A DNA stretch of 64,000 nucleotides from Deltaproteobacteria bacterium (GTDB taxonomy: Bacteria; Myxococcota; Myxococcia; Myxococcales; Anaeromyxobacteraceae), in contig JACRMN010000015.1 of NCBI GenBank assembly GCA_016214955.1, positions 1 through 64,000 on the forward strand, in the 5' to 3' direction. A model generated the notes under the pieces. It did no database searches. It saw only the letters and a list, made by a program, of their open reading frames with translations, and was not told the origin of the DNA. Position numbers and translations under genes: made by a program. This document shows positions 1 through 64,000 of the stretch, in pieces. Each line of letters starts with the position of its first letter. Position 1 is the stretch's first letter.

Positions 1-153
1 CGCATCGAGATCCTGGGGCGGCTCACCGGGTTCCTGGCCGCCTACCGAGAGGCCTGGGAGGATAGGCGCGCCGGCCGGCGGAGCGTGCTGTTCCCTTACG
101 GCACCTACCTCCTGCGCGTCCTTCACGGCGTGCCCTGCGCGGCCTGCGGGTAG
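1..153 (+). CDS. C-terminal end of a possible REP-associated transposase-like protein (partial)
   Basis: Frame 1 is open from the first base to a TAG at 151-153 and gives the last 50 residues of a protein whose start lies outside the window. The tail has a hydrophobic stretch (VLFPYGTYLLRV) and ends in two cysteines. As far as I recall, many REP-associated tyrosine transposases (Y1_Tnp, RAYT) end with a similar FPxGTYxLR segment. The hairpin repeats that begin about 165 bp downstream fit that reading, because RAYT genes are usually flanked by the palindromes they act on. No catalytic residues are inside the window, so the identity is a weak inference. Confidence 0.4.
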   Translation, partial: RIEILGRLTGFLAAYREAWEDRRAGRRSVLFPYGTYLLRVLHGVPCAACG

Positions 154-318
154 CGCACCCTTCCGACCAGCACGGAGACGCGGTAGCCAGGGCGCAGGCC
201 CCGGCGGAGGACTGCCTCCAGCCGCGGCCTGCTCGCTTCCAGCGTCGTCCCCCCGGCTCGGGAAAGTCTCACCCCGGCGGAGAGCCGCTTACCACTGCTC
301 CAACCCGAAGGATTCCTC

Positions 319-460
319 GGTTGCCCAGCCGCGGGCAGGCCGCGGCTCGCGACAACTACTCTCGGACGGGTTTCCCCGACCCCGGTTGCCCAGCCGCGGG
401 CGGGCCGCGGCTCGCGACAACTACTCTCGGACGGGTTTCCCTACTCTCGGACGGGTTTCC
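319..460. repeat. Tandem 65-bp palindromic repeat, REP-like
   Basis: Two copies with a 65-bp period start at 319 and 384. Each begins GGTTGCCC, then carries a hairpin (AGCCGCGG, 5-nt loop, CCGCGGCT; 327-347 in copy 1) bracketed by GTTG and CAAC, and ends ACTACTCTCGGACGGGTTTCC or close to it. The last 20 bp are duplicated again at 441-460. The only loop difference is A/G. A tetranucleotide next to a palindrome is the layout of REP elements. The rest of 154-496 holds no gene that I can support. Confidence 0.7.
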
Positions 461-496
461 CGGGTTTCCCGCCCGGTTTCCCCCCGGTTCCCCCGG

Positions 497-2047
497 CTAC
501 CGCACCAGCAGCCCCAGCCCCTTCATCTCCTTGGGCTTCACGAGCCCCATGACCTGGATGGCGGTGGGGGCGACGTCGGCGAGCACGCCCTCGCTGCGCA
601 GCTTGGCACCGCGGGAGTCGGGGTCGGCGAGGATGAAGGGAACGGGGCCGAGGGTGTGGGCGGTGTGCGGCTGCCCGGTGACCGGGTCCACCATCATCTC
701 GCAGTTGCCGTGGTCGGCGGTGATGAGGAGCGCCATCCCCGCCTGCTTGCAGGCCGCCCAGAGGCGGCCGATGCACTCGTCCACCACCCGCACCGCCTTC
801 ACCGCGGCGTCGAGGATGCCGGTGTGGCCCACCATGTCGGCGTTGGCGTAGTTCACCAGGATGAAGCCGTACTTGCCCGACTGCACCGCGGCCACCACCT
901 TGTCGGTGATCTCGCGGGCGCTCATCTCCGGCTTCTCGTCGTAGGTCTTCACGTCGCGCGGCGAGGGCACCAGGATGCGCTCCTCGCCCTCGAACACCTG
1001 CTCCTGGCCGCCGTTGAAGAAGAAGGTGACGTGGGCGTACTTCTCGGTCTCGGCGCAGCGGAGCTGCCGCAGCCCGGCCTGGGCCACCAGCTCGGGGAAG
1101 ATGTGGGTCGGCTGGTCGGGCTCGAAGGCCACCGGAAGCTTCAGCTTCTCGTCGTACTGGGTCAGGCACACGTAGGCCGAGAGGCGGGGCCGTGGGTCGC
1201 GGGCGAAGTCCTGGAAGGCGTCGTCGGTGAAGGCGCGGCTGATCTCGCGCGCCCTGTCGGCGCGGAAGTTGCCGAAGACCACGGCGTCGCCGTCGCCCAT
1301 GCGGGCCCGCGGGGCGCCGCCACCGTTCACCACCACCGTGGGCTTCACGAACTCGTCGTTCTCGCCGCGGGCGTAGCCCTCCTCCACCGCCTGCACCCCG
1401 CTGGCGGCCTTGTACCCCTCGCCCCTCACCATCGCCTTCCAGGCCTGCTCCACCCGGTCCCAACGCTTGTCGCGGTCCATGGCCCAGTAGCGGCCGCAGA
1501 CGGTGGCCACCTTGCCGTACCCCTTGTCGGCGAGCCGCTTCTCGAAGTCGCGCAGGTATCCCAGGCCGCTCCGGGGCGGGGTGTCGCGGCCATCGAGGAA
1601 GGCGTGGACGAACGCGCGGGGTACCCCTTCGCGCCGCGCCAGCTCCAGGCAGGCGTGCAGGTGCTCGACGTGGCTGTGGACGCCGCCATCGGAGAGCAGG
1701 CCCATGAGGTGGAGCGTGCCAGAGCCCTGGCGCGCCCGGGTGCAGGCCGAGCGCAGCGCCTCGTTCTGGAAGAAGGAGCCGTCCTCGACGGAGCGGTTGA
1801 TGCGCACCAGGTCCTGATAGACGATCCGGCCGGCGCCCATGTTGGTGTGGCCCACCTCGCTGTTGCCCATCTGGCCGTCGGGGAGGCCGACGGACAGGCC
1901 GCTGGTCTTCACCGCCGTCCACGGGAACTCGCTCATCAGGGCGTCCATGCTGGGCGTGCCGGCGATGGCGATGGCGTTGGCCTCGCGCTCGGCGCGGATG
2001 CCCCAGCCGTCGAGGACCACGAGCAGGATGGGCTTGTTCTTGGGCAC
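497..2047 (-). CDS. gpmI: 2,3-bisphosphoglycerate-independent phosphoglycerate mutase
   Basis: The enzyme interconverts 3- and 2-phosphoglycerate in glycolysis and gluconeogenesis, in the cytoplasm, using two Mn ions. The 516-residue length is normal for the family. VVLDGWG near the N-terminus supplies a metal ligand, and GNSEVGHTNMGAGR carries the phosphorylated serine. DGRDTPP, FNFRADR-like and TADHGNCE segments are the other metal and substrate motifs. I chose the GTG at 2047 because GAGG lies 6 nt upstream and homology begins at once with PKNKPILLVVLDGWG. An ATG at 2077 would add ten unlikely residues with no ribosome site. The gene diverges from the kinase operon. Confidence 0.95.
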   Translation of the reverse strand: MPKNKPILLVVLDGWGIRAEREANAIAIAGTPSMDALMSEFPWTAVKTSGLSVGLPDGQMGNSEVGHTNMGAGRIVYQDLVRINRSVEDGSFFQNEALRSACTRARQGSGTLHLMGLLSDGGVHSHVEHLHACLELARREGVPRAFVHAFLDGRDTPPRSGLGYLRDFEKRLADKGYGKVATVCGRYWAMDRDKRWDRVEQAWKAMVRGEGYKAASGVQAVEEGYARGENDEFVKPTVVVNGGGAPRARMGDGDAVVFGNFRADRAREISRAFTDDAFQDFARDPRPRLSAYVCLTQYDEKLKLPVAFEPDQPTHIFPELVAQAGLRQLRCAETEKYAHVTFFFNGGQEQVFEGEERILVPSPRDVKTYDEKPEMSAREITDKVVAAVQSGKYGFILVNYANADMVGHTGILDAAVKAVRVVDECIGRLWAACKQAGMALLITADHGNCEMMVDPVTGQPHTAHTLGPVPFILADPDSRGAKLRSEGVLADVAPTAIQVMGLVKPKEMKGLGLLVR

Positions 2048-2080
2048 GCAGGACCTCGGGACGGCGGGGTGAGGCATGTT

Positions 2081-2101
2081 AGGCGCCGGTCTCCGGCGCC
2101 T
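2081..2101. other. Perfect hairpin between gpmI and the kinase gene
   Basis: AGGCGCCGG and CCGGCGCCT form a 9-bp perfect stem with a TCT loop. It sits in the divergent intergenic region 2048-2188 and has no T-tract, so it is not an intrinsic terminator for either gene. It could be a regulator site or only a GC-rich palindrome. Confidence 0.5.
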
Positions 2102-2188
2102 CAAGGGGCTCGCGGCGCCGCCAGGGAGGGCAACGGCGGCGCCGATCCAGGGGGAGCGTCGCCTCGGCCCCGGACGCGGTGGTAGAAC

Positions 2189-5182
2189 GTGCACCTTCGT
2201 GCCCCGGAGCAGCGCAGCGTGAACGACCAGCCTGGCGAGAACGCGCCCGAGCGGAACGAGCCTGCGGCGGGCGAGACCCATAGCCGGGCGCAGGACGTCT
2301 CGGCGCAGCTCTCGGCCCTGCTCGAGGAGCTGGCGCGTGCGCCCGACGCCGACCTGGCCAGCGCGTGGCAGAAGGGGCTCTCGGCCGGGGACGAGGTGGG
2401 CCGCTTCCGGCTGATGCGGGAGCTGGGGCGCGGCGGCTTCGGCGTGGTCTACGAGGCGGTGGACCGGGAGCTGGAGCGGGCGGTGGCCTTCAAGGCGGTG
2501 CGGGCCGGCTCGCGCTTCGCCCACCTCTCGGAGGACTTCCTGCGCCGCGAGGCGGCGGCCGTGGGCCGGCTCAACCACCCCGGCATCGTCACCCTCCACG
2601 ACATCGGCCAGGGGCCCACCGGCCCGTACCTCATCTTCGAGCTCCTGCGCGGCCAGACGCTCACCGAGCGGCTCAAGCAGGGGGTGCTGCCGGCGCGGGA
2701 GGCCCTGCGGATCGCCACCGAGATCAGCCGCGCGCTGGTCCACGCCCACCGGCTCGGCGTGGTGCACCGCGACCTCAAGCCCTCCAACGTGTTCCTGGCC
2801 GAGGACGGCGCGGTCAAGGTGCTCGACTTCGGCCTGGCCTTCCTCTTCGGCAGGGGCGGTCCGGCCAGCGCCGGCACCCCGGCCTACATGGCGCCGGAGC
2901 AGTGGCGCAGCGAGCCGGGCGACGAGCGGGTCGATCTCTTCGCCCTCGGCTGCCTGCTCTACCAGATGATCTGCGGCAAGCTCCCCTACCAGGTGACGCT
3001 GCGGGGCAGCGAGGCGCTCTCGGCCGGCGCGCCGCCGGCCCTGGCGGCGCCGGCGGTGCCCTCGGCGCTGCGCAGGCTGGTGACTCGCTGCCTCGAACCC
3101 GATGCCGCCAGCCGCCCCGCCAACTCCGCCACGGTGCTGCGCGAGCTCGAGGCCATCGCCGCCCGCATCGACGGCCGCAAGCGGCGGGGGCTCCTCCTCG
3201 GCGGCGTGGCGGCCACGGCGCTGCTCTCCGCCGGCGCGGTCTGGCTCCACGACCAGCTGGCCACCAGCGAGGGGCCGCGGGTGACGGTGGCGGTGGCCGA
3301 CGTGGCCAACCAGACGGGGGAGCCGGCCCTCGACGGCCTCTCCGGCCTGCTCATCACCTCGCTCGAGCAATCGCGCCGGCTCCATGTGCTCTCGCGCCTG
3401 CGGATGATGGACCTGGCGCGCCAGGCCGGGCGGCGCGACCCCTCGCGCATCGACGAGGTGGTGGGCCAGGAGATCGCCCGGCAGGCGCAGGCCCGGGCGC
3501 TGCTGCTCGCCTCGGTGCACAAGTTCGAGAGCGTCTTCGCGCTGGAGCTGCGGGCCATCGCCCCCGGGGCCCAGGACTACCTCTTCACGCTGCAGGAGAA
3601 GGCCCGCGGCCTGGCGGAGATCCCGGCGGCCATCGACAGGCTTTCCGAGGGGGCGCGGCGGGCGCTGGCCGAGCGGCGCGGCGACGTGCGGCTCGCCTCG
3701 GTGAAGGTGGCCGACGCGGTGACCGGCAGCCTCGACGCCTACGGCCTCTACCACCAGGGCGTCGCCTGCGTGGAGCACTTCGACCTCGCGGGCGGCTGGT
3801 TCGCGGGCAGCAACTGCGTGCGCCACTTCCGCGCCGCGGTGGAGAGGGACCCGGGCTTCGCGCTCGCCTGGTACGAGCTGGCGGTGGCCTACGAGGACGG
3901 CGCCCCCGACGCGGAGGCGCGGCAGGCCATCGAGCGGGCGCTGGCCGCGCAGGACCGCGCCCCGCCGCGCGAGCAGGCGCTCATCCGCGCCCGCAAGGCC
4001 GAGATCGACGGCCACGCCGATCAGGCGCTGGCCATCTACCGCGAGGTCCTGGAGAGCTTCCCCGACGACAAGCGCACCCTGTTTCGTGCCGCGGCGCTGG
4101 AGATCCGCCGCGCCCGGTTCGCCGAGGCCGTTCCCTGGCTGGAGCGGGCCCTGTTCCTCGACCCCACCCACGAGCAGGCGCTCGACCAGCTGGTGCTCGC
4201 GCTGGGCGTGCTGGGGCGCAAGGAGGATCTGGCGGCGCGCGTGCGGCAGTGGGAGGCGGTGCCGCCGGTGCCGGCCGTCCGCCACGCCCTGGTGCGGGCC
4301 CGCTTCTGGCTCGGCGACCGGGAGGGTGCCATCCAGGCCGCGCGGGCCGCGGTGGAGGCGGGCAGCGGCCCCACCGCCGAGGACGACCTGGTGGGCGCGC
4401 TGCAGGGTGTGGGCGCTTACCGCGAGGTGGAGACCAACCTGCTGCGGCGGCGCGGCGAAGGGCCGCTCACCTTCTACCAGTCGCTCCAGCTCCTGGGCGC
4501 GGTGCTGGCCCAGGGGCGCGTCCGCGAGGCTCGCCGGCTGGAGGCCGACCTGGCGGCGGGGACCGAACGCATGGTCGTGGAGGGCATGCGGACCATGGTC
4601 CGGGCCTGGCTCGGCAGCCCGGGGGAGGCGCTCGCCGCCGCGGAGCGGATCGCCGACCTCCAGAGCACGGGCGCCACCTACGCTGCCTTCGCGGCATGGG
4701 CGGGCGAGCTCGACGGTGCGGAGCGGCTGGCCCAGCGGCTGCCGTCGGGCTCCGATACCCGCCTCAAGGTGGACGCCATCGTGGCCCTCCGGCGCGGGCG
4801 GCTGGCCGAGGCGCGCGCGCTGCTCGAAGGGCTGGAAGAGCGCGACCCCTACGGCCACGTCTCGCACCTCCTGCCCTCCTTCCTCCTGGCCGAGGTTGCC
4901 GCCGCGTCCGGCGACGCCGCGGCAACGAAGCGGTGGGTGGTGCGCTACCACGCAACCTGGCCGCGTGGCCTGTGGCGGAGCTGGGCGTGGCCGCGGAGCC
5001 TCTACCTCCTCGCCGAGGCGCACGAGCGGCTGGGGGAGCGGGCCGAGGCGCTCGCGACTGTCGACCGGCTGCTCGATCTCTGGAAGGATGCCGATGGGGG
5101 CGCGCCGCTGCTGGCCGAGTCACGGAAGCTGCGCGCGCGCCTCTTGCTTGGCCTGCCCGCAGGGAGGGACCGGAGACCATGA
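2189..5182 (+). CDS. Membrane-anchored serine/threonine protein kinase with TPR-like sensor region
   Basis: This eukaryotic-type (Hanks) kinase has all core motifs: the glycine loop GRGGFGVVYE at about 80-89, Lys102 in VAFKAV, HRDLKPSN at 193-200, DFG at 213-215 and APE in PAYMAPEQ. One membrane segment follows at about 334-353. The remaining 640 residues are Ala/Leu-rich helical repeats of TPR character, presumably outside the cytoplasm or at the membrane face. GTG 2189 gives 997 residues. The GTG at 2219 has a better-placed GGAGC and may be the real start. The stop overlaps the next ATG (ATGA, 5179-5182), so the kinase is probably translationally coupled to the Lys-rich protein and the ATP-grasp ligase downstream. 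Confidence 0.9.
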   Translation: MHLRAPEQRSVNDQPGENAPERNEPAAGETHSRAQDVSAQLSALLEELARAPDADLASAWQKGLSAGDEVGRFRLMRELGRGGFGVVYEAVDRELERAVAFKAVRAGSRFAHLSEDFLRREAAAVGRLNHPGIVTLHDIGQGPTGPYLIFELLRGQTLTERLKQGVLPAREALRIATEISRALVHAHRLGVVHRDLKPSNVFLAEDGAVKVLDFGLAFLFGRGGPASAGTPAYMAPEQWRSEPGDERVDLFALGCLLYQMICGKLPYQVTLRGSEALSAGAPPALAAPAVPSALRRLVTRCLEPDAASRPANSATVLRELEAIAARIDGRKRRGLLLGGVAATALLSAGAVWLHDQLATSEGPRVTVAVADVANQTGEPALDGLSGLLITSLEQSRRLHVLSRLRMMDLARQAGRRDPSRIDEVVGQEIARQAQARALLLASVHKFESVFALELRAIAPGAQDYLFTLQEKARGLAEIPAAIDRLSEGARRALAERRGDVRLASVKVADAVTGSLDAYGLYHQGVACVEHFDLAGGWFAGSNCVRHFRAAVERDPGFALAWYELAVAYEDGAPDAEARQAIERALAAQDRAPPREQALIRARKAEIDGHADQALAIYREVLESFPDDKRTLFRAAALEIRRARFAEAVPWLERALFLDPTHEQALDQLVLALGVLGRKEDLAARVRQWEAVPPVPAVRHALVRARFWLGDREGAIQAARAAVEAGSGPTAEDDLVGALQGVGAYREVETNLLRRRGEGPLTFYQSLQLLGAVLAQGRVREARRLEADLAAGTERMVVEGMRTMVRAWLGSPGEALAAAERIADLQSTGATYAAFAAWAGELDGAERLAQRLPSGSDTRLKVDAIVALRRGRLAEARALLEGLEERDPYGHVSHLLPSFLLAEVAAASGDAAATKRWVVRYHATWPRGLWRSWAWPRSLYLLAEAHERLGERAEALATVDRLLDLWKDADGGAPLLAESRKLRARLLLGLPAGRDRRP

Positions 5183-5424
5183 CCGAGAACACGATGAAGA
5201 ACCCCGACGCGGACGACCCCAGGGTGCTCGACGGCCCCTCGCTGTTCACGCCCGCCGCCCAGCCGGCCCCGAAGAGGGCGGCCCCGCGGAAGAAACCGGT
5301 CAAGAAGGCCGGCAAGAAGGTGGGGAAAAAGAAGGCAGCCGCGAGGAAGGCCGGCAAGAAGGCGGCCGCGAAGAAGACCGCGCGGCGGCCGGCGAAGAAG
5401 AAGCCGGCGCGGCTGCGCCGGTAG
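5179..5424 (+). CDS. Small Lys/Ala-rich basic protein (histone H1-like tail)
   Basis: This 81-residue protein has two halves. The first 30 or so residues are acidic and polar (TENTMKNPDADDPRVLDGPS, then LFTPAAQPAP). The last 50 hold about 18 lysines in KKA and GKK repeats, like bacterial histone H1-like proteins that bind DNA non-specifically. The ATG overlaps the kinase stop, and GGAGACC precedes it. It lies directly before a small ORF and an ATP-grasp ligase of the graspetide maturase family. It could therefore be a DNA-binding protein, a kinase substrate (Ser/Thr in the N-terminal half), or a modified peptide. The Lys-rich tail has no acidic residues, so it is not a typical graspetide core. 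Confidence 0.8.
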   Translation: MTENTMKNPDADDPRVLDGPSLFTPAAQPAPKRAAPRKKPVKKAGKKVGKKKAAARKAGKKAAAKKTARRPAKKKPARLRR

Positions 5425-5429
5425 CCGCC

Positions 5430-5702
5430 ATGGCCCGCGGGCGCTCCGGCCCGGTTCGCCGGCCTCGCCGGGGGGCGCTCCCGCCCGTTCCCTTCCTGCT
5501 GGCCACCGCCAGGCCGGCCGCCCCGGAAGCGCGCCAGGCCCTGGCCCGCCAGGCGCGGCTCCTGCGGCTGGCCGCAACCTGGCAGGCGCTGGCGCCGCTC
5601 GAGGAGGCGGCCTGGCGCGGTGGGCTCTCGGCCCGCGGCCTGGCGCGGCTGCAGCGGGCCAGGGTGGCCTACGCCCGGCTCGTCGCCGAGGTCGGCCGGT
5701 GA
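5430..5702 (+). CDS. Small Arg/Ala-rich protein of unknown function
   Basis: This 90-residue ORF begins 5 nt after the Lys-rich gene and ends in a GTGA overlap with the ATP-grasp gene (5699-5702), which argues that it is really translated. The N-terminus is very basic (ARGRSGPVRRPRRG), followed by PPVPFLLATARP and a Leu/Ala/Arg helical region. I do not recognise the family. Its place directly before a maturase-type ATP-grasp ligase makes it a possible substrate or partner, but it lacks an obvious Thr/Ser plus Asp/Glu core. No strong ribosome site precedes ATG 5430, so coupling to the upstream gene is likely. Confidence 0.6.
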   Translation: MARGRSGPVRRPRRGALPPVPFLLATARPAAPEARQALARQARLLRLAATWQALAPLEEAAWRGGLSARGLARLQRARVAYARLVAEVGR

Positions 5703-6637
5703 TCCTGCTGGTCTCGCACCGCGGCGACCCCCACCTCGGGCCCGTGCTGGCGGGGCTGCTGCGGCGCAGGCAGCGCACGGCGATCCTCGACACCGGCCGC
5801 TTCCCCACGCTGGGCCGCCTCGACCTCAGGCTTGGAGGCGCGGGGCTGGAGCGGCTCCGGGTGGCGGCGGGGCCGGGCACCTTCGAGGCCCGCGAGATCG
5901 CGGCGGTCTGGTGGTGGCGGCCCCTGCCCTGCGAGCCCGACCGCCGCATGCCCCTCGCCAGCCACCGCGAGGTGGCGAGGCTGGAAACGGCGGCGGCCCT
6001 GGGCGGCCTGCTGCGCTGCACCCGGGCACTGTGGGTGAACGAGCCGGCGGCGGCGCGCGAGGCCGAGCACAAGGTCTGGCAGCTCCGCCTGGCCCGGGAG
6101 TGCGGCCTGGCGGTGCCTCGCACCTGCGTCACCGGCCTCCCGGCCCAGGCGCGGGCCTTCCTGCGCGAGGTGGCGCCGGGGCGGGCGGTCTTCAAGGCGC
6201 TCGACGTCCGGCCCGAGACCTGGCGCGAGACCCGGCTGGTGGGCCCCGAGGAGCGCAGCCTCCTGCCGCTGCTCCGCCACGCGCCCGTGCTCTTCCAGGA
6301 GCACGTGCCCGGCGTCGACCTGCGGGTCACCTGCGTGGGCCGGCGGCTCTTCGCGGCCGAGATCGACGCGCGCCACACCTCCTCTCCGCACGACTACCGG
6401 CTGGCGCTGGGCCAGGCTCGGGTCCGGCCGGCCCGGCTACCGGCCGAGGTGCGGCGGGGGCTGCGAACGCTGCTCTCGCGGCTCGGGCTCCGCTACGGCG
6501 CGGTGGACCTGCGGCGCTCGGCGGACGGGGAGCACCTCTTCCTGGAGGTGAACCCCGCCGGCCAGTTCCACTTCGTGGAGCAGCGCACCGGCCAGCCCAT
6601 CGGCGAGGCGCTCTGCGACCTCCTGGCGAGCGGCTAG
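5699..6637 (+). CDS. MvdD-type ATP-grasp ligase (graspetide maturase family)
   Basis: The 312-residue protein opens with ILLVSHRGDPHL and LDTGRFPT, the N-terminal signature of the MvdC/MvdD ATP-grasp ribosomal-peptide ligases. It continues with VWWWRP, then the ATP-grasp core (KALDVRP, VLFQEHVPGVDLRVTCVG) and the Mg site in LEVNPAGQFHFVEQRTGQP. Family members use ATP to form ester or amide crosslinks between side chains of a precursor peptide. The start is GTG 5699 with GAGG 11 nt upstream, overlapping the previous stop. It closes the kinase operon and overlaps the converging FAD gene by 4 nt. The substrate is unknown; the two small upstream ORFs are candidates. Confidence 0.85.
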   Translation: MILLVSHRGDPHLGPVLAGLLRRRQRTAILDTGRFPTLGRLDLRLGGAGLERLRVAAGPGTFEAREIAAVWWWRPLPCEPDRRMPLASHREVARLETAAALGGLLRCTRALWVNEPAAAREAEHKVWQLRLARECGLAVPRTCVTGLPAQARAFLREVAPGRAVFKALDVRPETWRETRLVGPEERSLLPLLRHAPVLFQEHVPGVDLRVTCVGRRLFAAEIDARHTSSPHDYRLALGQARVRPARLPAEVRRGLRTLLSRLGLRYGAVDLRRSADGEHLFLEVNPAGQFHFVEQRTGQPIGEALCDLLASG

Positions 6638-7743
6638 CCCACCGCCCAGCTCACCAGCCGCGAGAGGACGCGCGGGTGGCGCCCGGCCGCCTCCAGCACC
6701 CGGCGCCGCGCCTCGGGTCGGCGCGCCAGGCCGAGCACGAAGCGGGCGGCGGCGGCGTACTTGCGCCAGCGCCGCCCCTGGGCCCTGTCGAAGGGCAGGA
6801 GCGCCTTCCTCGTCGCGCCCTGGGCCAGCGCCTCGGGGAGGATGGCGCCGAGGTCGAGGGCCGACTCCAGCGCCATGGAGATGCCTTCGCCGGTGATGGC
6901 GTCCACGTAGCCGGCAGCGTCCCCCACCAGCACCAGGCGGTCGCGGGTGCGGGCGGTGGATTCGCGGCCGAAGGGGCCGGCGCCGGCCGGCGCCGAGTCG
7001 AAGGCCGCGCCCCCGAGCCGCGCCCGCACCGCCGGGAACAGCGAGAGGAGCTGGCCGAAGGGGGCGCGGCAGGCCTCCTCGCAGAGGAAGGCCACGCCGA
7101 CTCGCTGGCGGCCGGCCGGCGTCACGTAGGCCTCGACCCCGTCGGCGAAGTGGACCTCGACGGCGTCGGTCCAGGGGCGCAGGGCGTAGTGGCGCCGCAG
7201 ACCGAAGCGCTCCTCGCCGGAGAGCGGCCGGTCGAGCCCCTCTCGCACGCGGATGGGCGAGAGGAGGCCGTCGGCGGCCACCAGGAGCCGGGCGCGCTCG
7301 ATGGCGGAGGGCGTGCCCACCTCCACGCCCTTCGGTCCCCGGCGGTGCGAGACCACCGGCGTGCGCTCTCGCACCTCGGCGCCCGCCGCGCGAGCCCGGC
7401 CGAGCAGCGCCTGCGAGAGCGCGGTGCGGCGCACGCCCAGCCCGCCCTCCCCGGCGAAGCGGGCCTCGGCGGTGGTGCCCTCCTCGTCGATCCAGCGGAT
7501 GGCGCGGATGGGCGCCTGGTCGTCGGCCGGCACCAGCCGCAGGGCGCCGAGCGCCTCCAGCGCCCGCACGCCGCCGGGCAGGAGCCCCTCGCCGCAGGCC
7601 TTGTCGGCGGGGAGCGTGCCCCGCTCCAGCACCAGCACGTCGAGGCCGCGGGAGGCTGCGGCGATGGCCACGGCCAGGCCGGCCGGGCCACCGCCGGCGA
7701 CCACCAGGTCGCGGATGCGCGGCTCGAGGGCGACCCTAGCCAT
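6634..7743 (-). CDS. FAD-dependent oxidoreductase of the geranylgeranyl reductase / aromatic hydroxylase fold
   Basis: This 369-residue flavoprotein has the Rossmann FAD motif VAGGGPAGLAVAIAAASRG at its N-terminus and the second FAD motif GDAAGYVDAITGEGISMALES near residue 280. These place it in the FixC / geranylgeranyl-reductase-like and group A hydroxylase superfamily. It is the last gene of the type III PKS operon, and its ATG overlaps the AMP-ligase stop by 8 nt. In Streptomyces srsABC a flavoprotein hydroxylase turns methylated alkylresorcinols into alkyl-benzoquinones; by position this protein could do the same. Reduction of an isoprenoid or fatty chain is the alternative. Confidence 0.85.
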   Translation of the reverse strand: MARVALEPRIRDLVVAGGGPAGLAVAIAAASRGLDVLVLERGTLPADKACGEGLLPGGVRALEALGALRLVPADDQAPIRAIRWIDEEGTTAEARFAGEGGLGVRRTALSQALLGRARAAGAEVRERTPVVSHRRGPKGVEVGTPSAIERARLLVAADGLLSPIRVREGLDRPLSGEERFGLRRHYALRPWTDAVEVHFADGVEAYVTPAGRQRVGVAFLCEEACRAPFGQLLSLFPAVRARLGGAAFDSAPAGAGPFGRESTARTRDRLVLVGDAAGYVDAITGEGISMALESALDLGAILPEALAQGATRKALLPFDRAQGRRWRKYAAAARFVLGLARRPEARRRVLEAAGRHPRVLSRLVSWAVG

Positions 7744-9496
7744 GCGGCTCCCCGGTGCGGAGCCGCCGCAGCACCAGGGCCGAGCGGGCGGCACGGCCGA
7801 GGAGCGCCAGCGCCCCGGGGCGCGACGGCGGCAGGAGCGCTCCGGCCTCGAGCCGGCGGCGGGCCTCGCCGCGGCGAAGCTTGCCGCTGGAGGTGCGCGG
7901 CAGGGTGCCGGGCGCCAGGATGCGCACCTCGGCCGGCGCCACGCCGGTGCGCTCGGTCACCGCGCGGCGCACCTCCTCGGCGAGGTCGGCCTCCTCCTCG
8001 CCCCCGGCGCCGGCGGCCCGCTCCGCCAGGATCCAGAGCCCCTCCTCGCCGCTCGGACCAGGCTGCCCGATGGCCACGGCGCAGCCCGGCCGCAGCCCGG
8101 CGACGCCGGCCAGGCAGCCCTCGAACTCCTCGGGGGCGTGGTTGGCGCCGCGCACCACCACCAGGTCCTTGGCCCGGCCGTGGACGTAGAGCTCGCCGTC
8201 CTGCTCGAAGCCCAGGTCACCGGTGTCGAGCCAGCCGCCCCGAAGGGCGGCGGCGGTGGCCGCCTGCTGCCCCAGGTACTCGCGCATGAGCGACGGGGAG
8301 CGCACGTGGATGCGCCCCACCCGCCCCGGCGGCAACGGTTCGCCCCGCGCTCCCCGCACCTCGACCTCCACGCCCGGCACCGGCACACCCACCGAGGCGA
8401 TCTCGCGCTCGCCGGGCGCGAGCAGCCCCTCGGCCGCGAGCCGCCGGGCGTCGGCCCGGACGGTGCGCAGCGGCCAGCGCGGCGGGCAGAAGCTGACTGC
8501 CAGCGCCGCCTCGGAGAGACCGTACACCGGGAGCAGGCCTCGCGGATCGAGGCCGTGGGGGGCGAGCCGATCGGCGAAGCGGCGCAGCACCAGCGGCGAG
8601 ACCGGCTCGGCGCCGTCGAGGGCGATGCGCCAGGAGGAGAGGTCGAGCCCATCGAGGTCGGCGGCCGGCGCCCGCTCGGCCGCGTAGGAGTAGCCGAAGC
8701 TGGGGGCGGCCGAGATGGTGCCGCGGTGGCGGGAGATGGCGCGGAGCCAGAGAGAGGGGCGCGCCAGGAAGTGCTCGGGCGGCAGGAGCACCAGCGGGCC
8801 GGGGTAGGAGAGCGCGCCCAGCAGGCAGCCGATGAGCCCCATGTCGTGGTAGAGCGGCAGCCAAGAGACCAGCACGTCGGCGGAGGTGGGGCGCACCAGC
8901 GCCACCAGCGACGCGATCTGCGCGGTGAGGGCCCGGTGGGTGAGGGCCACGGGCTTCGGGTCGACGGTGGAGCCCGAGGAGAACTGCACCAGGGCGAGGT
9001 CCTCGGGGCGCACGGCCCGTGGCGGCGCCGGCGGACCGCCGAGGAGGCGCTCGGCGGCGAGCCAGCCCAGGGGCGGCCGGGCCCGGGCCACGGCCTCGCC
9101 GAGCAGGCGGGCCGAGGCGCCGCCCGAGACCACGAGCCGAGCCCCCGAGACCTCGATCATGCGGGCGGTGGCCGCGGTCCACTCCTCCAGCCGGCCGAGC
9201 CGCACGGGCGGGTAGAGCGGCACCGGTACCGCGCCAAGGACGGCGGCGCCGAGGAAGGCGTCGAGGAAGGCGGGCTCGGTGCGGAGGACGATGGCCACCT
9301 GGTCGCCGGGCCGGACTCCGGCGCGAGAGAGGGCGCCGGCCGCCTCGCCGGCGCGGCGGGCCACCTCGGCCCAGCCCAGCGCCGTCTCGCGCTCGCGCAG
9401 GTCCACGAAGGTGACGCCCGAGCCGTGGCCCGCGGCGGCGCGGAGCGCGTCGGCCACGGTGGCGTGGAGCGGCGGGGGTGCAGGGGGGCCTCTCAT
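7736..9496 (-). CDS. Fatty-acyl-AMP ligase (adenylate-forming enzyme)
   Basis: The protein (586 residues) activates a carboxylic acid as acyl-AMP and hands it to a carrier. Evidence is the phosphate-binding loop QFSSGSTVDPKPVALTH at about 165-182, YGLSEAAL, WLDTGDLG and GKLRRGEARR near the C-terminus. The QFSSGST loop and overall shape match FAAL-type ligases that load acyl carrier proteins rather than CoA. An ACP gene lies just upstream, which supports fatty starter loading for the type III PKS. I use ATG 9496. A GTG at 9520 would add eight residues and has no better ribosome site. The gene is separated from the ACP gene by 133 bp that contain a palindrome. Confidence 0.85.
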   Translation of the reverse strand: MRGPPAPPPLHATVADALRAAAGHGSGVTFVDLRERETALGWAEVARRAGEAAGALSRAGVRPGDQVAIVLRTEPAFLDAFLGAAVLGAVPVPLYPPVRLGRLEEWTAATARMIEVSGARLVVSGGASARLLGEAVARARPPLGWLAAERLLGGPPAPPRAVRPEDLALVQFSSGSTVDPKPVALTHRALTAQIASLVALVRPTSADVLVSWLPLYHDMGLIGCLLGALSYPGPLVLLPPEHFLARPSLWLRAISRHRGTISAAPSFGYSYAAERAPAADLDGLDLSSWRIALDGAEPVSPLVLRRFADRLAPHGLDPRGLLPVYGLSEAALAVSFCPPRWPLRTVRADARRLAAEGLLAPGEREIASVGVPVPGVEVEVRGARGEPLPPGRVGRIHVRSPSLMREYLGQQAATAAALRGGWLDTGDLGFEQDGELYVHGRAKDLVVVRGANHAPEEFEGCLAGVAGLRPGCAVAIGQPGPSGEEGLWILAERAAGAGGEEEADLAEEVRRAVTERTGVAPAEVRILAPGTLPRTSSGKLRRGEARRRLEAGALLPPSRPGALALLGRAARSALVLRRLRTGEPHG

Positions 9497-9538
9497 GGTG
9501 CGCTCGCGCCCCGCCGGCACCCTACCCAGAGTAATCTT

Positions 9539-9555
9539 GACGCGCCTGGCGCGTC
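9539..9555. promoter_or_regulatory. 17-bp palindrome inside the type III PKS operon
   Basis: GACGCGCC-T-GGCGCGTC is a perfect palindrome in the only sizeable gap (9497-9629) of this minus-strand operon, about 43 bp before the AMP-ligase start. An outer 8-bp inverted repeat (AGAGTAAT at 9528-9535, ATTACTCT at 9599-9606) brackets it. The right half continues into CGGTCGGG and resembles the ACTCTCGGACGGG unit of the repeats near 360 and 440. It may be an operator with an internal promoter, or a REP-like remnant. Confidence 0.45.
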
Positions 9556-9629
9556 CGGCGGGTGCGTCATGGGCCTGATTCCGGCACGTTGGGACCTCAT
9601 TACTCTCGGTCGGGATGACGCGCTCCCGG

Positions 9630-9893
9630 TCACGTCCCCTCCCCCCGCCCCTCCGCCTCCACCCGCCGGACGACGAGCCGCGCCAGGTCGGCCAGGCTCC
9701 TGGTGCCGGCGGCGTCGTCGGGCGTGAGCACGATCCGGTACCGGTCCTCCACCGCCGTCACCAGCGCCAGGAGCTGCAGCGAGTCGAGCTGCGCCGCCAG
9801 CTCCTCCTCGTCGCCGAAGGGCGCCTGCCGGGAGCCCTGCTCCCGCGCCAGCCGCCGGATCTCGGCCGCCACCTCCGCCTCGTGCCCGTTCAC
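9630..9893 (-). CDS. Acyl carrier protein
   Basis: This 87-residue acidic protein has the carrier fold with DSLQLLALV, where the serine takes the 4'-phosphopantetheine arm. A strong AGGG site sits before the GTG start at 9893, and the start overlaps the methyltransferase stop (GTGA). Its position between the methyltransferase and the fatty-acyl-AMP ligase suggests that it carries the activated starter chain to the type III PKS. It is shorter and more divergent than the fatty-acid synthase ACP, which is expected for a dedicated carrier. Confidence 0.85.
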   Translation of the reverse strand: MNGHEAEVAAEIRRLAREQGSRQAPFGDEEELAAQLDSLQLLALVTAVEDRYRIVLTPDDAAGTRSLADLARLVVRRVEAEGRGEGT

Positions 9894-10453
9894 GCGCGCC
9901 CTCCCGGCAAGAGCCTCGGCCGGCCGGCGAAGGCCGCCTCCCAGGCCGGCCCCAGCGCCCGCTCCTCGGCCCGGATCCGCACCCGGAGGAGCGCGGCGTT
10001 GGCCAGGGAGAAGAGCAGCGCCGTCCTCCACGAGCCCCAGGCGAGCGGCAGGCAGGCCACCTCCAGCACCACCGCCAGGTAGTTGGGGTGGCGCAGCCAG
10101 CGGTAGGGACCCCCGGTGACCGGGGCGGCCCCCGGCACCACCACCACCCGCGTGCTCCAGCGCTCGCCCAGCGCCGCCACCGCCCACCAGCGAAGCCCCT
10201 GCGCCGCTGCCGCGCCGGCCAGCGCCGCCAGCGCTGCCGCCGGCGGCACCGCAGGGAAGGCCAGGGCCTCGGCGGCGCAGCAGAGGAGGAAGGTCGTGTG
10301 CATCACCACCATCACCGGGTAGTGGCCGCGCCCGTGCTCCACCCCGCCCCGGGCCAGCGCCCGCCGGGCGTTGCGCTCCGAGAGCCGGAGCTCCAGCCCC
10401 CGCTCCAGGGCCACGGCGGCGAGCAAGGCCAGGTACGGGTGCAGCAGGGTCAT
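9890..10453 (-). CDS. Membrane methyltransferase of the isoprenylcysteine carboxyl methyltransferase family
   Basis: The 187-residue protein is mostly hydrophobic with about four or five membrane segments. It ends with the family's cofactor motif GGPYRWLRHPNYLAVVLE, followed by RIRAEERAL. ICMT-like proteins (BpsB of Bacillus, SrsB of Streptomyces) are regularly encoded next to type III PKS genes and O-methylate alkylpyrones or alkylresorcinols at the membrane. Here it starts 6 nt after the PKS stop and overlaps the ACP gene, so the same role is likely. The substrate is inferred from context only. Confidence 0.85.
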   Translation of the reverse strand: MTLLHPYLALLAAVALERGLELRLSERNARRALARGGVEHGRGHYPVMVVMHTTFLLCCAAEALAFPAVPPAAALAALAGAAAAQGLRWWAVAALGERWSTRVVVVPGAAPVTGGPYRWLRHPNYLAVVLEVACLPLAWGSWRTALLFSLANAALLRVRIRAEERALGPAWEAAFAGRPRLLPGGRA

Positions 10454-10459
10454 GGCCGG

Positions 10460-11521
10460 TCACCAGCGCAGCAGCAGGAGCTCCGCGCCGAAGCCCGGCC
10501 CCATGGCGGCGAGGAGCCCGTAGTCCCCCTCGCGGGCTTCGCCCGAATCGAGCAGGTCGCCGAGGACGAAGAGCACCGAGGCCGAGGAGAGGTTGCCGAC
10601 CTCGGCGAGCGAGCGGCGCGAGCGGGCCAGCGCCTCCTCGGGGAGCGCCAGCGCCTCCCCGAAGGCGGAGAGCACCTTGGGGCCGCCGGTGTGGGCCACC
10701 CAGTGGCGCACGTCGCGCCGCGCCAGGCCGTGGGCGCCGAGGAAGGCGTCCACGTCGGCGGCCACGTTGCCGCGGATCACCTCCGGCACCCGGCCCGAGA
10801 GCACCACCCTGAACCCGGTGTCGACGAAGTCCCAGCCCATGACCCACTCGGTGTCGCGCCACAGCACCGAGCGCGTGGCCAGCACGCGCGGCCCCGGGCC
10901 GGGCCGGCCGGCGCCGCAGAGCACCACCGCCGCGGCGCCGTCGCCGAAGAGACCCGAGGCGACCGCGTTGGCGATCGAGCCGTCGTCCCGCTGCAGCGTC
11001 AGCGAGCAGAGCTCGACCGAGAGCATCACCGCGGCGTCGCCCGGGAAGGCCCGCAGCGCGTCGGCGGCCCGCGCCGTGCCGCCCGCCCCGGCGGCGCAGC
11101 CGAGCCCGAAGATGGGCGTTCGCCGGAGCTCGTGGGGCATGCCGAGCCGGTTGGCGATGCGGGCCTCCAGCGAGGGCACCGAGAGCCCCGTGCTGGTGAC
11201 GGAGTAGAAGTGGCCCACGTCGGCCGGGGCCAGGCCCGCCTGCCCGAGCGCCTTGCGCACCGCCGCCTCTCCCAGGCTCGTCGCGGCGCCGATCCAGGCG
11301 TCGTTGCTCTTCTGCAGGCCGTCGAGCCCGGGGTAGGCCTCGAGCGGCAAGGCCAGGTTTCGCCCCTTCACTCCGACCGCGCGGTGCAGCTCGGCCAGCC
11401 GCTCGGGGTTGTGGTGCTTCCGGGCCCAGTAGGAGGTGAGGGCCGCCAGCAGGGTCTCCTGGTCGTACCAGTGCTCCGGGAGCACCCGGACGACGGCGGC
11501 GATGCGTGGATCGTGCGCCAC
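10460..11521 (-). CDS. Type III polyketide synthase (chalcone/stilbene synthase family)
   Basis: At 353 residues this has the usual type III PKS length. The catalytic triad is visible: Cys142 in FGLGCAAGAGG, His277 in WVAHTGGPK and Asn310 in GNLSSASV. Bacterial members extend fatty-acyl starters with malonyl-CoA to alkylpyrones or alkylresorcinols. It is the first gene of a five-gene minus-strand operon with a methyltransferase, a carrier protein, a fatty-acyl-AMP ligase and a flavoenzyme. That set predicts a methylated, possibly oxidised phenolic lipid. The ATG at 11521 lies 103 bp downstream of the histidine kinase gene on the same strand. Confidence 0.93.
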   Translation of the reverse strand: MAHDPRIAAVVRVLPEHWYDQETLLAALTSYWARKHHNPERLAELHRAVGVKGRNLALPLEAYPGLDGLQKSNDAWIGAATSLGEAAVRKALGQAGLAPADVGHFYSVTSTGLSVPSLEARIANRLGMPHELRRTPIFGLGCAAGAGGTARAADALRAFPGDAAVMLSVELCSLTLQRDDGSIANAVASGLFGDGAAAVVLCGAGRPGPGPRVLATRSVLWRDTEWVMGWDFVDTGFRVVLSGRVPEVIRGNVAADVDAFLGAHGLARRDVRHWVAHTGGPKVLSAFGEALALPEEALARSRRSLAEVGNLSSASVLFVLGDLLDSGEAREGDYGLLAAMGPGFGAELLLLRW

Positions 11522-11624
11522 GGCCCCGACTCCTCCTCCGGCCCGCAGGGGCCGCCCCGTCTTCGATGACCTGGCCGGGCGGCGGTCGCAAGGACCTGGG
11601 GGGGGCGCCCGCGGCGAAGGCGAC

Positions 11625-13670
11625 TCAGGCGCGCGCCGCCGGCAAGGGCTGGGCCTGTGGGAGCGAGAAGGTGAAGGCCGACCCCTGGCCCGGGATCGAC
11701 TCGGCCCAGATGCGGCCGCCGTGGGCCTCCACCAGCAGCCGGGCGATGAAGAGACCGAGGCCCAGGCCGTCGCCGCTGCGCGTCGAGTGGCCGCGGTAGA
11801 AGCGCTCGAAGATGTGAGGCAGGTCCTCGGCGGCCACGCCGGTCCCCTGGTCGCGGACCGTCAGCAGCACCTCGCCGCCGATCGACGAGGCCCGCACCCG
11901 AACGTCGGCGCCCGCCGGCGAGTGGGAGAGGGCGTTGGCCAGCAGGTTGAGGAGCACGCGGTCGAGCCGCGTGGGGTCGGCCCAGCAGAGCGGCAGGTCG
12001 GCGGGAAGCTCCAGCTTCACGCGCGCCGGATCGACGGCGCCGCCCGCCACCGAGAGCAGGTTGGGCAGCCAGGCCCCGAGGTCGAGGGGCTGGCAGGAGA
12101 GCCGCAGCCGGCCGCTCTCCATGCGCACCGCGTCCACCAGGTCGCGGATCATCACGCTCATCTGGCGCGCCGCCGCCACCACCGCCGCCGAGGCGCGCTG
12201 CTCCTTCTCGCGCCCCTCGGCGCCGTCGGCCAGGCGCTGCAGCCGTTCGCCCTGCAGCAGGATGATCTGCAGCGGGTTGCGCAGGTCGTGGGAGACGGCG
12301 CGGAGCAGGTCCTCGAGCTGCGACTGCAGCTCCTGCAGCGCCGAGACGTCGGCCGCCGCCGCCACCGCCCCCGTGAGCTCCCCGTCGGCGCGGATGGGGG
12401 CGGCCGCCACCGAGATCCAGGTGGCCTTCTTCCCCGGCGGCTGGATCTCCACCACCTGGCCGCGCACCGTCTCGCCACGCAGGGCTCGCAGGACCGGGTG
12501 CTCCTCCTGCGCCAGCGGCTTCCCCTCGGTGGTGCGCGGCTTCAGCGTCCGCCAGCGCTCCAGCACCGAGCCGCCCTGCGGGTCGGCCCCGACGGCGAAG
12601 AGCTGCTGCGCCATGGCGTTCTGGCGGGTCACCTCGCCCTCGGCCGAGAGCACCACGATGGCCTCGGGCACGGCGGCGATGGCCGCCTCCAGCTCGGCCC
12701 GGCTCTTGGCCTCGCGCTCGGTGGTCTCGGCCAGCCGCCCGATGGTCTCGGCCAGCTCCCCCTCGATGCGTCCGCGGAGCTGCTCCAGGTAGGCGTTGGC
12801 GGCGGCCAGCTCCCGCGAGCTCTGGGCCACCTTGCGGTAGGGGTCGAGGATGGCGGCGGCGAAGAGGGTGTCGAAGATGAGGTAGCCGGAGACCGCGGCG
12901 TAGAGGTGGGCGGCGAGGCCCAGGAGATCGGCCTGGCCCTGCGAGAGACCGTAGGCCACCTGGCCGATGGCCACCATGCCCAGCGCCTGGGCGGTGCGCA
13001 GGTAGAGCGGCTCGCCGGTCTGGCGGAAGCGCTGGGTGTGGACGGCGATGCCGGCCACGCTGAGGAGCGCCAGGAACACCTCCAGCGCCGCCCGGCCGCG
13101 GGTGCCGCCGCCGTCGGGTCCGATGAAGGAGCCGGGGGTGACGAGGTGCGGCTCGGCCGCCAGCAGGATGCCCACCATCAGCACGCTCACGGCCGCCAGC
13201 GGCCCGCGGGACAGGAGCGGGTGGCTGGACGAGCGCGGCAGGAAGGCGGCGAGCAGGAGCGTCGCCGCCATCCAGCCCCGGGCCATGTGCCACCAGAAGA
13301 CGCCGTGCTCCCAGCTCGTGGCGCCAACGATCCCGGGCATGCCCGGCACGGCCAGCAGGTGCAGCGCCTCCAGCGCCGCCAGGCCCAGGCACGAGGCGCC
13401 GACGAAGCGGCCGCGCGGCTCCTCCAGGCCGCGCGAGGCGGCGTACCACTGGACGGCGAAGGTGGCGCCGCCCATCACCACCAGGAAGAGGAGTAGGAGC
13501 TCGTGCAGGGCCCAGAACAGCGCGTTGCCCAGCAGGCTCGGCGGCAGGAGCGCGACGAACAGGACCGGCAGCGACGCCATCGCCAGCCCCGCCAGGGCGT
13601 GACGGGCCTTCAGACGGCCGCGCGGACCGAGTCCGGCCGGGCCGGGTGCGCTCTCGTTCTCCGAAGCCAT
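11625..13670 (-). CDS. Membrane sensor histidine kinase with PAS domain
   Basis: The 681-residue protein has an N-terminal block of about eight membrane helices to roughly residue 260, like MASE-type sensory domains. A coiled-coil linker and one PAS domain (AIAAVPEAIVVLSAEGEV and on) follow, then a HisKA domain with His461 in AVSHDLRNPLQ. The HATPase_c domain carries NLLANALSHS, DQGTGVA and GDGLGLGLFIARLL. It should autophosphorylate and pass phosphate to a response regulator, but none is adjacent. It lies upstream of the type III PKS operon on the same strand, so it might sense envelope or lipid state; this is inference. Confidence 0.9.
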   Translation of the reverse strand: MASENESAPGPAGLGPRGRLKARHALAGLAMASLPVLFVALLPPSLLGNALFWALHELLLLFLVVMGGATFAVQWYAASRGLEEPRGRFVGASCLGLAALEALHLLAVPGMPGIVGATSWEHGVFWWHMARGWMAATLLLAAFLPRSSSHPLLSRGPLAAVSVLMVGILLAAEPHLVTPGSFIGPDGGGTRGRAALEVFLALLSVAGIAVHTQRFRQTGEPLYLRTAQALGMVAIGQVAYGLSQGQADLLGLAAHLYAAVSGYLIFDTLFAAAILDPYRKVAQSSRELAAANAYLEQLRGRIEGELAETIGRLAETTEREAKSRAELEAAIAAVPEAIVVLSAEGEVTRQNAMAQQLFAVGADPQGGSVLERWRTLKPRTTEGKPLAQEEHPVLRALRGETVRGQVVEIQPPGKKATWISVAAAPIRADGELTGAVAAAADVSALQELQSQLEDLLRAVSHDLRNPLQIILLQGERLQRLADGAEGREKEQRASAAVVAAARQMSVMIRDLVDAVRMESGRLRLSCQPLDLGAWLPNLLSVAGGAVDPARVKLELPADLPLCWADPTRLDRVLLNLLANALSHSPAGADVRVRASSIGGEVLLTVRDQGTGVAAEDLPHIFERFYRGHSTRSGDGLGLGLFIARLLVEAHGGRIWAESIPGQGSAFTFSLPQAQPLPAARA

Positions 13671-13831
13671 CCCCGCGGCTCCCCCTCGGCTGCGCAGGTG
13701 CCCCCAAGGAGTAGCACGCCGCCCCGGATGGGAGCGCGCCGGTTTGCCGCTGGGACAGGCGTGCAGGCGGAGGTCGGCACGGGCCCCGGCACCCCGCTTG
13801 CCAGGTCGGAACGCGGCCTTACGTTGTGTCC

Positions 13832-16453
<2,622 letters not shown>

Positions 16454-16474
16454 GGCGGGGAGCTCCCGCCGGCC

Positions 16475-17062
16475 CTAGTTGCCCGCCCCCGCCGGCTCCA
16501 CCGGCACCGGGCCCGCCTGCGGGGCCGGCAGCCGCTCGGCCGGGTGGCGCCACACGCCGGCGACCACCACGCAGGGCTCCTCGCCCGCCGAGCCGTAGCC
16601 CACGCGGCCGGAGAGCGCCGCCTGCACCGGCTCCATCTGCATCCAGCGCGGGTCGGTGTGGTAGCGGTCGCCGATCACCGCGTGGGCAACCTCGTGCACC
16701 AGCACCGTGGCCTCGACGCACGAGAAGGTGCCCGCGCCCGGGTCGCGGGTGGTGATGCGCAGGTCGCCGTCCCAGCAGCCGAGGGAGCTCTGCCCGGCGC
16801 AGGGCACCGCGTCGGCACCCGAGAGCGTGAGCGTGGCGCCGGCGAGCTGCTCCCAGCCACCGCCCCAGTAGTCGAGAGAGGCCTGCACGGTGCTCTCGAT
16901 CCGCGCCGCCAGGTCGGGCCGCCGGGCGAAGGGCGCGTCGGTGGCCACCACCACGTCGAGACCCCTCACCTGGAAGTCCGGCGCCGGCGCCGTGCCGTCG
17001 CAGGCCGCCAGCGCCGCGGCGACGAGCGGCAAAAGGGCGCTTCGGAGAGGCAGGGGCGGCAC
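16475..17062 (-). CDS. Putative lipoprotein zinc metalloprotease-like protein
   Basis: The 195-residue protein starts with a lipoprotein signal (LLPLVAAALAAC, lipobox Cys20), so it is probably membrane-anchored outside the cytoplasm. VLVHEVAHAVIGD contains an HExxH zinc site, followed by an Asp/Tyr/His stretch, which suggests a small metallopeptidase. Four further cysteines could form disulfides. The family is not one that I can name. It converges with clpB, 21 nt apart, and the GTG start at 17062 has only a weak ribosome site. Confidence 0.7.
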   Translation of the reverse strand: MPPLPLRSALLPLVAAALAACDGTAPAPDFQVRGLDVVVATDAPFARRPDLAARIESTVQASLDYWGGGWEQLAGATLTLSGADAVPCAGQSSLGCWDGDLRITTRDPGAGTFSCVEATVLVHEVAHAVIGDRYHTDPRWMQMEPVQAALSGRVGYGSAGEEPCVVVAGVWRHPAERLPAPQAGPVPVEPAGAGN

Positions 17063-17360
17063 GGGATCGGACTCCGCCGTTGATCCTAATGCCGATCTTC
17101 ACGGGTAGGGAGACGTGGGATGAAGTGACGCGGAGGAGCGGTATGCTCATTGGGGGTCACCCATTAGGACTCCATCCAGGCAGTGGGTCCCGGGATGCCT
17201 ACAGTCGACTTTTTCCGAGTGAATGTAGGCGTATGACGCATCAAGACTCAGCCTCCTTGGCGGGTTACGCGGCTTAATCCTTTCGTGGCACATTCGTCCC
17301 CGGATCAGGTGACAGTGCCTGGTCGCTGCCGAACTTCACCAGCAGAAAAGGTCGTGCCCC
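17063..17360. other. Intergenic region of lower GC, no gene seen
   Basis: This 298-bp stretch between two divergent lipoprotein genes is visibly less GC-rich than its surroundings. It holds short imperfect palindromes (for example TGGG-GGTCA-CCCA at about 17154) but no convincing ORF with a ribosome site. It must contain the promoters of both neighbours. GGTGACAGTGCCTGG near 17309 resembles sequence that I associate with the ends of transposon remnants in proteobacteria; this is a weak impression. Confidence 0.4.
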
Positions 17361-18353
17361 ATGTCGTCCACGCTCCGCTCCTTCGCCGCCGCCCTCGCCC
17401 TCCCCGCCCTCCTCGCCTGCTCCGCCGCCAGCACGGACCCAGCAGCCCCCCAGGGCGCGCCCCAGGGCGTGGCCGTCGAGGTGCAGCCTCCCTCGGCGAC
17501 GCTCGGCTTCGGCGGCACCACCCAGTTCGCGGCGGTGGTCACCGGGACCATCAACACCTCCGTCACCTGGTCGGTGCAGGAGGCGAGCGGCGGGTCGGTG
17601 AGCGCGAGCGGCCTCTACACCGCGCCCACCTCCGCGGGCACCTACCACGTGGTGGCGACCAGCGCCGCCGACGGCACCAAGGCCGCGCAGGCGGTGATCA
17701 CGGTGCAGCCCGTCGCGCCGATCGCCGTGACCGTCGCGCCGGCCACCGCCACGGTGGCCGCCGGCGCCACCCGGACCTTCACCGCCACGGTCACCGGCAC
17801 CACCAACGCCGCGGTCACCTGGTCGGTGCAGGAGGCCTCGGGCTGCGGCTCGATCACCTCGGGCGGCGTCTACACCGCCCCCGGCGCCGCCGCCACCTGC
17901 CACGTGGTTGCGCTCAGCCAGGCCAACGGCACCAGCGCAGGCACCGCCACCGTCACGGTCACGGCGCCGGCCCAGGTGACCGTGAGCGTGAGCCCGGCCG
18001 CCCCCAGCCTGGACGCGTGCCGGACCCAGACGTTCACGGCCACCGTCACCGGCACCACCACCACGGCGGTGGACTGGGCCGTAACCGAGGGCGTCGCCGG
18101 CGGCACCGTCACCGCGGCGGGCGTCTACACCTCGCCGGACACCGCTGGCACCTACCACGTGACCGCCACCACTCGCACCACGCCGCCGGTGACCGCCTCC
18201 GTCGCCGTCGTGGTGAGCGAGCGGGTGCTCTCGGTGGCGGTGAACCCGCCCACCGTCACGGTGCTGCCCAACGGCACCGCCCAGTTCACGGCCACGGTCA
18301 CCACCACCTGCGGCGCCGTCACCGCCGTGCAGAAGGTGGCGGTGGCGCGCTGA
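17361..18353 (+). CDS. Lipoprotein with repeated Ig-like (Big_2 type) domains
   Basis: The 330-residue protein begins with a lipoprotein signal ending in ALLAC (Cys20). The rest is at least three repeats of about 90 residues with the pattern VTVSPATATVAAGATRTF, TATVTGTTNAAVTWSV, GVYTAPGAAATYHVVA, the bacterial Ig-like fold of surface and adhesion proteins. The last repeat is shorter and ends TVTTTCGAVTAVQKVAVAR. Thr, Ala and Val dominate. It is most likely exported to the outer surface. No partner genes are adjacent. Confidence 0.85.
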   Translation: MSSTLRSFAAALALPALLACSAASTDPAAPQGAPQGVAVEVQPPSATLGFGGTTQFAAVVTGTINTSVTWSVQEASGGSVSASGLYTAPTSAGTYHVVATSAADGTKAAQAVITVQPVAPIAVTVAPATATVAAGATRTFTATVTGTTNAAVTWSVQEASGCGSITSGGVYTAPGAAATCHVVALSQANGTSAGTATVTVTAPAQVTVSVSPAAPSLDACRTQTFTATVTGTTTTAVDWAVTEGVAGGTVTAAGVYTSPDTAGTYHVTATTRTTPPVTASVAVVVSERVLSVAVNPPTVTVLPNGTAQFTATVTTTCGAVTAVQKVAVAR

Positions 18354-18374
18354 CCGCTGCTCCCGCGGCCGCCC

Positions 18375-19361
18375 CTACGGGGCGGCCGTCCCAGCCGCCT
18401 TCGCCCCGACCGGCGCGGAGCCGATGTGCTTCGCGAGGAAGGCGAGGAGGCGGGTGTAGAGCCTCACCCGCGCCTCGGGGTCCAGGAAGCCGTGCCCCTC
18501 GGCGGGCTCGACCACCCATTCCGGCGGATTGCCCGCCTCCTCGAGCGCGTCGCGCAGGGCCTTGGCGTGTCCGATGGGGGTCCGCGTGTCCATGCCGCCG
18601 TGGAAGAGCAGGATCGGCAGCTTGAGCCTGGCCGCGTTGTAGACGGGGGACATGGCCCTGAGCTCGGCCTCGTCGGTCCCCACGGCGCGGCGCAGGAAGC
18701 CCTGGACGCGCCGCGAGAGGACGGCGTCGTCGTCGCTCATCATGCGGGTGAGGTCGTACACGCCGGAGTAGCCGACGGCGCAGCGGAAGAGCTCGGGCGC
18801 CAGCGTTGCGGCCTGCATCGAGGCATAGGCGCCGTAGCTGGCGCCGTAGGCGCAGACTCGCCTCCCGTCCACCTGCCCCTTCTTCACGGCCCAGCGGACG
18901 GCGTCGAGCACGTCCTCGGTCATCCGCCCCCCCCACTTGCCGTACCCCGCGACCTCGTAGGCCTCGCCGTAGCCTCCCGACCCCCCGGTAGTTCACCTGC
19001 AGCACCGCGTAGCCCTCGCTGGCGAGGAGCTGCACCCGGCCGTCGAAGCCCCAGTGGTCCCGGATGCCATGCGGCCCGCCGTGGGAGAGGACCACGAGCG
19101 GCGGCGGGCTGCCGAGCGGCTGGCGCCTCGGCAGGGTGAGGTAGCCGTGGATGAGAAGGCCATCGCTCGCCCGGACGTGGAAGGCGGTCTGCTCCGACAT
19201 CTCCTTGGGATCGAGCCAGGGGCGGACCTCGGCGATCTGCTCGACCGCCAGCTTCTCGACGTCGACGAGGAGGAGCTGGCCCGTGGAGCAGCGCTGCGCA
19301 GAGGCGTGGAAGCGGGCGTCGGACGTCCATGGGTGCTCCGCGGGTGAGGGGATGCGGAGAT
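18375..19361 (-). pseudogene. Truncated and frameshifted S9 prolyl oligopeptidase-family peptidase
   Basis: Only the catalytic half of an S9 peptidase remains. One frame gives PWLDPKEMSEQTAFHVRASD through LQVNYRG, then an extra base in a C6 run (18981-18986, G6 in the gene) shifts the frame. The homology continues as SGGYGEAY and MTEDVLDAVRWA in the other frame. Removing one base restores a continuous protein. The Ser (GASYGAY), Asp (GGMDTRTP) and His (EGHGF) motifs are all present. The N-terminal beta-propeller is missing: an in-frame TAG lies just before the DLRIPSP segment near 19362, with truA immediately beyond. It could be a recent pseudogene, a phase-variable gene, or contain a sequencing error in the homopolymer. 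Confidence 0.8.
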
Positions 19362-19405
19362 CCTACTGAACGTGAAGGACGGCCGGGAAGCCCCGCGGAC
19401 GGGGC

Positions 19406-20167
19406 TCACCCGCCCTGGGCGTGGAGCTCGTCGCCGTAGAACACGCACTCCAGCGCCAGCCCCTGCGGCGGCGCCGTGGGACCGGCTCGTTTCCTGTCCC
19501 GCGAGGCCAGCACCTCGGCCACCCAGGCCGGCGGCCGCTTGCCGAGCCCCACCTCCACCAGCGTGCCCACCAGGTTGCGCACCATGTGCTTCACGAAGGC
19601 GGTGGCCTCGGCCACCACCACCAGGGCCTCGCCCTCGGGCCGCACCTCGAGCCGGCCGAGGTCGCGCACCGCGTGGCGGGCCTCGCAGTCGGAGGCCTGG
19701 AAGGCGGCGAAGTCGTGGCGCCCGGTGAGCAGCGCCGCCGCCTCGCCCATGGCGCCGGCGTCGAGAGGCCGGAAGAGCTGCCAGGCGTAGGCGCGCCCGA
19801 TGGGGAAGCGGGTGGGCCGGTTCTCGATGCGGTAGCAGTAGCGCTTGCCGCGGGCGCTGCGCCGGGCGTCGAAGCCCTCCGGCAGGAGCGCCGCCGCCGA
19901 GATGGCGATGTCGGGCGGCAGGAGGGCGTTCATCCCCATCACGTAGGCCTTCTCCGGCAGGGGCCGCTCCTCGGGGAAGGAACAGACCTGGGCCCGGGCG
20001 TGGACCCCGGCGTCGGTGCGGCCGGCGGCGGTCACCCGCCGCGGGGCCTTGTGCAGCGCCGAGAGCGCCCGCTCCACCTCGGCCTGGATGGAAGGGCCGT
20101 TGGGCTGCACCTGCCAGCCGGCGTAGCGGGTGCCGTCGTAGGCGAGGGTGAGCTTCACGACCGGCAT
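19406..20167 (-). CDS. truA: tRNA pseudouridine(38-40) synthase TruA
   Basis: TruA isomerises uridines 38-40 of the tRNA anticodon arm. The 253 residues include LAYDGTRYAGWQ at the N-terminus, the catalytic Asp52 in AAGRTDAGVHA, RYCYRI, and HDFAAFQ, all normal for the family. The C-terminal third has FVKHMVRNLVGTLVEVG. ATG 20167 is the natural start. It diverges from the polyprenyl synthase gene, and the S9 peptidase remnant follows it on the same strand. Confidence 0.96.
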   Translation of the reverse strand: MPVVKLTLAYDGTRYAGWQVQPNGPSIQAEVERALSALHKAPRRVTAAGRTDAGVHARAQVCSFPEERPLPEKAYVMGMNALLPPDIAISAAALLPEGFDARRSARGKRYCYRIENRPTRFPIGRAYAWQLFRPLDAGAMGEAAALLTGRHDFAAFQASDCEARHAVRDLGRLEVRPEGEALVVVAEATAFVKHMVRNLVGTLVEVGLGKRPPAWVAEVLASRDRKRAGPTAPPQGLALECVFYGDELHAQGG

Positions 20168-20190
20168 CGGGGCGGAGCCTAGTCGATCCG

Positions 20191-20212
20191 CCCGGCCGGT
20201 TCACCGGCCGGG
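20191..20212. other. 10-bp stem hairpin between truA and the prenyl synthase gene
   Basis: CCCGGCCGGT and ACCGGCCGGG are perfect complements with only TC between them. The palindrome lies upstream of both divergent genes and about 7 bp before a promoter-like -35 (20219). It has no T-tract. It may be a regulator binding site or a chance GC palindrome. Confidence 0.45.
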
Positions 20213-20218
20213 GGCGCG

Positions 20219-20248
20219 TTGACCCGCCGCTTTGCGGCGCGCTATACC
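20219..20248 (+). promoter_or_regulatory. Likely sigma-70-type promoter for the prenyl synthase gene
   Basis: TTGACC (20219-20224) and TATACC (20243-20248) are separated by 18 bp. They match the consensus hexamers at five and four of six positions, unusual in such GC-rich sequence. Transcription would start near 20255, about 40 nt before the ATG at 20294. Confidence 0.55.
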
Positions 20249-20293
20249 GCTTCGTCCTTCACGGTTTCTTGAAGGCTCTTCCCCGGGCGGGCG

Positions 20294-21340
20294 ATGGCGA
20301 ACGACGAGGCGATCCTGGCGCAGCTCGGGGAGGCGGCGGTCCGCGGCGTCCGGCCCGAGAAGGCCCAGGCGGCGCTGGCCCAGGTGCCGCGCCTGCCGGA
20401 GCAGCTCCTGGCGCTGGAGGGCGAGCTCACCCGGGCCACCGGCGACGCCGAGGCCACCCTGCAGGCCGCCGCCCGGCACCTGGTGGCCGCCGGCGGCAAG
20501 CGCATCCGCCCGCTGGTCACGCTGCTGGGCTGCGGGGCCTGCGGCGGCGACATGGCCCGGGCCGTCCCCTTCGGCGTGGCCGCCGAGCTCACCCACTCGG
20601 CCACCCTCCTGCACGACGACGTGCTCGACGGCGGCGAGATGCGCCGCGGCCAGCCGGCCTCGCGGGTCATCTGGGGCAACAACGTCTCGGTGCTGGCCGG
20701 CGACTGGCTCCTCACCCGGGCCCTGGAGATCGTGGCCGGGCACGAGGCCCGCGCCGACGCGCTGGCGCCGCTCCTCGCCACCATGCGGCGGCTCGTCGAG
20801 GGCGAGGTGAAGCAGCTCTCGCTCCGCGGCGGCTTCCACGCCACCGAGGAGGACTACTTCGCCGTCATCCGCGGCAAGACCGCCTCGCTCTTCGGCTGGG
20901 CGGCGGCGGCCGGCGCCTGGGCCGCCGGCGTGCGCGGCGAGGTGCCGGCGGCGCTCTCCGCCTTCGGCGAGGGCGTGGGCACCGCCTTCCAGCTGGTGGA
21001 CGACGCCCTCGACTACGCCGCCGACCCGGGGCTGCTCGGCAAGCGGCTCGGCACCGACCTCCTCGAGGGCAAGGCCACCCTGCCGCTCATCCGCGCGCTC
21101 CGGAGCGAACCCGGCCTGCGCGACCGGCTCGCCGCGCTGGTGGAGGGCCGGGCCGAGGCCGAGGCGGTGGCCCCGGCGGTGCTGGAGGCAGTGCAGCGGA
21201 GCGGCGGCGTCGAGGCGGCGCGGGCCCTGGCCCGCGAGCACACCCGGGCCGCCATGGCCGCGCTGCAGCGCGTGCCCGACGGCCCGCACCGCAAGGCGCT
21301 GGCCGAGGCGGCGGTGAGCCTCACCGAGCGGGCGTTCTAG
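20294..21340 (+). CDS. Polyprenyl diphosphate synthase (trans, long chain)
   Basis: The enzyme builds the isoprenoid side chain of menaquinone from IPP and an allylic starter. The 348 residues contain GGKRIRP, the first Asp-rich motif DDVLD at 108-112 and the second DDALD at 236-240, with GKATLPLIRAL after it. The small residues before the first motif (AELTHSATLLH) fit a long-chain product such as a hepta- to nonaprenyl chain; the exact length cannot be read. It lies next to the menaquinone cluster, which supports the quinone role. Confidence 0.9.
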   Translation: MANDEAILAQLGEAAVRGVRPEKAQAALAQVPRLPEQLLALEGELTRATGDAEATLQAAARHLVAAGGKRIRPLVTLLGCGACGGDMARAVPFGVAAELTHSATLLHDDVLDGGEMRRGQPASRVIWGNNVSVLAGDWLLTRALEIVAGHEARADALAPLLATMRRLVEGEVKQLSLRGGFHATEEDYFAVIRGKTASLFGWAAAAGAWAAGVRGEVPAALSAFGEGVGTAFQLVDDALDYAADPGLLGKRLGTDLLEGKATLPLIRALRSEPGLRDRLAALVEGRAEAEAVAPAVLEAVQRSGGVEAARALAREHTRAAMAALQRVPDGPHRKALAEAAVSLTERAF

Positions 21341-21352
21341 CCCGCCCTCCCC

Positions 21353-22195
21353 CTACGCGTCCTGGTACTGCGCCTTCACCGGCGGGATGAGCTTGCGCTC
21401 CACCGACTCGGCCAGGAACAGGTCCACCGCCTGGCGGCCGCGGGGGCCGAGGTCGCGGGTCCACTCGTTGACGTACATGCCCACGAAGGTGTCGGCCCGC
21501 TTGCGGTCGAGGCCCCGGGCGTAGGTCATGGCGTGGTCGAGCGCCTGCTCGCGGTGGTCGAGCCCGTAGACGATGCTCTCCTTCAGCACCCGGGCCAGCG
21601 TGCGGCGCAGCGCGTCGGGCAGCTCCTTCTTCACGGCGTTCATGCCCAGCGGCAGCGGCAGGCCGGTGCGGGCCTTCCAGGTCTTGCCCAGGTCCTCCAC
21701 CACCGTGAGCCCCTCCTCGGCGGCGGTGAGCTGGCCCTCGTGGATCACCAGGCCCGCCGCAACCTCGCCGCGCTTGGCGGCCTCGCCCACCTGCTTGAAG
21801 TCCATGATCACCGGCTGGTGATCGGGAAGCCGCAGCGAGAGGGCCAGGGCGGCGCTGGTCCACTTGCCGGGGATGGCGATGCGCTTGCCGGCCAGGTCCG
21901 CGACCTTGCGCACCGGCGAGCCCTGCGGCACCACGATGGTGGGGCCGTAGCCGTCGCCGAACGAGGCGCCGGAGTCGAGGAGCAGGTATTTGTCGTGGAG
22001 GTAGGCGTAGGCGTGCACCGAGAGGGCGGTGATCTCGTAGCGACCCTCCAGGGCGGCCCGGTTGAGGGTCTCGATGTCGGAGAGCTCGTGGACGAAGGTG
22101 AGCCCCTCGGCGCGCACGGCGCCGGAGGCCAGGCCGTAGAACATGAAGGCGTCGTCGGAGTCGGGGCTGTGGGCCACGCGGATGGTGGTCGGCAT
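21353..22195 (-). CDS. mqnD: 1,4-dihydroxy-6-naphthoate synthase MqnD
   Basis: MqnD converts cyclic dehypoxanthine futalosine to 1,4-dihydroxy-6-naphthoate in the futalosine menaquinone pathway. The 280 residues have the expected N-terminus (IRVAHSPDSDDAFMFYGL), the DIETLNR segment, YLLLDSGASFGDGYGP and MDFKQVGEA, the periplasmic-binding-protein-like fold of MqnA/MqnD. It converges with the polyprenyl synthase gene and diverges from the ubiD-to-regulator operon. A TTCAACG inverted repeat lies in the 73-bp gap between the two mqn transcription units. Confidence 0.95.
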   Translation of the reverse strand: MPTTIRVAHSPDSDDAFMFYGLASGAVRAEGLTFVHELSDIETLNRAALEGRYEITALSVHAYAYLHDKYLLLDSGASFGDGYGPTIVVPQGSPVRKVADLAGKRIAIPGKWTSAALALSLRLPDHQPVIMDFKQVGEAAKRGEVAAGLVIHEGQLTAAEEGLTVVEDLGKTWKARTGLPLPLGMNAVKKELPDALRRTLARVLKESIVYGLDHREQALDHAMTYARGLDRKRADTFVGMYVNEWTRDLGPRGRQAVDLFLAESVERKLIPPVKAQYQDA

Positions 22196-22213
22196 GGGGG
22201 GTACTCATATCCC

Positions 22214-22229
22214 TTCAACGAACGTTGAA
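22214..22229. promoter_or_regulatory. Inverted repeat between mqnD and the ubiD-mqn operon
   Basis: TTCAACG-AA-CGTTGAA is a perfect 7-bp inverted repeat in the short region shared by the divergent mqnD (start 22195) and ubiD (start 22269) genes. Its size and symmetry suit a dimeric regulator that would control both units. No TetR-type gene is nearby. The GbsR/MarR-like regulator at the end of the operon (30202) is a candidate ligand, by inference. Confidence 0.6.
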
Positions 22230-22268
22230 ACAAGCGGGGCGAAGGAGTAGAGATCCGGCCCTCTCGCC

Positions 22269-23783
22269 ATGGCCTACCGATCGCTCCGGCAGTTCCTCGA
22301 CCGCCTCGAGCAGGCCGGCGAGCTCGTGCGGGTGAAGGAGCCCGTCGACACCCACCTGGAGATGGCGGCCCTCGCCGACCGCGCCGCCAAGCAGGGCGGC
22401 CCGGCCCTGCTGTTCGAGCAGCCCAGCTCCGGCCGCCTCCCGGTGGCCATGAACCTCTTCGGCACCCGGCGCCGCACCAGCTGGGCCCTCTCCTGCGACG
22501 ACTTCGAGGAGCACGCCGCCGAGCTGCGCTCGCTCCTCAGGATGGCCCCGCCGCAGGGGCTCTGGGAGAAGCTGAAGATGCTCCCGCGGCTCGGCAAGCT
22601 CGCCACGCTGACGCCGAAGCACGTCTCCGGCGGCCCGGTGCACGAGATCGTGGACCGCGAGCCCGATCTCTCGGCCCTCCCGGTGCTCACCACCTGGCCC
22701 CACGACGCCGGCCCCTTCATCACCCTGCCGCAGGTGGTGACCCGCGACCCGGAGAGCGGGCTGCGCAACGTGGGCATGTACCGGATCCAGGTGCTGGGCC
22801 CGCGCCGCCTGGCCATGCACTGGCAGCTCCACAAGACCGCCACCGCCCACTTCCGCGGCTACCAGAAGCGCGGCGAGAAGATGCCGGTGGCCATCGCCCT
22901 GGGCGGCGACCCGGCGCTCACCTGGAGCGCCTCGGCGCCGCTGCCGCCGGGCGTGGACGAGTACCTCTTCGCCGGCTTCCTGCGGAAGGAAGGGGTGCCG
23001 CTGACGAAGGGCCTCACCGTGGATCTCGAGTACCCGGCCGAGGCCGACCTGGTCATCGAGGGGTGGGTGGACCCGGCCGCCGCGCTGGTGCGCGAGGGGC
23101 CCTTCGGCGACCACACCGGCTACTACTCGCTGGCCGACATGTACCCGGCGCTCGAGGTCACCGCGGTGTGCCGGCGCGCCGACGCCATCTACCCGGCCAC
23201 GGTGGTGGGCCCGCCGCCCGTCGAGGACCAGTGGATGGGCAAGGCCACCGAGCGGCTCTTCCTGCCCATGCTGCAGATGGTCTTCCCCGAGGTGGTGGAC
23301 ATGTCCTTCCCGGTGGAGGGCGTCTTCCACAACCTCTGCTTCCTCTCCATCAAGAAGGAGTTCCCCGGCCACGCCAAGAAGCTCATGCACGGCATGTGGG
23401 GCTCGGGGCAGATGAGCAACACCAAGACGCTGGTGGTCTTCGACGACGACGTGGACGTGCAGGACCACGCCCAGTGCGCCTGGCGCGCCTTCGCCAACGT
23501 GGACGTGAAGCGCGACCTGGTCATCGTGGACGGCCCGGTGGACGTGCTCGACCACGCCTCCACCGCCTTCGCCCTGGGCGGCAAGATCGGCGTGGACGCC
23601 ACCCGCAAGCTGCCCGAGGAGGGCGGCCGCGAGTGGCCCGAGCCCTGCGTCCACCCGGCCGGCGTGGTGGCCCGCATGGACGCGCTCTACCAGCGGCTCG
23701 TGCCCGGCGCGCCCCCGCCGCGCCGCATGAAGCTCGCCGAGCCGCCGGCCGCCGCCTGGAGCCCGAGGAAGGGAGCGCACTAG
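22269..23783 (+). CDS. UbiD-family decarboxylase for menaquinone synthesis
   Basis: This prenylated-FMN-dependent decarboxylase (504 residues) should remove the carboxyl group of the prenylated 6-naphthoate intermediate. It has the UbiD start (YRSLRQFLDRLEQAGELVRV), the MNLFGTRRR segment, GMYRIQVLGPRRLAMHWQ and EGPFGDHTGYYS with the catalytic acidic region. Its UbiX cofactor partner lies two genes downstream. It is the first gene of a long operon (ubiD-ubiE-ubiX-mqnE-mqnAC-deaminase-ubiA-regulator). GGGCGAAGGAG precedes the ATG at a slightly long distance. Confidence 0.92.
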   Translation: MAYRSLRQFLDRLEQAGELVRVKEPVDTHLEMAALADRAAKQGGPALLFEQPSSGRLPVAMNLFGTRRRTSWALSCDDFEEHAAELRSLLRMAPPQGLWEKLKMLPRLGKLATLTPKHVSGGPVHEIVDREPDLSALPVLTTWPHDAGPFITLPQVVTRDPESGLRNVGMYRIQVLGPRRLAMHWQLHKTATAHFRGYQKRGEKMPVAIALGGDPALTWSASAPLPPGVDEYLFAGFLRKEGVPLTKGLTVDLEYPAEADLVIEGWVDPAAALVREGPFGDHTGYYSLADMYPALEVTAVCRRADAIYPATVVGPPPVEDQWMGKATERLFLPMLQMVFPEVVDMSFPVEGVFHNLCFLSIKKEFPGHAKKLMHGMWGSGQMSNTKTLVVFDDDVDVQDHAQCAWRAFANVDVKRDLVIVDGPVDVLDHASTAFALGGKIGVDATRKLPEEGGREWPEPCVHPAGVVARMDALYQRLVPGAPPPRRMKLAEPPAAAWSPRKGAH

Positions 23784-24491
23784 ATGGGCCCGGTGCCGCT
23801 GCCCGGCGAGGGAGGACGCGCGCCCGCGGTGCGGGCCATGTTCGACCGCATCGCTCCCACCTACGACCTGCTCAACCGGGTGATGACCCTGCGGGTCGAT
23901 CAGCTCTGGCGCCGCAAGATGATCCGCGCGCTGGAGCTCCGCTCCGGCCAGGTGCTGCTCGACCTCTGCGCCGGCACCATGGACGTGGCCGCCGAGGCGC
24001 GGCGGCGCGTGCCCGGGCTCCGGGTGATCGGCGCCGACTTCTCGCTCCCCATGCTGGCCCGCGGCGCTGGCAAGACAGGGCTCCCCGCCGCCCAGGCCGA
24101 CGCCCTGGCCCTGCCCTTCGGCGGCGCCCGCTTCGACGCCGCCACCGTGGCCTTCGGGATGCGCAACCTCGACTCGCTGGCGCGGGGGCTCTCGGAGCTC
24201 GCCCGGGTGATCCGGCCCGGCGGCAAGCTCGGGGTGCTGGAGTTCTTCCGCTCCGAGTCGGCCGGCTCCCGCCTGGTCCACGGCGCCTACAACCGGCTGG
24301 CGCTGCCGGTGCTGGGCCGGGTGCTCTCGCCCGACCCCGAGGCCTACCGGTACCTGGTGGAGTCGATGGAGCGCTTCGCCTCGCGCCCCGAGTTCGAGGA
24401 GGCCTGCCGCCAGGCCGGCTTCTCCGCGGTGCGGGGCCAGACCCTCTTCCCCGGCGTCTGCGGGCTGGTGCTGGCGACGAGGCAGGCATGA
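23784..24491 (+). CDS. ubiE: Demethylmenaquinone methyltransferase (UbiE/MenG)
   Basis: The 235-residue SAM methyltransferase adds the C-methyl group in the last step of menaquinone synthesis. FDRIAPTYDLLNRVMTLRVD is the family N-terminus, LDLCAGTMDVA is the SAM motif I, and GMRNLDSLARGL and PGGKLGVLEFFR are motifs II and III. Its ATG directly abuts the ubiD stop (TAGATG), and its TGA overlaps the ubiX ATG by 4 nt. Confidence 0.94.
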   Translation: MGPVPLPGEGGRAPAVRAMFDRIAPTYDLLNRVMTLRVDQLWRRKMIRALELRSGQVLLDLCAGTMDVAAEARRRVPGLRVIGADFSLPMLARGAGKTGLPAAQADALALPFGGARFDAATVAFGMRNLDSLARGLSELARVIRPGGKLGVLEFFRSESAGSRLVHGAYNRLALPVLGRVLSPDPEAYRYLVESMERFASRPEFEEACRQAGFSAVRGQTLFPGVCGLVLATRQA

Positions 24492-25078
24492 AGCTGGTCG
24501 TCGGCGTCAGCGGCGCCTCGGGCGCCCCCTACGCGGCCCGGCTGCTCGGCTACCTGGCCGAGCACGGACAGCGGCTGGGCGTGCAGGTGGACGTGGTCTT
24601 CTCCGACACCGGGCTGCAGGTGTGGCGCCAGGAGATCGGCGGGCCGCCCAGGCTGCCCTTCCCCATCTGGAAGAACCGCGACTTCTCCGCCCCCTTCGCC
24701 TCGGGCAGCGCCCGGGGCTACGAGGCCATGGCGGTGGTGCCCTGCTCGGCCGGCTGCATGTCGCGCATCGCCCACGGCCTCTCCCAGGACCTCATCGGCC
24801 GGGCCGCCGACGTGATGCTGAAGGAGCGGCGCAAGCTCCTGCTGTGCCTGCGCGAGACCCCCATCTCGCTGCCCCACGCCCGGGCCATGGTGCAGGCCAT
24901 CGAGGCCGGGGCCTTCGTGATGCCGGCCTCGCCCTCCTTCTACTCGCGGCCCACCACCATGGACGAGCTCGTCGACACGGTGGTGTCGCGGATCCTCGAC
25001 CGACTGGGGATCGACAACGAGCTCATGCGGCGCTGGGAGGGACACCCGCCGCCCGGCGCAGCGCCGGTGGAGGACTGA
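24488..25078 (+). CDS. ubiX: Flavin prenyltransferase UbiX
   Basis: UbiX makes prenylated FMN, the cofactor of UbiD. The 196-residue protein has VGVSGASGAPYAARLL, MAVVPCSAGCMSRIAHGLSQDLI and the RETPISLPHARAM segment that binds dimethylallyl phosphate. The ATG overlaps the ubiE stop (ATGA), and mqnE begins 3 nt after the end. Its presence beside ubiD supports dedicated cofactor supply for this menaquinone pathway. Confidence 0.95.
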   Translation: MKLVVGVSGASGAPYAARLLGYLAEHGQRLGVQVDVVFSDTGLQVWRQEIGGPPRLPFPIWKNRDFSAPFASGSARGYEAMAVVPCSAGCMSRIAHGLSQDLIGRAADVMLKERRKLLLCLRETPISLPHARAMVQAIEAGAFVMPASPSFYSRPTTMDELVDTVVSRILDRLGIDNELMRRWEGHPPPGAAPVED

Positions 25079-25081
25079 AGC

Positions 25082-26233
25082 ATGCTGACCTCTCTCGCAC
25101 ACCGAGCCCTGGAGCGCGCCGGCCTCGCCGACCTGCGCGACAAGGTCCTGGCCGGCACCCGCATCGACGAGGCCGAGGCCCTGCGCCTCTTCCGCTGCCC
25201 CGACCTGGCGGCCCTCGGCGCCCTGGCCAACCACGTGCGCGAGGCCCGCCACGGCGACCGGGCCTTCTACAACAGGAACGTCCACCTCAACTTCACCAAC
25301 GTCTGCGTGGCGAGCTGCAAGTTCTGCTCCTTCGCCCGGCCCGACGACAGGACGGCCAGCGAGGGCTACACCATGCCGCTCGGCGAGTCGGTGGAGAGCA
25401 TCCTCCGGCGCAAGGGCAGCGGCATCACCGAGGTGCACATCGTCAACGGCCTTCACCCCGACCTGCCCTGGAGCCACTACGTCGAGGTGGTGCGCCGCAT
25501 CCGCCAGGGCTGGCCGGAGCTGCACATCAAGGCCTACACCGCGGTGGAGATCCACTTCTTCGCCCAGCACTTCGGCATGAGCTACGAGCAGGTGCTGCGG
25601 GAGCTCGTCGAGGCCGGCCTCACCACGCTCCCCGGCGGCGGCGCCGAGATCTTCGCCCCGCGGGTGCGCCGCAAGATCTGCGACGACAAGGCCACCGCCG
25701 ACGAGTGGCTCGAGGTCCACCGGGTTGCCCATCGCCTGGGGGTGAAGTCGAACGCCACCATGCTCTACGGCACCATCGAGACGCCGGAGGAGCGCATCGA
25801 CCACATGGCCCGGCTGCGGAGGCTGCAGGACGAGACCGGCGGCTTCCAGGTCTTCATCCCGCTGGCCTTCCACCCCGAGCACAACATGATCGGCAAGGCC
25901 TTTCCCAAGCCCACCGGCATCGACGGGCTGCGGACCTACGCCGTCTCGCGCCTGTTCCTCGACAACTTCGACCACGTCAAGGCGTACTGGATCATGATCG
26001 GCGAGCGGCTGGCCCAGACCGCGCTCTCCTTCGGCGTCGACGACCTCGACGGCACGGTGCAGGAGGAGCGCATCTACCACATGGCCGGCGCCCAGACGCC
26101 CCAGGGGCTCACCGAGGCCGGGCTGCACCGGCTCATCCGCCAGGCCGGGCGGGTGCCGGTGGAGCGCGACAGCCTCTACCACGTGCTTCGAGATCACGGC
26201 GCCCCGGGCCCCCAGGCCCGGGCCACCGCCTGA
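25082..26233 (+). CDS. mqnE: Aminofutalosine synthase MqnE (radical SAM)
   Basis: MqnE adds the SAM adenosyl radical to 3-[(1-carboxyvinyl)oxy]benzoate to form aminofutalosine. The 383 residues carry the radical SAM cluster motif CVASCKFC (Cys75, Cys79, Cys82), followed by VHIVNGLHPDLPW and GGGAEIF. MqnE is told apart from MqnC by NVHLNFTNVCVASCKFCSF and by HIKAYTAVEIHFFA. The gene lies between ubiX and the mqnA-mqnC fusion in one operon. Confidence 0.93.
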   Translation: MLTSLAHRALERAGLADLRDKVLAGTRIDEAEALRLFRCPDLAALGALANHVREARHGDRAFYNRNVHLNFTNVCVASCKFCSFARPDDRTASEGYTMPLGESVESILRRKGSGITEVHIVNGLHPDLPWSHYVEVVRRIRQGWPELHIKAYTAVEIHFFAQHFGMSYEQVLRELVEAGLTTLPGGGAEIFAPRVRRKICDDKATADEWLEVHRVAHRLGVKSNATMLYGTIETPEERIDHMARLRRLQDETGGFQVFIPLAFHPEHNMIGKAFPKPTGIDGLRTYAVSRLFLDNFDHVKAYWIMIGERLAQTALSFGVDDLDGTVQEERIYHMAGAQTPQGLTEAGLHRLIRQAGRVPVERDSLYHVLRDHGAPGPQARATA

Positions 26234-26243
26234 GGAGCACGCC

Positions 26244-28112
26244 ATGGCCCGCATCCGCGCCGCTGCCGTCTCCTTCCTCAACGCCCGGCCCCTCACCGCC
26301 GCCCTGGAGGGTTCGAAGCGCATCGAGCTGGTCCTGGCCGAGCCCTCCGCCTGCGCCGCCATGCTGGAGCGCGGTGAGGTGGAGGCGGCCCTGCTCCCGG
26401 TGGGCGCCCTCCCCGGCCACGACTACGAGGTGGTGCCGGGCCTCGCCATCGGCGCCGACGGGCCGGTGCAGACGGTGATCCTGGCCGGCGAGCAGTCGCC
26501 GGCGGTGTGGGACGAGGTCTACCTCGACACCGCCTCGCGGACCTCGCAGGTGCTCTCCCGCATCCTGCTCCACGAGAGGGGGCTGCACCCGAAGTTCACG
26601 CCCATGCCGGCCGTCGAGGGCGTGGCCCGGGCGCGCGGCACCAAGGGGGCGCTGGTCATCGGCGACCGGGCCTTCGGCGTGAAGGCCAACCACATCCTCG
26701 ACCTGGGGCGCGAGTGGAACGCCCTCACCGGCCTGCCCATGGTCTTCGCCGTCTGGGCCGGCAGGCCCGGGGCGCTGGCCCCCGAGGACGTGGCCGAGCT
26801 CACCCGCGCCGCGCGCGAGGGCATGGGCATCCGCACCGAGCTGGCCCAGGCCTTCGCCCGGGAGGCCGGCGGCGACGCCGAGAAGTACCGCCGCTACCTC
26901 ACCCACCGGCTCCGCTACAGCCTGGGGCCCCACGAGCTCGAGGGGCTCGAGACCTACCTCGCCAAGGGCGCCGCGCTGGGCGCGTTCCCGGCCCACACCC
27001 TGCGCTTCGCCGACGACGTGGTCCGGAGCCGCCGCGCCCGCCGCGCCGTCTCCCTCGACACCGCCCTGCAGAAGGGGGCCGACGGCGAGCGGCTCGACGC
27101 CGACGAGGCCGAGCTGCTCGACGAGAAGGCGCCCCTCCTGGAGCTGGGGCTGGCGGCCGACGCCCGTCGCCGCGCCCTGCACCCCGAGGGTGTGGTGACC
27201 TACATCGTCTCGCGCAACGTCAACTACACCAACGTCTGCTCCACCGCCTGTCACTTCTGCGCCTTCTACCGGCCCCGCGGCCACAAGGAGGCCTACGTCC
27301 TCGACCGCGAGGTGCTGGGCAAGAAGATCCAGGAGACCCTCGACCTGGGCGGCATCGAGATCCTGCTGCAGGGCGGCCTCCACCCGGACCTCGGCATCGA
27401 GTGGTACGAGGAGCTCTTCCGCTGGGTGAAGCGCGACTACCCGGCCATCAACCTCCACGCCCTCTCCCCCGAGGAGATCTGGCACATCGCCCGCACCAGC
27501 CAGCTCCCCCTCCCGGAGACCATCGCCCGGCTGGTGGCGGCGGGGCTCGACTCCATCCCCGGCGGCGGCGCCGAGGTGCTCGACGACGAGGTGCGCCGGC
27601 GCATCGCCCCGCTGAAGTGCTCCACCGACGAGTGGCTCACGGTGATGAAGGCCGCCCACCGGCAGGGGCTCCGCAGCACCGCCACCATGATGTTCGGCGT
27701 GGGCGAGGAGAGCCGCCACCGGGTGACGCACCTCGTGCGCCTGCGCGAGCTGCAGGACGAGACCCGGGGCTTCACGGCCTTCATCTGCTGGACCTTCCAG
27801 CCGGAGCACACCCGCCTGGCCCCCGGCGACAACGGCGCCCACGCCTACCTGCGGGTCAACGCCCTCTCGCGGCTGGTGCTCGACAACGTCCCCAACCTGC
27901 AGGCCTCCTGGGTGACCATGGGCGGGGGCGTGGCCCAGGCCTCGCTGCACATGGGCTGCAACGACTTCGGCTCGGTGATGATCGAGGAGAACGTGGTCAG
28001 CGCCGCCGGCACCACCTTCCAGATGGACGCCGAGGAGATCGAGCGGCACATCCGCGACGCCGGCTTCACCGCCGCGCGCCGCAACATGCGCTACCAGCGG
28101 GTGGGGAGCTGA
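26244..28112 (+). CDS. mqnA-mqnC: MqnA-MqnC fusion: chorismate dehydratase plus cyclic dehypoxanthine futalosine synthase
   Basis: One 622-residue reading frame contains two enzymes that are normally separate. Residues 1 to about 270 are MqnA (IRAAAVSFLNARPLTAAL, EVEAALLPVGAL, LVIGDRAFG), which dehydrates chorismate. From about 275 it is MqnC, a radical SAM cyclase, with CSTACHFC at 332-339, LLQGGLHPDLGIEWYEELF, GGGAEVL and FICWTFQPEHT. No stop, frameshift or internal ribosome site is visible between the domains, and the second part is full length. The enzymes catalyse the first and fourth steps of the pathway, so the fusion is not of consecutive steps. Most species encode them separately. 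Confidence 0.92.
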   Translation: MARIRAAAVSFLNARPLTAALEGSKRIELVLAEPSACAAMLERGEVEAALLPVGALPGHDYEVVPGLAIGADGPVQTVILAGEQSPAVWDEVYLDTASRTSQVLSRILLHERGLHPKFTPMPAVEGVARARGTKGALVIGDRAFGVKANHILDLGREWNALTGLPMVFAVWAGRPGALAPEDVAELTRAAREGMGIRTELAQAFAREAGGDAEKYRRYLTHRLRYSLGPHELEGLETYLAKGAALGAFPAHTLRFADDVVRSRRARRAVSLDTALQKGADGERLDADEAELLDEKAPLLELGLAADARRRALHPEGVVTYIVSRNVNYTNVCSTACHFCAFYRPRGHKEAYVLDREVLGKKIQETLDLGGIEILLQGGLHPDLGIEWYEELFRWVKRDYPAINLHALSPEEIWHIARTSQLPLPETIARLVAAGLDSIPGGGAEVLDDEVRRRIAPLKCSTDEWLTVMKAAHRQGLRSTATMMFGVGEESRHRVTHLVRLRELQDETRGFTAFICWTFQPEHTRLAPGDNGAHAYLRVNALSRLVLDNVPNLQASWVTMGGGVAQASLHMGCNDFGSVMIEENVVSAAGTTFQMDAEEIERHIRDAGFTAARRNMRYQRVGS

Positions 28113-28115
28113 CCG

Positions 28116-29339
28116 GTGCGGGTGCTGGGGGCGCCCTTCCTCTTCACCGGCGCGGAGCCGGCACCCGGCGCCGGGCACGCGCCGCCCACCGCGCGGCTGG
28201 TGGCCGACGGCGCCCTGGCGCTCGACGGCGACACGGTGGTGGCGGCGGGGCCGCGCGCCGAGGTGGAGGCCGCCCACGGCAAGGCCGAGCCCCTCGACGC
28301 CGTCGTCCTCCCGGCGCTGGTCAACGCCCACACCCACCTCGAGCTCTCCCACCTGGCCGGCCAGGTGCCCGGTGGCGGCGGGCTGCCGGGCTGGATCGGC
28401 CGCTTCCTGCCGGCGCGGGCCGCCGCACCGGAGAACCCGGCGCTGGTGGAGCGGGCCGTCACGGCGCTGAGGGCCCACGGCGTGGCCGCCGTCGGCGAGG
28501 TGACCAACACGCTGGCGGCGCTCCCGGCGATGTCGCGCGCCGGCATGGCCGGCAGGCTCTACCTGGAGATCTTCGGCCTCTCGGCGAGCCGCATCGCCGC
28601 CGCGCGGCGGGCGGCGCTGGAGATGCTCGACGCCTCGCCGCAGCCGGCGCCCGGCCTGGAGGTGGTGCTCTCACCCCACGCCGTCTACTCCACGCGGCCG
28701 GCGGTGGTGGCGGAGCTGCTGCAGGCGGGGCCCGCCTCCATCCACCTGGCCGAGGATCCGGCCGAGCGCACCTTCGTCGCCAGCGGGGCCGGCCCCTTCG
28801 GGCCGCTGCTGGGCGCGCTGGGCGGCGAGGGCGACCGGCCCCAGGGCCGCTCGCCGGTGGCCTGCGTGGCCGGGTCGCTGCACGCCGGCAACCTGGCGGT
28901 CCACGCCGTGGACCTCGACGACGAGGACGTGGAGGTGCTGCGCCGCTCCGGCGCCACCGCGGTGCTCTGCCCGCGCTCCAACTTCCACATCGGCGGGAAG
29001 CTCCCGGACCTGCCCCGGCTGCTCGCCGCCGGCGTGCGGCTGGCGGTGGGCACCGACTCCCTGGCCTCGAGCCCCTCGCTCTCGCCCCTGGCCGAGCTGC
29101 TGGCCCTCTCTCGCGGCTACCCGCAGGTCCCGGCGGCGCGCCTGCTCCCGCTGGCCTGGAACGGGGGCGCGGTGGGGGCCCACCGCGTCGGGCGGCTCGC
29201 GCCCGGCACCGCGCCCGGCGTGCTGGCCCTGCCGCTCGAGGGCGCCCGCCCCGCCGACCCGGCCGCCTGGCTCCTCGCGGCCGGCGCCGAGGGATCCTTC
29301 CGCTGGCTCGCCCGCCACCGCCCGGAGGCCTCCGCATGA
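28116..29339 (+). CDS. Amidohydrolase, probable aminodeoxyfutalosine deaminase
   Basis: This 407-residue metal-dependent amidohydrolase has the first metal site NAHTHLE, further histidines (SPHAVYSTR, GSLHAGNLAVH) and the TDSLASSPSLS aspartate. In the futalosine pathway some bacteria deaminate aminodeoxyfutalosine to futalosine before MqnB removes hypoxanthine. A TrzF-like deaminase within an mqn operon fits that step well. GTG 28116 is 3 nt after the fusion gene. Assignment to this substrate rests on the neighbourhood. MqnB itself is not in the window. Confidence 0.8.
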   Translation: MRVLGAPFLFTGAEPAPGAGHAPPTARLVADGALALDGDTVVAAGPRAEVEAAHGKAEPLDAVVLPALVNAHTHLELSHLAGQVPGGGGLPGWIGRFLPARAAAPENPALVERAVTALRAHGVAAVGEVTNTLAALPAMSRAGMAGRLYLEIFGLSASRIAAARRAALEMLDASPQPAPGLEVVLSPHAVYSTRPAVVAELLQAGPASIHLAEDPAERTFVASGAGPFGPLLGALGGEGDRPQGRSPVACVAGSLHAGNLAVHAVDLDDEDVEVLRRSGATAVLCPRSNFHIGGKLPDLPRLLAAGVRLAVGTDSLASSPSLSPLAELLALSRGYPQVPAARLLPLAWNGGAVGAHRVGRLAPGTAPGVLALPLEGARPADPAAWLLAAGAEGSFRWLARHRPEASA

Positions 29340-30205
29340 GCGTCGCCGCCATCGGACGCATGGTGAAGTTTTCCCACTCGCTCTTCGCCCTGCCCTTCGC
29401 CGCCAGCGCCGTGGTGCTGGTCTCGGGCGAGGCCCGCCTCGACGCCTGGCGCCTCGGCCTGGTGGCGCTGGCGGTGGTGGCGGCCCGCACCGCCGCCATG
29501 GCCATGAACCGCATCGCCGACCGGGAGTTCGACGCCTCGAACCCGCGCACCATGAGGCGGGAGCTGGTCACCGGCGAGGTGACGCCGGCCGCCGCCTGGG
29601 CGCTGCTCCTCGGCTCCTCCGGCGCCTTCGTGGCCGCGGCGGCGCTGCTCTCGCCGCTCACCGGCTGGCTCTCGCTGCCGGTGCTGGCCATCCTCCTCGG
29701 CTACTCCTTCGCCAAGCGCTTCACCTGGGCCTCGCAGCTCTGGCTGGGCGTGGCCCAGGCGCTCGGGCCCATGGGGGTGGCCATCGCCCTCACCGGCCGC
29801 GCGCCGCTGGCGGCGGTGGTGCTGGGGCTCGGCGTCGGCGCCTGGATCGCCGGCTTCGACGTGTTCTACGCGCTGCAGGACGCCGACTTCGACCGCGGCG
29901 CCGGCCTCCGCTCCATCCCGGCCCGCTTCGGCGTCGCCGGCTCGCTGCGCTGGGCGCGGGGGCTCCACCTCCTGGCGGCCGCGGCGGTGGCCGCCGCCGG
30001 GCCCCTGGCCGGGCGCGGCACCGGCTGGTGGATCGGGTCTGCCTTGCTGGCGGCGGTGCTGCTCCTCGAGCACCGGCACGTGGCGCCGGGCGGCAGGCTC
30101 CTCCCCGAGCGCATCAACGTGGCCTTCTTCAACTACAACGCCTTCGCCTCGGTGGGCTTCGCGCTCTGCGCCCTCGCCGACATGGCGCTGCGGAGGGGGC
30201 CGTGA
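29336..30205 (+). CDS. UbiA-family prenyltransferase for menaquinone (MqnP-like)
   Basis: The 289-residue integral membrane enzyme attaches the polyprenyl chain to 1,4-dihydroxy-6-naphthoate. The two Asp-rich Mg sites are NRIADREFDA (about 57-66) and DADFDRGAG (about 181-189), with about eight helices. The start (SVAAIGRMVKFSHSLFALPFA) matches UbiA-like proteins of futalosine organisms. The ATG overlaps the amidohydrolase stop, and the gene is followed, again with overlap, by the regulator. Confidence 0.92.
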   Translation: MSVAAIGRMVKFSHSLFALPFAASAVVLVSGEARLDAWRLGLVALAVVAARTAAMAMNRIADREFDASNPRTMRRELVTGEVTPAAAWALLLGSSGAFVAAAALLSPLTGWLSLPVLAILLGYSFAKRFTWASQLWLGVAQALGPMGVAIALTGRAPLAAVVLGLGVGAWIAGFDVFYALQDADFDRGAGLRSIPARFGVAGSLRWARGLHLLAAAAVAAAGPLAGRGTGWWIGSALLAAVLLLEHRHVAPGGRLLPERINVAFFNYNAFASVGFALCALADMALRRGP

Positions 30206-30795
30206 GCCCGGGCGCCGAGGCCGCCCGCCGCGGCAGCCGCCCGGCCGCCTCGCTCTCCCGGGCCGAGCTCCAGGCCGCCGAGGCGGTGGGCTCGCTCATG
30301 GAGCTGTGGGGCTTCCGCCGCCAGCTCGGGCGGATCTGGACGGTGCTCTTCCTCTCCGAGCGGCCGCTGGCGGCGCCGGAGCTTTGCGAGCGGCTCCAGA
30401 TCTCCACCGGCCTCCTCTCCATGAGCCTCGCCGAGCTGCGGCGCTGGGGCGTGGTGAAGGGCGCCACGGTGCCCGGCGATCGCAAGGAGCACTTCGAGGC
30501 CGAGACCCACGTCTGGCGGCTGGTGCGCCGCGTCCTGGCCGAGCGGGAGCGCCGCGCCGTGGAGGGCGCGCTGGCGGTGGTGGAGTCGGCGCTGGCCGAG
30601 CTGCGCGGCGCCATCGCCGAGAGCGCCGGCGATCCGCGGGTGCGGGCCATGGCCCGCTTCCGGATGGAGCGGCTCGAGGAGCTGGCCAACCTGTGCCGCG
30701 TGGGGCTCTCGCTCCTCAAGGCGCTCATCGACGGCTCGCGCGCCGACGTCAGCCCGCTGCGGGCCCTCTCCGAGGCGCTCTCGCGCAGGTCGTGA
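30202..30795 (+). CDS. GbsR/MarR-like winged-helix transcriptional regulator
   Basis: The 197-residue protein has an N-terminal winged helix (LCERLQISTGLLSMSLAELRRWGVV) and a C-terminal coiled region (about 110-165). This is the GbsR group of MarR-related regulators. GGAGGGGG lies just before the GTG at 30202, which overlaps the ubiA stop. As the last gene of the menaquinone operon it may regulate it, for example through the inverted repeat at 22214-22229. That pairing is inference. Confidence 0.8.
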   Translation: MSPGAEAARRGSRPAASLSRAELQAAEAVGSLMELWGFRRQLGRIWTVLFLSERPLAAPELCERLQISTGLLSMSLAELRRWGVVKGATVPGDRKEHFEAETHVWRLVRRVLAERERRAVEGALAVVESALAELRGAIAESAGDPRVRAMARFRMERLEELANLCRVGLSLLKALIDGSRADVSPLRALSEALSRRS

Positions 30796-30840
30796 GCGGC
30801 GCCTCCCCCGCGGGTGGCCCGAAGGGAGGGGGCTGCCTCG

Positions 30841-31263
30841 TTACGGGGCGGTCAGCGCAGGGTCCACTCGACCCCGGGGTGGATAGACACCCGTTCCGTT
30901 GAACTGCTCGCTCCAGGCCACCAGTGCCTCGACGAGCCGCGCCGAGGTGCTGGCGTACTCGCTCTCGGGCGCGACGCGCGCCCTGGCCTCCTCCGCCTTG
31001 CCGGAGAGCGCCAGGTCGAGCACCCGCGCCGCCTCCTCGTGGAAGCGGGCGTGGAGGGCGCGTACCTCCTCGAACTGCGGCGCGTTCTTCTCGCTCCGCA
31101 GGCCGTGGAGCCACTGGCCGAACTTGCACCGGTCGTCGCGGCCCACGTCCTCGACCCGGAACGGCGCGGAGCCGAGCGTGATGGCGGTGCCCAGGTGCGC
31201 CTTCCAGAGGGCGTGGGCGTTGATGGCGGCGTTCACCTGGGCTCGAAAGGCGTCGGCGGTCAT
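30841..31263 (-). CDS. CZB-domain protein (chemoreceptor zinc-binding domain), soluble
   Basis: This 140-residue protein is almost only a CZB four-helix domain: the pattern AINAHALWKAHL, CKFGQWLHG and LHARFHEEAARVL gives the conserved His/Cys/His/His zinc ligands. CZB domains usually sit on chemoreceptors or diguanylate cyclases and sense zinc or hypochlorite. Here the domain is free-standing, so it may act in trans. ATG 31263 has AGAGG upstream. It is divergent from the helicase gene. Confidence 0.85.
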   Translation of the reverse strand: MTADAFRAQVNAAINAHALWKAHLGTAITLGSAPFRVEDVGRDDRCKFGQWLHGLRSEKNAPQFEEVRALHARFHEEAARVLDLALSGKAEEARARVAPESEYASTSARLVEALVAWSEQFNGTGVYPPRGRVDPALTAP

Positions 31264-31400
31264 CGATGCATCCTCTCGGGGGAACTGCCGCAGAAATCTG
31301 CCCCGCGTGCGTCGTCCGTGCCAGCCCGTGTCCCCCTGACAGGGCACCGGGGGGCCCGCCGGGCTATACACACTCCCTTTCTCGTGCGCGGGGTGCGGGT

Positions 31401-33512
31401 TTGAGCGAGGCGCTGTCGCCGGCGGGCCGGGCCATCGTGGAGGAGGAGGAAGCGCTCCTCCGCCGCGTGCGCCAGGCGCTCGACCGGGTGGAGCCGGCGC
31501 GGCCGCCCTCGCAGGCGGCGGCTCGCGAGCTGGTGTCGCTGCGCGACCAGGCGGTGTCGGCCTCGGAGCGGGACCTGCCGGCGCTGCTGCAGGGGCTCAC
31601 CATCGCCCAGGCCCTCGCCGGGCGGGAGCGGCAGCAGGTGCTGCCGCAGCGCGACGCGCCCTACTTCGCCCACCTGGCGCTGCAGCACCCCGACGGCCCG
31701 CGCGACTACCTGCTGGGCCGGGCCACCTGGGTGGACCTCGAGGCCGGGGTGCGCATCGTGGACTGGCGCCTCTCGCCCATCGCCGCCGTCTTCTACCAGC
31801 ACGAGGAGGGGGCCGACATCGAGGAGGAGCTCCCCGGCGGGAAGCTCCTGGCGCGGGTGCTGGCCCGCCGCATCCTGGTCATCGAGGGCGGAGTGCTCAC
31901 CGGCATCATCGCCGGCCGCCGCTCCCTCTCGCGCCACGGGGGGCGCTGGACCGAGGAGGGCACGGGCGCGCTCCACGGTGGCGGCGCCGGCAGCGCTGCC
32001 CGCCCCGGCGTGCTGGGCACCGGCGCCGGCGCGCGCGGCGGCCGCGCCCGGCCCGAGGTCACCGCGCTGCTCGATCCGCAGCAGTACGCGGCGGTGAGCG
32101 CCGACCCGCGGGAGCACCTCCTGGTCACCGGCAGCGCCGGCAGCGGCAAGACAACGGTGGCGCTGCACCGGCTGGCCCGCATCGCCGCGGCCCGCGGGCA
32201 GCCCGGGCGGGTGGCGGTGGTGGTCCCGGAGGAGGGGCTGGCCCGCCTCTCGCGCCGGCTGCTGGAGCCGCTGGGCCTCTCGGCGGTGCGGGTGGAGACC
32301 CTCGACGCCTGGCTGCGCCGCAGCGCCGCCGCCGTCTTCGGCCACAAGGCCGTGCGCCTCGCGCCCGAGACGCCGGCGCTGGTCCAGTCGCTGAAGCGCC
32401 ACCCCTCGCTGGCGGCGCCGCTCCTCGCCCGCATCGGCCCGCAGCGCGGCAAGCGGCTCCGGCCGCTGCGGGCCCACCTCGCCGATGCCTTCACCGACAG
32501 TGCCTTCCTCGCCGGCGTGGTCGAGGCGGCCGCCGGCACGCTGCCCGGCACCGCCGTCGAGGAGACGGTGCGCCACACGCTCCGCCAGATCGCCACGCCG
32601 CTCGGGAAGGAGCACCGCGGCATCGACCCGGAGCGGCTCGTCACCCTGGACGGACGGCCCATCGAGGAGGGCACCCCCGACGAGCTGGCCGGCACCCTCG
32701 ACGTGGAGGACCTGGCGCTGCTCCTCTGGCTGCGGGCCCAGGGCGGCGACCGGCCCGGCGACGGCCTCCTGCACCTGGTGGTGGACGAGGCCGAGGACGT
32801 CTCGGTGTTCGAGCTCTTCCTCCTGGGCCGCCTGCTGGCGCGCGACGGCAGCCTGACGCTGGCCGGCGACGAGGCCCAGCGCACGCTGCAGGGGGCGGGC
32901 GGCTGGGAAGCGGCGCTCGAGGCGGCCGGGGCCGCCGGCGCCGAGGAGTGCCGCCTGGCCCTCTCCTACCGCTGCCCGCAGCCGGTGGCCGACCTGGCCC
33001 ACCGCATCCTCGGCGAGCAGGGGCCCGCCGAGGCGCCGCGGAGCGCCCGCGCCGGCGCCCCGGTGGGCCTGCACCACTTCCCGGCCGTGCCCCAGGCCCA
33101 CCTCTTCCTGGCCGGCGCGCTGCGCGATCTCCTGGAGCGCGAGCCCGGCGCCTCGGTGGGCGTGGTGGCCGCCGACGCCTCGGCGGCCCACGCCTTCCAC
33201 GCCTCGCTCTCGGCGCTGCCCGAGACGCGGCTGGTGCTCGACGGCCGCTTCTCGTTCGCCCCCGGCATCGACGTCACCGACGTGGCCGGCGCCAAGGGGC
33301 TGGAGTTCGACTACGTGGTGGTGCCCGACGCCACCGCCGCCGCCTACCCGGCCACCGACGAGGCCCGCCGCCGCCTGCACGTGGCCGCCACCCGCGCCGC
33401 CCACCAGCTCTGGCTGCTCTCGGCGGGGCGCCGCTCGCCGCTGCTCCCGGCGCTGGATGCCGGCGCCGACGAGGCCGCGGAGCGCTTGCCCTCCTCCGCC
33501 CGGCAGGGTTAA
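31401..33512 (+). CDS. UvrD/HelD-like superfamily 1 helicase
   Basis: The 703-residue protein has an N-terminal coiled region (about 1-60), a Walker A GSAGSGKTTVALHRL, a DEAED-type Walker B (LLHLVVDEAEDVSVF), motif III-like GDEAQRTLQG, LSYRCP (motif IV), KGLEFDYVVV (motif V) and HVAATRAAHQLWLL (motif VI). This is the arrangement of HelD-like SF1 proteins, some of which recycle stalled RNA polymerase. It could equally be a DNA helicase IV relative. No ATG or GTG fits the N-terminus; TTG 31401 is the best start. A Gly/Ala-rich insert (about 190-215) is unusual. Confidence 0.85.
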   Translation: MSEALSPAGRAIVEEEEALLRRVRQALDRVEPARPPSQAAARELVSLRDQAVSASERDLPALLQGLTIAQALAGRERQQVLPQRDAPYFAHLALQHPDGPRDYLLGRATWVDLEAGVRIVDWRLSPIAAVFYQHEEGADIEEELPGGKLLARVLARRILVIEGGVLTGIIAGRRSLSRHGGRWTEEGTGALHGGGAGSAARPGVLGTGAGARGGRARPEVTALLDPQQYAAVSADPREHLLVTGSAGSGKTTVALHRLARIAAARGQPGRVAVVVPEEGLARLSRRLLEPLGLSAVRVETLDAWLRRSAAAVFGHKAVRLAPETPALVQSLKRHPSLAAPLLARIGPQRGKRLRPLRAHLADAFTDSAFLAGVVEAAAGTLPGTAVEETVRHTLRQIATPLGKEHRGIDPERLVTLDGRPIEEGTPDELAGTLDVEDLALLLWLRAQGGDRPGDGLLHLVVDEAEDVSVFELFLLGRLLARDGSLTLAGDEAQRTLQGAGGWEAALEAAGAAGAEECRLALSYRCPQPVADLAHRILGEQGPAEAPRSARAGAPVGLHHFPAVPQAHLFLAGALRDLLEREPGASVGVVAADASAAHAFHASLSALPETRLVLDGRFSFAPGIDVTDVAGAKGLEFDYVVVPDATAAAYPATDEARRRLHVAATRAAHQLWLLSAGRRSPLLPALDAGADEAAERLPSSARQG

Positions 33513-33524
33513 GGATCCGCTCCC

Positions 33525-34622
<1,098 letters not shown>

Positions 34623-34640
34623 CCCGCCCCCTCACCCCGG

Positions 34641-34664
34641 CCTCCTCCCCCGCCGGGGAGGAGG
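34641..34664. other. Perfect 10-bp hairpin between prfA and prmC
   Basis: CCTCCTCCCC and GGGGAGGAGG pair perfectly across a CGCC loop. The hairpin ends 13 nt before the prmC GTG, and its 3' arm, together with the following GAGAGGGGGAG, is rich in ribosome-binding-like purines. Folding could affect prmC translation. Similar CCTC/GAGG hairpins are common intergenic repeats in high-GC genomes, which is the main alternative. Confidence 0.6.
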
Positions 34665-34677
34665 AGAGGGGGAGCCC

Positions 34678-35541
34678 GTGAGCGAGGTCTGGACCCCGCT
34701 CCGGCTCATCGCCTGGACGCAGGGCTATTTCGCTCGCGCCGGGGTGGACGCGCCGCGGCTCACCGCCGAGCTGCTGCTGGCCCACGCGCTCCGCTGCGAC
34801 CGCGTGCGGCTCTACCTCGACTTCGACAAGCCGCTCGGCGCCCCGGAGCTGGCCGCCTTCCGCGAGCTGGTGCGGCGGCGCGCCGAGGGGGAGCCCACCG
34901 CCTGGCTCACCGGCAAGCGGGAGTTCCTGCGCCACGCCTTCCGCTGCGACGCCCGGGCGCTGGTGCCGCGGCCCGAGACCGAGCTCGTGGCCGAGGCGGC
35001 CATCGAGGCGCTGCCCGAGGGCGGCCGCCTCCTCGACCTCTGCACCGGCACCGGCTGCATCGCCATCTCGGCGGCGCTGGCCCGGCCCGGCGCCACGGTG
35101 GTGGCCACCGACCTCTCGCCCGAGGCCCTGGCCCTGGCCGCCGAGAACGCCGCCGCGCTCCAGGCCCGGGTGGAGCTACTCCCGGGCGACCTCTTCGCGC
35201 CGCTGCCGGCCGGGGCCCGTTTCGACGTCGTCGTCTCCAACCCGCCCTACGTGCCGGCCGGCGAGATCGACGGGCTCTCGCGCGAGGTGCGGCGCGAGCC
35301 GCGGCTGGCGCTCGACGGGGGGCCCGACGGCCTCTCGCTCCTGCGCCGCATCGCGGCCGGGGCGCGCGAGCGGCTGGTCCCCGGCGGCCTGCTCCTGCTG
35401 GAGATGCACGAGAGCCACGCCGGCCCGCTGCCGGCACTCTGCCGCGAGGCCGGGCTGGCCGGTCCCACGGTGAAGCGGGATCTGGCCGGGCTGCCGCGCT
35501 GGGTCGAGGCGCGCGCCCCACGGGAGGCGGAACCGGGCTAG
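34678..35541 (+). CDS. prmC: Release factor glutamine methyltransferase PrmC
   Basis: PrmC N5-methylates the GGQ glutamine of release factors. The 287 residues have the helical N-domain, [25 protein letters not shown] motif [12 protein letters not shown] and the catalytic NPPY ([10 protein letters not shown]). It follows prfA, the usual pairing. The GTG start has GGGGGAG at optimal distance. A stem-loop lies just upstream. Confidence 0.96.
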
Positions 35542-35582
35542 AATCCGCGCCCTCGGCCAGGAGGCCGTCCCGCCGGAAAGCA

Positions 35583-36841
<1,259 letters not shown>

Positions 36842-36845
<4 letters not shown>

Positions 36846-37489
36846 GCGAGATCATCACCGTGGCCGTGCCCAAGGGCCGGCTGCTCACCGAGTCGTCGGC
36901 GCTCTTCGAGAAGGCGCTGGGGGTGTCGCCGGCCCGGCTCCTCTCCGGCACCCGCAAGCTGGCCGCCACCGACAGGGCCTCGGGCCTGCGCTTCCTCTCC
37001 ATCCGCGCCGCCGACGTGGCCAGCTACGTCGAGCACGGCGCCGCCGACGTGGGGGTCTGCGGCCTCGACGTGCTGCGGGAGGAGCCGCGCGACCTGTACG
37101 AGCCCCTCGACCTCGGCATCGGCCGCTGCAGGATGATCGTGGCCCGCCCGCGGCGCGCCCGGCCGCTGCCCCGCGGCGTCGCCCCCCGCATCGCCACCAA
37201 GTACACCCGCATCGCCACCGAGCACTACGCCCGCAAGTCCCTGCCCGCCGAGGTCATCCACCTCCACGGCTCCATCGAGGTGGCCCCGTCGCTGGGCCTC
37301 TCCGACGCCATCGTGGACATCACCGAGACCGGGGCCACGCTCGAGGCCAACGGCCTGGTGATCGAGGAGACGGTGCTCGAGATCTCGGCCCGGCTGGTGG
37401 TCAACCGGGTGGCCCTCAAGCTGCACCCGGAGCGGCTCCGGAGATTGGTGGCGGCGATGCGGGCGGCCGTCGCCGCGCATCGAGGTTGA
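36842..37489 (+). CDS. hisG: ATP phosphoribosyltransferase, short form
   Basis: HisG catalyses the first step of histidine synthesis. At 215 residues it lacks the C-terminal regulatory domain of the long form, so it should need a HisZ partner; no hisZ is in the window. [29 protein letters not shown] and the PRPP site [15 protein letters not shown] are clear. The GTG start overlaps the murA stop, and no other his gene follows, so the gene is detached from the main his operon here. Confidence 0.94.
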
Positions 37490-37581
37490 TCCCGCACCGG
37501 CCTTTTGCCTATCCTCGCGTCCGAGAGACTTCCCCCGCCCACCCCCTCGCAGACCCAGGTCCTGAAGGAGGACCCCTTTTC

Positions 37582-37965
37582 ATGGATTGCCCGCGGTGCA
37601 CCGTCGAGATGGCCGAGATCCCTGGCGACGAAGGCACCATGCACCGATGCGGCGACTGCGGGGGCCTCTGGGTCGACGTCTCCGACCTGAACCGGATCCT
37701 GCTGCACGCCAACCTGCCGGCGCTCTCGGGCCTGGGCGGGTACGTCAACGCCGAGGAGATGGCGGGGCAGTGCCCGGCCTGCAACGTGGACCTGGTGGTG
37801 GTGGAGGGCGGCGAGAAGCGCTCGCTCAGCTACGACACCTGCGAGTCCTGCGGCGGCATCTGGCTCGAGGGGCCCGACGACGACGTCGAGGTGGCCGAGA
37901 GCTCCGACTGGAAGACCTCGGTCGGCGAGATCGTCGCCTTCTACAAGCGCTTCCGGAAGAAGTAG
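37582..37965 (+). CDS. Zinc-ribbon (zf-TFIIB type) protein
   Basis: This acidic protein of 127 residues has two zinc ribbons: [10 protein letters not shown] with [10 protein letters not shown], and [11 protein letters not shown] with [11 protein letters not shown]. Both are zf-TFIIB-like domains, common in small bacterial proteins of unknown role. An aromatic/basic C-terminus (FYKRFRKK) follows. AAGGAGGA lies upstream of ATG 37582. The 92 bp before it may hold the promoter (TATCCT near 37510). Confidence 0.85.
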
Positions 37966-37993
37966 CCGGGCGCCGGGCGGCGGCCGGCCCCGC

Positions 37994-38686
37994 TCACCAC
38001 ATCCGGTCGTCGCGCCAGGGATACCCGGTGTTGGAGTAGCCGCGGATCTCCCAGTAGCCGCGCCTGTCGTGGGGCATGAGCTCGATGCGGTTCACCCACT
38101 TGGCGCCCTTCCAGGCGTAGAGCTGCGGCGTCACCACCCGCACCGGCGCGCCGCGCTCGCGGGTGAGCGGCTTGCCGCCGATGGCGTGGCAGAGCAGGAC
38201 GTCGGGCTTCAGCGCCTCCTCCAGCGGCAGGTTGGTGCTGTAGCCGTCGTAGGCGTGGAACATGACGTGGGTGGCCTCGGCGGCGGGCCGGCAGAGGGCC
38301 AGCACGTCCTCCACCCGCACGCCGCCGAAGGCGACGTCGAGGATCGACCAGCCGGTGACGCAGTGGAAGTCGGCGTCGAGGTCCACCTGCGGCAGCGCCT
38401 GCAGCGCCTTCCAGTCCACCGTCAGGGGCTGCTCGCAGCACCCGTCCACCGTGAGCTTCCAGCGCTCGGCGGTGATCACCGGCTGCTCGCCCCACTCCAG
38501 CACCGGCCACTCCTTCTGCGTGAACACGTTCTGGCCCGGCGGCTCCTTCGGCATGCCGTGGCGGTTCCGGGGGCCGTCGCCCTGCGGGCTCGGGTCGGCG
38601 AGCGACGGGGTGCGGGCCATGGCCTCGCCGAAGCGGGCCCGGAGCGCGGCGCGACCCTCCGCGAGCCGTCTCTGGATGTCGTCCAT
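37994..38686 (-). CDS. Sulfite oxidase-like molybdopterin oxidoreductase
   Basis: The 230-residue protein carries the sulfite oxidase / MsrP-type molybdopterin domain, with the Mo-ligand Cys109 in DADFHCVTGWS and the RGAPVRVVTPQLYAWKGAKWVNRIEL segment. No Tat or Sec signal is seen, so unlike MsrP it is probably cytoplasmic. No cytochrome or membrane partner gene is adjacent. The substrate is unknown. The C-terminal GYWEIRGYSNTGYPWRDD is typical of the family. Confidence 0.88.
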   Translation of the reverse strand: MDDIQRRLAEGRAALRARFGEAMARTPSLADPSPQGDGPRNRHGMPKEPPGQNVFTQKEWPVLEWGEQPVITAERWKLTVDGCCEQPLTVDWKALQALPQVDLDADFHCVTGWSILDVAFGGVRVEDVLALCRPAAEATHVMFHAYDGYSTNLPLEEALKPDVLLCHAIGGKPLTRERGAPVRVVTPQLYAWKGAKWVNRIELMPHDRRGYWEIRGYSNTGYPWRDDRMW

Positions 38687-38739
38687 GCGCCCCGACTGTA
38701 GCGCGGCGGCCTGCCCGGCGCTCGCCTAGGATGGCGGGC

Positions 38740-39339
38740 ATGCCTGCGCGTGAACGCTGCCCCTGGGCCGGAACCGATCCGCTCTACGTGGCCTACCACG
38801 ACGAGGAGTGGGGGCTCCCCAGCGCCGACGAGCGCCACCTCTTCGAGATGATCGTCCTCGAGGGGTTCCAGTCGGGCCTGTCGTGGCGGACCATCCTCAT
38901 GAAGCGGCAGAACTTCCGGCGGGCCTTCGCCGGCTTCGACTGGAAGAAGGTGGCCCGCTTCGGCGCCGCCGACGTGAGGCGCCTGCTCGGCGACGCCGGC
39001 ATCGTCCGCCACCGCGGGAAGATCGAGGCCACCATCCAGAACGCCCGGGCGCTGGTGGCGCTCCACGCCGCCGGCGGCAGCCTCTGCGCACTGGCCTGGG
39101 AGGCGGTGGGTGGGTCACCCATCGTGAACAAGCCGCGGAGGCTCGGCGACGTGCCCCCGGTGACCGAGGAGAGCAAGGCGCTCTCGAAGACGCTCAAGAA
39201 GCGGGGTTTCGCCTTCGTGGGCCCCACCACCGTCTACGCCTTCCTGCAGGCCTGCGGGCTGGTGAACGATCACCTCGTCGGCTGCCCGCGCCACGCCGCC
39301 TGCGAGCGCGCCGGGAAGCGCTTCCGGGCGCCCGCGTAG
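38740..39339 (+). CDS. tag: DNA-3-methyladenine glycosylase I
   Basis: Tag removes 3-methyladenine from alkylated DNA. The 199 residues include RCPWAGTDPLYVAYHDEEWG, EMIVLEGFQSGLSW, the helix-hairpin-helix-like middle, and zinc ligands (N-terminal Cys, C-terminal VGCPRHAACE). ATG 38740 places the first Cys at residue 7 as in homologues; ATG 38731 is possible. The gene ends 50 bp before tRNA-Gly. Confidence 0.94.
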   Translation: MPARERCPWAGTDPLYVAYHDEEWGLPSADERHLFEMIVLEGFQSGLSWRTILMKRQNFRRAFAGFDWKKVARFGAADVRRLLGDAGIVRHRGKIEATIQNARALVALHAAGGSLCALAWEAVGGSPIVNKPRRLGDVPPVTEESKALSKTLKKRGFAFVGPTTVYAFLQACGLVNDHLVGCPRHAACERAGKRFRAPA

Positions 39340-39388
39340 CCGCTTGACTCCCGCCCGGAGATCCGGGAAGAAGGTCGGCACAGGTTTC

Positions 39389-39464
39389 GCGGGAATAGCT
39401 CAGTTGGTAGAGCATCAGCTTCCCAAGCTGAGGGTCGCGGGTTCGAATCCCGTTTCCCGCTCCA
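39389..39464 (+). tRNA. tRNA-Gly (anticodon CCC)
   Basis: The complete cloverleaf is readable: acceptor GCGGGAA/TTCCCGC, D stem GCTC/GAGC, anticodon stem TCAGC/GCTGA around loop TTCCCAA (anticodon CCC, reads GGG), T stem GCGGG/CCCGT with TTCGAAT, and an encoded CCA end. The last 47 bases (39418-39464) recur downstream, marking this gene as an integration target. The truncated integrase gene ends inside it on the other strand. Confidence 0.97.
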
Positions 39465-40203
39465 ATCTCCGATGCACCCAACGCCCGGTGACCCCGGGCG
39501 TTTTCATTTCCGGGGCGCCGGTCGGCGCGGCGGCGGCGGCAGGGGCCTCACCCTCGCGCCCTACCAGCGCCCCATCGCCGCCCGCGATCAGGCGCAGGGC
39601 GTTGACCTCCCGAGCGTCAACCGGGGCGGTCGCCTGGGGCGGCATCAGCCGCAGCTTGTCCATCTCGGCGCGCATGAAGTCGGGGGCCAGGTGGCCATAG
39701 CGGTCCAGGGTGATCCGCACGTCGGCGTGGCCCAGGATGGTGCTCACGGCGACGATGGAGGCGCCCGCCTGCAGCAGCAGGCTGGCCGTCGTGTGACGCA
39801 GGTCGTGGAACCGGATGGGCCTGACCTGGGCCACCGGCCAGAGCTTGTCGCCGTGGACCGGGCAGCGGCGGAGCGCCCGGTCGGGGGCCTCCTCGACGTG
39901 GCCGCAGCGCGCCGCCGTCCGGTCCCGCCCGCCCGCCGGGTTGACCCGTGCCCGGCAGACGTGTCGGTAGCCCAGGACGATGCCCGCTCGCCCCAGGGCG
40001 CGTCGCAGGACGCCCGAGAAGTCGGTCTCCTGGCTCAGCATCCTCCCGTCTGGCCGGGGGAAGACAAGGGGTGACGGCGAGGCTCTACTGCGCTCGGTTC
40101 GCCCCTGGTGGCGCGGGGCGGGAGGCGGCCCCCGACCAGGAGGCGAACGCCTCTGATGATCGGCGGCAGGCCACCCGGGTTGCCCGACTGGCCGGGCTGC
40201 CAT
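39415..40203 (-). pseudogene. N-terminally truncated tyrosine recombinase (integrase) at tRNA-Gly
   Basis: The C-terminal catalytic half of a phage-type integrase is clear: FHDLRHTTASLLLQAG (boxes with His and Arg) and GHADVRITLDRYGHL with the nucleophile Tyr. The upstream part (PLVFPRPDGRMLSQETDFSG and on) is normal, but the arm-binding domain and the first catalytic Arg box are missing. Residues before about 43 read out of frame through a DUF5681-like fragment. A Cys/His cluster (about residues 77-110) forms a possible zinc ribbon insert. The C-terminus runs antisense into the tRNA 3' half (stop at 39415), typical of an element's left end. Probably inactive. Confidence 0.8.
39481..39509 (+). 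terminator. Intrinsic terminator after tRNA-Gly
   Basis: ACGCCCGG and CCGGGCGT form an 8-bp stem with loop TGACC (39481-39501), followed by TTTCATTT. It differs from the terminators after the second and fourth tRNA-end repeats, consistent with this flank having arrived with the first inserted element. Confidence 0.75.
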
Positions 40204-40247
40204 CGAGTGGCCTGCCCTGCGGTGTTGCCCTTCTGGAACCTTGGCAT
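40035..40247 (-). pseudogene. DUF5681-like N-terminal fragment
   Basis: ATG 40247, preceded by GAGGAGCAGG, opens with MPRFQKGNTAGQATRWQPGQ and SGNPGGLP, the DUF5681 signature often seen near phage terminase or replication genes. After about 35 residues the similarity ends, and the frame runs over the truncated integrase. I read this as a deletion that joined two genes and removed both the body of this one and the start of the integrase. Confidence 0.55.
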
Positions 40248-40304
40248 CGCCTGCTCCTCGCCTGCTCTCAGGCGCGCTGGATGAGCCTCTGGTAGGTTGG
40301 CCTT

Positions 40305-40604
40305 GTGAAGCCGACCGGCCGTGACGCGGCGTGGAGACCCCGCCACCTTCTGCCCGGCAGCGCTTGGCTCGGCGCTGCCGCGGCCGGGGCCCTGGTCTTC
40401 TGGCTCTCCAGGAAGTTCGGAGCCGACCCCATCTGGCCGACAGCCGCCTCCTTCACTGCCACTGTCGTCCTCGTCCCGCTCGTCGGCATGTGGAGGCTGC
40501 TGGGGCCAGGCGCGCGGTTGGCAGTCGGGGCCGGGTGCGTGGCGGCGCTGTCGGGACTCGTCACCTGGATCCTCCTTCTGGCGGGGCGAGTGGCATCACT
40601 CTGA
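40305..40604 (+). CDS. Small membrane protein of unknown function
   Basis: This 99-residue protein has a basic N-terminus and about three hydrophobic helices (roughly 20-38, 47-62, 70-93: LLGPGARLAVGAGCVAAL, SGLVTWILLLAG). GTG 40305 has a GGTAGGTTGG region upstream. It overlaps the 3' end of the convergent excisionase-like gene by 44 nt. It lies inside the first integrated segment. I do not recognise the family. Confidence 0.5.
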   Translation: MKPTGRDAAWRPRHLLPGSAWLGAAAAGALVFWLSRKFGADPIWPTAASFTATVVLVPLVGMWRLLGPGARLAVGAGCVAALSGLVTWILLLAGRVASL

Positions 40605-40749
40605 TCGCGTTGCCCACGCGCAGATGCGGCAGGCGCCCCTCCTCGCAGAGCCTGTAGACGGTCGCGGTGGAGACACCCAGGAGCTCCGCGACGGCGCGAA
40701 CGCTGAGTAGCCGACCCCTCTCCCCTCCTACTGCGCGCAGCCGCCCCAC
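40561..40749 (-). CDS. Excisionase-like helix-turn-helix protein
   Basis: The C-terminal 45 residues (LLSVRAVAELLGVSTATVYR, then LCEEGRLPHLRVGNAIRV) form a MerR/HTH_17 winged helix typical of phage excisionases and recombination directionality factors. I place the start at GTG 40749 (62 residues), the usual size. A longer frame extends to a TTG inside the tRNA repeat and is unlikely. It lies in the same segment as the truncated integrase and could still direct excision if an integrase acts in trans. Confidence 0.7.
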   Translation of the reverse strand: MGRLRAVGGERGRLLSVRAVAELLGVSTATVYRLCEEGRLPHLRVGNAIRVMPLAPPEGGSR

Positions 40750-40896
40750 GGCCGCCCTATGGCCCTTGGCAGCCGCTGCGCTGTCTGCGAACGGCTGGAC
40801 GCACTGGCGGGAGAGCGGGCCGCTGGCACCCTCGACGTCGCGGCTGCTTGCGAGGGCCTGGGGACCGTTGCCAACCCCTGGATCGGACTCGGGGCC

Positions 40897-40943
40897 GCTT
40901 CCCAAGCTGAGGGTCGCGGGTTCGAATCCCGTTTCCCGCTCCA
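40897..40943 (+). repeat. tRNA-Gly 3'-end repeat, copy 2 (att site)
   Basis: These 47 bp are identical to bases 39418-39464 of the tRNA gene, from the anticodon arm to CCA. With copy 1 they bound a 1.4-kb segment carrying the truncated integrase, which is the structure left by site-specific integration at a tRNA gene (attL and attR). Upstream sequence ends CTCGGGGCCG, also seen before copy 4. Confidence 0.92.
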
Positions 40944-40949
40944 GACTCT

Positions 40950-40990
40950 CCGAGGGGTTCCGTCATCCGCCGGGACCCCTCGGGCGTTTC
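40950..40990 (+). terminator. Terminator-like hairpin after tRNA-end copy 2
   Basis: CCGAGGGGT (40950-40958) and ACCCCTCGG (40975-40983) form a 9-bp stem, followed by GCGTTTCTGG. The same block, with two or three changes, follows copy 4 at 45356-45399. TTGTCCG follows at 41006-41012. Confidence 0.65.
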
Positions 40991-41163
40991 TGGGGGTGCA
41001 AAGTGTTGTCCGTAATCGTTGGCCGTGGTCGCCCGGCGCGGAGAATCACCCGTCCCGCCTCGGGTTTCGCCTCGCAGACCATCAGCCTTCCCGCCTGATG
41101 CTCTCCAAGCCCGCGCCGTGAACCATGGTTGACACCCTCGGCGCGCCGCCCTAGGTTCAGCTC

Positions 41164-41454
41164 ATGTGGACGGTCCTCACCACCGAGGCCTTCGACACCT
41201 GGTTCTCCGCGCTGCGGGACCGGAGGGCCGCCCGCCGCATCCAGGCGCGCATCGACCGCGCCGAGGCCGGGAACTTGGGCGACTGCGCCCCGGTCGGCGA
41301 GGGCGTCTCGGAGATGCGGATCCACCACGGGCCCGGCTACCGGGTCTACTTCATCCAGCGCGGCCTGGAGGTCATCGTCCTGCTCGGCGGCGGTGACAAG
41401 GCCACGCAGGCCAAGGACATCGCGAGTGCGCTCGCGCTGGCGAGGCAGCTGTAG
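41164..41454 (+). CDS. HigB/RelE-like toxin
   Basis: The 96-residue protein fits the RelE/ParE-superfamily HigB type: TEAFDTWFSALRDRRAARRI, RIDRAEAGNLGDCAPVGEG, SEMRIHHGPGYRVYFIQRG and VIVLLGGGDKATQAKDI are the conserved segments of a ribosome-dependent mRNA interferase. It is followed 8 nt later by its antitoxin (toxin-first order, as in higBA). It lies in an integrase-less segment between tRNA-end copies 2 and 3, so it may stabilise that segment. Confidence 0.88.
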   Translation: MWTVLTTEAFDTWFSALRDRRAARRIQARIDRAEAGNLGDCAPVGEGVSEMRIHHGPGYRVYFIQRGLEVIVLLGGGDKATQAKDIASALALARQL

Positions 41455-41462
41455 GAGGCACC

Positions 41463-41777
41463 ATGGCGTCAAAGGGAAAGACGAAGCTGAAGCTCAAGAG
41501 GTGGGACTCCGCGGAGCACCTCGAGACCGAGGAGGACATCGCCCTCTACTGGGAGGCCTGCCTCGAGGAGGCGGCCGAGGATCCGGCCTTCATCACCGCC
41601 GCCCTCGCCACCATCGCCAAGGCCCGCGGCATGACGGCCCTGGCCCGCGAGACCGGCCTCACGCGCGAGGGGCTCTACAAGGCCCTCTCGCCCGACGGGA
41701 ACCCGGAGTTCGCAACAGTGATGAAGGTCATCCGCGCGCTCGGGCTTCACCTCCACGGCTCTGCGGCGCAGGGCTGA
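41463..41777 (+). CDS. HigA-like antitoxin
   Basis: The 104-residue protein has an acidic dimer/toxin-binding region (LETEEDIALYWEACLEEA) and a helix-turn-helix (MTALARETGLTREGLYKALS, followed by DGNPEFATVMKVIRALG). This form pairs with HigB-type toxins and autoregulates the operon. GTAGGAGGCACC precedes the ATG. Confidence 0.88.
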   Translation: MASKGKTKLKLKRWDSAEHLETEEDIALYWEACLEEAAEDPAFITAALATIAKARGMTALARETGLTREGLYKALSPDGNPEFATVMKVIRALGLHLHGSAAQG

Positions 41778-41785
41778 CCCATTCC

Positions 41786-42690
41786 ATGGCCCACCATCAC
41801 CCCAAGGGTCTCGCGGCCATCGACCCCCTGGCGGCCCCGCTACCCCACGGGACGGAGGTCACGACACGCGTGGAGCGCCAGCTCGGTGACCGGCGCATCC
41901 CGCAGGGCGTGGTGGGCCGCGTGGTCACCATCCGGGACGACGGCTTCGACGTCCTCGTGACCGGAGTCGGGGTCGTGCCCTATTCGCGCGAAGAACTCCT
42001 CCCCCGACGTCCGGGCCAGGTTCGCTTCGCCGAGCAGCGGGCCTCGAACTGGGAGGCGCTGCGGCCCTGCGTCGTGCTGGAGGCCACCGTCGGCTCGCGC
42101 GCCTGGGGACTCGCCGACGAGGGCTCCGACACCGACCTGCGCGGCGTCTTCGTCCTACCCTTCCCCTGGACCGTCGGCCTGCTCGAGCAGGCGCAGACAC
42201 TAACAAGCGCCTCGAGCGGGTCCTGTCGCGCTTCATCATGCGCACCTCGCCAGACCACGCCGCCCTCCGCGAGCTCGTCGGCCACAGCCTGTCGCGCAAG
42301 CTGCACCGCCACTACCGCGGCTTCGCCACGGGCCAGCTCCGGGAGTGGGAGAAGGACGGATTCCGCTCAGCGAAGAAGCTCCTCTACGTGCTTCGCACGA
42401 CGCTCACGGGTACGCACGCCCTCCTCACCGGGGCCCTCGAGACCGACGTCACCCTCCTGCTCGACGAGCATGGTTTCTCGGCGGCGCGCGAGTTGGTAGA
42501 GGCCAAGCGCCGAGGCGAGCGCTCCGAGCTGCCCGCGGAGGTCGCCGAACGCTGGCGGAAGGAAGTGGGCCGCGCCTTCGACGTCCTGGATGGTGCGCTG
42601 GCCCGCTCCACGCTCCCCGAGGTACCTCCTAACGTCCGCGAGATCGAGGCTTGGCTCCTCGAGCTCAGACGGCGGTCGTTCTCGAGGTGA
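41786..42690 (+). pseudogene. Broken DNA polymerase beta-superfamily nucleotidyltransferase
   Basis: The first frame (ATG 41786) gives an N-terminal barrel-like part, then the nucleotidyltransferase motif EATVGSRAWGLADEGSDTD followed by LRGVFVLP with its two Asp. It runs out of homology at about 42195. A different frame picks up as NKRLERVLSRFIMRTSP and continues to 42690 with a helical C-terminal region. The total of about 300 residues is shorter than I expect for this COG3541-like family, so an internal deletion with a frame change is likely. It starts 8 nt after the antitoxin gene. Confidence 0.65.
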
Positions 42691-42703
42691 GAGGGCCGGG
42701 CCA

Positions 42704-42727
42704 GACAACAATCAGACAATGATCTGC
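42704..42727 (+). repeat. Conserved right-end element of the second segment
   Basis: The 24-bp block GACAACAATC-A-GACAATGATCTGC recurs at 45193-45216 with one change. Both copies end exactly 89 bp before the start of the next tRNA-end repeat (42816 and 45305), and the sequence between also matches (TGGAACGCCC, GTGATTCCGC, ATCTGGCCTGAT). Direct GACAA units suggest binding sites of an integrase or excision factor. Confidence 0.75.
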
Positions 42728-42815
42728 TGCTGGAACGCCCCTCGACGACCCTGAACCGCTGCAACGCCCCGCGTGATTCCGCGGATCTGGCCTGATCCCG
42801 CGGCGGGGGCACCTT

Positions 42816-42860
42816 TTCCCAAGCTGAGGGTCGCCGGTTCGAATCCGGTTTCCCGCTCCA
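42816..42860 (+). repeat. tRNA-Gly 3'-end repeat, copy 3, with compensatory T-stem change
   Basis: These 45 bp match the tRNA 3' half except at two positions, where the T stem reads GCCGG/CCGGT instead of GCGGG/CCCGT. The two changes restore a base pair (G51-C63 to C51-G63). That is expected only if this end once completed a working tRNA, as when an incoming element replaces the 3' half. It bounds the toxin-antitoxin and serine-hydrolase segments. Confidence 0.9.
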
Positions 42861-43233
42861 GATTCGGCAGGATTGGCGAGGCCTTCCAGGGCGACCTGGG
42901 GGGCCTTCGTCGTTTCTGTGGAACGCCAGACGTTGTCAGAGGTGGTTGTCCGGACTTCGTCGGCCCTCCGAATCGACGGAGGTGCCACTGGATTCTCCCT
43001 GCCGACCATCAGCTTTCTACGCTGGGGCCTCAACACTCAGGTCGCCTTGATGAGCCATACCGAGCGTGACGGTGTTTGCTCCGATCGCGCCACCTACAGC
43101 ATCGCCTGTCCCCGTAAGTCACCTGTACTGGACTCGAAATCGGGATCGGTCTTCCCATCCCCCATTGCGCGGTCGGAAGGCGACCACCTCGCGGCTAGAC
43201 TCTGGCGCTCCACCTCCGGCCCAGGAGCCCTAC
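42861..43233. other. Left end of the third segment, no gene seen
   Basis: This stretch follows tRNA-end copy 3 and has no supported gene. It holds TTGTCAG (42933-42939) and TTGTCCG (42946-42952), and GACCATCAG (43004-43012), which recurs at 41077-41085 in the second segment's left end. A lower-GC stretch precedes the serine hydrolase gene and probably holds its promoter; AGGAG lies 8 nt before its GTG. Confidence 0.5.
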
Positions 43234-45066
43234 GTGTCCCGTCTCCCCTTCGCGCCCTGCGCCCTCGCCGCGCTCCTGGCCTGCGCCCCCTCGCGCCCTG
43301 CCCTCCGGCCCGCCGCCCCCGGCCCGGAGCTCTCCCGCGGGCAGCGGCTGGCCGCTGCCGCCGAGGCCCTGACCCCCGAGCTGACCGCCCTGGTGGAGAA
43401 GACCCGCGCCCCCGGCGTGGTGCTGGGCCTGGTGGTCGACGGTGAGCTCGTGTGGGTGAAGGGCTGGGGCGCGCGGGAGGTAGCCTCGGGCGCGCCGGTG
43501 ACCCCGGACACCGTCTTCCGCATCGCCTCCATGACGAAGGCCTTCACCGCCGACGCGGTGCTCAAGCTCCGGGACGAGGGGAGGCTGGCCCTCGACGCCC
43601 CGTTGGAGACCTACCTGCCGGAGCTGACCGGCATGAGCGGGCCCACCCGCGACGCGCCGCGCCCTACGCTCCGGCTGCTCCTCTCCCACTCCGCCGGCCT
43701 ACCCGAGGACAACGCCTGCGGGGATCTGCGCCTCCCGATGCCCGAGGCCGAGCTCGACGCGGTGCTGCGTCGGGGGCTGAGCTTCTCCACCACACCTGGC
43801 ACCGAGTTCGAGTATGCCAACCTCGGCTTCGCTCTGGCCGGGCGGGTTGTGAGCCGGGTCACCGGACAGAGCGCCCAGCAGTACATCTCCCGGCAGCTCC
43901 TCCAGCCGCTGGGGATGAGCTCCACCGTCTGGGACGTGGGCCAGGTCCCGTCGGAGCGGCGGGCCCACGGGTACGGCCGGCGCGACTCCCCCATGCCCTC
44001 CTCCGGCCTGGCCCACTTCGAGGACGACCTCCCCCACGAGGAGCTGACCCTGGAAGACGGCAGCTGGGCCCCCATGGGCGGCCTGTGGACGTCGCCCCGG
44101 GACTACGCTCGCTGGGTCGCCTATCAGCTCGACGCCTGGCCCCCGCGCGACGACCCCGAGGCCGGCCCGGTACGCCGGGCCTCGGTGCGCGAGGCCCAGC
44201 AGGTGCAGCGCTTCATCGGCTTCACCGCCTCCACCAGGGAGGGCGCGCTGAAAGCCCAGTCCGTCGGCTACGGCTTTGGCTGGGCGGCGAGCCAGAGTTG
44301 CACCTTCGGCCAGGTGGTCACCCACACCGGTGGGCTCCCCGGCTACGGCTCCCACGTCCGGCTGCTGCCCAACGCGCGGGTGGGCGCCTTCGCGATGACC
44401 AACCTCACCTACCAGGGCGCCAATGGGGTGGTGGTGGCGCTCCTCGAAGGACTGGCCCGCCAGGCGCTACTCGACCCGCCGCGGCTCCCGCCCACGCCGG
44501 CCCTGACCGACTCCGCGCAGCGCGTCCTCGAACTCCTCTCCAGGTGGGACCCGGCGGCCCTGGAGGCCGCGGTGGACCACACCTACCTCGTGTACCAGCC
44601 CCTGGATCGGGTCCAGGCGCGCCTGGCCAGCCTCAGCGCTCAGCTTGGCCAGTGCGGGGCGCCCCGGCGCTGGACGGTCGAGAACCGGCTCCGCGGAGAC
44701 GCCGTCGTCCACTGCGAGCGCGGGACCCTGGCCATGCACCTCGAGCTGACCCATGAAGTGCCCACCCGCCTCCAGGCCCTGGACCTCGTGGTCCGGCCCA
44801 CGCTGGTGCCGGCGACGCGCACCATGGTCGAGGCCCTGCTGTCCGGCGCGAAGGAAGGGACGGCGGTTGGGCGGCTCCAGGCTCGGCGCGGCCCGTGTCG
44901 GGTGGAGGAGGCCTGGGCCTCGGAGGACGGGAAGGCGCTCTCCGCTCACCTGGCCTGCGCCCGGGGCACCGCCGAGCTCACGGTGGGTCTGGAAGGCGCT
45001 GGGGGGACGCCGAAGCGCGTGGAGGTGGAGGAACCCGACGGTGGCCGCTGCCTGGAGGGACGCTAG
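43234..45066 (+). CDS. Lipoprotein serine hydrolase of the beta-lactamase (class C / penicillin-binding) family
   Basis: The 610-residue protein begins with a lipoprotein signal (CALAALLAC, Cys17). The beta-lactamase fold shows the SxxK motif SMTK at 99-102, the YxN motif in EYANLGFALAG, and HTGG in VVTHTGGLPGYG. A C-terminal domain of about 170 residues follows. Family members are D-aminopeptidases, esterases or carboxypeptidases more often than true beta-lactamases. GTG 43234 has AGGAG at the right distance. It is the only gene of the third tRNA-bounded segment, so it was probably acquired with it. Confidence 0.88.
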   Translation: MSRLPFAPCALAALLACAPSRPALRPAAPGPELSRGQRLAAAAEALTPELTALVEKTRAPGVVLGLVVDGELVWVKGWGAREVASGAPVTPDTVFRIASMTKAFTADAVLKLRDEGRLALDAPLETYLPELTGMSGPTRDAPRPTLRLLLSHSAGLPEDNACGDLRLPMPEAELDAVLRRGLSFSTTPGTEFEYANLGFALAGRVVSRVTGQSAQQYISRQLLQPLGMSSTVWDVGQVPSERRAHGYGRRDSPMPSSGLAHFEDDLPHEELTLEDGSWAPMGGLWTSPRDYARWVAYQLDAWPPRDDPEAGPVRRASVREAQQVQRFIGFTASTREGALKAQSVGYGFGWAASQSCTFGQVVTHTGGLPGYGSHVRLLPNARVGAFAMTNLTYQGANGVVVALLEGLARQALLDPPRLPPTPALTDSAQRVLELLSRWDPAALEAAVDHTYLVYQPLDRVQARLASLSAQLGQCGAPRRWTVENRLRGDAVVHCERGTLAMHLELTHEVPTRLQALDLVVRPTLVPATRTMVEALLSGAKEGTAVGRLQARRGPCRVEEAWASEDGKALSAHLACARGTAELTVGLEGAGGTPKRVEVEEPDGGRCLEGR

Positions 45067-45192
45067 AAGGCATCCAGAGCCCTCGCGTTGCCGCGTCGCC
45101 CCTCACGGTGCCGGCAGGTCGAAGTGAGCATGATCCGGCTCGGTAGCCAGCAAGTGAAGGCTCGTTGGACCGCGTCCTGAGCGCGCTCCGCG

Positions 45193-45216
45193 GACAACAA
45201 TCGGACAATGATCTGC
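45193..45216 (+). repeat. Conserved right-end element of the third segment
   Basis: GACAACAATC-G-GACAATGATCTGC repeats the block at 42704-42727 with one mismatch, again ending 89 bp before a tRNA-end repeat. The reverse complement contains TTGTCCGATTGTTGTCC, similar to TTGTCCG motifs at the left ends. This marks the serine-hydrolase segment and the toxin-antitoxin segment as related elements. Confidence 0.75.
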
Positions 45217-45304
45217 CGTCGGAACGCCCTTCAACGTCCCTGATCCATCTCAACGCTCCTCGTGATTCCGCTTATCTGGCCTGATCTCGGGGCCGGGGCA
45301 CCGT

Positions 45305-45349
45305 TTCCCAAGCTGAGGGTCGCGGGTTCGAATCCCGTTTCCCGCTCCA
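45305..45349 (+). repeat. tRNA-Gly 3'-end repeat, copy 4 (att site)
   Basis: These 45 bp are identical to the tRNA 3' end. It is the distal copy of the array. The flank that follows contains a terminator hairpin and TTGTCCG at 45413-45419 (64 bp after the repeat; 63 bp for copy 2). It could be the original chromosomal tRNA flank or the left end of another element. Confidence 0.92.
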
Positions 45350-45355
45350 GACTCT

Positions 45356-45399
45356 CCGAGGGGTTCCGTCATCCGGCGGGACCCCTCGGGCGTTTCTGG
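45356..45399 (+). terminator. Terminator-like hairpin after tRNA-end copy 4
   Basis: CCGAGGGGT (45356-45364) and ACCCCTCGG (45381-45389) pair over 9 bp and lead into GCGTTTCTGGGG. It is nearly identical to the hairpin after copy 2. The remaining sequence to 45548 holds no gene that I can support. Confidence 0.6.
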
Positions 45400-45548
45400 G
45401 GCCGGCAAGAGGTTGTCCGCAGGCCGCGGCCTCCATCTCCCCCACCTGACCCTGCTCGCCTCGCCCGCCCTGGCCTCGCCTGACCGGCCCGGGCGCGCGG
45501 CGCGGCCTTGCGGGCTCCTCACCGCCGGCGCAGACTCGGCGCTCGTCC

Positions 45549-46673
45549 ATGCCGGATTCCACCGATCTCTACCGACGCCTCCGGGCCCACCTCGACGAGA
45601 TGCCGGTGCCCTTCCCGGCCACCGAATCCGGGGTTGAGCTCCGGCTCCTCGCCCGGCTCTACTCGCCGGAGGAGGCGGAGGCGGCCCTCCTCCTGAGCGC
45701 GGTCCCCGAGCCGGCGGCCCGCATCGCCGCCCGGGCCCCCGGCGCTGATCCCGCGGCGCTCGCGGTGCGGCTCGACGCCATGGCGGAGAAGGGGCTCCTC
45801 CTGCGCTCCGGCCGGCCCGACCGCCGCCGCTACGGCAAGGCGCCACTCGCGGTCGGCATCTACGAGATGCAGGTCGACCGGCTCACCCGCGAGGTCCAGG
45901 ACGACTTCGAGGCCTACGGGCAGGAGGCCTTCAAGGGCGCCTTCCTCGGCGGGCGCACCGGCCAGATGCGCACGGTGCCGGTGAACGCCACCTTCGTGCC
46001 CGAGCGGGCGGTGGGGCGCTACGACGACGCCCGTGCCCTCCTCGCCGCGAGCCCGGGACCGTTCGCCATCCAGAACTGCGTCTGCCGGCAGGGGCGCGAC
46101 CTGCAGGCCCACCCCTGCTCCGTCACCAGCGAGCGGCGGGTCTGCCTCGGCATCGGGCACGTGGCGAAGTCGCTCGTCCGGAGCGGCCACGGACAGCCGG
46201 TGGAGCGCGACGAGGTCATGCGGCTCCTCGACACCGCCGAGCAGGACGGGCTCGTGCTGCAGCCCTCCAACACCCGCGACCCGGTCTTCATGTGCTTCTG
46301 CTGCGGCTGCTGCTGCGGCGTGCTCCGGATGGCCAAGGCGCTGCCGCGACCGGCCGAGGCGGTCACCACCAACTACCGGGCTGCGGTGGACGGCTCCAGC
46401 TGCGCCGGCTGCGGCGCCTGCGTGCCGCGCTGCCCGATGGACGCCCTCGACGACTCGGGCGACGCCACGGCGGTGCTCGCCGATCGCTGCATCGGCTGCG
46501 GCGTCTGCGTCCCGGCTTGCCCCACCGGAGCGCTCTCGCTCGCGGTGAAGCCGCGGCCGGCGGTCCCGCCCCGCTCTCTCGGCACCCTGTACGGCCGGCT
46601 CACGGTGGAGCGGTTCGGCTGGCTCGGGACGGCCAGGCGGCTCGGCAAGGCCCTGCTCGGCCGACGGGTGTAG
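45549..46673 (+). CDS. 4Fe-4S dicluster ferredoxin-type protein
   Basis: The 374-residue protein has an N-terminal region of about 110 residues like a winged helix (VRLDAMAEKGLLLRSGRP), a Cys-rich middle (QNCVCRQGRDL, HPCSVTSERRVCLG, FMCFCCGCCCGVL), and two ferredoxin motifs near the C-terminus (CAGCGACVPRCPMDA and CIGCGVCVPACPTGA). It is predicted to be a cytoplasmic electron-transfer or sensory Fe-S protein. The nine-cysteine stretch around 240-260 could hold an additional cluster. No partner oxidoreductase is adjacent. It lies just beyond the tRNA-repeat array. Confidence 0.85.
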   Translation: MPDSTDLYRRLRAHLDEMPVPFPATESGVELRLLARLYSPEEAEAALLLSAVPEPAARIAARAPGADPAALAVRLDAMAEKGLLLRSGRPDRRRYGKAPLAVGIYEMQVDRLTREVQDDFEAYGQEAFKGAFLGGRTGQMRTVPVNATFVPERAVGRYDDARALLAASPGPFAIQNCVCRQGRDLQAHPCSVTSERRVCLGIGHVAKSLVRSGHGQPVERDEVMRLLDTAEQDGLVLQPSNTRDPVFMCFCCGCCCGVLRMAKALPRPAEAVTTNYRAAVDGSSCAGCGACVPRCPMDALDDSGDATAVLADRCIGCGVCVPACPTGALSLAVKPRPAVPPRSLGTLYGRLTVERFGWLGTARRLGKALLGRRV

Positions 46674-46786
46674 CGAGGCGCCGTTCACGTTCTCCATGCG
46701 CGCCAGCTCCTCGGCGCGGGACGCACGGCGGCCCGGATCGCGCGCGGGTGACCGCGCCCGGGCCTCCGGCGTATCGTCGGCGCATC

Positions 46787-47221
46787 GTGAGCATCCGCCC
46801 CGAGGATCCCTGCCCCTGTGGCGGCGCCACCTACGGCGTCTGCTGCGGCCCGCGCCACGACGGCTCCCGCCCCGCCGAGACCGCGGAGGCGCTCATGCGC
46901 TCGCGCTACTCGGCCTTCGCGCTCTGCCTCCCCGACTACCTGCAGGCCACGCACGACGCCCCGGCCACCGAGCAGGGCCGGCGCGAGCTCGCCGCTGCCG
47001 CGACGGCCGTCACCTGGCTGGGCCTCACGGTGCACGGCACCGAGCGCGGCGGCCCGGACGACGAGGAGGGCTTCGTGGAGTTCACCGCCCGCTCCCGGGA
47101 CGGGCGGCATGCCTACGCGCTCCACGAGCGGTCCCGCTTCCGGCGCGTGTCGGGCCGGTGGCTCTACGTCGACGGGGAGTGCCGCCTGGAGCGCACCCTT
47201 GCCGGCGGCCGCGCCCGCTGA
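46787..47221 (+). CDS. YchJ-family (UPF0225) protein with SEC-C motif
   Basis: The 144-residue protein begins with a SEC-C zinc motif (DPCPCGGATYGVCCGP), followed by MRSRYSAFAL, VEFTAR and FRRVSGRWLYVDG. This is the YchJ family, with an NTF2-like fold after the SEC-C motif and no settled function. GTG 46787 is the natural start. Confidence 0.88.
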   Translation: MSIRPEDPCPCGGATYGVCCGPRHDGSRPAETAEALMRSRYSAFALCLPDYLQATHDAPATEQGRRELAAAATAVTWLGLTVHGTERGGPDDEEGFVEFTARSRDGRHAYALHERSRFRRVSGRWLYVDGECRLERTLAGGRAR

Positions 47222-47296
47222 GGCTACCGGGCGCGCGCCGCGCGAGCGCGGCCAGGCGGCTTGGACAGGCCCGTCCGGCCCACCTATCCTCGCGAC

Positions 47297-47677
47297 GTGC
47301 TTCCCTCCCTCCAGGGACTCCCCGAGCTCTGGCAGACCCTCTACCGGGGCCGCGGCTTCATGCTCCGCGCCGTGGCCCGCGAGCCGCGAGCAGCCGCCAC
47401 CTCCCGCGCCGAGGCGGCGGTGCAGGCCCGGCGCGGAGACATCCTGGACTTCAAGGCGTTCAGCAACCTGGCCCTCAACCTCCTCGTCGAGATCGAGGCG
47501 GCCGCGGTGGTTGGGCTCGCCGACGAGCTCGAGGGGCTCGGCTGGCCCGTCGAGCTCGAGCCGCCGCGCCAGGCGCTGCTGGCCCGCGCGGGCGAGCGAC
47601 TCGAGGGGACGGTGCGGCTCGACTTCCCGGACGGCGACGGCGAGCTCGTCATCCCGCTGCCCAGGGTGCCGGGGTAG
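47297..47677 (+). CDS. Hypothetical protein
   Basis: This ORF of 126 residues is basic at the start (LYRGRGFMLRAVAREPRAAA) and acidic later, with a helical middle (FKAFSNLALNLLVEIEAAAVV) and LDFPDGDGELVIPLPRVPG at the end. I do not recognise a family. I use GTG 47297; a TTG at 47261 would add 12 residues. It lies between the YchJ gene and a lipoprotein gene with no overlap. Confidence 0.5.
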   Translation: MLPSLQGLPELWQTLYRGRGFMLRAVAREPRAAATSRAEAAVQARRGDILDFKAFSNLALNLLVEIEAAAVVGLADELEGLGWPVELEPPRQALLARAGERLEGTVRLDFPDGDGELVIPLPRVPG

Positions 47678-47814
47678 GCAGGGAGCTCGCGAAGGGAGCA
47701 CCGCGGCCGCTGGCGTGCATCGTGCAGTAGCTGGTGGATGCGACCGCGGCACGAGCGCCTGCCGCGCCGTCGCGGAGCACTCCACCCCTGGCGATCGGAA
47801 GACGGAGAGAGCCA

Positions 47815-48188
47815 TGGGCAGGATACCTGGACGAACGGCGCTGAGCCTACTCGGCATCATCGCGGTCATGACCGCGGTCGGCTGCACGGTCGTCACCGAC
47901 CCGGGCAGCAACAACTCCGACGGGACGATCACCATCCAGAACAGCTCCACCCACGTTCTCACCGGGGTCTACGTCGCTGCGGCGACCCAGAGCGGCTGGG
48001 GACCGAACCTCCTTCCCGACGTGCTCTTCACCAGCGAGCAGATCACCGTCCAGGTGGCCTGCAGCACCTACGACGTGATGGTCACCGACGATCGGCAGCG
48101 CGGCTGCGTGCTGGGCAGCCTCGACCTCTGCTTCTCCGACCACCTGTGGGTGATCGACAACAGCACGCTGCGGAACTGCGGCTACTGA
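47815..48188 (+). CDS. Small lipoprotein
   Basis: The ORF begins with the ATG at 47814-47816 and encodes 124 residues. The signal peptide (TALSLLGIIAVMTAVGC) ends in a lipobox Cys. The mature part has Ser/Thr/Asn-rich NNSDGTITIQNSSTHVLTGV and three or four Cys that may pair. A strong purine run (GACGGAGAGAG) precedes the start. No family is recognised. It is probably an outer-membrane-attached protein. Confidence 0.65.
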
Positions 48189-48295
48189 CCGCGGCCCTGC
48201 CGGCGGGCCTCGGGGGCGCGCGACGCGCCTCTCGAGGCCGTCCGCGGTGGCGCGGCCGCGCGGCACCTGGAGCGAGTTGGTGGCGGGCCGTCTGG

Positions 48296-48309
48296 ACGTT
48301 CGGGAACGT
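48296..48309. promoter_or_regulatory. Palindrome upstream of eutB
   Basis: ACGTTC-GG-GAACGT is a perfect 6-bp inverted repeat about 100 bp before the eutB ATG, inside a larger GGCGGG/CCCGCC pair (48292 region to about 48317). It is a candidate operator for the eut genes. No cobalamin riboswitch motif was seen in 48189-48411. Confidence 0.45.
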
Positions 48310-48411
48310 ATTTCCCGCCGAGTGCGCGGCCGCCGCCCCGGTCCTGCGAGCCACGGCGGGCTCACCCCGGGGGCGTTTCGCTCCCCGCCTGGCCCCGCTA
48401 CGCTCCCGGCG

Positions 48412-49815
48412 ATGTCCCGCTACGCCGCCACGGTGGGCCGCACCCGCTTCGCCTTCCGCGACCTCCGCGAGGTGATGGCCAGGGCCTCGGCGCCGAAGTC
48501 GGGCGACGAGCTGGCCGGCCTCGCCGCCGGCTCCGCCCGGGAGCGGGTGGCTGCGCGCGCGGTGCTGGCCGACGTGCCGCTGGTCCGCTTCCTGGAGGAG
48601 CCGCTCGTCCCCTACGAGACCGACGAGGTGACGCGGCTCATCCTGGACGGCCACGACGCCGCCGCCTTCGCGCCGGTAAAGGAGCTCACCGTGGGGGCGC
48701 TGCGCGAGTGGCTCCTCGCCTACGAGACCGACGCGCCGCTGCTCGCTGCGCTGGCCCCGGGCCTCACCCCCGAGATGGCCGCCGCGGTGGTGAAGCTGAT
48801 GCGCAACCAGGATCTCGTGCTGGTGGCGCGGAAGTGCCGGGTGGTGACCCGCTTCCGCAACACCCTGGGCCTGCCGGGCCGCCTGGCGGTGCGGCTGCAG
48901 CCCAACCACCCCACCGACGATCCGGCCGGCATCGCCGCCAGCGTGGTGGACGGCCTCCTCTACGGCTGCGGCGACGCGGTCATCGGCGTGAACCCGGCCA
49001 CCGACTCGGTGGCCGGGGTGGAGGGCCTCACCCGGCAGCTCGCCGAGCTGGTCGAGCGCTTCCGCATCCCCACCCAGGCCTGCGTGCTGTCCCACGTGAC
49101 CACCGCGCTGCAGGTGATGGCCCGCGGCGCGCCGGTGGACCTGGTCTTCCAGTCGGTGGCCGGCACCGAGGCCGCCAACCGCGCCTTCGGCGTCTCGCTC
49201 CCGCTCCTCGCCGAGGCGCGCGACGCGGCCCTGGCGCTCCGGCGCGGCTCGCTCGGCGACAACGTCATGTACTTCGAGACCGGCCAGGGCTCGGCGCTCT
49301 CGGCCGAGGCCCACCACGGCGTGGACCAGCAGACCTGCGAGGCCCGCGCCTACGCGGTCTGTCGCCGCTTCGCGCCGCTGCTCGTCAACTCGGTGGTGGG
49401 CTTCATCGGCCCCGAGTACCTCTACGACGGCAAGCAGATCACCCGCGCCGGCCTGGAGGACCACTGCACCGGCAAGCTCCTCGGCCTGCCCATGGGCGTC
49501 GACGTCTGCTACACGAACCACGCTGAGGCCGACCAGGACGACATGGACGTGCTGCTGACGGCGCTCGGCGCCGCCGGCGTGAGCTACGTGATGGGCGTGC
49601 CCGGGGCCGACGACGTGATGCTGGGTTACCAGTCCACGAGCTTCTACGACAGCCACTACCTCCGGCAGGTGCTGGGGCTGCGGCCGGCCCCCGAGTTCGA
49701 GGCCTGGCTCCAGGAGATGGGCATCCTCGACGAGGACCTGCGGCTCCGGCCGCTGGCGCGCGGCCACCGGCTCCTCGAGGCGGCCTCGCCCCGGGCGCGG
49801 GAGGGCGCGCGGTGA
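48412..49815 (+). CDS. eutB: Ethanolamine ammonia-lyase large subunit
   Basis: EutB, with EutC and adenosylcobalamin, splits ethanolamine into acetaldehyde and ammonia. The 467 residues show the family segments VKLMRNQDLVLVARKCRVVT, LQPNHPTDDPAGIAASVVDG, DAVIGVNPATDSV, YFETGQGSALSAEAHHGVDQ and VDVCYTNHAEADQDDMDVL. No other eut gene, shell protein or reactivase is nearby, so this is the minimal EutBC form. The GTGA overlap couples it to eutC. Start ATG 48412 is the family N-terminus. Confidence 0.95.
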   Translation: MSRYAATVGRTRFAFRDLREVMARASAPKSGDELAGLAAGSARERVAARAVLADVPLVRFLEEPLVPYETDEVTRLILDGHDAAAFAPVKELTVGALREWLLAYETDAPLLAALAPGLTPEMAAAVVKLMRNQDLVLVARKCRVVTRFRNTLGLPGRLAVRLQPNHPTDDPAGIAASVVDGLLYGCGDAVIGVNPATDSVAGVEGLTRQLAELVERFRIPTQACVLSHVTTALQVMARGAPVDLVFQSVAGTEAANRAFGVSLPLLAEARDAALALRRGSLGDNVMYFETGQGSALSAEAHHGVDQQTCEARAYAVCRRFAPLLVNSVVGFIGPEYLYDGKQITRAGLEDHCTGKLLGLPMGVDVCYTNHAEADQDDMDVLLTALGAAGVSYVMGVPGADDVMLGYQSTSFYDSHYLRQVLGLRPAPEFEAWLQEMGILDEDLRLRPLARGHRLLEAASPRAREGAR

Positions 49816-50564
49816 CCGCCCGCCCCGACCCCTGGGCCGACCTGCGGTCGCTCACGCGGGCGCGCATCGCCCTCGGCCGGGCCGGCGGCTCCCTGCCCAC
49901 CGCCGAGTGGCTCGGCTTCTCGGCGGCCCACGCGGCGGCGCGCGACGCGGTCTGGGCCGAGCTGGATCTCGACCGGCTCGACGCCGACCTCGGAGCCCGC
50001 GGCCTCGGCCCGTCGCTGCGGCTCGCCTCGCAGGCGCCCGACCGCGCCACCTACCTGAGGCGCCCCGACCTGGGCCGGCGCCTCGACGCGGCCAGCGCCG
50101 CGCGCCTCGCGGCAGCCGCACCCGCGGGAGGCTGCGACGTCGCGCTCCTCGTGGGCGACGGCCTCTCCGCCGGCGCCGCCCAGGGGCACGCCCCGGCCCT
50201 GGCCGCGGCGCTCGCCGCGCGGCTGCGGGCGCGGGGGCTCGCGCTCGGACCGGTGGCCGCGGTGCGGCAGGCGCGCGTCGCCGTGCAGGACCCGGTGGGC
50301 CAGGCCCTCGGCGCCCGAGCCGCCGTCGTGCTGCTCGGCGAGAGGCCCGGCCTGGGTGCGCCCGAGAGCCTGGGCGCCTACCTGGTGCTCGGCCCGCGCC
50401 CGGGCCGCACCGACGCCGAGCGCAACTGCGTCTCCAACGTGCGGCCCGAGGGCATGCCGGTGGAGGGCGCGGCGGACCTGCTGGCCTGGCTCACCGGCGA
50501 GGCGCTGTGGCGCGGTCTCTCGGGCGTGGGGCTGAAGGACGAGCGCGGGCTGCTGGGGCCGTAG
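49812..50564 (+). CDS. eutC: Ethanolamine ammonia-lyase small subunit
   Basis: EutC (250 residues) binds cobalamin and stabilises the EutB active site. DPWADLRSLTRARIALGRAG, ALLVGDGLSAGAAQ, RQARVAVQDPVGQALGARA and GERPGLGAPESLGAYL are conserved. The C-terminal TDAERNCVSNVRPEGM is also typical. GTG 49812 overlaps the eutB stop. A LysR regulator converges 6 nt beyond the end. Confidence 0.95.
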   Translation: MTARPDPWADLRSLTRARIALGRAGGSLPTAEWLGFSAAHAAARDAVWAELDLDRLDADLGARGLGPSLRLASQAPDRATYLRRPDLGRRLDAASAARLAAAAPAGGCDVALLVGDGLSAGAAQGHAPALAAALAARLRARGLALGPVAAVRQARVAVQDPVGQALGARAAVVLLGERPGLGAPESLGAYLVLGPRPGRTDAERNCVSNVRPEGMPVEGAADLLAWLTGEALWRGLSGVGLKDERGLLGP

Positions 50565-50570
50565 TCCCGC

Positions 50571-51464
50571 CTACCCGCTGAGGATGGGCCGGAGCGCGTC
50601 GAGCTCCTCGACGACGAAGTCGAAGAAGGCGGCCACCCGCGGCGTGCGCCGGAGCTCGGGGGTGGTGAGCAGGCGCCAGGCGCGCGTCAGCTCCTCGATG
50701 GGCCCGAGCACCCGGACGAGGTCGGGCTCGGCGTCGCCGAGGGCGGTGGGCAGCGGCGCCAGGCCGACCCCCGACCTCGCCGCCGACACCAGCCCCAGCA
50801 CGCCGTCGGCGCGCGCCACCGGTGGGGTCCCGGGCGCCACCTGCCGCAGCCAGGCGGCGGCCCGGTGGCCGGCCATCGACTCGTCGAGCCCCACCAGCGC
50901 GTGGCGCGCCAGCTCGGCGACCGAGCCCGGCCGGCCCGCGCGCTCCAGGTAGCCTCGGCTGCCGTAGACCGCCCAGAGGGAGTCGGCGACCTTGCGGCCC
51001 ACGAGGTCGGAGTCCTCGGCGTCGCCCGAGCGCAGCGCCACGTCGGCCTCGCCCTTCTGGAGATCGAGCACCCGGTCGCTCATCACGAACTCGACTCGCA
51101 GGCCGGGGTGGCGCGCGTGGAAGCGGTCGAGCAGCCCGGACCGGGTCAGCCGGTACACCAGCGGCTCCGGGCAGGTCACCCGGATGAGCCCGACGAGGTC
51201 TCGGCGATTCCCCTCGACCTGCTGCTGGAGCGCCTGCGCCGCCTGCTCCATGCGCTCGGCGTGGGGGAGCAGCTCCTGGCCGAGCTCGGTGAGCTGGTAG
51301 CCGGTGGGGTAGCGCTCCACCAGCTGCCGCCCCAGCTGCCGCTCCAGCTCCTTGAGCCGGCGCTGCACGGTGGACTGATCGACGCCGAGCGCGCGGCCGG
51401 CGGCCAGCGTGCTGTGGTGGCGCGCCACGGCCAGGAGGTACTTCAGGTCGTCCCAGTCGAGCAC
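50571..51464 (-). CDS. LysR-family transcriptional regulator
   Basis: The 297-residue protein has an N-terminal winged helix (LKYLLAVARHHSTLAAGRAL, GVDQSTVQRRLKELERQLG) and a LysR substrate-binding domain (LRVEFVMSDRVLDLQKGEAD, ARSGVGLAPLPTALG). GTG 51464 is the best start. It lies between eutC and a cupin gene, on the opposite strand. Its effector is unknown; it may control the cupin protein or neighbours. Confidence 0.88.
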   Translation of the reverse strand: MLDWDDLKYLLAVARHHSTLAAGRALGVDQSTVQRRLKELERQLGRQLVERYPTGYQLTELGQELLPHAERMEQAAQALQQQVEGNRRDLVGLIRVTCPEPLVYRLTRSGLLDRFHARHPGLRVEFVMSDRVLDLQKGEADVALRSGDAEDSDLVGRKVADSLWAVYGSRGYLERAGRPGSVAELARHALVGLDESMAGHRAAAWLRQVAPGTPPVARADGVLGLVSAARSGVGLAPLPTALGDAEPDLVRVLGPIEELTRAWRLLTTPELRRTPRVAAFFDFVVEELDALRPILSG

Positions 51465-51599
51465 CGGGAGGTTATGCGCTCCTGCGGCCCCCCGCTGCAA
51501 TCCTGCGCCTCCTCCGGGACCGGGGCCGCGCCTAGCTTCCAGGGACGGGCGGCGCAAGGGGCGACGCCAGCGATCAAGGACCCGAGGAGGGTCACGACC

Positions 51600-51968
51600 A
51601 TGATGCGAGAGCTCGGTGTGGCAGCGGTGATGTCCCTCGCGCAGGCGGCTTCGGCCCCGGACCCGACGGTCACCGACGGCGACAAGTACAAGGTCCTGCT
51701 CGAGAACGAGCACGTCCGGGTGCTCTCCTACACCGACGCGCCCGGCGACCGGACGCAGCCGCACCGGCACCCGGCCTTCGTGCTCCACGCGCTCGGGCCC
51801 TTCAAGCGGAAGCTCACCTTCCCCGACGGCCGCACCGCCATCCGCGAGTTCCAGGGCGGCGAGGTCTTCTACTCGGCCGGCGAGGTCCACGTGGGCGAGA
51901 ACGTGGGGGAGACGCCGACGCGGGTGCTGATCGTGGAGCTGAAGGGGGCGGCGATGCCTCGCCCCTAG
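51600..51968 (+). CDS. Cupin-domain protein
   Basis: This protein of 122 residues (ATG 51600, or 51603) has one cupin barrel. TQPHRHPAFVLHAL carries the metal-binding histidines, and REFQGGEVFYSAGEVHVGENVG the second motif. The N-terminal VMSLAQAASA could be a weak signal sequence or simply hydrophobic. Cupins have many functions, and none can be assigned. The GAGG ribosome site is strong. The gene converges with the aminotransferase gene (4-nt overlap). Confidence 0.8.
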   Translation: MMRELGVAAVMSLAQAASAPDPTVTDGDKYKVLLENEHVRVLSYTDAPGDRTQPHRHPAFVLHALGPFKRKLTFPDGRTAIREFQGGEVFYSAGEVHVGENVGETPTRVLIVELKGAAMPRP

Positions 51969-53290
51969 CACTCCTCCCGCACGCACTGCTCCAGGATGTC
52001 CATGCCGGTGTCGACGTCGTACTCGTCGAGCACCAGCGGCGGCGAGAGGCGGAAGGTGCTGCGGCCGCAGCCCAGCAGCAGCAGGCCGCGCTCGAAGGCC
52101 CTGTGGGTGATGCGGCCGATGGCCTCGTCGAACGGCTCCTTCGAGGCCCGGTCCTTCACCAGCTCGACGCCGATCATGAGCCCGCGGCCGCGCACGTCGC
52201 CGACGATGCGGCAGCGCTCCTGCATCGCCCGGGCGCGCGCCAGCATCCGCTCGCCCAGGGCGCGCACGCGGGGCAGCGCCGCCTCGACCACGTCGAGCGT
52301 GGCCAGCGCCGCGGCGCAGGCCACCGGGTTGCCGCCGAAGGTGGAGCCGTGGGAGCCGGCCTTCCAGGTCATCACCGAGGCCCGGGCCACCAGCGCGCCG
52401 ATGGGCAGGCCCGAGCCCAGCCCCTTGGCGGTCACCAGGACGTCGGGCTCGACGCCGGCCCACTCGCAGGCCCACATCTTCCCGGTGCGGCCCACGCCGC
52501 ACTGCACCTCGTCGGCCACCAGCAGGATGCCGTACCTGTCGCAGAGGGCGCGCAGCGCCTGCAGGAAGCCGTCGGGCGGGAGCACGTAGCCGCCCTCGCC
52601 GAGGATGGGCTCCACGAAGATGGCCGCCACGTCGTCGGGGGCCACGTGGCGCTGGAAGAGGTCGGCCTCGATGGCCCGCATGGTCTCGGCCACCGCGCCG
52701 GCCGGGTCGGCGGCGGCGCTGCGGTAGGGGTTGCAGTAGGGCACGTGGTGCACGTCGGGCAGGAAGGGGCCGAAGTGCTGGTGCTGCTTCACCTTGGAGG
52801 AGGTGAGGCTCATGGCGCCGTACGAGCGGCCGTGGAAGGCGCCGTGGAAGGCGATGAGCGCCGGCCGCCGGGTGTGGTAGCGGGCCAGCTTGATGGCGCC
52901 CTCGATGGCCTCGGTGCCGGAGTTGGTGAGGAGCACCCGCTTCTCGCTCGTCCCCGGGCCGAGCCGCGCCAGGCGCTCGGCCAGCGCCGCGAAGCCCTGA
53001 TAGTAGAAGTCGGTGCCGCAGATGTGCAGGAAGCGGCCGGCCTGCTCCCGCACCGCCGCCACCACCGCCGGGTGGTTGTAGCCGGTGGAGGAGACGGCGA
53101 TGCCGGCCATGAAGTCGATGAACCGGTTGCCGTCCACGTCCTCGACCATGGCCCCCTGGCCGCCGCCGATGACCAGCGGGTACTCCTTGATGTACGAGGG
53201 CGAGGTGAAGCGCGCGTCCTGCGCCAGGATGGCCTGGCCCTTCGGCCCCGGCAGCGGCAGCGAGACCCGCGGGTAGCCGCGCGCGCTCAC
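51965..53290 (-). CDS. Class III aminotransferase (GABA/ornithine-type)
   Basis: The 441-residue PLP enzyme has the N-terminal GGGQGAMVEDVDGNRFIDFM, NSGTEAIEGAIKLAR, the Asp of LLVADEVQCGVGRTG, and the PLP lysine in VTAKGLGSGLP. It resembles 4-aminobutyrate or ornithine-type aminotransferases that act on terminal amino groups. GTG 53290 is used, with GGAG 7 nt upstream and translation probably coupled to a small upstream ORF ending in the same GTGA. It is divergent from an aldehyde dehydrogenase that could oxidise its semialdehyde product. Confidence 0.9.
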   Translation of the reverse strand: MSARGYPRVSLPLPGPKGQAILAQDARFTSPSYIKEYPLVIGGGQGAMVEDVDGNRFIDFMAGIAVSSTGYNHPAVVAAVREQAGRFLHICGTDFYYQGFAALAERLARLGPGTSEKRVLLTNSGTEAIEGAIKLARYHTRRPALIAFHGAFHGRSYGAMSLTSSKVKQHQHFGPFLPDVHHVPYCNPYRSAAADPAGAVAETMRAIEADLFQRHVAPDDVAAIFVEPILGEGGYVLPPDGFLQALRALCDRYGILLVADEVQCGVGRTGKMWACEWAGVEPDVLVTAKGLGSGLPIGALVARASVMTWKAGSHGSTFGGNPVACAAALATLDVVEAALPRVRALGERMLARARAMQERCRIVGDVRGRGLMIGVELVKDRASKEPFDEAIGRITHRAFERGLLLLGCGRSTFRLSPPLVLDEYDVDTGMDILEQCVREEC

Positions 53291-53343
53291 GGGCGGACTC
53301 CGCTGCGAGCCGGGGCGTTGACGGTGGCGGTGGCGCTCTGCAT
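53287..53343 (-). CDS. Possible 18-residue upstream peptide coupled to the aminotransferase
   Basis: ATG 53343, preceded by CGGAGATCGCC, opens a small frame MQSATATVNAPARSGVRP whose TGA overlaps the aminotransferase GTG (GTGA). The ribosome site is better than that of the main gene. It may couple or control translation, or be the true start of a frame that I misjudge. Coding status is inferred from spacing and sites alone. Confidence 0.4.
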   Translation of the reverse strand: MQSATATVNAPARSGVRP

Positions 53344-53418
53344 GGCGATCTCCGCGGCATTCCATTTCGGGTCGCCGGGACGGCTGATTTCCCGAGGTAT
53401 CAGAGCAGCTTGACCACG

Positions 53419-53437
53419 ATGATATATAATATATCAT
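53419..53437. promoter_or_regulatory. 19-bp AT-rich palindrome, likely operator
   Basis: ATGATATAT-A-ATATATCAT is perfectly symmetrical about one central base. It is strikingly AT-rich in this GC-rich sequence. It lies between the divergent aminotransferase and aldehyde dehydrogenase genes and overlaps the minus-strand -10. A plus-strand TATAAT at 53425-53430 also falls in it. A GntR gene is part of the plus-strand operon, and its product is the likely ligand. Confidence 0.75.
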
Positions 53438-53451
53438 ACCCGGCCTGACAA
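53423..53451 (-). promoter_or_regulatory. Likely promoter for the aminotransferase gene
   Basis: On the minus strand TTGTCA (53451-53446) and TATATA (53428-53423) are separated by exactly 17 bp, a very good sigma-70-type promoter. Transcription would start near 53416. The -10 lies inside the AT-rich palindrome, so a bound regulator would block RNA polymerase. Confidence 0.6.
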
Positions 53452-53467
53452 GCTCCCGGAGGCCGCG

Positions 53468-55048
53468 ATGACCGCCCCGCCCGCAGCGCCGCAGAAGATC
53501 ACCTACACCTCGGCCAACGTGGACCTGGAGGCCTTCCACCGGGCCTTCGACGCGGCCCTCGCCGACGTGCGGGCGCGGATGGGCCAGCGCCACCCGCTCC
53601 ACATCGGCGGCAAGGCGGTGGAGACCGGCGCCTCGCCGGTGGTGGATCGCTCGCCCATCGACACCGAGCAGGTGCTCGGCCACTTCACCGCCGCCGGGCC
53701 GGCCGAGGTGGACCAGGCGATGCGCGCCGCTCACTCGGCGCAGCGGGCCTGGGCGGCCCGTCCCTGGCAGGAGCGGGTGGCCATCCTGCGCAGGGCCGCC
53801 GCCCTCATCCGCGAGCGCAAGTACACCCTCGCCGCGGTGATGTCGGTCGAGGTCGGCAAGAACCGGATGGAGTCCATGGGCGACGCCGAGGAGTCGGCCG
53901 ACCTCGTCGACTACTACTGCGGCCAGGTCGAGGAGCAGAACGGCTTCACCCGCGACATGAAGCGGATGACCCCCATCGAGAAGAACACCGAGCTCCTGCG
54001 CCCCTTCGGCGTCTTCGCCTGCGTGGCCCCCTTCAACTTCCCGCTGGCGCTCTCCACCGGCATGTCGTCGGCGGCGCTCGTGACCGGCAACGCCGTGGTC
54101 TACAAGCCGGCCGAGGACACGCCCTGGACCGGCATGGAGCTCCACGACGTCTACCGCGACGCCGGCGTGCCGGCGGGCGTCTTCAACTACCTCTCCGGCC
54201 GCGGCCGCGAGATGGGCGACGCGCTCTGGTCCCACCCGCTCTGCGACGGCGTGGTCTTCACCGGCTCGCGCGAGGTGGGGATGCGCATCTTCCACGGCCT
54301 CTCGCAGCGCTGGGTGAAGCCCTGCCTGATGGAGCTGGGCGGCAAGAACGCCGTCACCGTCACCCGCACGGCCGACCTCGACATGGCCGCCGAGGGGGTG
54401 ATGCGCTCCACCTTCGGGCTCCAGGGGCAGAAGTGCAGCGCCACCAGCCGCGTCTACGTGGACCGGACCGTGGCCGCGCCCTTCCTGGAGAAGCTGCTGG
54501 CCCGCACCCGCGCCATCGCCATCGGCGACGTCACCCGGAAGGACTCCTGGTTCGGACCGGTCATCAACCAGAAGGCGGTGGACCGCTACGGCAAGGCGGT
54601 GGAGCGGGCCCGGCGCGAGGGCAAGGTGCTGCTGGGCGGCGAGCGGCTCCACGGCCCCGGGCTGGAGCGCGGCTTCTTCGTGGCCCCCACGGTCGCCGAG
54701 CTGCCGCTCACGAGCGAGCTCTTCCTGGAGGAGCTGTTCCTGCCCTTCCTCTCCCTGGGCGTGGTGGACTCCTTCGACCAGGCAATCGCCGAGAGCAACC
54801 GGGCCGACTACGGGCTCACCGCCGGCCTCTACACCGCCGACCGCGGCGAGATCGCCCGCTGGTTCGACGAGATCGAGGCCGGGGTCTGCTACGTGAACAA
54901 GCGCAGCGGCGCCACCACCGGCGCCTGGCCCGGCGCCCAGCCCTTCTGCGGCTGGAAGGGCAGCGGCGCCACCGGCAAGGGCGGCTGCGGCCCCTGGTAC
55001 GTGCAGCAGTTCGCGCGCGAGCAGAGCCGCACCCTGGTGGAGGAGTGA
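53468..55048 (+). CDS. Aldehyde dehydrogenase, 1-pyrroline-5-carboxylate dehydrogenase type
   Basis: The 526-residue enzyme oxidises an aldehyde to an acid with NAD. FNFPLALSTGMSSAALVTGN, the general base Glu in LMELGGKN, the catalytic Cys in GLQGQKCSATSR and CYVNKRSGATTGAWPGAQPF are hallmarks of P5CDH-like (L-glutamate gamma-semialdehyde) enzymes. It may act on the semialdehyde made by the divergent or downstream aminotransferase. GGAGG is well placed before ATG 53468. It is the first gene of an operon with GntR, CoA-transferase and a second aminotransferase. Confidence 0.9.
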   Translation: MTAPPAAPQKITYTSANVDLEAFHRAFDAALADVRARMGQRHPLHIGGKAVETGASPVVDRSPIDTEQVLGHFTAAGPAEVDQAMRAAHSAQRAWAARPWQERVAILRRAAALIRERKYTLAAVMSVEVGKNRMESMGDAEESADLVDYYCGQVEEQNGFTRDMKRMTPIEKNTELLRPFGVFACVAPFNFPLALSTGMSSAALVTGNAVVYKPAEDTPWTGMELHDVYRDAGVPAGVFNYLSGRGREMGDALWSHPLCDGVVFTGSREVGMRIFHGLSQRWVKPCLMELGGKNAVTVTRTADLDMAAEGVMRSTFGLQGQKCSATSRVYVDRTVAAPFLEKLLARTRAIAIGDVTRKDSWFGPVINQKAVDRYGKAVERARREGKVLLGGERLHGPGLERGFFVAPTVAELPLTSELFLEELFLPFLSLGVVDSFDQAIAESNRADYGLTAGLYTADRGEIARWFDEIEAGVCYVNKRSGATTGAWPGAQPFCGWKGSGATGKGGCGPWYVQQFAREQSRTLVEE

Positions 55049-55779
55049 TGACCGGCCGCGCCTCGCCGGCGCCGCGCGCGCCCGCGCCGGGCGCGGGGCA
55101 CGGCCTGCACCTCGAGCGGCTGGGCCGCCAGCGCCCGGCGGTGCCGCGGCAGGCCTCGCACGAGTGGGTGGCCGACGTGCTGCGCCAGGCCATCACCAGC
55201 GGCCAGCTCCGGGCCAACGACCCGCTGCCGCAGCAGGAGATCGCCGCCCGGCTGCACGTGAGCCACATCCCGGTGCGGGAGGCGCTGCGGCAGCTGCAGT
55301 CGGAGGGGCTGGTCACCTACCAGCCCAACCGCGGCGCCGCGGTCACCGCCCACACGCCCGGGGAGATCCGGGAGATCTACGAGATCCGGGTGATCCTCGA
55401 GACCGCCGCCATCCGCGACGCCGCCGCCCGGCTGCCGGCCGGGGCGCTGGGCCGGGCCGAGCGGCTGCTCGACGAGGCCGAGCGCACCCGGGACCCCATC
55501 GCCTGGGGCGCGCACGACCTCGACTTCCACCGCCTCCTCTACGGCCTGGAGGAGCGGCCGCGGCTGCGCGAGCTCATCGACGGGCTCCTGGCCCGGGTGG
55601 ACCGGTACTGGCTGGTGCACGGCCTCTCGCCGCGCGACCGCAAGGCCTTCGAGGCCGACCACCGCCAGCTCCTGGCGGCGGTGCGGGCGCGGGACGGCGA
55701 GCGGGCCGCGAGGCTCCTGGCGCAGCACCTCGGCGGCGCCGCGGAGAAGCTCTGCCTGGCGCTGGGGCGGCAGGCCTGA
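55048..55779 (+). CDS. GntR-family regulator with FCD domain
   Basis: The 243-residue protein has a GntR winged helix (WVADVLRQAITSGQL, PLPQQEIAARLHVSHIPVRE, ALRQLQSEGLVTYQPNRG) and an all-helical FCD ligand domain with metal-binding residues (EIYEIRVILETAAIR, DFHRLLYG, DHRQLLAAVRARD). Its ATG overlaps the aldehyde dehydrogenase stop by one base. It is expected to repress the two divergent units through the palindrome at 53419-53437 and to release it with a pathway acid. Confidence 0.9.
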   Translation: MTGRASPAPRAPAPGAGHGLHLERLGRQRPAVPRQASHEWVADVLRQAITSGQLRANDPLPQQEIAARLHVSHIPVREALRQLQSEGLVTYQPNRGAAVTAHTPGEIREIYEIRVILETAAIRDAAARLPAGALGRAERLLDEAERTRDPIAWGAHDLDFHRLLYGLEERPRLRELIDGLLARVDRYWLVHGLSPRDRKAFEADHRQLLAAVRARDGERAARLLAQHLGGAAEKLCLALGRQA

Positions 55780-55814
55780 CGGCGGTCCCGCGGCAGCGGG
55801 CCCCAGGGGGATCG

Positions 55815-56714
55815 ATGGACTCCAAGGTCGTGTCCATGAAGGAGGCCATCGCGGCCCACGTCCGCGACGGCGACACCGTGGTCATCGAGGGCTTCACCCA
55901 CCTCATCTGCTTCGCCGCCGGCCACGAGATCATCCGCCAGCGGCGGCGCGATCTCACGCTGGCGCGCCTCACGCCCGACCTGGTCTTCGACCAGATGATC
56001 GGCGCCGGCTGCGCCCGGAAGCTGGTGTTCTCCTGGGCCGGCAACCCGGGGGCAGGCTCGCTCCACGCCTTCCGGCGCGCGGTGGAGTCGGGGGCGCTGG
56101 AGATCGAGGAGTACAGCCACTTCGGCATGGTGGCCCGGCTCGCCGCCGGCGCCGCCCGGCTGCCCTTCGGCGTGCTGCGCAACTACATGGGCAGCGACCT
56201 CCCGGCCGCCAACCCCCGCATCCGCACCGTCGCCTGCCCCTACACCGGCGAGACCCTGGCCACGGTGCCGGCGCTCGAGCCCGACGTCACCATCGTCCAC
56301 GCCCAGCGGGCCGACAGGCAGGGCAACACCCAGGTGTGGGGCCTCATGGGCGTGCAGAAGGAGGCGGCCTTCGCCTCGAAGAGGGTGGTGGTGGTGGTCG
56401 AGGAGCTGGTGGACGAGGCGGTGATCCGCGCCGACCCCAACCGCACGCTCATCCCCGGCCTCGTCGTCGACGCGGTGGTGGTGGAGCCCTGGGGCTGCCA
56501 CCCCTCCTACGCGCAGGGCCACTACGACAGGGACAACGACTTCTACGTGGACTGGGAGGCCATCTCCAAGGACCCGGGGAAGCTGCAGGGCTATCTCGAC
56601 GAGTTCGTGTACGGCTGCGCCGACAGGGCCGCCTACCTGGCCCGCATGCCCGGCCTGCAGGACCGGCTGCGCGCCAGGGAGCGGACCTGCGCGGGGGTGA
56701 ACTATGGCTTCTGA
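55815..56714 (+). CDS. CoA-transferase, alpha subunit
   Basis: The 299-residue protein is the alpha half of a family I CoA-transferase (GctA/IpdA-like): SMKEAIAAHVRDGDTVVIEG, RRRDLTLARLTPDLVFDQMI, SWAGNPGAGSLHAFRR, VVEELVDEAVIRADPNRTLIPG. It moves CoA between acids in catabolism of a dicarboxylate or ring product. The last 11 nt overlap the beta subunit gene. The substrate is unknown. Confidence 0.88.
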   Translation: MDSKVVSMKEAIAAHVRDGDTVVIEGFTHLICFAAGHEIIRQRRRDLTLARLTPDLVFDQMIGAGCARKLVFSWAGNPGAGSLHAFRRAVESGALEIEEYSHFGMVARLAAGAARLPFGVLRNYMGSDLPAANPRIRTVACPYTGETLATVPALEPDVTIVHAQRADRQGNTQVWGLMGVQKEAAFASKRVVVVVEELVDEAVIRADPNRTLIPGLVVDAVVVEPWGCHPSYAQGHYDRDNDFYVDWEAISKDPGKLQGYLDEFVYGCADRAAYLARMPGLQDRLRARERTCAGVNYGF

Positions 56715-57468
56715 GTACAGGCCCTCGGAGATGATGGCGGCGGTGGCGGCCCGCGAGCTGCGCGACGGCGAGGTGACCTTCGTCGGCATCGGCCTGCCCA
56801 ACCTGGCCTGCAACCTGGCGCGGGCGCTCCACGCGCCCAACCTGGTGCTCATCTACGAGTCGGGCGCGGTGGGCGCGGTGCCGGAGCGGCTGCCGGTCTC
56901 CATCGGCGATCCCTCGCTCGTCACCGGGAGCCTGATGGTCTGCTCCATGGCCGACGTCTTCCAGCTCTTCCTCCAGGGCGGGCGCATCGGCGTGGGCTTC
57001 CTGGGCGGCGCCCAGATCGACCGCTGGGGCAACATCAACACCACCGTGGTCGGCCCCTACGCCCATCCCAAGGTGCGGCTCCCGGGCTCGGGCGGCGCCG
57101 CCGAGATCGCCGTCCACGCCAGGCGGGTGCTGATCATCAGCCGCCTCAACCCCCGCGCCTTCCCGGCCGAGGTGGACTTCGTCACCAGCCCGGGCCACCG
57201 CTTCCACGGCCGGCCGCGGCGCGAGCTCTCCATGCCCGGCGCCGGGCCGGTGAAGGTGGTCACCGACAAGGCGGTGCTGGAGACCGACCCGGAGAGCGGC
57301 GAGCTGGTGCTGGCCGGCCTCTGCCCGGGCGTCACCGTCGCCGAGGTGCAGGCCGGGGTGGGCTGGCCGCTCCGCGTCCGCCCCGCGCTGGACGCCCCGG
57401 CGGCGCCCAGCGCCGAGGAGCTCCGGCTGCTGCGCGAGGTGCTCGATCCCAGGGGGCTCTACCTGTGA
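56704..57468 (+). CDS. CoA-transferase, beta subunit
   Basis: The 254-residue beta subunit carries FVGIGLPNLACNLARALH and the Glu in LIYESGAVGA that forms the glutamyl-CoA intermediate in this family. GGAQIDRWGNINTTVVG and LPGSGGAAEIA are also conserved. It overlaps the alpha gene by 11 nt, and its TGA overlaps the next GTG. Together the pair would activate or exchange the acid made by the aminotransferase/dehydrogenase steps. Confidence 0.9.
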   Translation: MASEYRPSEMMAAVAARELRDGEVTFVGIGLPNLACNLARALHAPNLVLIYESGAVGAVPERLPVSIGDPSLVTGSLMVCSMADVFQLFLQGGRIGVGFLGGAQIDRWGNINTTVVGPYAHPKVRLPGSGGAAEIAVHARRVLIISRLNPRAFPAEVDFVTSPGHRFHGRPRRELSMPGAGPVKVVTDKAVLETDPESGELVLAGLCPGVTVAEVQAGVGWPLRVRPALDAPAAPSAEELRLLREVLDPRGLYL

Positions 57469-58820
57469 GCGCGAACCGCTACCCCGAGTCGAACGTCTTC
57501 TACCGCAAGCTCACCCGCACCTTCCCCAGGGTGGTGCGCGGCGAGGGGGTGTGGCTGGTGGACGCCGACGGGCGGCGGTACCTCGACGGCTCCGGCGGCG
57601 CCTTCGTCGCCAACCTGGGCCACGGCGTCGAGGAGATCGGCGAGGCCATGGCGCGGCAGGCGGGCCGCATCGCCTACGTGAACGGCACCGCCTTCACCAC
57701 CGACCCGGTGGAGGAGCTGGCAAGCGAGCTGGCGCGGCTGCTGCCGCCGCCGCTCGACAAGCTCTACTTCCTGTGCAGCGGCTCGGAGGCGGTGGAGGCG
57801 GCGCTCAAGCTGGCGCGCCAGCACTGGGTGGAGCGCGGGCGGCTCCACAAGCACAAGGTCATCGCCCTCACCCCCGCCTACCACGGCAACACGCTGCTGG
57901 CCCTCTCGGCGTCGGCGCGCGAGCACTACAAGACCTACTACCGCGAGTGGCTGGTGGACGTGCACCGCATCCCGGCGCCCTACGCCTACCGCTGCGGCTG
58001 CGGCGGGCTCCCCGACGCCGCCTGCGCCCGCTGCGACGGCTCGGCGCTGGAGGCGGCCATCGACGCGCTGGGCGCCGACAGCGTGGCGGCCTTCATCGTC
58101 GAGCCGGTGGGCGGCAGCTCCACCGGCCACTCGGTGCCGCGGCCCGGCTACCTGCGGCGCATCCGCGAGATCTGCGACCGGCGCGAGGTGCTGCTGGTGG
58201 CCGACGAGGTGCTGGTGGGCGCAGGCCGCACCGGGAGCTGGTGGGCGGTGGAGCAGGCCGGGGTGGTGCCCGACGTCATGGTGCTGGGCAAGGGGATCAC
58301 CGGCGGCTACGCCCCGCTCTCGGCCGTGGCCACCTCGCAGGCGGTCATCGACCCCATCGCCCGCGGCTCGGGCGCGCTGCTCCACGCCCAGACCTTCAGC
58401 CACCACCCGGTGCTGGCGGCCGCGGGCCTGGCGGCCGTCCGGTACGTCGAGAAGCACGGCCTGGTGGAGCGCTGCCGGGTCATGGGCCTGAAGCTCCACC
58501 AGCGGCTCGAGGCGCTGCGGTCCCACCCGCACGTCGGCGACGTGCGCGGGCGCGGCCTGCTCGCCGGGGTGGAGCTGGTGCAGGACAGGGCCAGCCGCGC
58601 TCCCTTCCCGCGCAAGCTCAAGGTCGCCGAGACGCTGGCCGAGGCGGCGCTGGAGGTGGGGCTCATGACCTGGCCCAACGTGGGCCAGGCCGACGGCGTG
58701 GACGGAGACCTCTGCTGCCTGGCGCCGCCCTTCTGCGTCTCGGAGGCGGAGCTGGAGGAGCTGGTGGCGCGCCTCTCGCGGGCGCTGGAGCTCACCTTCC
58801 AGCGGGTGAAGGCGGGCTAG
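57465..58820 (+). CDS. Class III aminotransferase
   Basis: The second PLP aminotransferase here has 451 residues. It shows GSEAVEAALKLARQHW, PAYHGNTLLALSASAREHYK, LLVADEVLVGAGRTGSWW and the PLP lysine in VLGKGITGGYAPLSA. A Cys-rich loop at about 175-190 (YRCGCGGLPDAACARCDG) could bind a metal and is unusual for the family. GTG 57465 overlaps the CoA-transferase stop. It differs from the one at 51965, so the two probably use different amine substrates. Confidence 0.88.
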   Translation: MSANRYPESNVFYRKLTRTFPRVVRGEGVWLVDADGRRYLDGSGGAFVANLGHGVEEIGEAMARQAGRIAYVNGTAFTTDPVEELASELARLLPPPLDKLYFLCSGSEAVEAALKLARQHWVERGRLHKHKVIALTPAYHGNTLLALSASAREHYKTYYREWLVDVHRIPAPYAYRCGCGGLPDAACARCDGSALEAAIDALGADSVAAFIVEPVGGSSTGHSVPRPGYLRRIREICDRREVLLVADEVLVGAGRTGSWWAVEQAGVVPDVMVLGKGITGGYAPLSAVATSQAVIDPIARGSGALLHAQTFSHHPVLAAAGLAAVRYVEKHGLVERCRVMGLKLHQRLEALRSHPHVGDVRGRGLLAGVELVQDRASRAPFPRKLKVAETLAEAALEVGLMTWPNVGQADGVDGDLCCLAPPFCVSEAELEELVARLSRALELTFQRVKAG

Positions 58821-58851
58821 GAAAGGCCCGGCTCGCGGGTAGACTGTCGGC

Positions 58852-59907
58852 CTGCTCGCCGCCTACGTCACCGGACACGGCTTCGGCCACCTGACCCGCC
58901 TCTGCGAGGTGCTGGCGGCGGTGCGAGCCCGCGCGCCCGGGCTGCCCATCGCCTTCGTCGGCGAGGTGCCGGAGGAGCTGGCCCGCGCCGCGCTGGGCCC
59001 GCCCCTCGCCTTCCGGAGGGCGGCCTGCGACGTGGGACTGCGCCAGCTCGACGCCCTGCGCATCGACGAGCCCGGCTCGGCCGCCGCCTGCGCCGCCTTC
59101 GACGCCGGCTGGGAGGCGCGCGTGGCGGAGGAGGAGACCTGGCTCCGCTCCTCCGGCGCGCGGCTCGCCGTCTGCGACGTGCCGGCACTGCCCTTCGAGG
59201 CCGCGGCCCGGGCCGGCGTCCCGGCGGTGGGGCTGGCCAACTTCTCGTGGGACTGGATCTACCGGCACCTGGCGGTGCGCCAGCCGGCGCTGCTCGCCTC
59301 GGCGGAGCGCGCCGCCCGCGCCTATCGCCAGGCGCCGCTGCTCCTCTCCCTCCCCTTCGCCGGCGATCTCTCCGCCTTCCCGCGGCGCGAGGAGGTGGGG
59401 CTCGTGGTCCGGCGTCCGCGCACACCGCGCGCCGAGGGCCGGCGGCGGCTCGGGCTCGACGGCCGGCCAGCGGCGCTCCTCTCCTTCGGCGGCATCGGGC
59501 TGCCGTCGCTGCGCCGCGAGGCGCTGGGCGGCGAGGGGGAGATCTCCTGGCTGCTGCCGGAGGAGCTGCCGCCGGCGCGGCTGGCGGCGCTCGGGCTCAC
59601 CTACCCGGACGTCGTCGGCGCCGTGGACGCGGTGGTCACCAAGCCCGGCTACGGCATCGCCGCCGACTGCATCGGCGCCGGCACCCGCATGCTCTACACC
59701 GGCCGCGGCGACTTCCCCGAGTACCCGGTGATGGTGCGCGAGCTCCCGCGCTGGCTGGCGGTGCGCCACCTCCCCGGCGAGGAGCTCCTCTCCGGGCGGC
59801 TCGCGGAGCCGGTGCGGCGGCTGCTGGAGCAGCCGGTCCCGGTGCCACCCGGCCCGCTCGACGGGGCGCAGCGGGCGGCGGAGCGGCTCCTCGGAATCCT
59901 CGGCTAG
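58852..59907 (+). CDS. Glycosyltransferase-like protein with possible CTG start
   Basis: The 351-residue protein resembles GT-B glycosyltransferases and the N-terminal domain of arabinokinase-like proteins: LAAYVTGHGFGHLTR at the start, AVVTKPGYGIAADCIGAG late. An in-frame TAG at 58840-58842 and the need to keep the GHGFGH loop leave no ATG, GTG or TTG start; CTG 58852 is the best site. No ribosome site is obvious. The donor and acceptor are unknown. It converges with the FMN reductase gene by 4 nt. Confidence 0.75.
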   Translation: MLAAYVTGHGFGHLTRLCEVLAAVRARAPGLPIAFVGEVPEELARAALGPPLAFRRAACDVGLRQLDALRIDEPGSAAACAAFDAGWEARVAEEETWLRSSGARLAVCDVPALPFEAAARAGVPAVGLANFSWDWIYRHLAVRQPALLASAERAARAYRQAPLLLSLPFAGDLSAFPRREEVGLVVRRPRTPRAEGRRRLGLDGRPAALLSFGGIGLPSLRREALGGEGEISWLLPEELPPARLAALGLTYPDVVGAVDAVVTKPGYGIAADCIGAGTRMLYTGRGDFPEYPVMVRELPRWLAVRHLPGEELLSGRLAEPVRRLLEQPVPVPPGPLDGAQRAAERLLGILG

Positions 59908-60473
59908 CCCGCCAGCAGCTCCTCCCGGAAGAGCCTGTCGGCGGCGGCCAGCGCCGCCGCGTCGCGCAGCACCTCGCCGGGCCGGTTGCCGTGGCCCACC
60001 AGCGCGCCCGGCGCCCGCATGCCCAGGTAGCGGGCGCTGCGGCGCAGGGTCTCGACGAGCAGCGCGCTGCCGCTGTCGTCGCCCGGGTCGTCGGCGTTGA
60101 CGGTGATGGTCCAGAGCGCCTTGCCGGCCATGCGGGCCTCGAAGTCGACGCCCGGCACCCGCAGCCAGCCGCTCCAGTGGTCGAGGTAGAGCTTGGCTGG
60201 GGCCGGCAGCCCGTACCAGTAGGTGGGGGCGGCCATCACCAGATCGGTGGCCCAGAGCGTGGCGTCGAGCAGCGTGCGCCCGTGACCGGTGGGCATGGCG
60301 TAGCCGCCTCCACCGTGGCGCAGGTCGGCGAAGGGCTCGAGCGGCACGTCTGCGAGCCGCAGCCAGCGCTGCTCCGCGGAGGGCGGGAGCGCGGCGGCGG
60401 CGCGCCGGGCGAGGAGCTCGGTGTTGCCACCCTGGCGCGCGCTGGCGAGCAGGAAGAGGAAGCGGGAGGGCAT
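59904..60473 (-). CDS. NADPH-dependent FMN reductase-like flavodoxin-fold protein
   Basis: The 189-residue protein has the flavodoxin-like FMN site: LLASARQGGNTELLA, APTYWYGLPAPAKLYLDHW, GKALWTITVNADD. This is the NAD(P)H-dependent FMN/quinone reductase family, acting on flavin or quinone in the cytoplasm. No partner is adjacent. It is divergent from the alcohol dehydrogenase gene with 142 bp between. Confidence 0.85.
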   Translation of the reverse strand: MPSRFLFLLASARQGGNTELLARRAAAALPPSAEQRWLRLADVPLEPFADLRHGGGGYAMPTGHGRTLLDATLWATDLVMAAPTYWYGLPAPAKLYLDHWSGWLRVPGVDFEARMAGKALWTITVNADDPGDDSGSALLVETLRRSARYLGMRAPGALVGHGNRPGEVLRDAAALAAADRLFREELLAG

Positions 60474-60615
60474 GGCTGGGCCGAAGGTAGCGCGCGGTGG
60501 GCGGGCGAGGAACCCCTGCGCATCGGGGGAGACTCCCCATCCGGCGAGACCGCTGCGCCCGCCCTTGTCCTATCCTCCGCACCGGCCCGTCCCGGCCGAG
60601 CCGAAAGGATCACCG

Positions 60616-61668
60616 ATGCCCAGCACCCCCGCCTACGCCGCGCCCGCCGCTGGCAAGCCCCTCGCCCCGTTCTCCGTCGAGCGCCGCGACCCCGGCCCGC
60701 GCGACGTGGAGATCGACATCCTCTTCTGCGGCATCTGCCACACCGACATCCACCAGGTGCGAGACGAGTGGGGCGGCTCCACGTTCCCCATGGTGCCCGG
60801 CCACGAGATCGTCGGCCGCGTCCGCCAGGTGGGCAAGGAAGTCACGCGTCTCGACATCGGCGACCTGGTGGGCGTGGGCTGCATGGTCGACTCCTGCCGC
60901 GCCTGCGAGCCCTGCCGGCACGGCACCGAGCAGTTCTGCGAGCAGGGCGTGGCCTGGACCTACGGCAGCACGCTCATGGACAGGAAGACCGTCACCCAGG
61001 GCGGCTACTCCTCCCGCATCGTGGTGGACCAGAAGTTCGTGCTCCAGGTGCCGGCCGGCCTCGACCCGGCCGGCGCCGCGCCGCTGCTCTGCGCCGGCAT
61101 CACCACCTACTCGCCGCTGCGCCAGTGGGGAGCCAAGCGCGGCGACCGGGTGGGCGTCGTCGGCCTCGGCGGCCTGGGCCACATGGCCCTCAAGCTGGCC
61201 GCGGCCATGGGGGCCGAGGTGACCGTGCTCTCCACCTCGCGCGCCAAGGAGGCCGACGCCCGCCGCCTCGGCGCCGCCGGCTTCGAGGTCACCGGCGACG
61301 ACGCCGCCTTCCGGAAGATGGCCGGCAGGCTCGACCTGATGATCGACACCGTCTCGGCACCCCACGACTACAACCGCTACCTCGGGCTGCTGCGGCCCCA
61401 CGGCACCATGGTGCTGGTCGGCGTGCCGCCGGAGCCGGCGCCGGTGGCGGCGGGCGCCCTCATCGGCGGCAACCGGCGGCTGGCCGGCTCGCTCATCGGC
61501 GGCATCGCCGAGACCCAGGCCATGCTCGACTTCTGCGCCCAGCACCGCATCGTCGCCGACGTGGAGGTCATCCCCATCCAGCAGGTGAACCAGGCCTACG
61601 AGCGCATGCTGAAGGGCGACGTGCGCTTCCGCTTCGCCATCGACATGGCGAGCCTGAAGCAGGGGTAG
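60616..61668 (+). CDS. Zinc-dependent alcohol dehydrogenase (YahK/cinnamyl alcohol type)
   Basis: The 350-residue enzyme has the catalytic zinc site FCGICHTDIHQV and GHEIVGRV, the structural zinc Cys cluster CRACEPCRHGTEQFC, and the NAD(P) motif VGVVGLGGLGHMALKLA. This fits the YahK/AdhC-like NADP aldehyde reductases of broad specificity. CCGAAAGGAT lies just before ATG 60616. Confidence 0.93.
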   Translation: MPSTPAYAAPAAGKPLAPFSVERRDPGPRDVEIDILFCGICHTDIHQVRDEWGGSTFPMVPGHEIVGRVRQVGKEVTRLDIGDLVGVGCMVDSCRACEPCRHGTEQFCEQGVAWTYGSTLMDRKTVTQGGYSSRIVVDQKFVLQVPAGLDPAGAAPLLCAGITTYSPLRQWGAKRGDRVGVVGLGGLGHMALKLAAAMGAEVTVLSTSRAKEADARRLGAAGFEVTGDDAAFRKMAGRLDLMIDTVSAPHDYNRYLGLLRPHGTMVLVGVPPEPAPVAAGALIGGNRRLAGSLIGGIAETQAMLDFCAQHRIVADVEVIPIQQVNQAYERMLKGDVRFRFAIDMASLKQG

Positions 61669-61676
61669 CGGCCCGG

Positions 61677-62333
61677 TCAGCGCCCGCGCCGGTACCCGGC
61701 CACGGTGAGCGGCACCGGCGTGCCCGGCCGGAGCCTCGGATCGGGCACCGGCGTCCCGGTGCTGAGCGAGAGCGGCAGCACTCCGGCCCAGCACGGCAGG
61801 GCGTGGTCCTCCTCGTCGTCCTTCGGCGGCCCGGCCCGCACCTTGGCCGACGCCTCCTCGATGGGCACCGCCAGCACCAGGGTGGCCCCGAGCTCCGCCT
61901 CGCTGGGCGGCCGCGCCTCGGCGGAGCGGCCCGGCACCACGTGCTCCACGATGGCCCGGAGCGCGGCCCTCTTCTCGGCCTCGTCCTGCACGGCGGAGGC
62001 GCGCCCCAGCAGCACCACCGAGCGGTAGTTCACCGAGTGGTGCATCGCCGAGCGGGCCAGCACCAGCCCGTCGAGGAGCGTGACGGTCACGCAGACCGGG
62101 GCCCCGGCGCCCAGCTCCTGGAGCAGCCGGCTCCCGGGGGCTCCGTGCAGCACCAGCCGGTCGCCCATGCGCGCGTACGACATGGGGATGACGTAGGGCT
62201 GCCCCTCGTGGGCGAAGCCCACGTGGCAGACCAGGCCCTCGTCGAGGATGGCCTCGATGACGTCCCGCTCGTGGCTGCCTCGGTCGGGCAGGCGGCGGTG
62301 GGTGGTGCGCAGCGTGGGGACGATCGGCTTCAT
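61677..62333 (-). CDS. Pyridoxamine 5'-phosphate oxidase-family flavin protein
   Basis: The 218-residue protein has a split-barrel FMN fold of the NimA/PPOX-related group: FAHEGQPYVIPMSYARMGDRL and LHGAPGSRLLQELGAGAPVCV are typical, and HHSVNYRSVVLLGRAS follows. NimA-like members reduce nitroimidazoles, others use F420 or heme; function is open. It converges with the alcohol dehydrogenase gene. Confidence 0.85.
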   Translation of the reverse strand: MKPIVPTLRTTHRRLPDRGSHERDVIEAILDEGLVCHVGFAHEGQPYVIPMSYARMGDRLVLHGAPGSRLLQELGAGAPVCVTVTLLDGLVLARSAMHHSVNYRSVVLLGRASAVQDEAEKRAALRAIVEHVVPGRSAEARPPSEAELGATLVLAVPIEEASAKVRAGPPKDDEEDHALPCWAGVLPLSLSTGTPVPDPRLRPGTPVPLTVAGYRRGR

Positions 62334-62483
62334 GGCGGGCACCTCGGGGCCAGGCGGCAACATGCCACTCGGCTCGCGGCCGGAGAAGGCGTGGGCGCCC
62401 CGAATCCCTCCGCGCCCGGCCGGCTCCCACCGCCGAGCCGCACGGCCGGATGCCCCACCCCCGCCACCACCGGGAGATCTCTC

Positions 62484-62843
62484 ATGAAGCGCGCCTGGTT
62501 GCCCCTCTTCCTGCTCCTCGCCCTCCCCGCGCCCGCCGCCCGCGCGGCGCCGCAGGCCCCGGCGGCCAGGGCGAAGCCGCGCCTGGTCTTCTTCATGAAC
62601 CCGCACGGCCGGCCCTGCCAGATGCAGGACCAGATCCTGCGCGACATGGGCGCGGAACTGGGACCGCGCGTCGAGGTGGTGTACCTCAAGACCACCGAGC
62701 CGCGGGACATCGACCTCTTCCGCCAGTACGGCATCCGCTCGCTGCCCATGCTGCTCGTCACCGACGCCGCCGGGAAGGAGCTGCGGCGCGCGACGCCGGG
62801 CATCCAGTCGCCCGCGCAGGTGCGACAGCTGGTCGGCGGCTGA
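62484..62843 (+). CDS. Periplasmic thioredoxin-like protein with a single active-site Cys
   Basis: The 119-residue protein has a Sec signal (RAWLPLFLLLALPAPAARA) and a thioredoxin fold (VFFMNPHGRPCQMQDQIL, then IRSLPMLLVTDAAGKE). The normal CxxC is reduced to HGRPC, leaving one Cys. With cis-Pro present (SLPM), a disulfide isomerase or reductase role without the resolving Cys is possible. The CcdA gene starts 3 nt after it, so CcdA may supply electrons. Confidence 0.82.
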   Translation: MKRAWLPLFLLLALPAPAARAAPQAPAARAKPRLVFFMNPHGRPCQMQDQILRDMGAELGPRVEVVYLKTTEPRDIDLFRQYGIRSLPMLLVTDAAGKELRRATPGIQSPAQVRQLVGG

Positions 62844-62846
62844 GCC

Positions 62847-63494
62847 ATGGCCGTCGGTCTCGCAGACGTCGCCCTCTCCTTCGGCGCCGGCCTCGCCAGC
62901 GTGGCCAGCCCCTGCGTGCTGCCGGTGGTGCCCATCATCGTGGCCGGGCGCGCCGAGGAGCACCGCGCCCGGCCGGCACTGGTGGTGGCGGGCATCGCCG
63001 TGTCCTTCGTGGCCATGGGCGTGCTGGTGAGCCTGTTCGGCGCCACGGTGGGGCCGGCGGTGCCGCAGCTGGAGAAGCTGGTGGGCGGGCTGGTGCTGCT
63101 CTTCGGTGCGCTGCTGCTGCTCGACGTGAATCCGTTCAAGCGCTTCACCCTGTTCCAGCGGCTCGGCCCCTCGGGCGACGGCCGCTGGTCGGGCCTGCTC
63201 CTCGGCCTCTCGCTGGGTCTGGTCTGGATCCCCTGCGTCGGCCCCATGCTCTCCTCGGTGCTGGCCATGGTGGCCACCAGGGGGACGCTGTCCGCGGGAG
63301 TGGGGCTCTTGCTGGCGTACGCAGCCGGATTCGCCGTGCCGATGCTCGCGGTGGGCTACGGCTCGCAGGCGCTCCGGCAGCGGGTGCGGGCCGTGGCGGC
63401 GCGGCCGGCGCTGGTGCGCTGGGGCTCGGGCCTGCTGCTGGTGGCCTTCGGCCTCGTCATCCTCACCCAGGGCATGCTCTTCGCGGGGATGTAG
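62847..63494 (+). CDS. CcdA/DsbD-like thiol-disulfide transporter
   Basis: The 215-residue protein has six membrane helices and the two redox cysteines of the CcdA family: SVASPCVLPVVP in helix 1 and VWIPCVGPMLSS in helix 4. It carries reducing power from cytoplasmic thioredoxin across the membrane for cytochrome c maturation or periplasmic reduction. It is coupled (3 nt) to the thioredoxin-like gene upstream, its probable client. Confidence 0.9.
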   Translation: MAVGLADVALSFGAGLASVASPCVLPVVPIIVAGRAEEHRARPALVVAGIAVSFVAMGVLVSLFGATVGPAVPQLEKLVGGLVLLFGALLLLDVNPFKRFTLFQRLGPSGDGRWSGLLLGLSLGLVWIPCVGPMLSSVLAMVATRGTLSAGVGLLLAYAAGFAVPMLAVGYGSQALRQRVRAVAARPALVRWGSGLLLVAFGLVILTQGMLFAGM

Positions 63495-63622
63495 CGGCCT
63501 GCGCCGCGCGGAGAGCCGGAAGGCACCGGCCCCCGCGGGGCCCCTCTGCACGCATCCGTGCATCCTCGGCACGGGTCGAGCATCATTCCCTGCTCGAACC
63601 CCATCCCCAAGGGAGCACCTCG

Positions 63623-64000
63623 ATGAAGCTCTACTACGGCACCGGCGCCTGCTCGCTCTCCCCCCACATCGCCCTGCGCGAGCTCGGGCTCCCCTTCGAG
63701 CTCGTGAAGGTGGACACCAAGGCGGGCAGGACGGAGACGGGCACCGACTACCGGACCGTGAACCCCAAGGGCGCCGTCCCCACGCTGGAGCTGGACGACG
63801 GGCAGCGGCTCACCGAGGGGCCGGCCATCGTGCAGTACCTGGCCGACCGCAAGCCCGGGGCGGGGCTGGCCCCGCCGGCCGGCACCATGGAGCGGTACCG
63901 GCTGCAGGAGTGGCTCAACTACGTCACCTCCGAGCTGCACAAGCGCTTCGGCTCGCTCTTCAGCCCCAGGCTCCAGCCCGAGTGGAAGGCGGTGGTCCGC
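63623..64000 (+). CDS. Glutathione S-transferase, N-terminal part (cut by window end)
   Basis: The first 126 residues of a GST are present: the thioredoxin-like domain KLYYGTGACSLSPHIALREL, where the Ser or Cys lies at the glutathione site, NPKGAVPTLEL with cis-Pro, and TEGPAIVQYLADR, then the start of the helical domain (RLQEWLNYVTSELHKRF). It resembles the bacterial beta class. AAGGGAG precedes ATG 63623. The 128 bp before it contain no gene. Confidence 0.92.
   Translation, partial: MKLYYGTGACSLSPHIALRELGLPFELVKVDTKAGRTETGTDYRTVNPKGAVPTLELDDGQRLTEGPAIVQYLADRKPGAGLAPPAGTMERYRLQEWLNYVTSELHKRFGSLFSPRLQPEWKAVVR

Follow-up and report, generated by a model that had tools for sequence, protein, structure and literature searches.

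What supplies the starter to a polyketide synthase encoded beside its own acyl carrier protein? Type III polyketide synthases (PKSs) are usually described as CoA-fed. In the window, the whole stretch of 64,000 nucleotides analysed here, a type III PKS gene lies together with genes for an acyl carrier protein (ACP) and a fatty acid-activating ligase. We therefore considered what kind of cluster this is, how widely the arrangement occurs, and whether the PKS sequence carries a mark of its acyl donor.

Five collinear genes and their products

The five genes are collinear on the minus strand within 6634-11521 of the window and are transcribed in the order PKS, methyltransferase (MT), ACP, fatty acyl-AMP ligase (FAAL) and FAD enzyme (Table 1), in a genome of 5.3 Mb (30 contigs, GC of about 75%). 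The sequence-only reading had proposed this order, and the Pfam and NCBIfam matches as well as the collinear arrangement bear it out. The 3' end of the MT gene overlaps the ACP gene, and the likely start codon of the FAD gene, ATG 7743, places its 5' end across the FAAL stop. The FAAL itself probably starts at ATG 9496 rather than GTG 9520, because its nearest relative starts at the homologous codon and because 9497-9520 abuts a repeat. That repeat, which separates the ACP and FAAL genes, is palindromic, spans about 105 bp and occurs in 4 copies in this genome, with the terminal motif TACCCAGAGTAATC; the nearest relative, L154, is without the spacer. A homologue of the MASE3 histidine kinase adjoins the PKS in several relatives, and it is possible that this kinase regulates the cluster.

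Table 1 Features of the cluster and its immediate surroundings in the window.
Feature	Position	Strand	Details
Type III PKS	10460..11521	-	353 aa; triad C142/H277/N310; W230 at chalcone synthase G256 position
ICMT-family methyltransferase (MT)	9890..10453	-	187 aa; PF04140 8.7e-27
Acyl carrier protein (ACP)	9630..9893	-	87 aa; DSL phosphopantetheine serine; PF00550 1.9e-5
Fatty acyl-AMP ligase (FAAL)	7736..9496	-	586 aa from ATG 9496; ORF open from 9520
FAD-dependent oxidoreductase, geranylgeranyl-reductase / group-A monooxygenase-like	6634..7743	-	369 aa; PF01494 2.2e-16
Palindromic MITE-like repeat, ACP-FAAL spacer	9521..9627, edges approximate		Outside core cluster
MASE3 sensor histidine kinase, directly upstream of PKS	11625..13670	-	MASE3, HisKA, HATPase_c (Pfam)

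With a thiolase fold, the two CHS domains (Pfam Chal_sti_synt_C, 5.1e-18; Chal_sti_synt_N, 6.2e-15) and a Cys-His-Asn triad, the PKS has the marks of a type III enzyme. Its C142, H277 and N310 align with C164, H303 and N336 of chalcone synthase and its W230 with G256, and all four residues are unchanged in 84/84 related PKSs. The ACP likewise has a PP-binding domain and the DSL serine; at least 95% of 118 rows (duplicate loci included) keep the D and S of this motif, and the genome holds one match to an AcpS-family phosphopantetheinyl transferase.

The ligase has an AMP-binding domain (Pfam, 5.6e-61), and its best solved match is the E. coli FAAL 3pbk (4.4e-83). The fatty acyl-AMP ligase model of NCBIfam is its best match there, at 411 bits, which is under the cut-off of 600. 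We compared it with 15 of the 19 other AMP-binding matches (L166 did not pass the motif filter, and the L182-L184 sequences are incomplete). Between YGLSEA and the next block that they share lie 58 residues in the ligase and 36-47 in these 15 ANL proteins of the same genome, and the PPEHFLARP stretch of the ligase aligns with the EcFAAL helix that is specific to FAALs, a region absent from the same 15 proteins; the helix is described in the available text of PMC8460268. Judged by these hallmarks, the insertion and the helix, the ligase is a FAAL, closest to FAALs and not to CoA ligases, and the reading of it as a CoA ligase is rejected on the same sequence grounds.

The best curated family of the FAD enzyme is the geranylgeranyl reductase group TIGR02032, where its 127.6 bits fall under the cut-off of 158.8 and thus short of membership. 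Its structure model (pLDDT 93.9) matches the folds of flavin halogenases, 3-hydroxybenzoate 6-hydroxylase and the GGR-like 3oz2, at 17-23% identity. Flavin-dependent halogenases have a WxWxIP motif, which is absent from the translation, so that a halogenase is rejected despite the fold matches. The stretch DGLLSPIR has the DG motif of group-A hydroxylases, and our first choice for this enzyme is a ring hydroxylase, ahead of a reductase.

Occurrence in related genomes and described counterparts

A full-length PKS is present in 47 of the 60 related genomes, and ACP and FAAL follow it in 42 of these 47, with the MT in between in 34 and without an MT in 8. The other five comprise three with PKS and MT only (one of them, G014, on a short contig), one with an ACP at the contig end, and G006, where MT-ACP-FAAL-FAD lies on another contig than the PKS. 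A separate search found a homologue of the FAD enzyme in 42 of the 60 genomes, many loci being too short for the FAD gene to be counted in the gene-order table. The ACP-FAAL layout is the rule in this lineage. Mining genomes for the five-gene order, as had been advised from the sequence alone, recovered it in many related genomes, including Myxococcus and Corallococcus loci, and the order is therefore far beyond chance. The accompanying view that a type III PKS with a dedicated ACP is uncommon fails for this lineage, given these 42 genomes and a M. xanthus cluster published in 2011. At a threshold of 1e-60, a PKS match occurs in 127 of 195 genomes of the phylum; among the matches listed, PKS relatives reach at least Acidobacteriota, Rokuibacteriota, Pseudomonadota and others, and the closest named ones are Myxococcales and Anaeromyxobacter records. 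Recent acquisition of the cluster here is unlikely; clpB adjoins it in 21 family loci (duplicate records counted).

In genus g3, which is probably Anaeromyxobacter, the PKS is present in all 9 genomes of the set (one, G023, only 66% complete). Eight of the nine lack any whole-genome match to the MT at E 0.001, and G022 keeps it. Because it is missing from these eight, the MT is dispensable. Of the product first envisaged, a methylated phenolic lipid or alkylpyrone, the lipidic phenol or pyrone stands, and methylation falls away as a general trait.

This kind of cluster is already described and is not new. The available record of Hayashi et al. (2011, ChemBioChem 12:2166) concerns an alkylresorcylic-acid (FtpA) cluster of M. 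xanthus. In the available parts of later papers, the M. xanthus DZF1 cluster is given as a stilbene synthase, methyltransferase, AMP-synthetase and monooxygenase (PMC5006271), and FtpA is tied to alkylresorcylic acid, a FAAL and quinone formation (including PMC11837247 and PMC5916927). According to the same excerpts, FtpA takes long-chain acyl-CoA starters and uses both malonyl- and methylmalonyl-CoA (PMC5916927), and a table in a FAAL review lists alkylresorcylic acid with C18:0 and in vitro data (PMC11837247). The Myxococcus and Corallococcus loci have the same order of PKS, MT, ACP, FAAL and FAD enzyme, the congeners L064, L072 and L074 carry all five genes, and the PKS here is 59-62% identical to Myxococcus and Corallococcus homologues among the matches listed. 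On these sequence grounds, the cluster is very probably the Anaeromyxobacteraceae version of the M. xanthus ftp cluster and would make a fatty phenol or pyrone lipid.

The srsABC operon of Streptomyces griseus is not known to contain an ACP or a FAAL. The SrsABC-type layout is broken here by an ACP and a FAAL inserted between MT and FAD enzyme, which agrees with the earlier description of a pair added to an SrsABC-like layout; a myxobacterial PKS-MT-FAD clade (L082, L092) is nearer to srsABC than this cluster is. As far as the available text of PMC10896814 goes, srsABC shares a type III PKS and a hydroxylase with the present cluster, its alkylresorcinol being oxidised to a quinone; srsC is a stand-alone hydroxylase (PMC8086630). 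The hidABC operon for hierridin and planctomycetal operons share a type III PKS, a methyltransferase and an FAD oxidoreductase, but their PKS comes last and no ACP-FAAL is reported in that text (PMC10896814). Azotobacter ArsA-ArsB/ArsC resembles the cluster in that an ACP domain supplies its type III PKS, although, in the portion of PMC6274091 at hand, this ACP belongs to a fatty acid synthase rather than being a FAAL-loaded stand-alone protein. The alkylpyrone-407/393 cluster (BGC0001831, Hug et al. 2019) has a type III PKS and is conserved in Myxococcia (PMC12766979, in part), and the FAAL review gives C18:0 as a FAAL substrate (PMC11837247, in part). A table in the available part of PMC12766979 places this alkylpyrone cluster among those not conserved in Anaeromyxobacter, in contrast to the PKS found in 9/9 g3 genomes, which may or may not belong to the cluster scored there.

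The loading pair and PKS residues 26-52

Across the window and 80 named loci among the matches listed, ACP and FAAL are both present in 53, neither is present in 27 and one has an ACP only; within the 27, L070 ends right after the PKS, and the contig of the ACP-only locus stops 1,018 bases on. The pair changes at least 7 times on a tree of 77 rows, from which L050, L070, L083, L103, L105, L107 and L130 were omitted. Relatives with PKS, MT and FAD enzyme and without the pair are L082, L083, L092 and L185-L188, and the clade of the first three sits among pair-bearing clades, with open forks. We show that close relatives either retain both ACP and FAAL or have neither, with exceptions further out: the distant type III PKS loci L195, L206 and L208 have a FAAL and no detected ACP.

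To compare PKSs with and without the pair, we took 135 rows that scored 440 or more with the HMM and whose state was unambiguous (loci scoring below 440, including L195, L206 and L208, were excluded) and thinned them at 95% identity to 111. L155, whose genome has MT-ACP-FAAL-FAD on another contig, was removed, leaving 110 PKSs, 80 with the pair and 30 without, on a quick tree with all branches used and the tested columns left out of tree building. In a first, smaller set, columns 36, 37, 52, 226, 29 and 44 had best separated the two groups, so that the signature was initially picked out from part of the data later used to score it. Over 8 independent contrasts in the 110 rows, column 44 ranked top (0.85), followed by column 36 (0.70), and the best single column reached P 0.03. 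Residues 26-52 of the PKS co-vary with the loading pair over these contrasts, as a correlation.

The region lies at the aligned mouth of the CoA tunnel, where position 44 aligns with Arg58 of chalcone synthase and position 41 with Lys55, two residues that presumably bind CoA phosphates; nothing relevant to this role was found in open-licence literature. Position 44 is R or K in 5/80 PKSs with the pair and in 22/30 without it. All 80 PKSs with the pair have R at position 41, where 19 of the 30 without it have L, V or M. The basic residue may thus have moved between 41 and 44 rather than been lost, and CoA must still reach the site, because the PKS should still extend the chain with malonyl-CoA. 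Printed alignments of solved chains show Arg at position 44 in Pks11, CylI, the THNS-like 1u0m and Steely1. In the available text of PMC11837247, CylI works downstream of a FAAL, an ACP and a type I PKS; its Arg is the opposite pattern and counts against an ACP-fed signature.

We tentatively propose that PKSs beside ACP-FAAL form a donor-specialised class, in which 26-52 and 226 would be adapted to a starter delivered on an ACP and would readapt once the pair disappears. With similar reserve, the candidate signature of that class would be His36, an aromatic residue or His at 37, Arg41, and Gln, Asp or Glu at 44 (Arg58 in chalcone synthase). There is also a serious chance, somewhat short of even, that the signature goes back to common descent or to generally rapid evolution rather than to adaptation to an ACP donor: the tree is quick, many pair-less loci come from one acidobacterial clade, an independent-pairs test on strongly supported branches holds 2 pairs, too few to reach significance, and the basic residue seems to be shifted. 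Three results argue against ancestry. Firstly, the best 20-residue window scored 0.369, compared with a mean of 0.204 for 200 traits simulated on the same tree with about as many changes, none of which (0/200) scored as high. Secondly, residue sets taken from one acidobacterial clade and applied to the 7 other contrasts again ranked 44 and 36 first (5/7 same, 0 opposite; region versus rest, p 0.004). Finally, MT and FAD presence, used as control traits, gave no comparable peak. New here are the comparison that nature offers between PKSs that have the loading pair and relatives that lack it, and the tunnel-mouth signature, of which no report was found in open-licence literature.

Predicted pathway and product

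What we give for the reactions, chain length, ring type and cell function of the cluster is predicted throughout. The FAAL would adenylate a long-chain fatty acid and load it onto the dedicated ACP; the PKS would take the acyl chain on Cys142 and extend it with malonyl, possibly methylmalonyl, units; and ring closure would yield an alkylresorcylic acid, a resorcinol or a pyrone. The ICMT-type enzyme could then methylate the product and the FAD enzyme hydroxylate it, perhaps to an alkylquinone. It is plausible that the starter is supplied via the ACP, though not exclusively. The first reading named equal use of acyl-CoA without the ACP as a result that would speak against it, and the long-chain acyl-CoA starters ascribed to FtpA in PMC5916927 come close to this.

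Whether the ring is mainly a pyrone depends on several conflicting signs. In the available texts, a Trp at the position of ArsB W281 is tied to resorcinol formation (PMC6274091, PMC5916927). Because PMC5916927 numbers this Trp as 230 in MMAR_2474 and describes it as conserved in PKS11, we infer that W230 is its equivalent here, as placed from text numbering. The nearest solved structure to our PKS, however, is Pks11 (4jao), and because Pks11 is labelled an alpha-pyrone enzyme, the Trp alone leaves the ring type unsettled. A product that is mainly an alkylpyrone of the 407/393 type, with the FAD enzyme as a reductase or a minor part, would also fit the annotation of a Myxococcia-conserved type III PKS cluster as BGC0001831 (PMC12766979, in part) and the geranylgeranyl reductase affinity of the FAD enzyme. 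We nevertheless regard it as rather doubtful, given the invariance of the resorcinol-linked Trp and the link of M. xanthus FtpA to alkylresorcylic acid in the excerpts cited above. It is unlikely that acyl-ACP is a general activation pool and that the PKS draws acyl-CoA in the cell, even though FtpA works with long-chain acyl-CoA per the available text of PMC5916927, so that the ACP may be a convenience and not a need, and pair-less PKS-MT-FAD relatives exist, since ACP and FAAL are retained or lost jointly beside the PKS and PKS residues shift with the pair over 8 contrasts.

Since most g3 genomes lack the MT, the products of the cluster are predicted to differ chemically from genus to genus. 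In a widespread branch of myxobacteria and acidobacteria the PKS has retained a dedicated pair of genes for loading a fatty acid, and because natural relatives without the pair exist, donor choice is testable on close homologues. If the donor-specialised class is real, one could read from the sequence of a type III PKS whether ACP or CoA delivers its starter.

Neighbouring features of the PKS–FAAL cluster in the window
Feature	Position	Strand	Remarks
ORF with histone-H1-like end	2365-5424	+	
ATP-grasp, ribosomal-peptide maturase group, MvdC/MvdD-like	5699-6637	+	GRASP_SAV_5884 1.7e-63, under curated cut-offs
Palindromic MITE-like repeat	9521-9627		inserted between ACP and FAAL
MASE3 sensor kinase	11625-13670	-	upstream of PKS
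clpB	13826-16453	+	divergent from MASE3 sensor kinase
Futalosine-type menaquinone genes	20294-29339		
EutB ethanolamine ammonia-lyase region	48247-61668		

Genes flanking the cluster

clpB adjoins the cluster in 21 of the fetched family loci (duplicates counted in), and the sensor kinase does so in fewer. On the other side, the ATP-grasp gene is convergent with the FAD-dependent oxidoreductase gene and overlaps its end; it was not detected in the cluster surroundings of the relatives' loci examined. Directly upstream of the ATP-grasp gene, an ORF ends in a short Lys/Ala-rich histone-H1-like sequence.

Repeat insertion and cluster organization

The ACP overlaps the FAAL in the nearest relative (locus L154), whereas here the two are separated by the MITE-like repeat, which occurs in four copies in the source genome. 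Of the 24 relatives searched, 3 matched the repeat, in each case over a short part of it only. One related genome carries a lone PKS on one contig and MT, ACP, FAAL and FAD genes together on another.

Menaquinone genes and the cluster product

Genes for an aldehyde dehydrogenase, a CoA transferase, a class III aminotransferase and an alcohol dehydrogenase were observed near EutB. The menaquinone set, located approximately 9 kb from the PKS–FAAL cluster, comprises a polyprenyl synthase, an MqnA-like protein, UbiD, two radical SAM CofH/MqnC-like proteins and an amidohydrolase. The product of the PKS–FAAL cluster may itself be a quinone.

Follow-up and report, generated by a model that had tools for sequence, protein, structure and literature searches.

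What assembled the row of short segments that follows a tRNA-Gly gene in a member of the Anaeromyxobacteraceae (Myxococcales), and how could these segments move when two of the three carry no integrase? The window analysed here is a 64,000-nt stretch of contig JACRMN010000015.1 (genome G000), for which the initial annotation had proposed a family of non-autonomous, tRNA-targeted cassettes moved by an integrase encoded elsewhere. We compared the locus across 24 genomes of the same family and 145 genomes of the same order, and unit ends were taken from 15 tRNA-Gly units in 12 genomes of that order.

Copies of the tRNA-Gly 3' end delimit three units at an integration hotspot

The intact target gene, tRNA-Gly(CCC), lies at 39389..39464 on the forward strand (ARAGORN). 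The three repeats of its 3' part that had been noticed downstream were confirmed, each comprising 45 nt on the same strand, at 40899..40943 (copy 1), 42816..42860 (copy 2) and 45305..45349 (copy 3, the last), with 0, 2 and 0 mismatches, respectively. Measured from core to core, they delimit units of 1.5 kb (unit 1), 1.9 kb (unit 2) and 2.5 kb (unit 3). Each copy starts exactly at TTCCCAA, the predicted 7-bp overlap, which is the anticodon loop of the tRNA (39420-39426), and ends at the tRNA 3' end, which fits the att class that Islander lists as "anticodon-centred" (PMC4383910). Copy 1 has the T-arm allele of the host gene, and its surroundings are 98% identical to those of copy 3 over 101 nt. 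The two mismatches of copy 2 amount to a paired T-arm change, from GCGGG..CCCG to GCCGG..CCGG, an allele also found in G014, G006, G011 and G017. The T-arm allele tracks the type of left end and not the right end, as expected if the crossover falls in the anticodon loop, and the CCGG allele of copy 2 thus travels with its left end. As proof of import from another genus this allele is weakened, since G001, from the window's own genus, has CCGG too.

Throughout the genomes compared, the tRNA-Gly(CCC) locus is an integration hotspot: upstream gene order is kept across the family, and the genomes diverge downstream of the tRNA. A single old, never-varying block had to be considered for the stack; relatives differ by presence and absence, so it is not such a block. 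In the intact elements at the hotspot (G006, G009, G040 and others) the integrase gene directly follows the tRNA on the opposite strand and reads its last ~19 codons from the tRNA itself. The cargo circulates at this hotspot, where HigBA, RlaP and SEC-C genes are met again in other genera.

The broken integrase and the excisionase-like gene first reported for unit 1 were both borne out. The tyrosine integrase gene (39415..40203, reverse strand) matches PF00589 at positions 125-169 only, the last part of the domain; its product lacks the N-terminal ~250 aa, is 60% identical by tblastn to residues 249-466 of the 521-aa integrase of G015, and has a C-terminus encoded by the tRNA antisense strand. 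At the right end lies a gene for an excisionase-type HTH protein (40561..40905, reverse strand; PF12728 (HTH_17), TIGR01764), homologues of which occupy the right ends of other units. Because a truncated integrase is combined here with an excisionase-type HTH protein, and no recognisable arms were found in the unit, unit 1 is a relic, an autonomous element that has decayed.

Units 2 and 3 share their right ends and differ in cargo

Unit 2 opens with a terminator-like hairpin (left-end type LB, 40950..40983) that recurs after copy 3 and whose region is ~86% identical to sequence 3' of tRNA-Gly in G003, G005, G013, G021 and G023. A left arm pair, GTTGTCCG-N5-GTTGGCCG, follows at 41005..41025 (+62/+75 after the core). 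The cargo, all on the forward strand, consists of a HigB/HI1419-type toxin (41164..41454; TIGR02683, above its cut-off), a HigA/HI1420-type antitoxin (41463..41777; PF21716, TIGR02684) and an RlaP-family nucleotidyltransferase pseudogene (41786..42690) in which PF10127 falls into two pieces. The HigBA-like DNA is 79% identical to positions 2116-2700 of L050 in G011, at the same hotspot. RlaP is 75% identical to a longer copy in G009, placed directly after the last att copy there, and lacks ~1,007 bp of that homologue, its halves joining near 42211/42212 (blastn to L057 15068-15484 and 16492-16902). The right arm pair, a 24-mer with a period of 11, lies at 42704..42727 (forward strand).

Unit 3 begins with a terminator-like hairpin of another type, LC (42878..42908). 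The first 99 nt of this end, core included, are 97% identical to the end downstream of tRNA-Gly in G014, which is the left end of the unit found there (see below), and 122 nt are 90% identical to G017. Its left arm pair, GTTGTCAG-N5-GTTGTCCG, lies at 42932..42952 (+72/+85 after the core); the same two positions are used in G006, and +72 in G014 and G017. The cargo is a serine hydrolase of the beta-lactamase class C/AmpH fold, a probable lipoprotein (43234..45066, forward strand; PF00144, with NF007943 below cut-off), and the right arm pair is again the 24-mer (45193..45216, forward strand). Of the cargo originally assigned to the two units, the toxin-antitoxin pair and the serine hydrolase stand, and the nucleotidyltransferase is a pseudogene with ~1 kb missing.

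The two 24-mers (42704 and 45193), of which 0 are expected in shuffles, both start exactly 112 nt before a core. A shared element of 24 bp at a fixed distance before the repeat had been seen from the outset, and the similarity proves longer than that: the right-end blocks 42704-42865 and 45193-45354 align over 162 nt without gaps at 86% identity, core included, and occur at a single place in their own genome. TTGTCCG was likewise found after every repeat, at 41005, 42945 and 45412, the positions of GTTGTCCG after the three copies.

Putative integrase arm sites flank the cores

Arm-type sites of tyrosine integrases, such as those of lambda, L5 and Tn916, are paired direct repeats at a fixed distance on each side of the core. 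Units 2 and 3 are a separate "GGACAA" arm type. Their 24-mer, composed of GGACAACAATC/GGACAATGATC with period 11 and located at ~-113, is best explained as a putative tandem pair of 11-bp integrase arm sites, GGACAAC/GGACAAT, and TTGTCCG, across the core and in inverted orientation, is the predicted partner arm. Where the TTGTCCG arms are paired, they have a period of 13, at +62/+75 or +72/+85. With at most one mismatch, GTTGTCCG lies between +62 and +85 in six left ends, of which the window has three and G014, G017 and G006 one each (genera g1 and g5); ~30 other left ends checked are without it. For the GGACAA tandem pairs taken singly, shuffle p values range from 0.04 to 0.07 at right ends and are no stronger than 0.1 at left ends; over three units, the arms vary at 2/24 sites, compared with 31/88 in the adjacent spacer (Fisher p=0.007).

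In the other units, tandem pairs of ~11-bp repeats (GTAGCAA, GCAGCAA, GTCCACAA, GCGTCAGT or GCCGGAA) are usual at both ends. Most non-GGACAA units at the hotspot have matching tandem pairs, with the integrase adjoining the tRNA when intact; the motif varies from unit to unit, and an exact 9-mer is common to left and right arms in nine of 12 such units. Before the core, most units have their pair at -134 to -138, the GGACAA pair thus being ~22 nt, or two helical turns, nearer to it; after the core, the pairs are mostly at +65 to +72. An order-wide pattern search in which a wide range of spacings was allowed gave right ends of exactly 145 nt in 8/10 cases. Right ends of 145 nt or nearly so (arm to TTCCCAAGCT) were also observed in four genomes of genus g26, family f4 (L123-L132), and since these belong to the same order and match ~145 nt, the arm geometry is order-wide. 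The arm rule extends past tRNA-Gly(CCC): within G000, integrases at tRNA-Asp (L119), tRNA-Pro (L120) and tRNA-Gly(GCC) (L118) are accompanied by tandem ~11-bp pairs, a different one at each site, some 45-90 nt beyond the tRNA. Tandem arm-like pairs were also seen after tRNA-Gly in G021 (L087, CGGACAAG x2), G003 (L074, TGGGCAACC x2) and G023 (L089, TGGGCAAGG x2), where, with neither an integrase nor a second att copy, they are probable relic left ends.

A third GGACAA unit in another genus

A third GGACAA unit is located on contig JAJXSQ010000061.1 of G014, the MAG "Myxococcales bacterium isolate BP4.bin12", which represents another genus. It occupies the same chromosomal tRNA-Gly, with the same molybdopterin-oxidoreductase gene adjoining, and its cargo is a single long AAA/DUF4143 ATPase gene (PADLOC candidate PDC-S01). 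The 24-mer, with one mismatch, lies 3 bp past the ATPase stop codon, and the core is exactly 112 nt from its start; the same spacing is therefore combined with three different cargoes in units 2, 3 and G014. Among the 145 order genomes, the GGACAA right end is present only in G000 (two copies) and G014 (one copy), which limits the type to three complete units in two genomes. Four other matches in ~85,000 species genomes cover the 24-mer only, the rest of the right end being unmatched. As anatomy, a non-autonomous cassette family is supported: the fixed-ended, tRNA-targeted family proposed at the beginning has gained a member with other cargo in another genus, and the part of that proposal that placed its integrase elsewhere found no counterpart in our searches.

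Search for an integrase with matching arms

By tblastn, no integrase remnant beyond the codons inside the core was detected in unit 2, unit 3 or the G014 unit, and an integrase stands beside none of the six GGACAA-type left ends. GGACAA arms accompany none of the 15 Phage_integrase matches in G000, a genome that is 95.6% complete. As own-genome helpers, the same-subfamily integrases at tRNA-Asp and tRNA-Pro were rejected, each having its own, other arm motif, and so was the integrase at tRNA-Gly(GCC), which likewise has another motif and where the TTGTCC nearby stands alone, a short way from the integrase gene. Searches of the 145 order genomes with the 24-mer and with arm-pair patterns returned no arm-matched full-length integrase either, so this expectation of the initial annotation is not borne out by the genome itself or by those of the order. 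No integrase adjoins the 24-mer in ~85,000 species genomes or viral contigs. A wider search for an autonomous GGACAA element (order genomes, ~85,000 species genomes, viral contigs, plasmids by blastn) produced real cases in G000 and G014 only.

Origin of the stack

The reading we favour, although we rate its chances as about even, is that tyrosine-integrase elements were acquired independently of one another and stacked at the anticodon loop of tRNA-Gly(CCC), units 2 and 3 being non-autonomous GGACAA cassettes with the integrase supplied in trans. A cassette of this kind would have a left end of ~90 nt (tRNA 3' part, terminator hairpin and inverted GTTGTCCG arm pair at ~+62 to +85) and, after between one and three genes of cargo, a 112-nt right end in which the GGACAAC/GGACAAT arm pair and a spacer precede the next core; the left-end hairpin would replace the terminator displaced from the tRNA. 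An integrase from another element would bind both arm pairs and cut the cassette out between two cores, and the cassette would be reinserted at the tRNA, which would be restored every time. Each entry by crossover in the anticodon loop would bring in a new tRNA 3' half, hairpin and left arms, and older elements would shift outward. Judging from arm conservation, units 2, 3 and the G014 unit must at some time have been substrates of an integrase that binds GGACAA arms, and we infer that movement was by an integrase in trans. Within each of the types LB and LC, the left ends have diverged nearly as much as the genomes in general, which gives no hint of very recent movement. More tentatively, the units might belong to a dedicated integrase-less tRNA-Gly cassette family of myxobacteria that swaps cargo and depends for its movement on an integrase acting in trans and never carried along; such a family would be characterised by ~90-nt left and 112-nt right ends with inverted paired arms, and by cargo comprising a toxin-antitoxin, a hydrolase, an ATPase/defence candidate and possibly SEC-C/Fer4.

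It is conceivable, although we would not call it probable, that the units are relics of the CIME type, once autonomous and deprived of their integrase by deletion after integration, in a fossil stack that moves occasionally with a neighbour. Decay is common at this hotspot, because unit 1, units 1 and 2 of G045, and G035 keep only C-terminal integrase fragments, and the pseudogene state of RlaP in unit 2, the negative arm-matched search in G000 and the 145 order genomes, and the established nature of CIMEs and of accretion (PMC5704250) are all in keeping with a fossil. Deletion sits less easily with three units in two genera that have no integrase trace yet keep both arm pairs, with arms better conserved than the spacer, with similarity that starts at the 24-mer, in two units out of three within 3-14 bp of the stop codon of the cargo gene, and with GGACAA-type left ends that in all six cases are without an adjoining integrase.

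Homologous exchange, in which RecA-dependent crossover or natural transformation at the 45-nt cores or similar ends would swap cargo with no site-specific recombinase, is improbable: however well it suits the 98% identity around copies 1 and 3 (101 nt) and the recurrence of HigBA, RlaP and SEC-C in other genera, 45-nt repeats are short for efficient recombination of that kind, conserved arms at fixed spacing are not what it predicts, and the core begins exactly at the anticodon loop. An assembly artefact or chance repeats, for which the draft state of the genomes is the sole argument, can be set aside almost entirely, as unique sequence separates the repeats on a 260-kb contig, 0 repeats are expected by chance, and G014, an independent assembly, has the same architecture and refutes an artefact.

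Relation to known elements

Among known kinds, CIMEs (cis-mobilizable elements) come nearest, together with those Dehalococcoides ssrA islands that lack an integration module. CIMEs, described for Streptococcus ICE/IME, are att-flanked, have no integrase or transfer genes and are stacked at one site (PMC5704250). Units 2 and 3 are alike in being att-flanked, free of integrase and transfer genes and accreted beside other elements; their cores and both arm pairs would represent attL and attR, and they hold no remnant of an integrase or transfer gene, with no autonomous relative in the genomes searched. They differ from CIMEs in their size of 1.9-2.5 kb, their few cargo genes and the retention of both arm pairs, and in that three units with different cargo have one end type, for which no related autonomous element was found. 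At Dehalococcoides ssrA, tandem islands are similarly bounded by RNA-gene 3' repeats, and 15 without an integration module were suggested to be cis-mobilizable (PMC3146451), but the recombinase there is a serine recombinase, the target is a tmRNA gene, and no arm pairs are described for the integrase-less islands.

The suggestion that units of this sort are under-described holds in part. Integrase-less att-flanked stacks as such are known from CIMEs and Dehalococcoides ssrA; Islander, however, requires an integrase gene and a length of 2-200 kb (PMC4383910), so very small integrase-less cassettes are dropped from surveys of this kind. At our locus, a tRNA gene and its displaced 3' fragment do flank the units, units 2 and 3 have no integrase and unit 1 a fragment of one, and only unit 3 exceeds 2 kb.

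Other systems are more distant. Myxococcus phage Mx8 has attP inside int (PMC6070905), and Mx9 Int is the best phage match, at 30% identity; as in Mx8/Mx9, a tyrosine integrase gene spans the att site, with a C-terminus that here comes from the tRNA antisense strand, but our units contain no phage genes and units 2 and 3 no int. The GIsul2 integrase has been demonstrated to move an integrase-less CR2-sul2 unit via shared att cores (PMC9376610); integrase and site are different, and the helper is identified there. CALIN arrays and MITEs are also cargo or ends without a recombinase, thought to be moved in trans (PMC11389934), whereas here we find no attC hairpins, no transposon terminal inverted repeats and one fixed tRNA target. 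Judged from their ends, which are duplicated tRNA 3' sequence and tandem arm pairs, the units are not integron cassettes or CALINs; a single fixed target, coding cargo and occurrence at one place only in their own genome separate them from MITEs, and the cargo-only content of units 2, 3 and G014 from tycheposons and phage satellites.

What appears to be new is the very small, cargo-only format, with one end type, exact geometry and three cargoes in two genera, together with the inverted arm orientation and an arm-pair rule that ties cassettes to possible helpers. This rule (two ~11-bp repeats ~135 nt before and ~70 nt after the core, in an element-specific motif) provides a search signature independent of the integrase and a way to pair cassettes with helper elements; for the GGACAA right end, the signature is a 112-nt profile (24-mer and spacer) followed by TTCCCAAGCTGAGGG. 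If moved in trans, the cassettes would offer a simple, testable vehicle for some of the turnover of single genes at tRNA hotspots (toxin-antitoxin pairs, defence candidates), and a dedicated trans-moved family, if real, would parallel CALINs and MITEs among tyrosine-integrase islands.

Accessory genes beyond the last repeat and short units in other genomes

Copy 3 is followed by an LB-type left end (45350..45419) and, because this end keeps a GTTGTCCG arm (45412-45419), it is probably the relic left end of an older unit. No right end or further att copy was found beyond copy 3 within the window. The two genes that come next are also accessory, which adds to the picture given by the earlier annotation, and they may represent the cargo of an older unit, the fourth, that has lost its right end. 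The first encodes an Fe-S (Fer4) protein (45549..46673, forward strand), with matches at E<=1e-40 in only 2/23 other family genomes and at most 43% identity. The second, encoding a YchJ/SEC-C protein (46754..47221, forward strand), occurs among the 24 family genomes only in G000 and G006, in the latter also after the last att copy. The two SEC-C genes are 88% identical in DNA over 467 nt, whereas upstream of the tRNA three genomes of G006's genus show 77-78% DNA identity.

Short units were observed in two further genomes. In G047 (L061, ~5052-6119), an integrase-free unit of 0.95 kb at tRNA-Gly contains only two small ORFs, one BrnT-like (76 aa, no Pfam match) and the other for a CopG/BrnA-like antitoxin (weak PF12441); its right end bears a GTAGCAA arm pair. 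In G045 (L051), a 4.9-kb unit at tRNA-Gly is followed in the stack by one of 1.5 kb (13021-14514), which encodes a C-terminal fragment of an integrase and a PIN-domain toxin.
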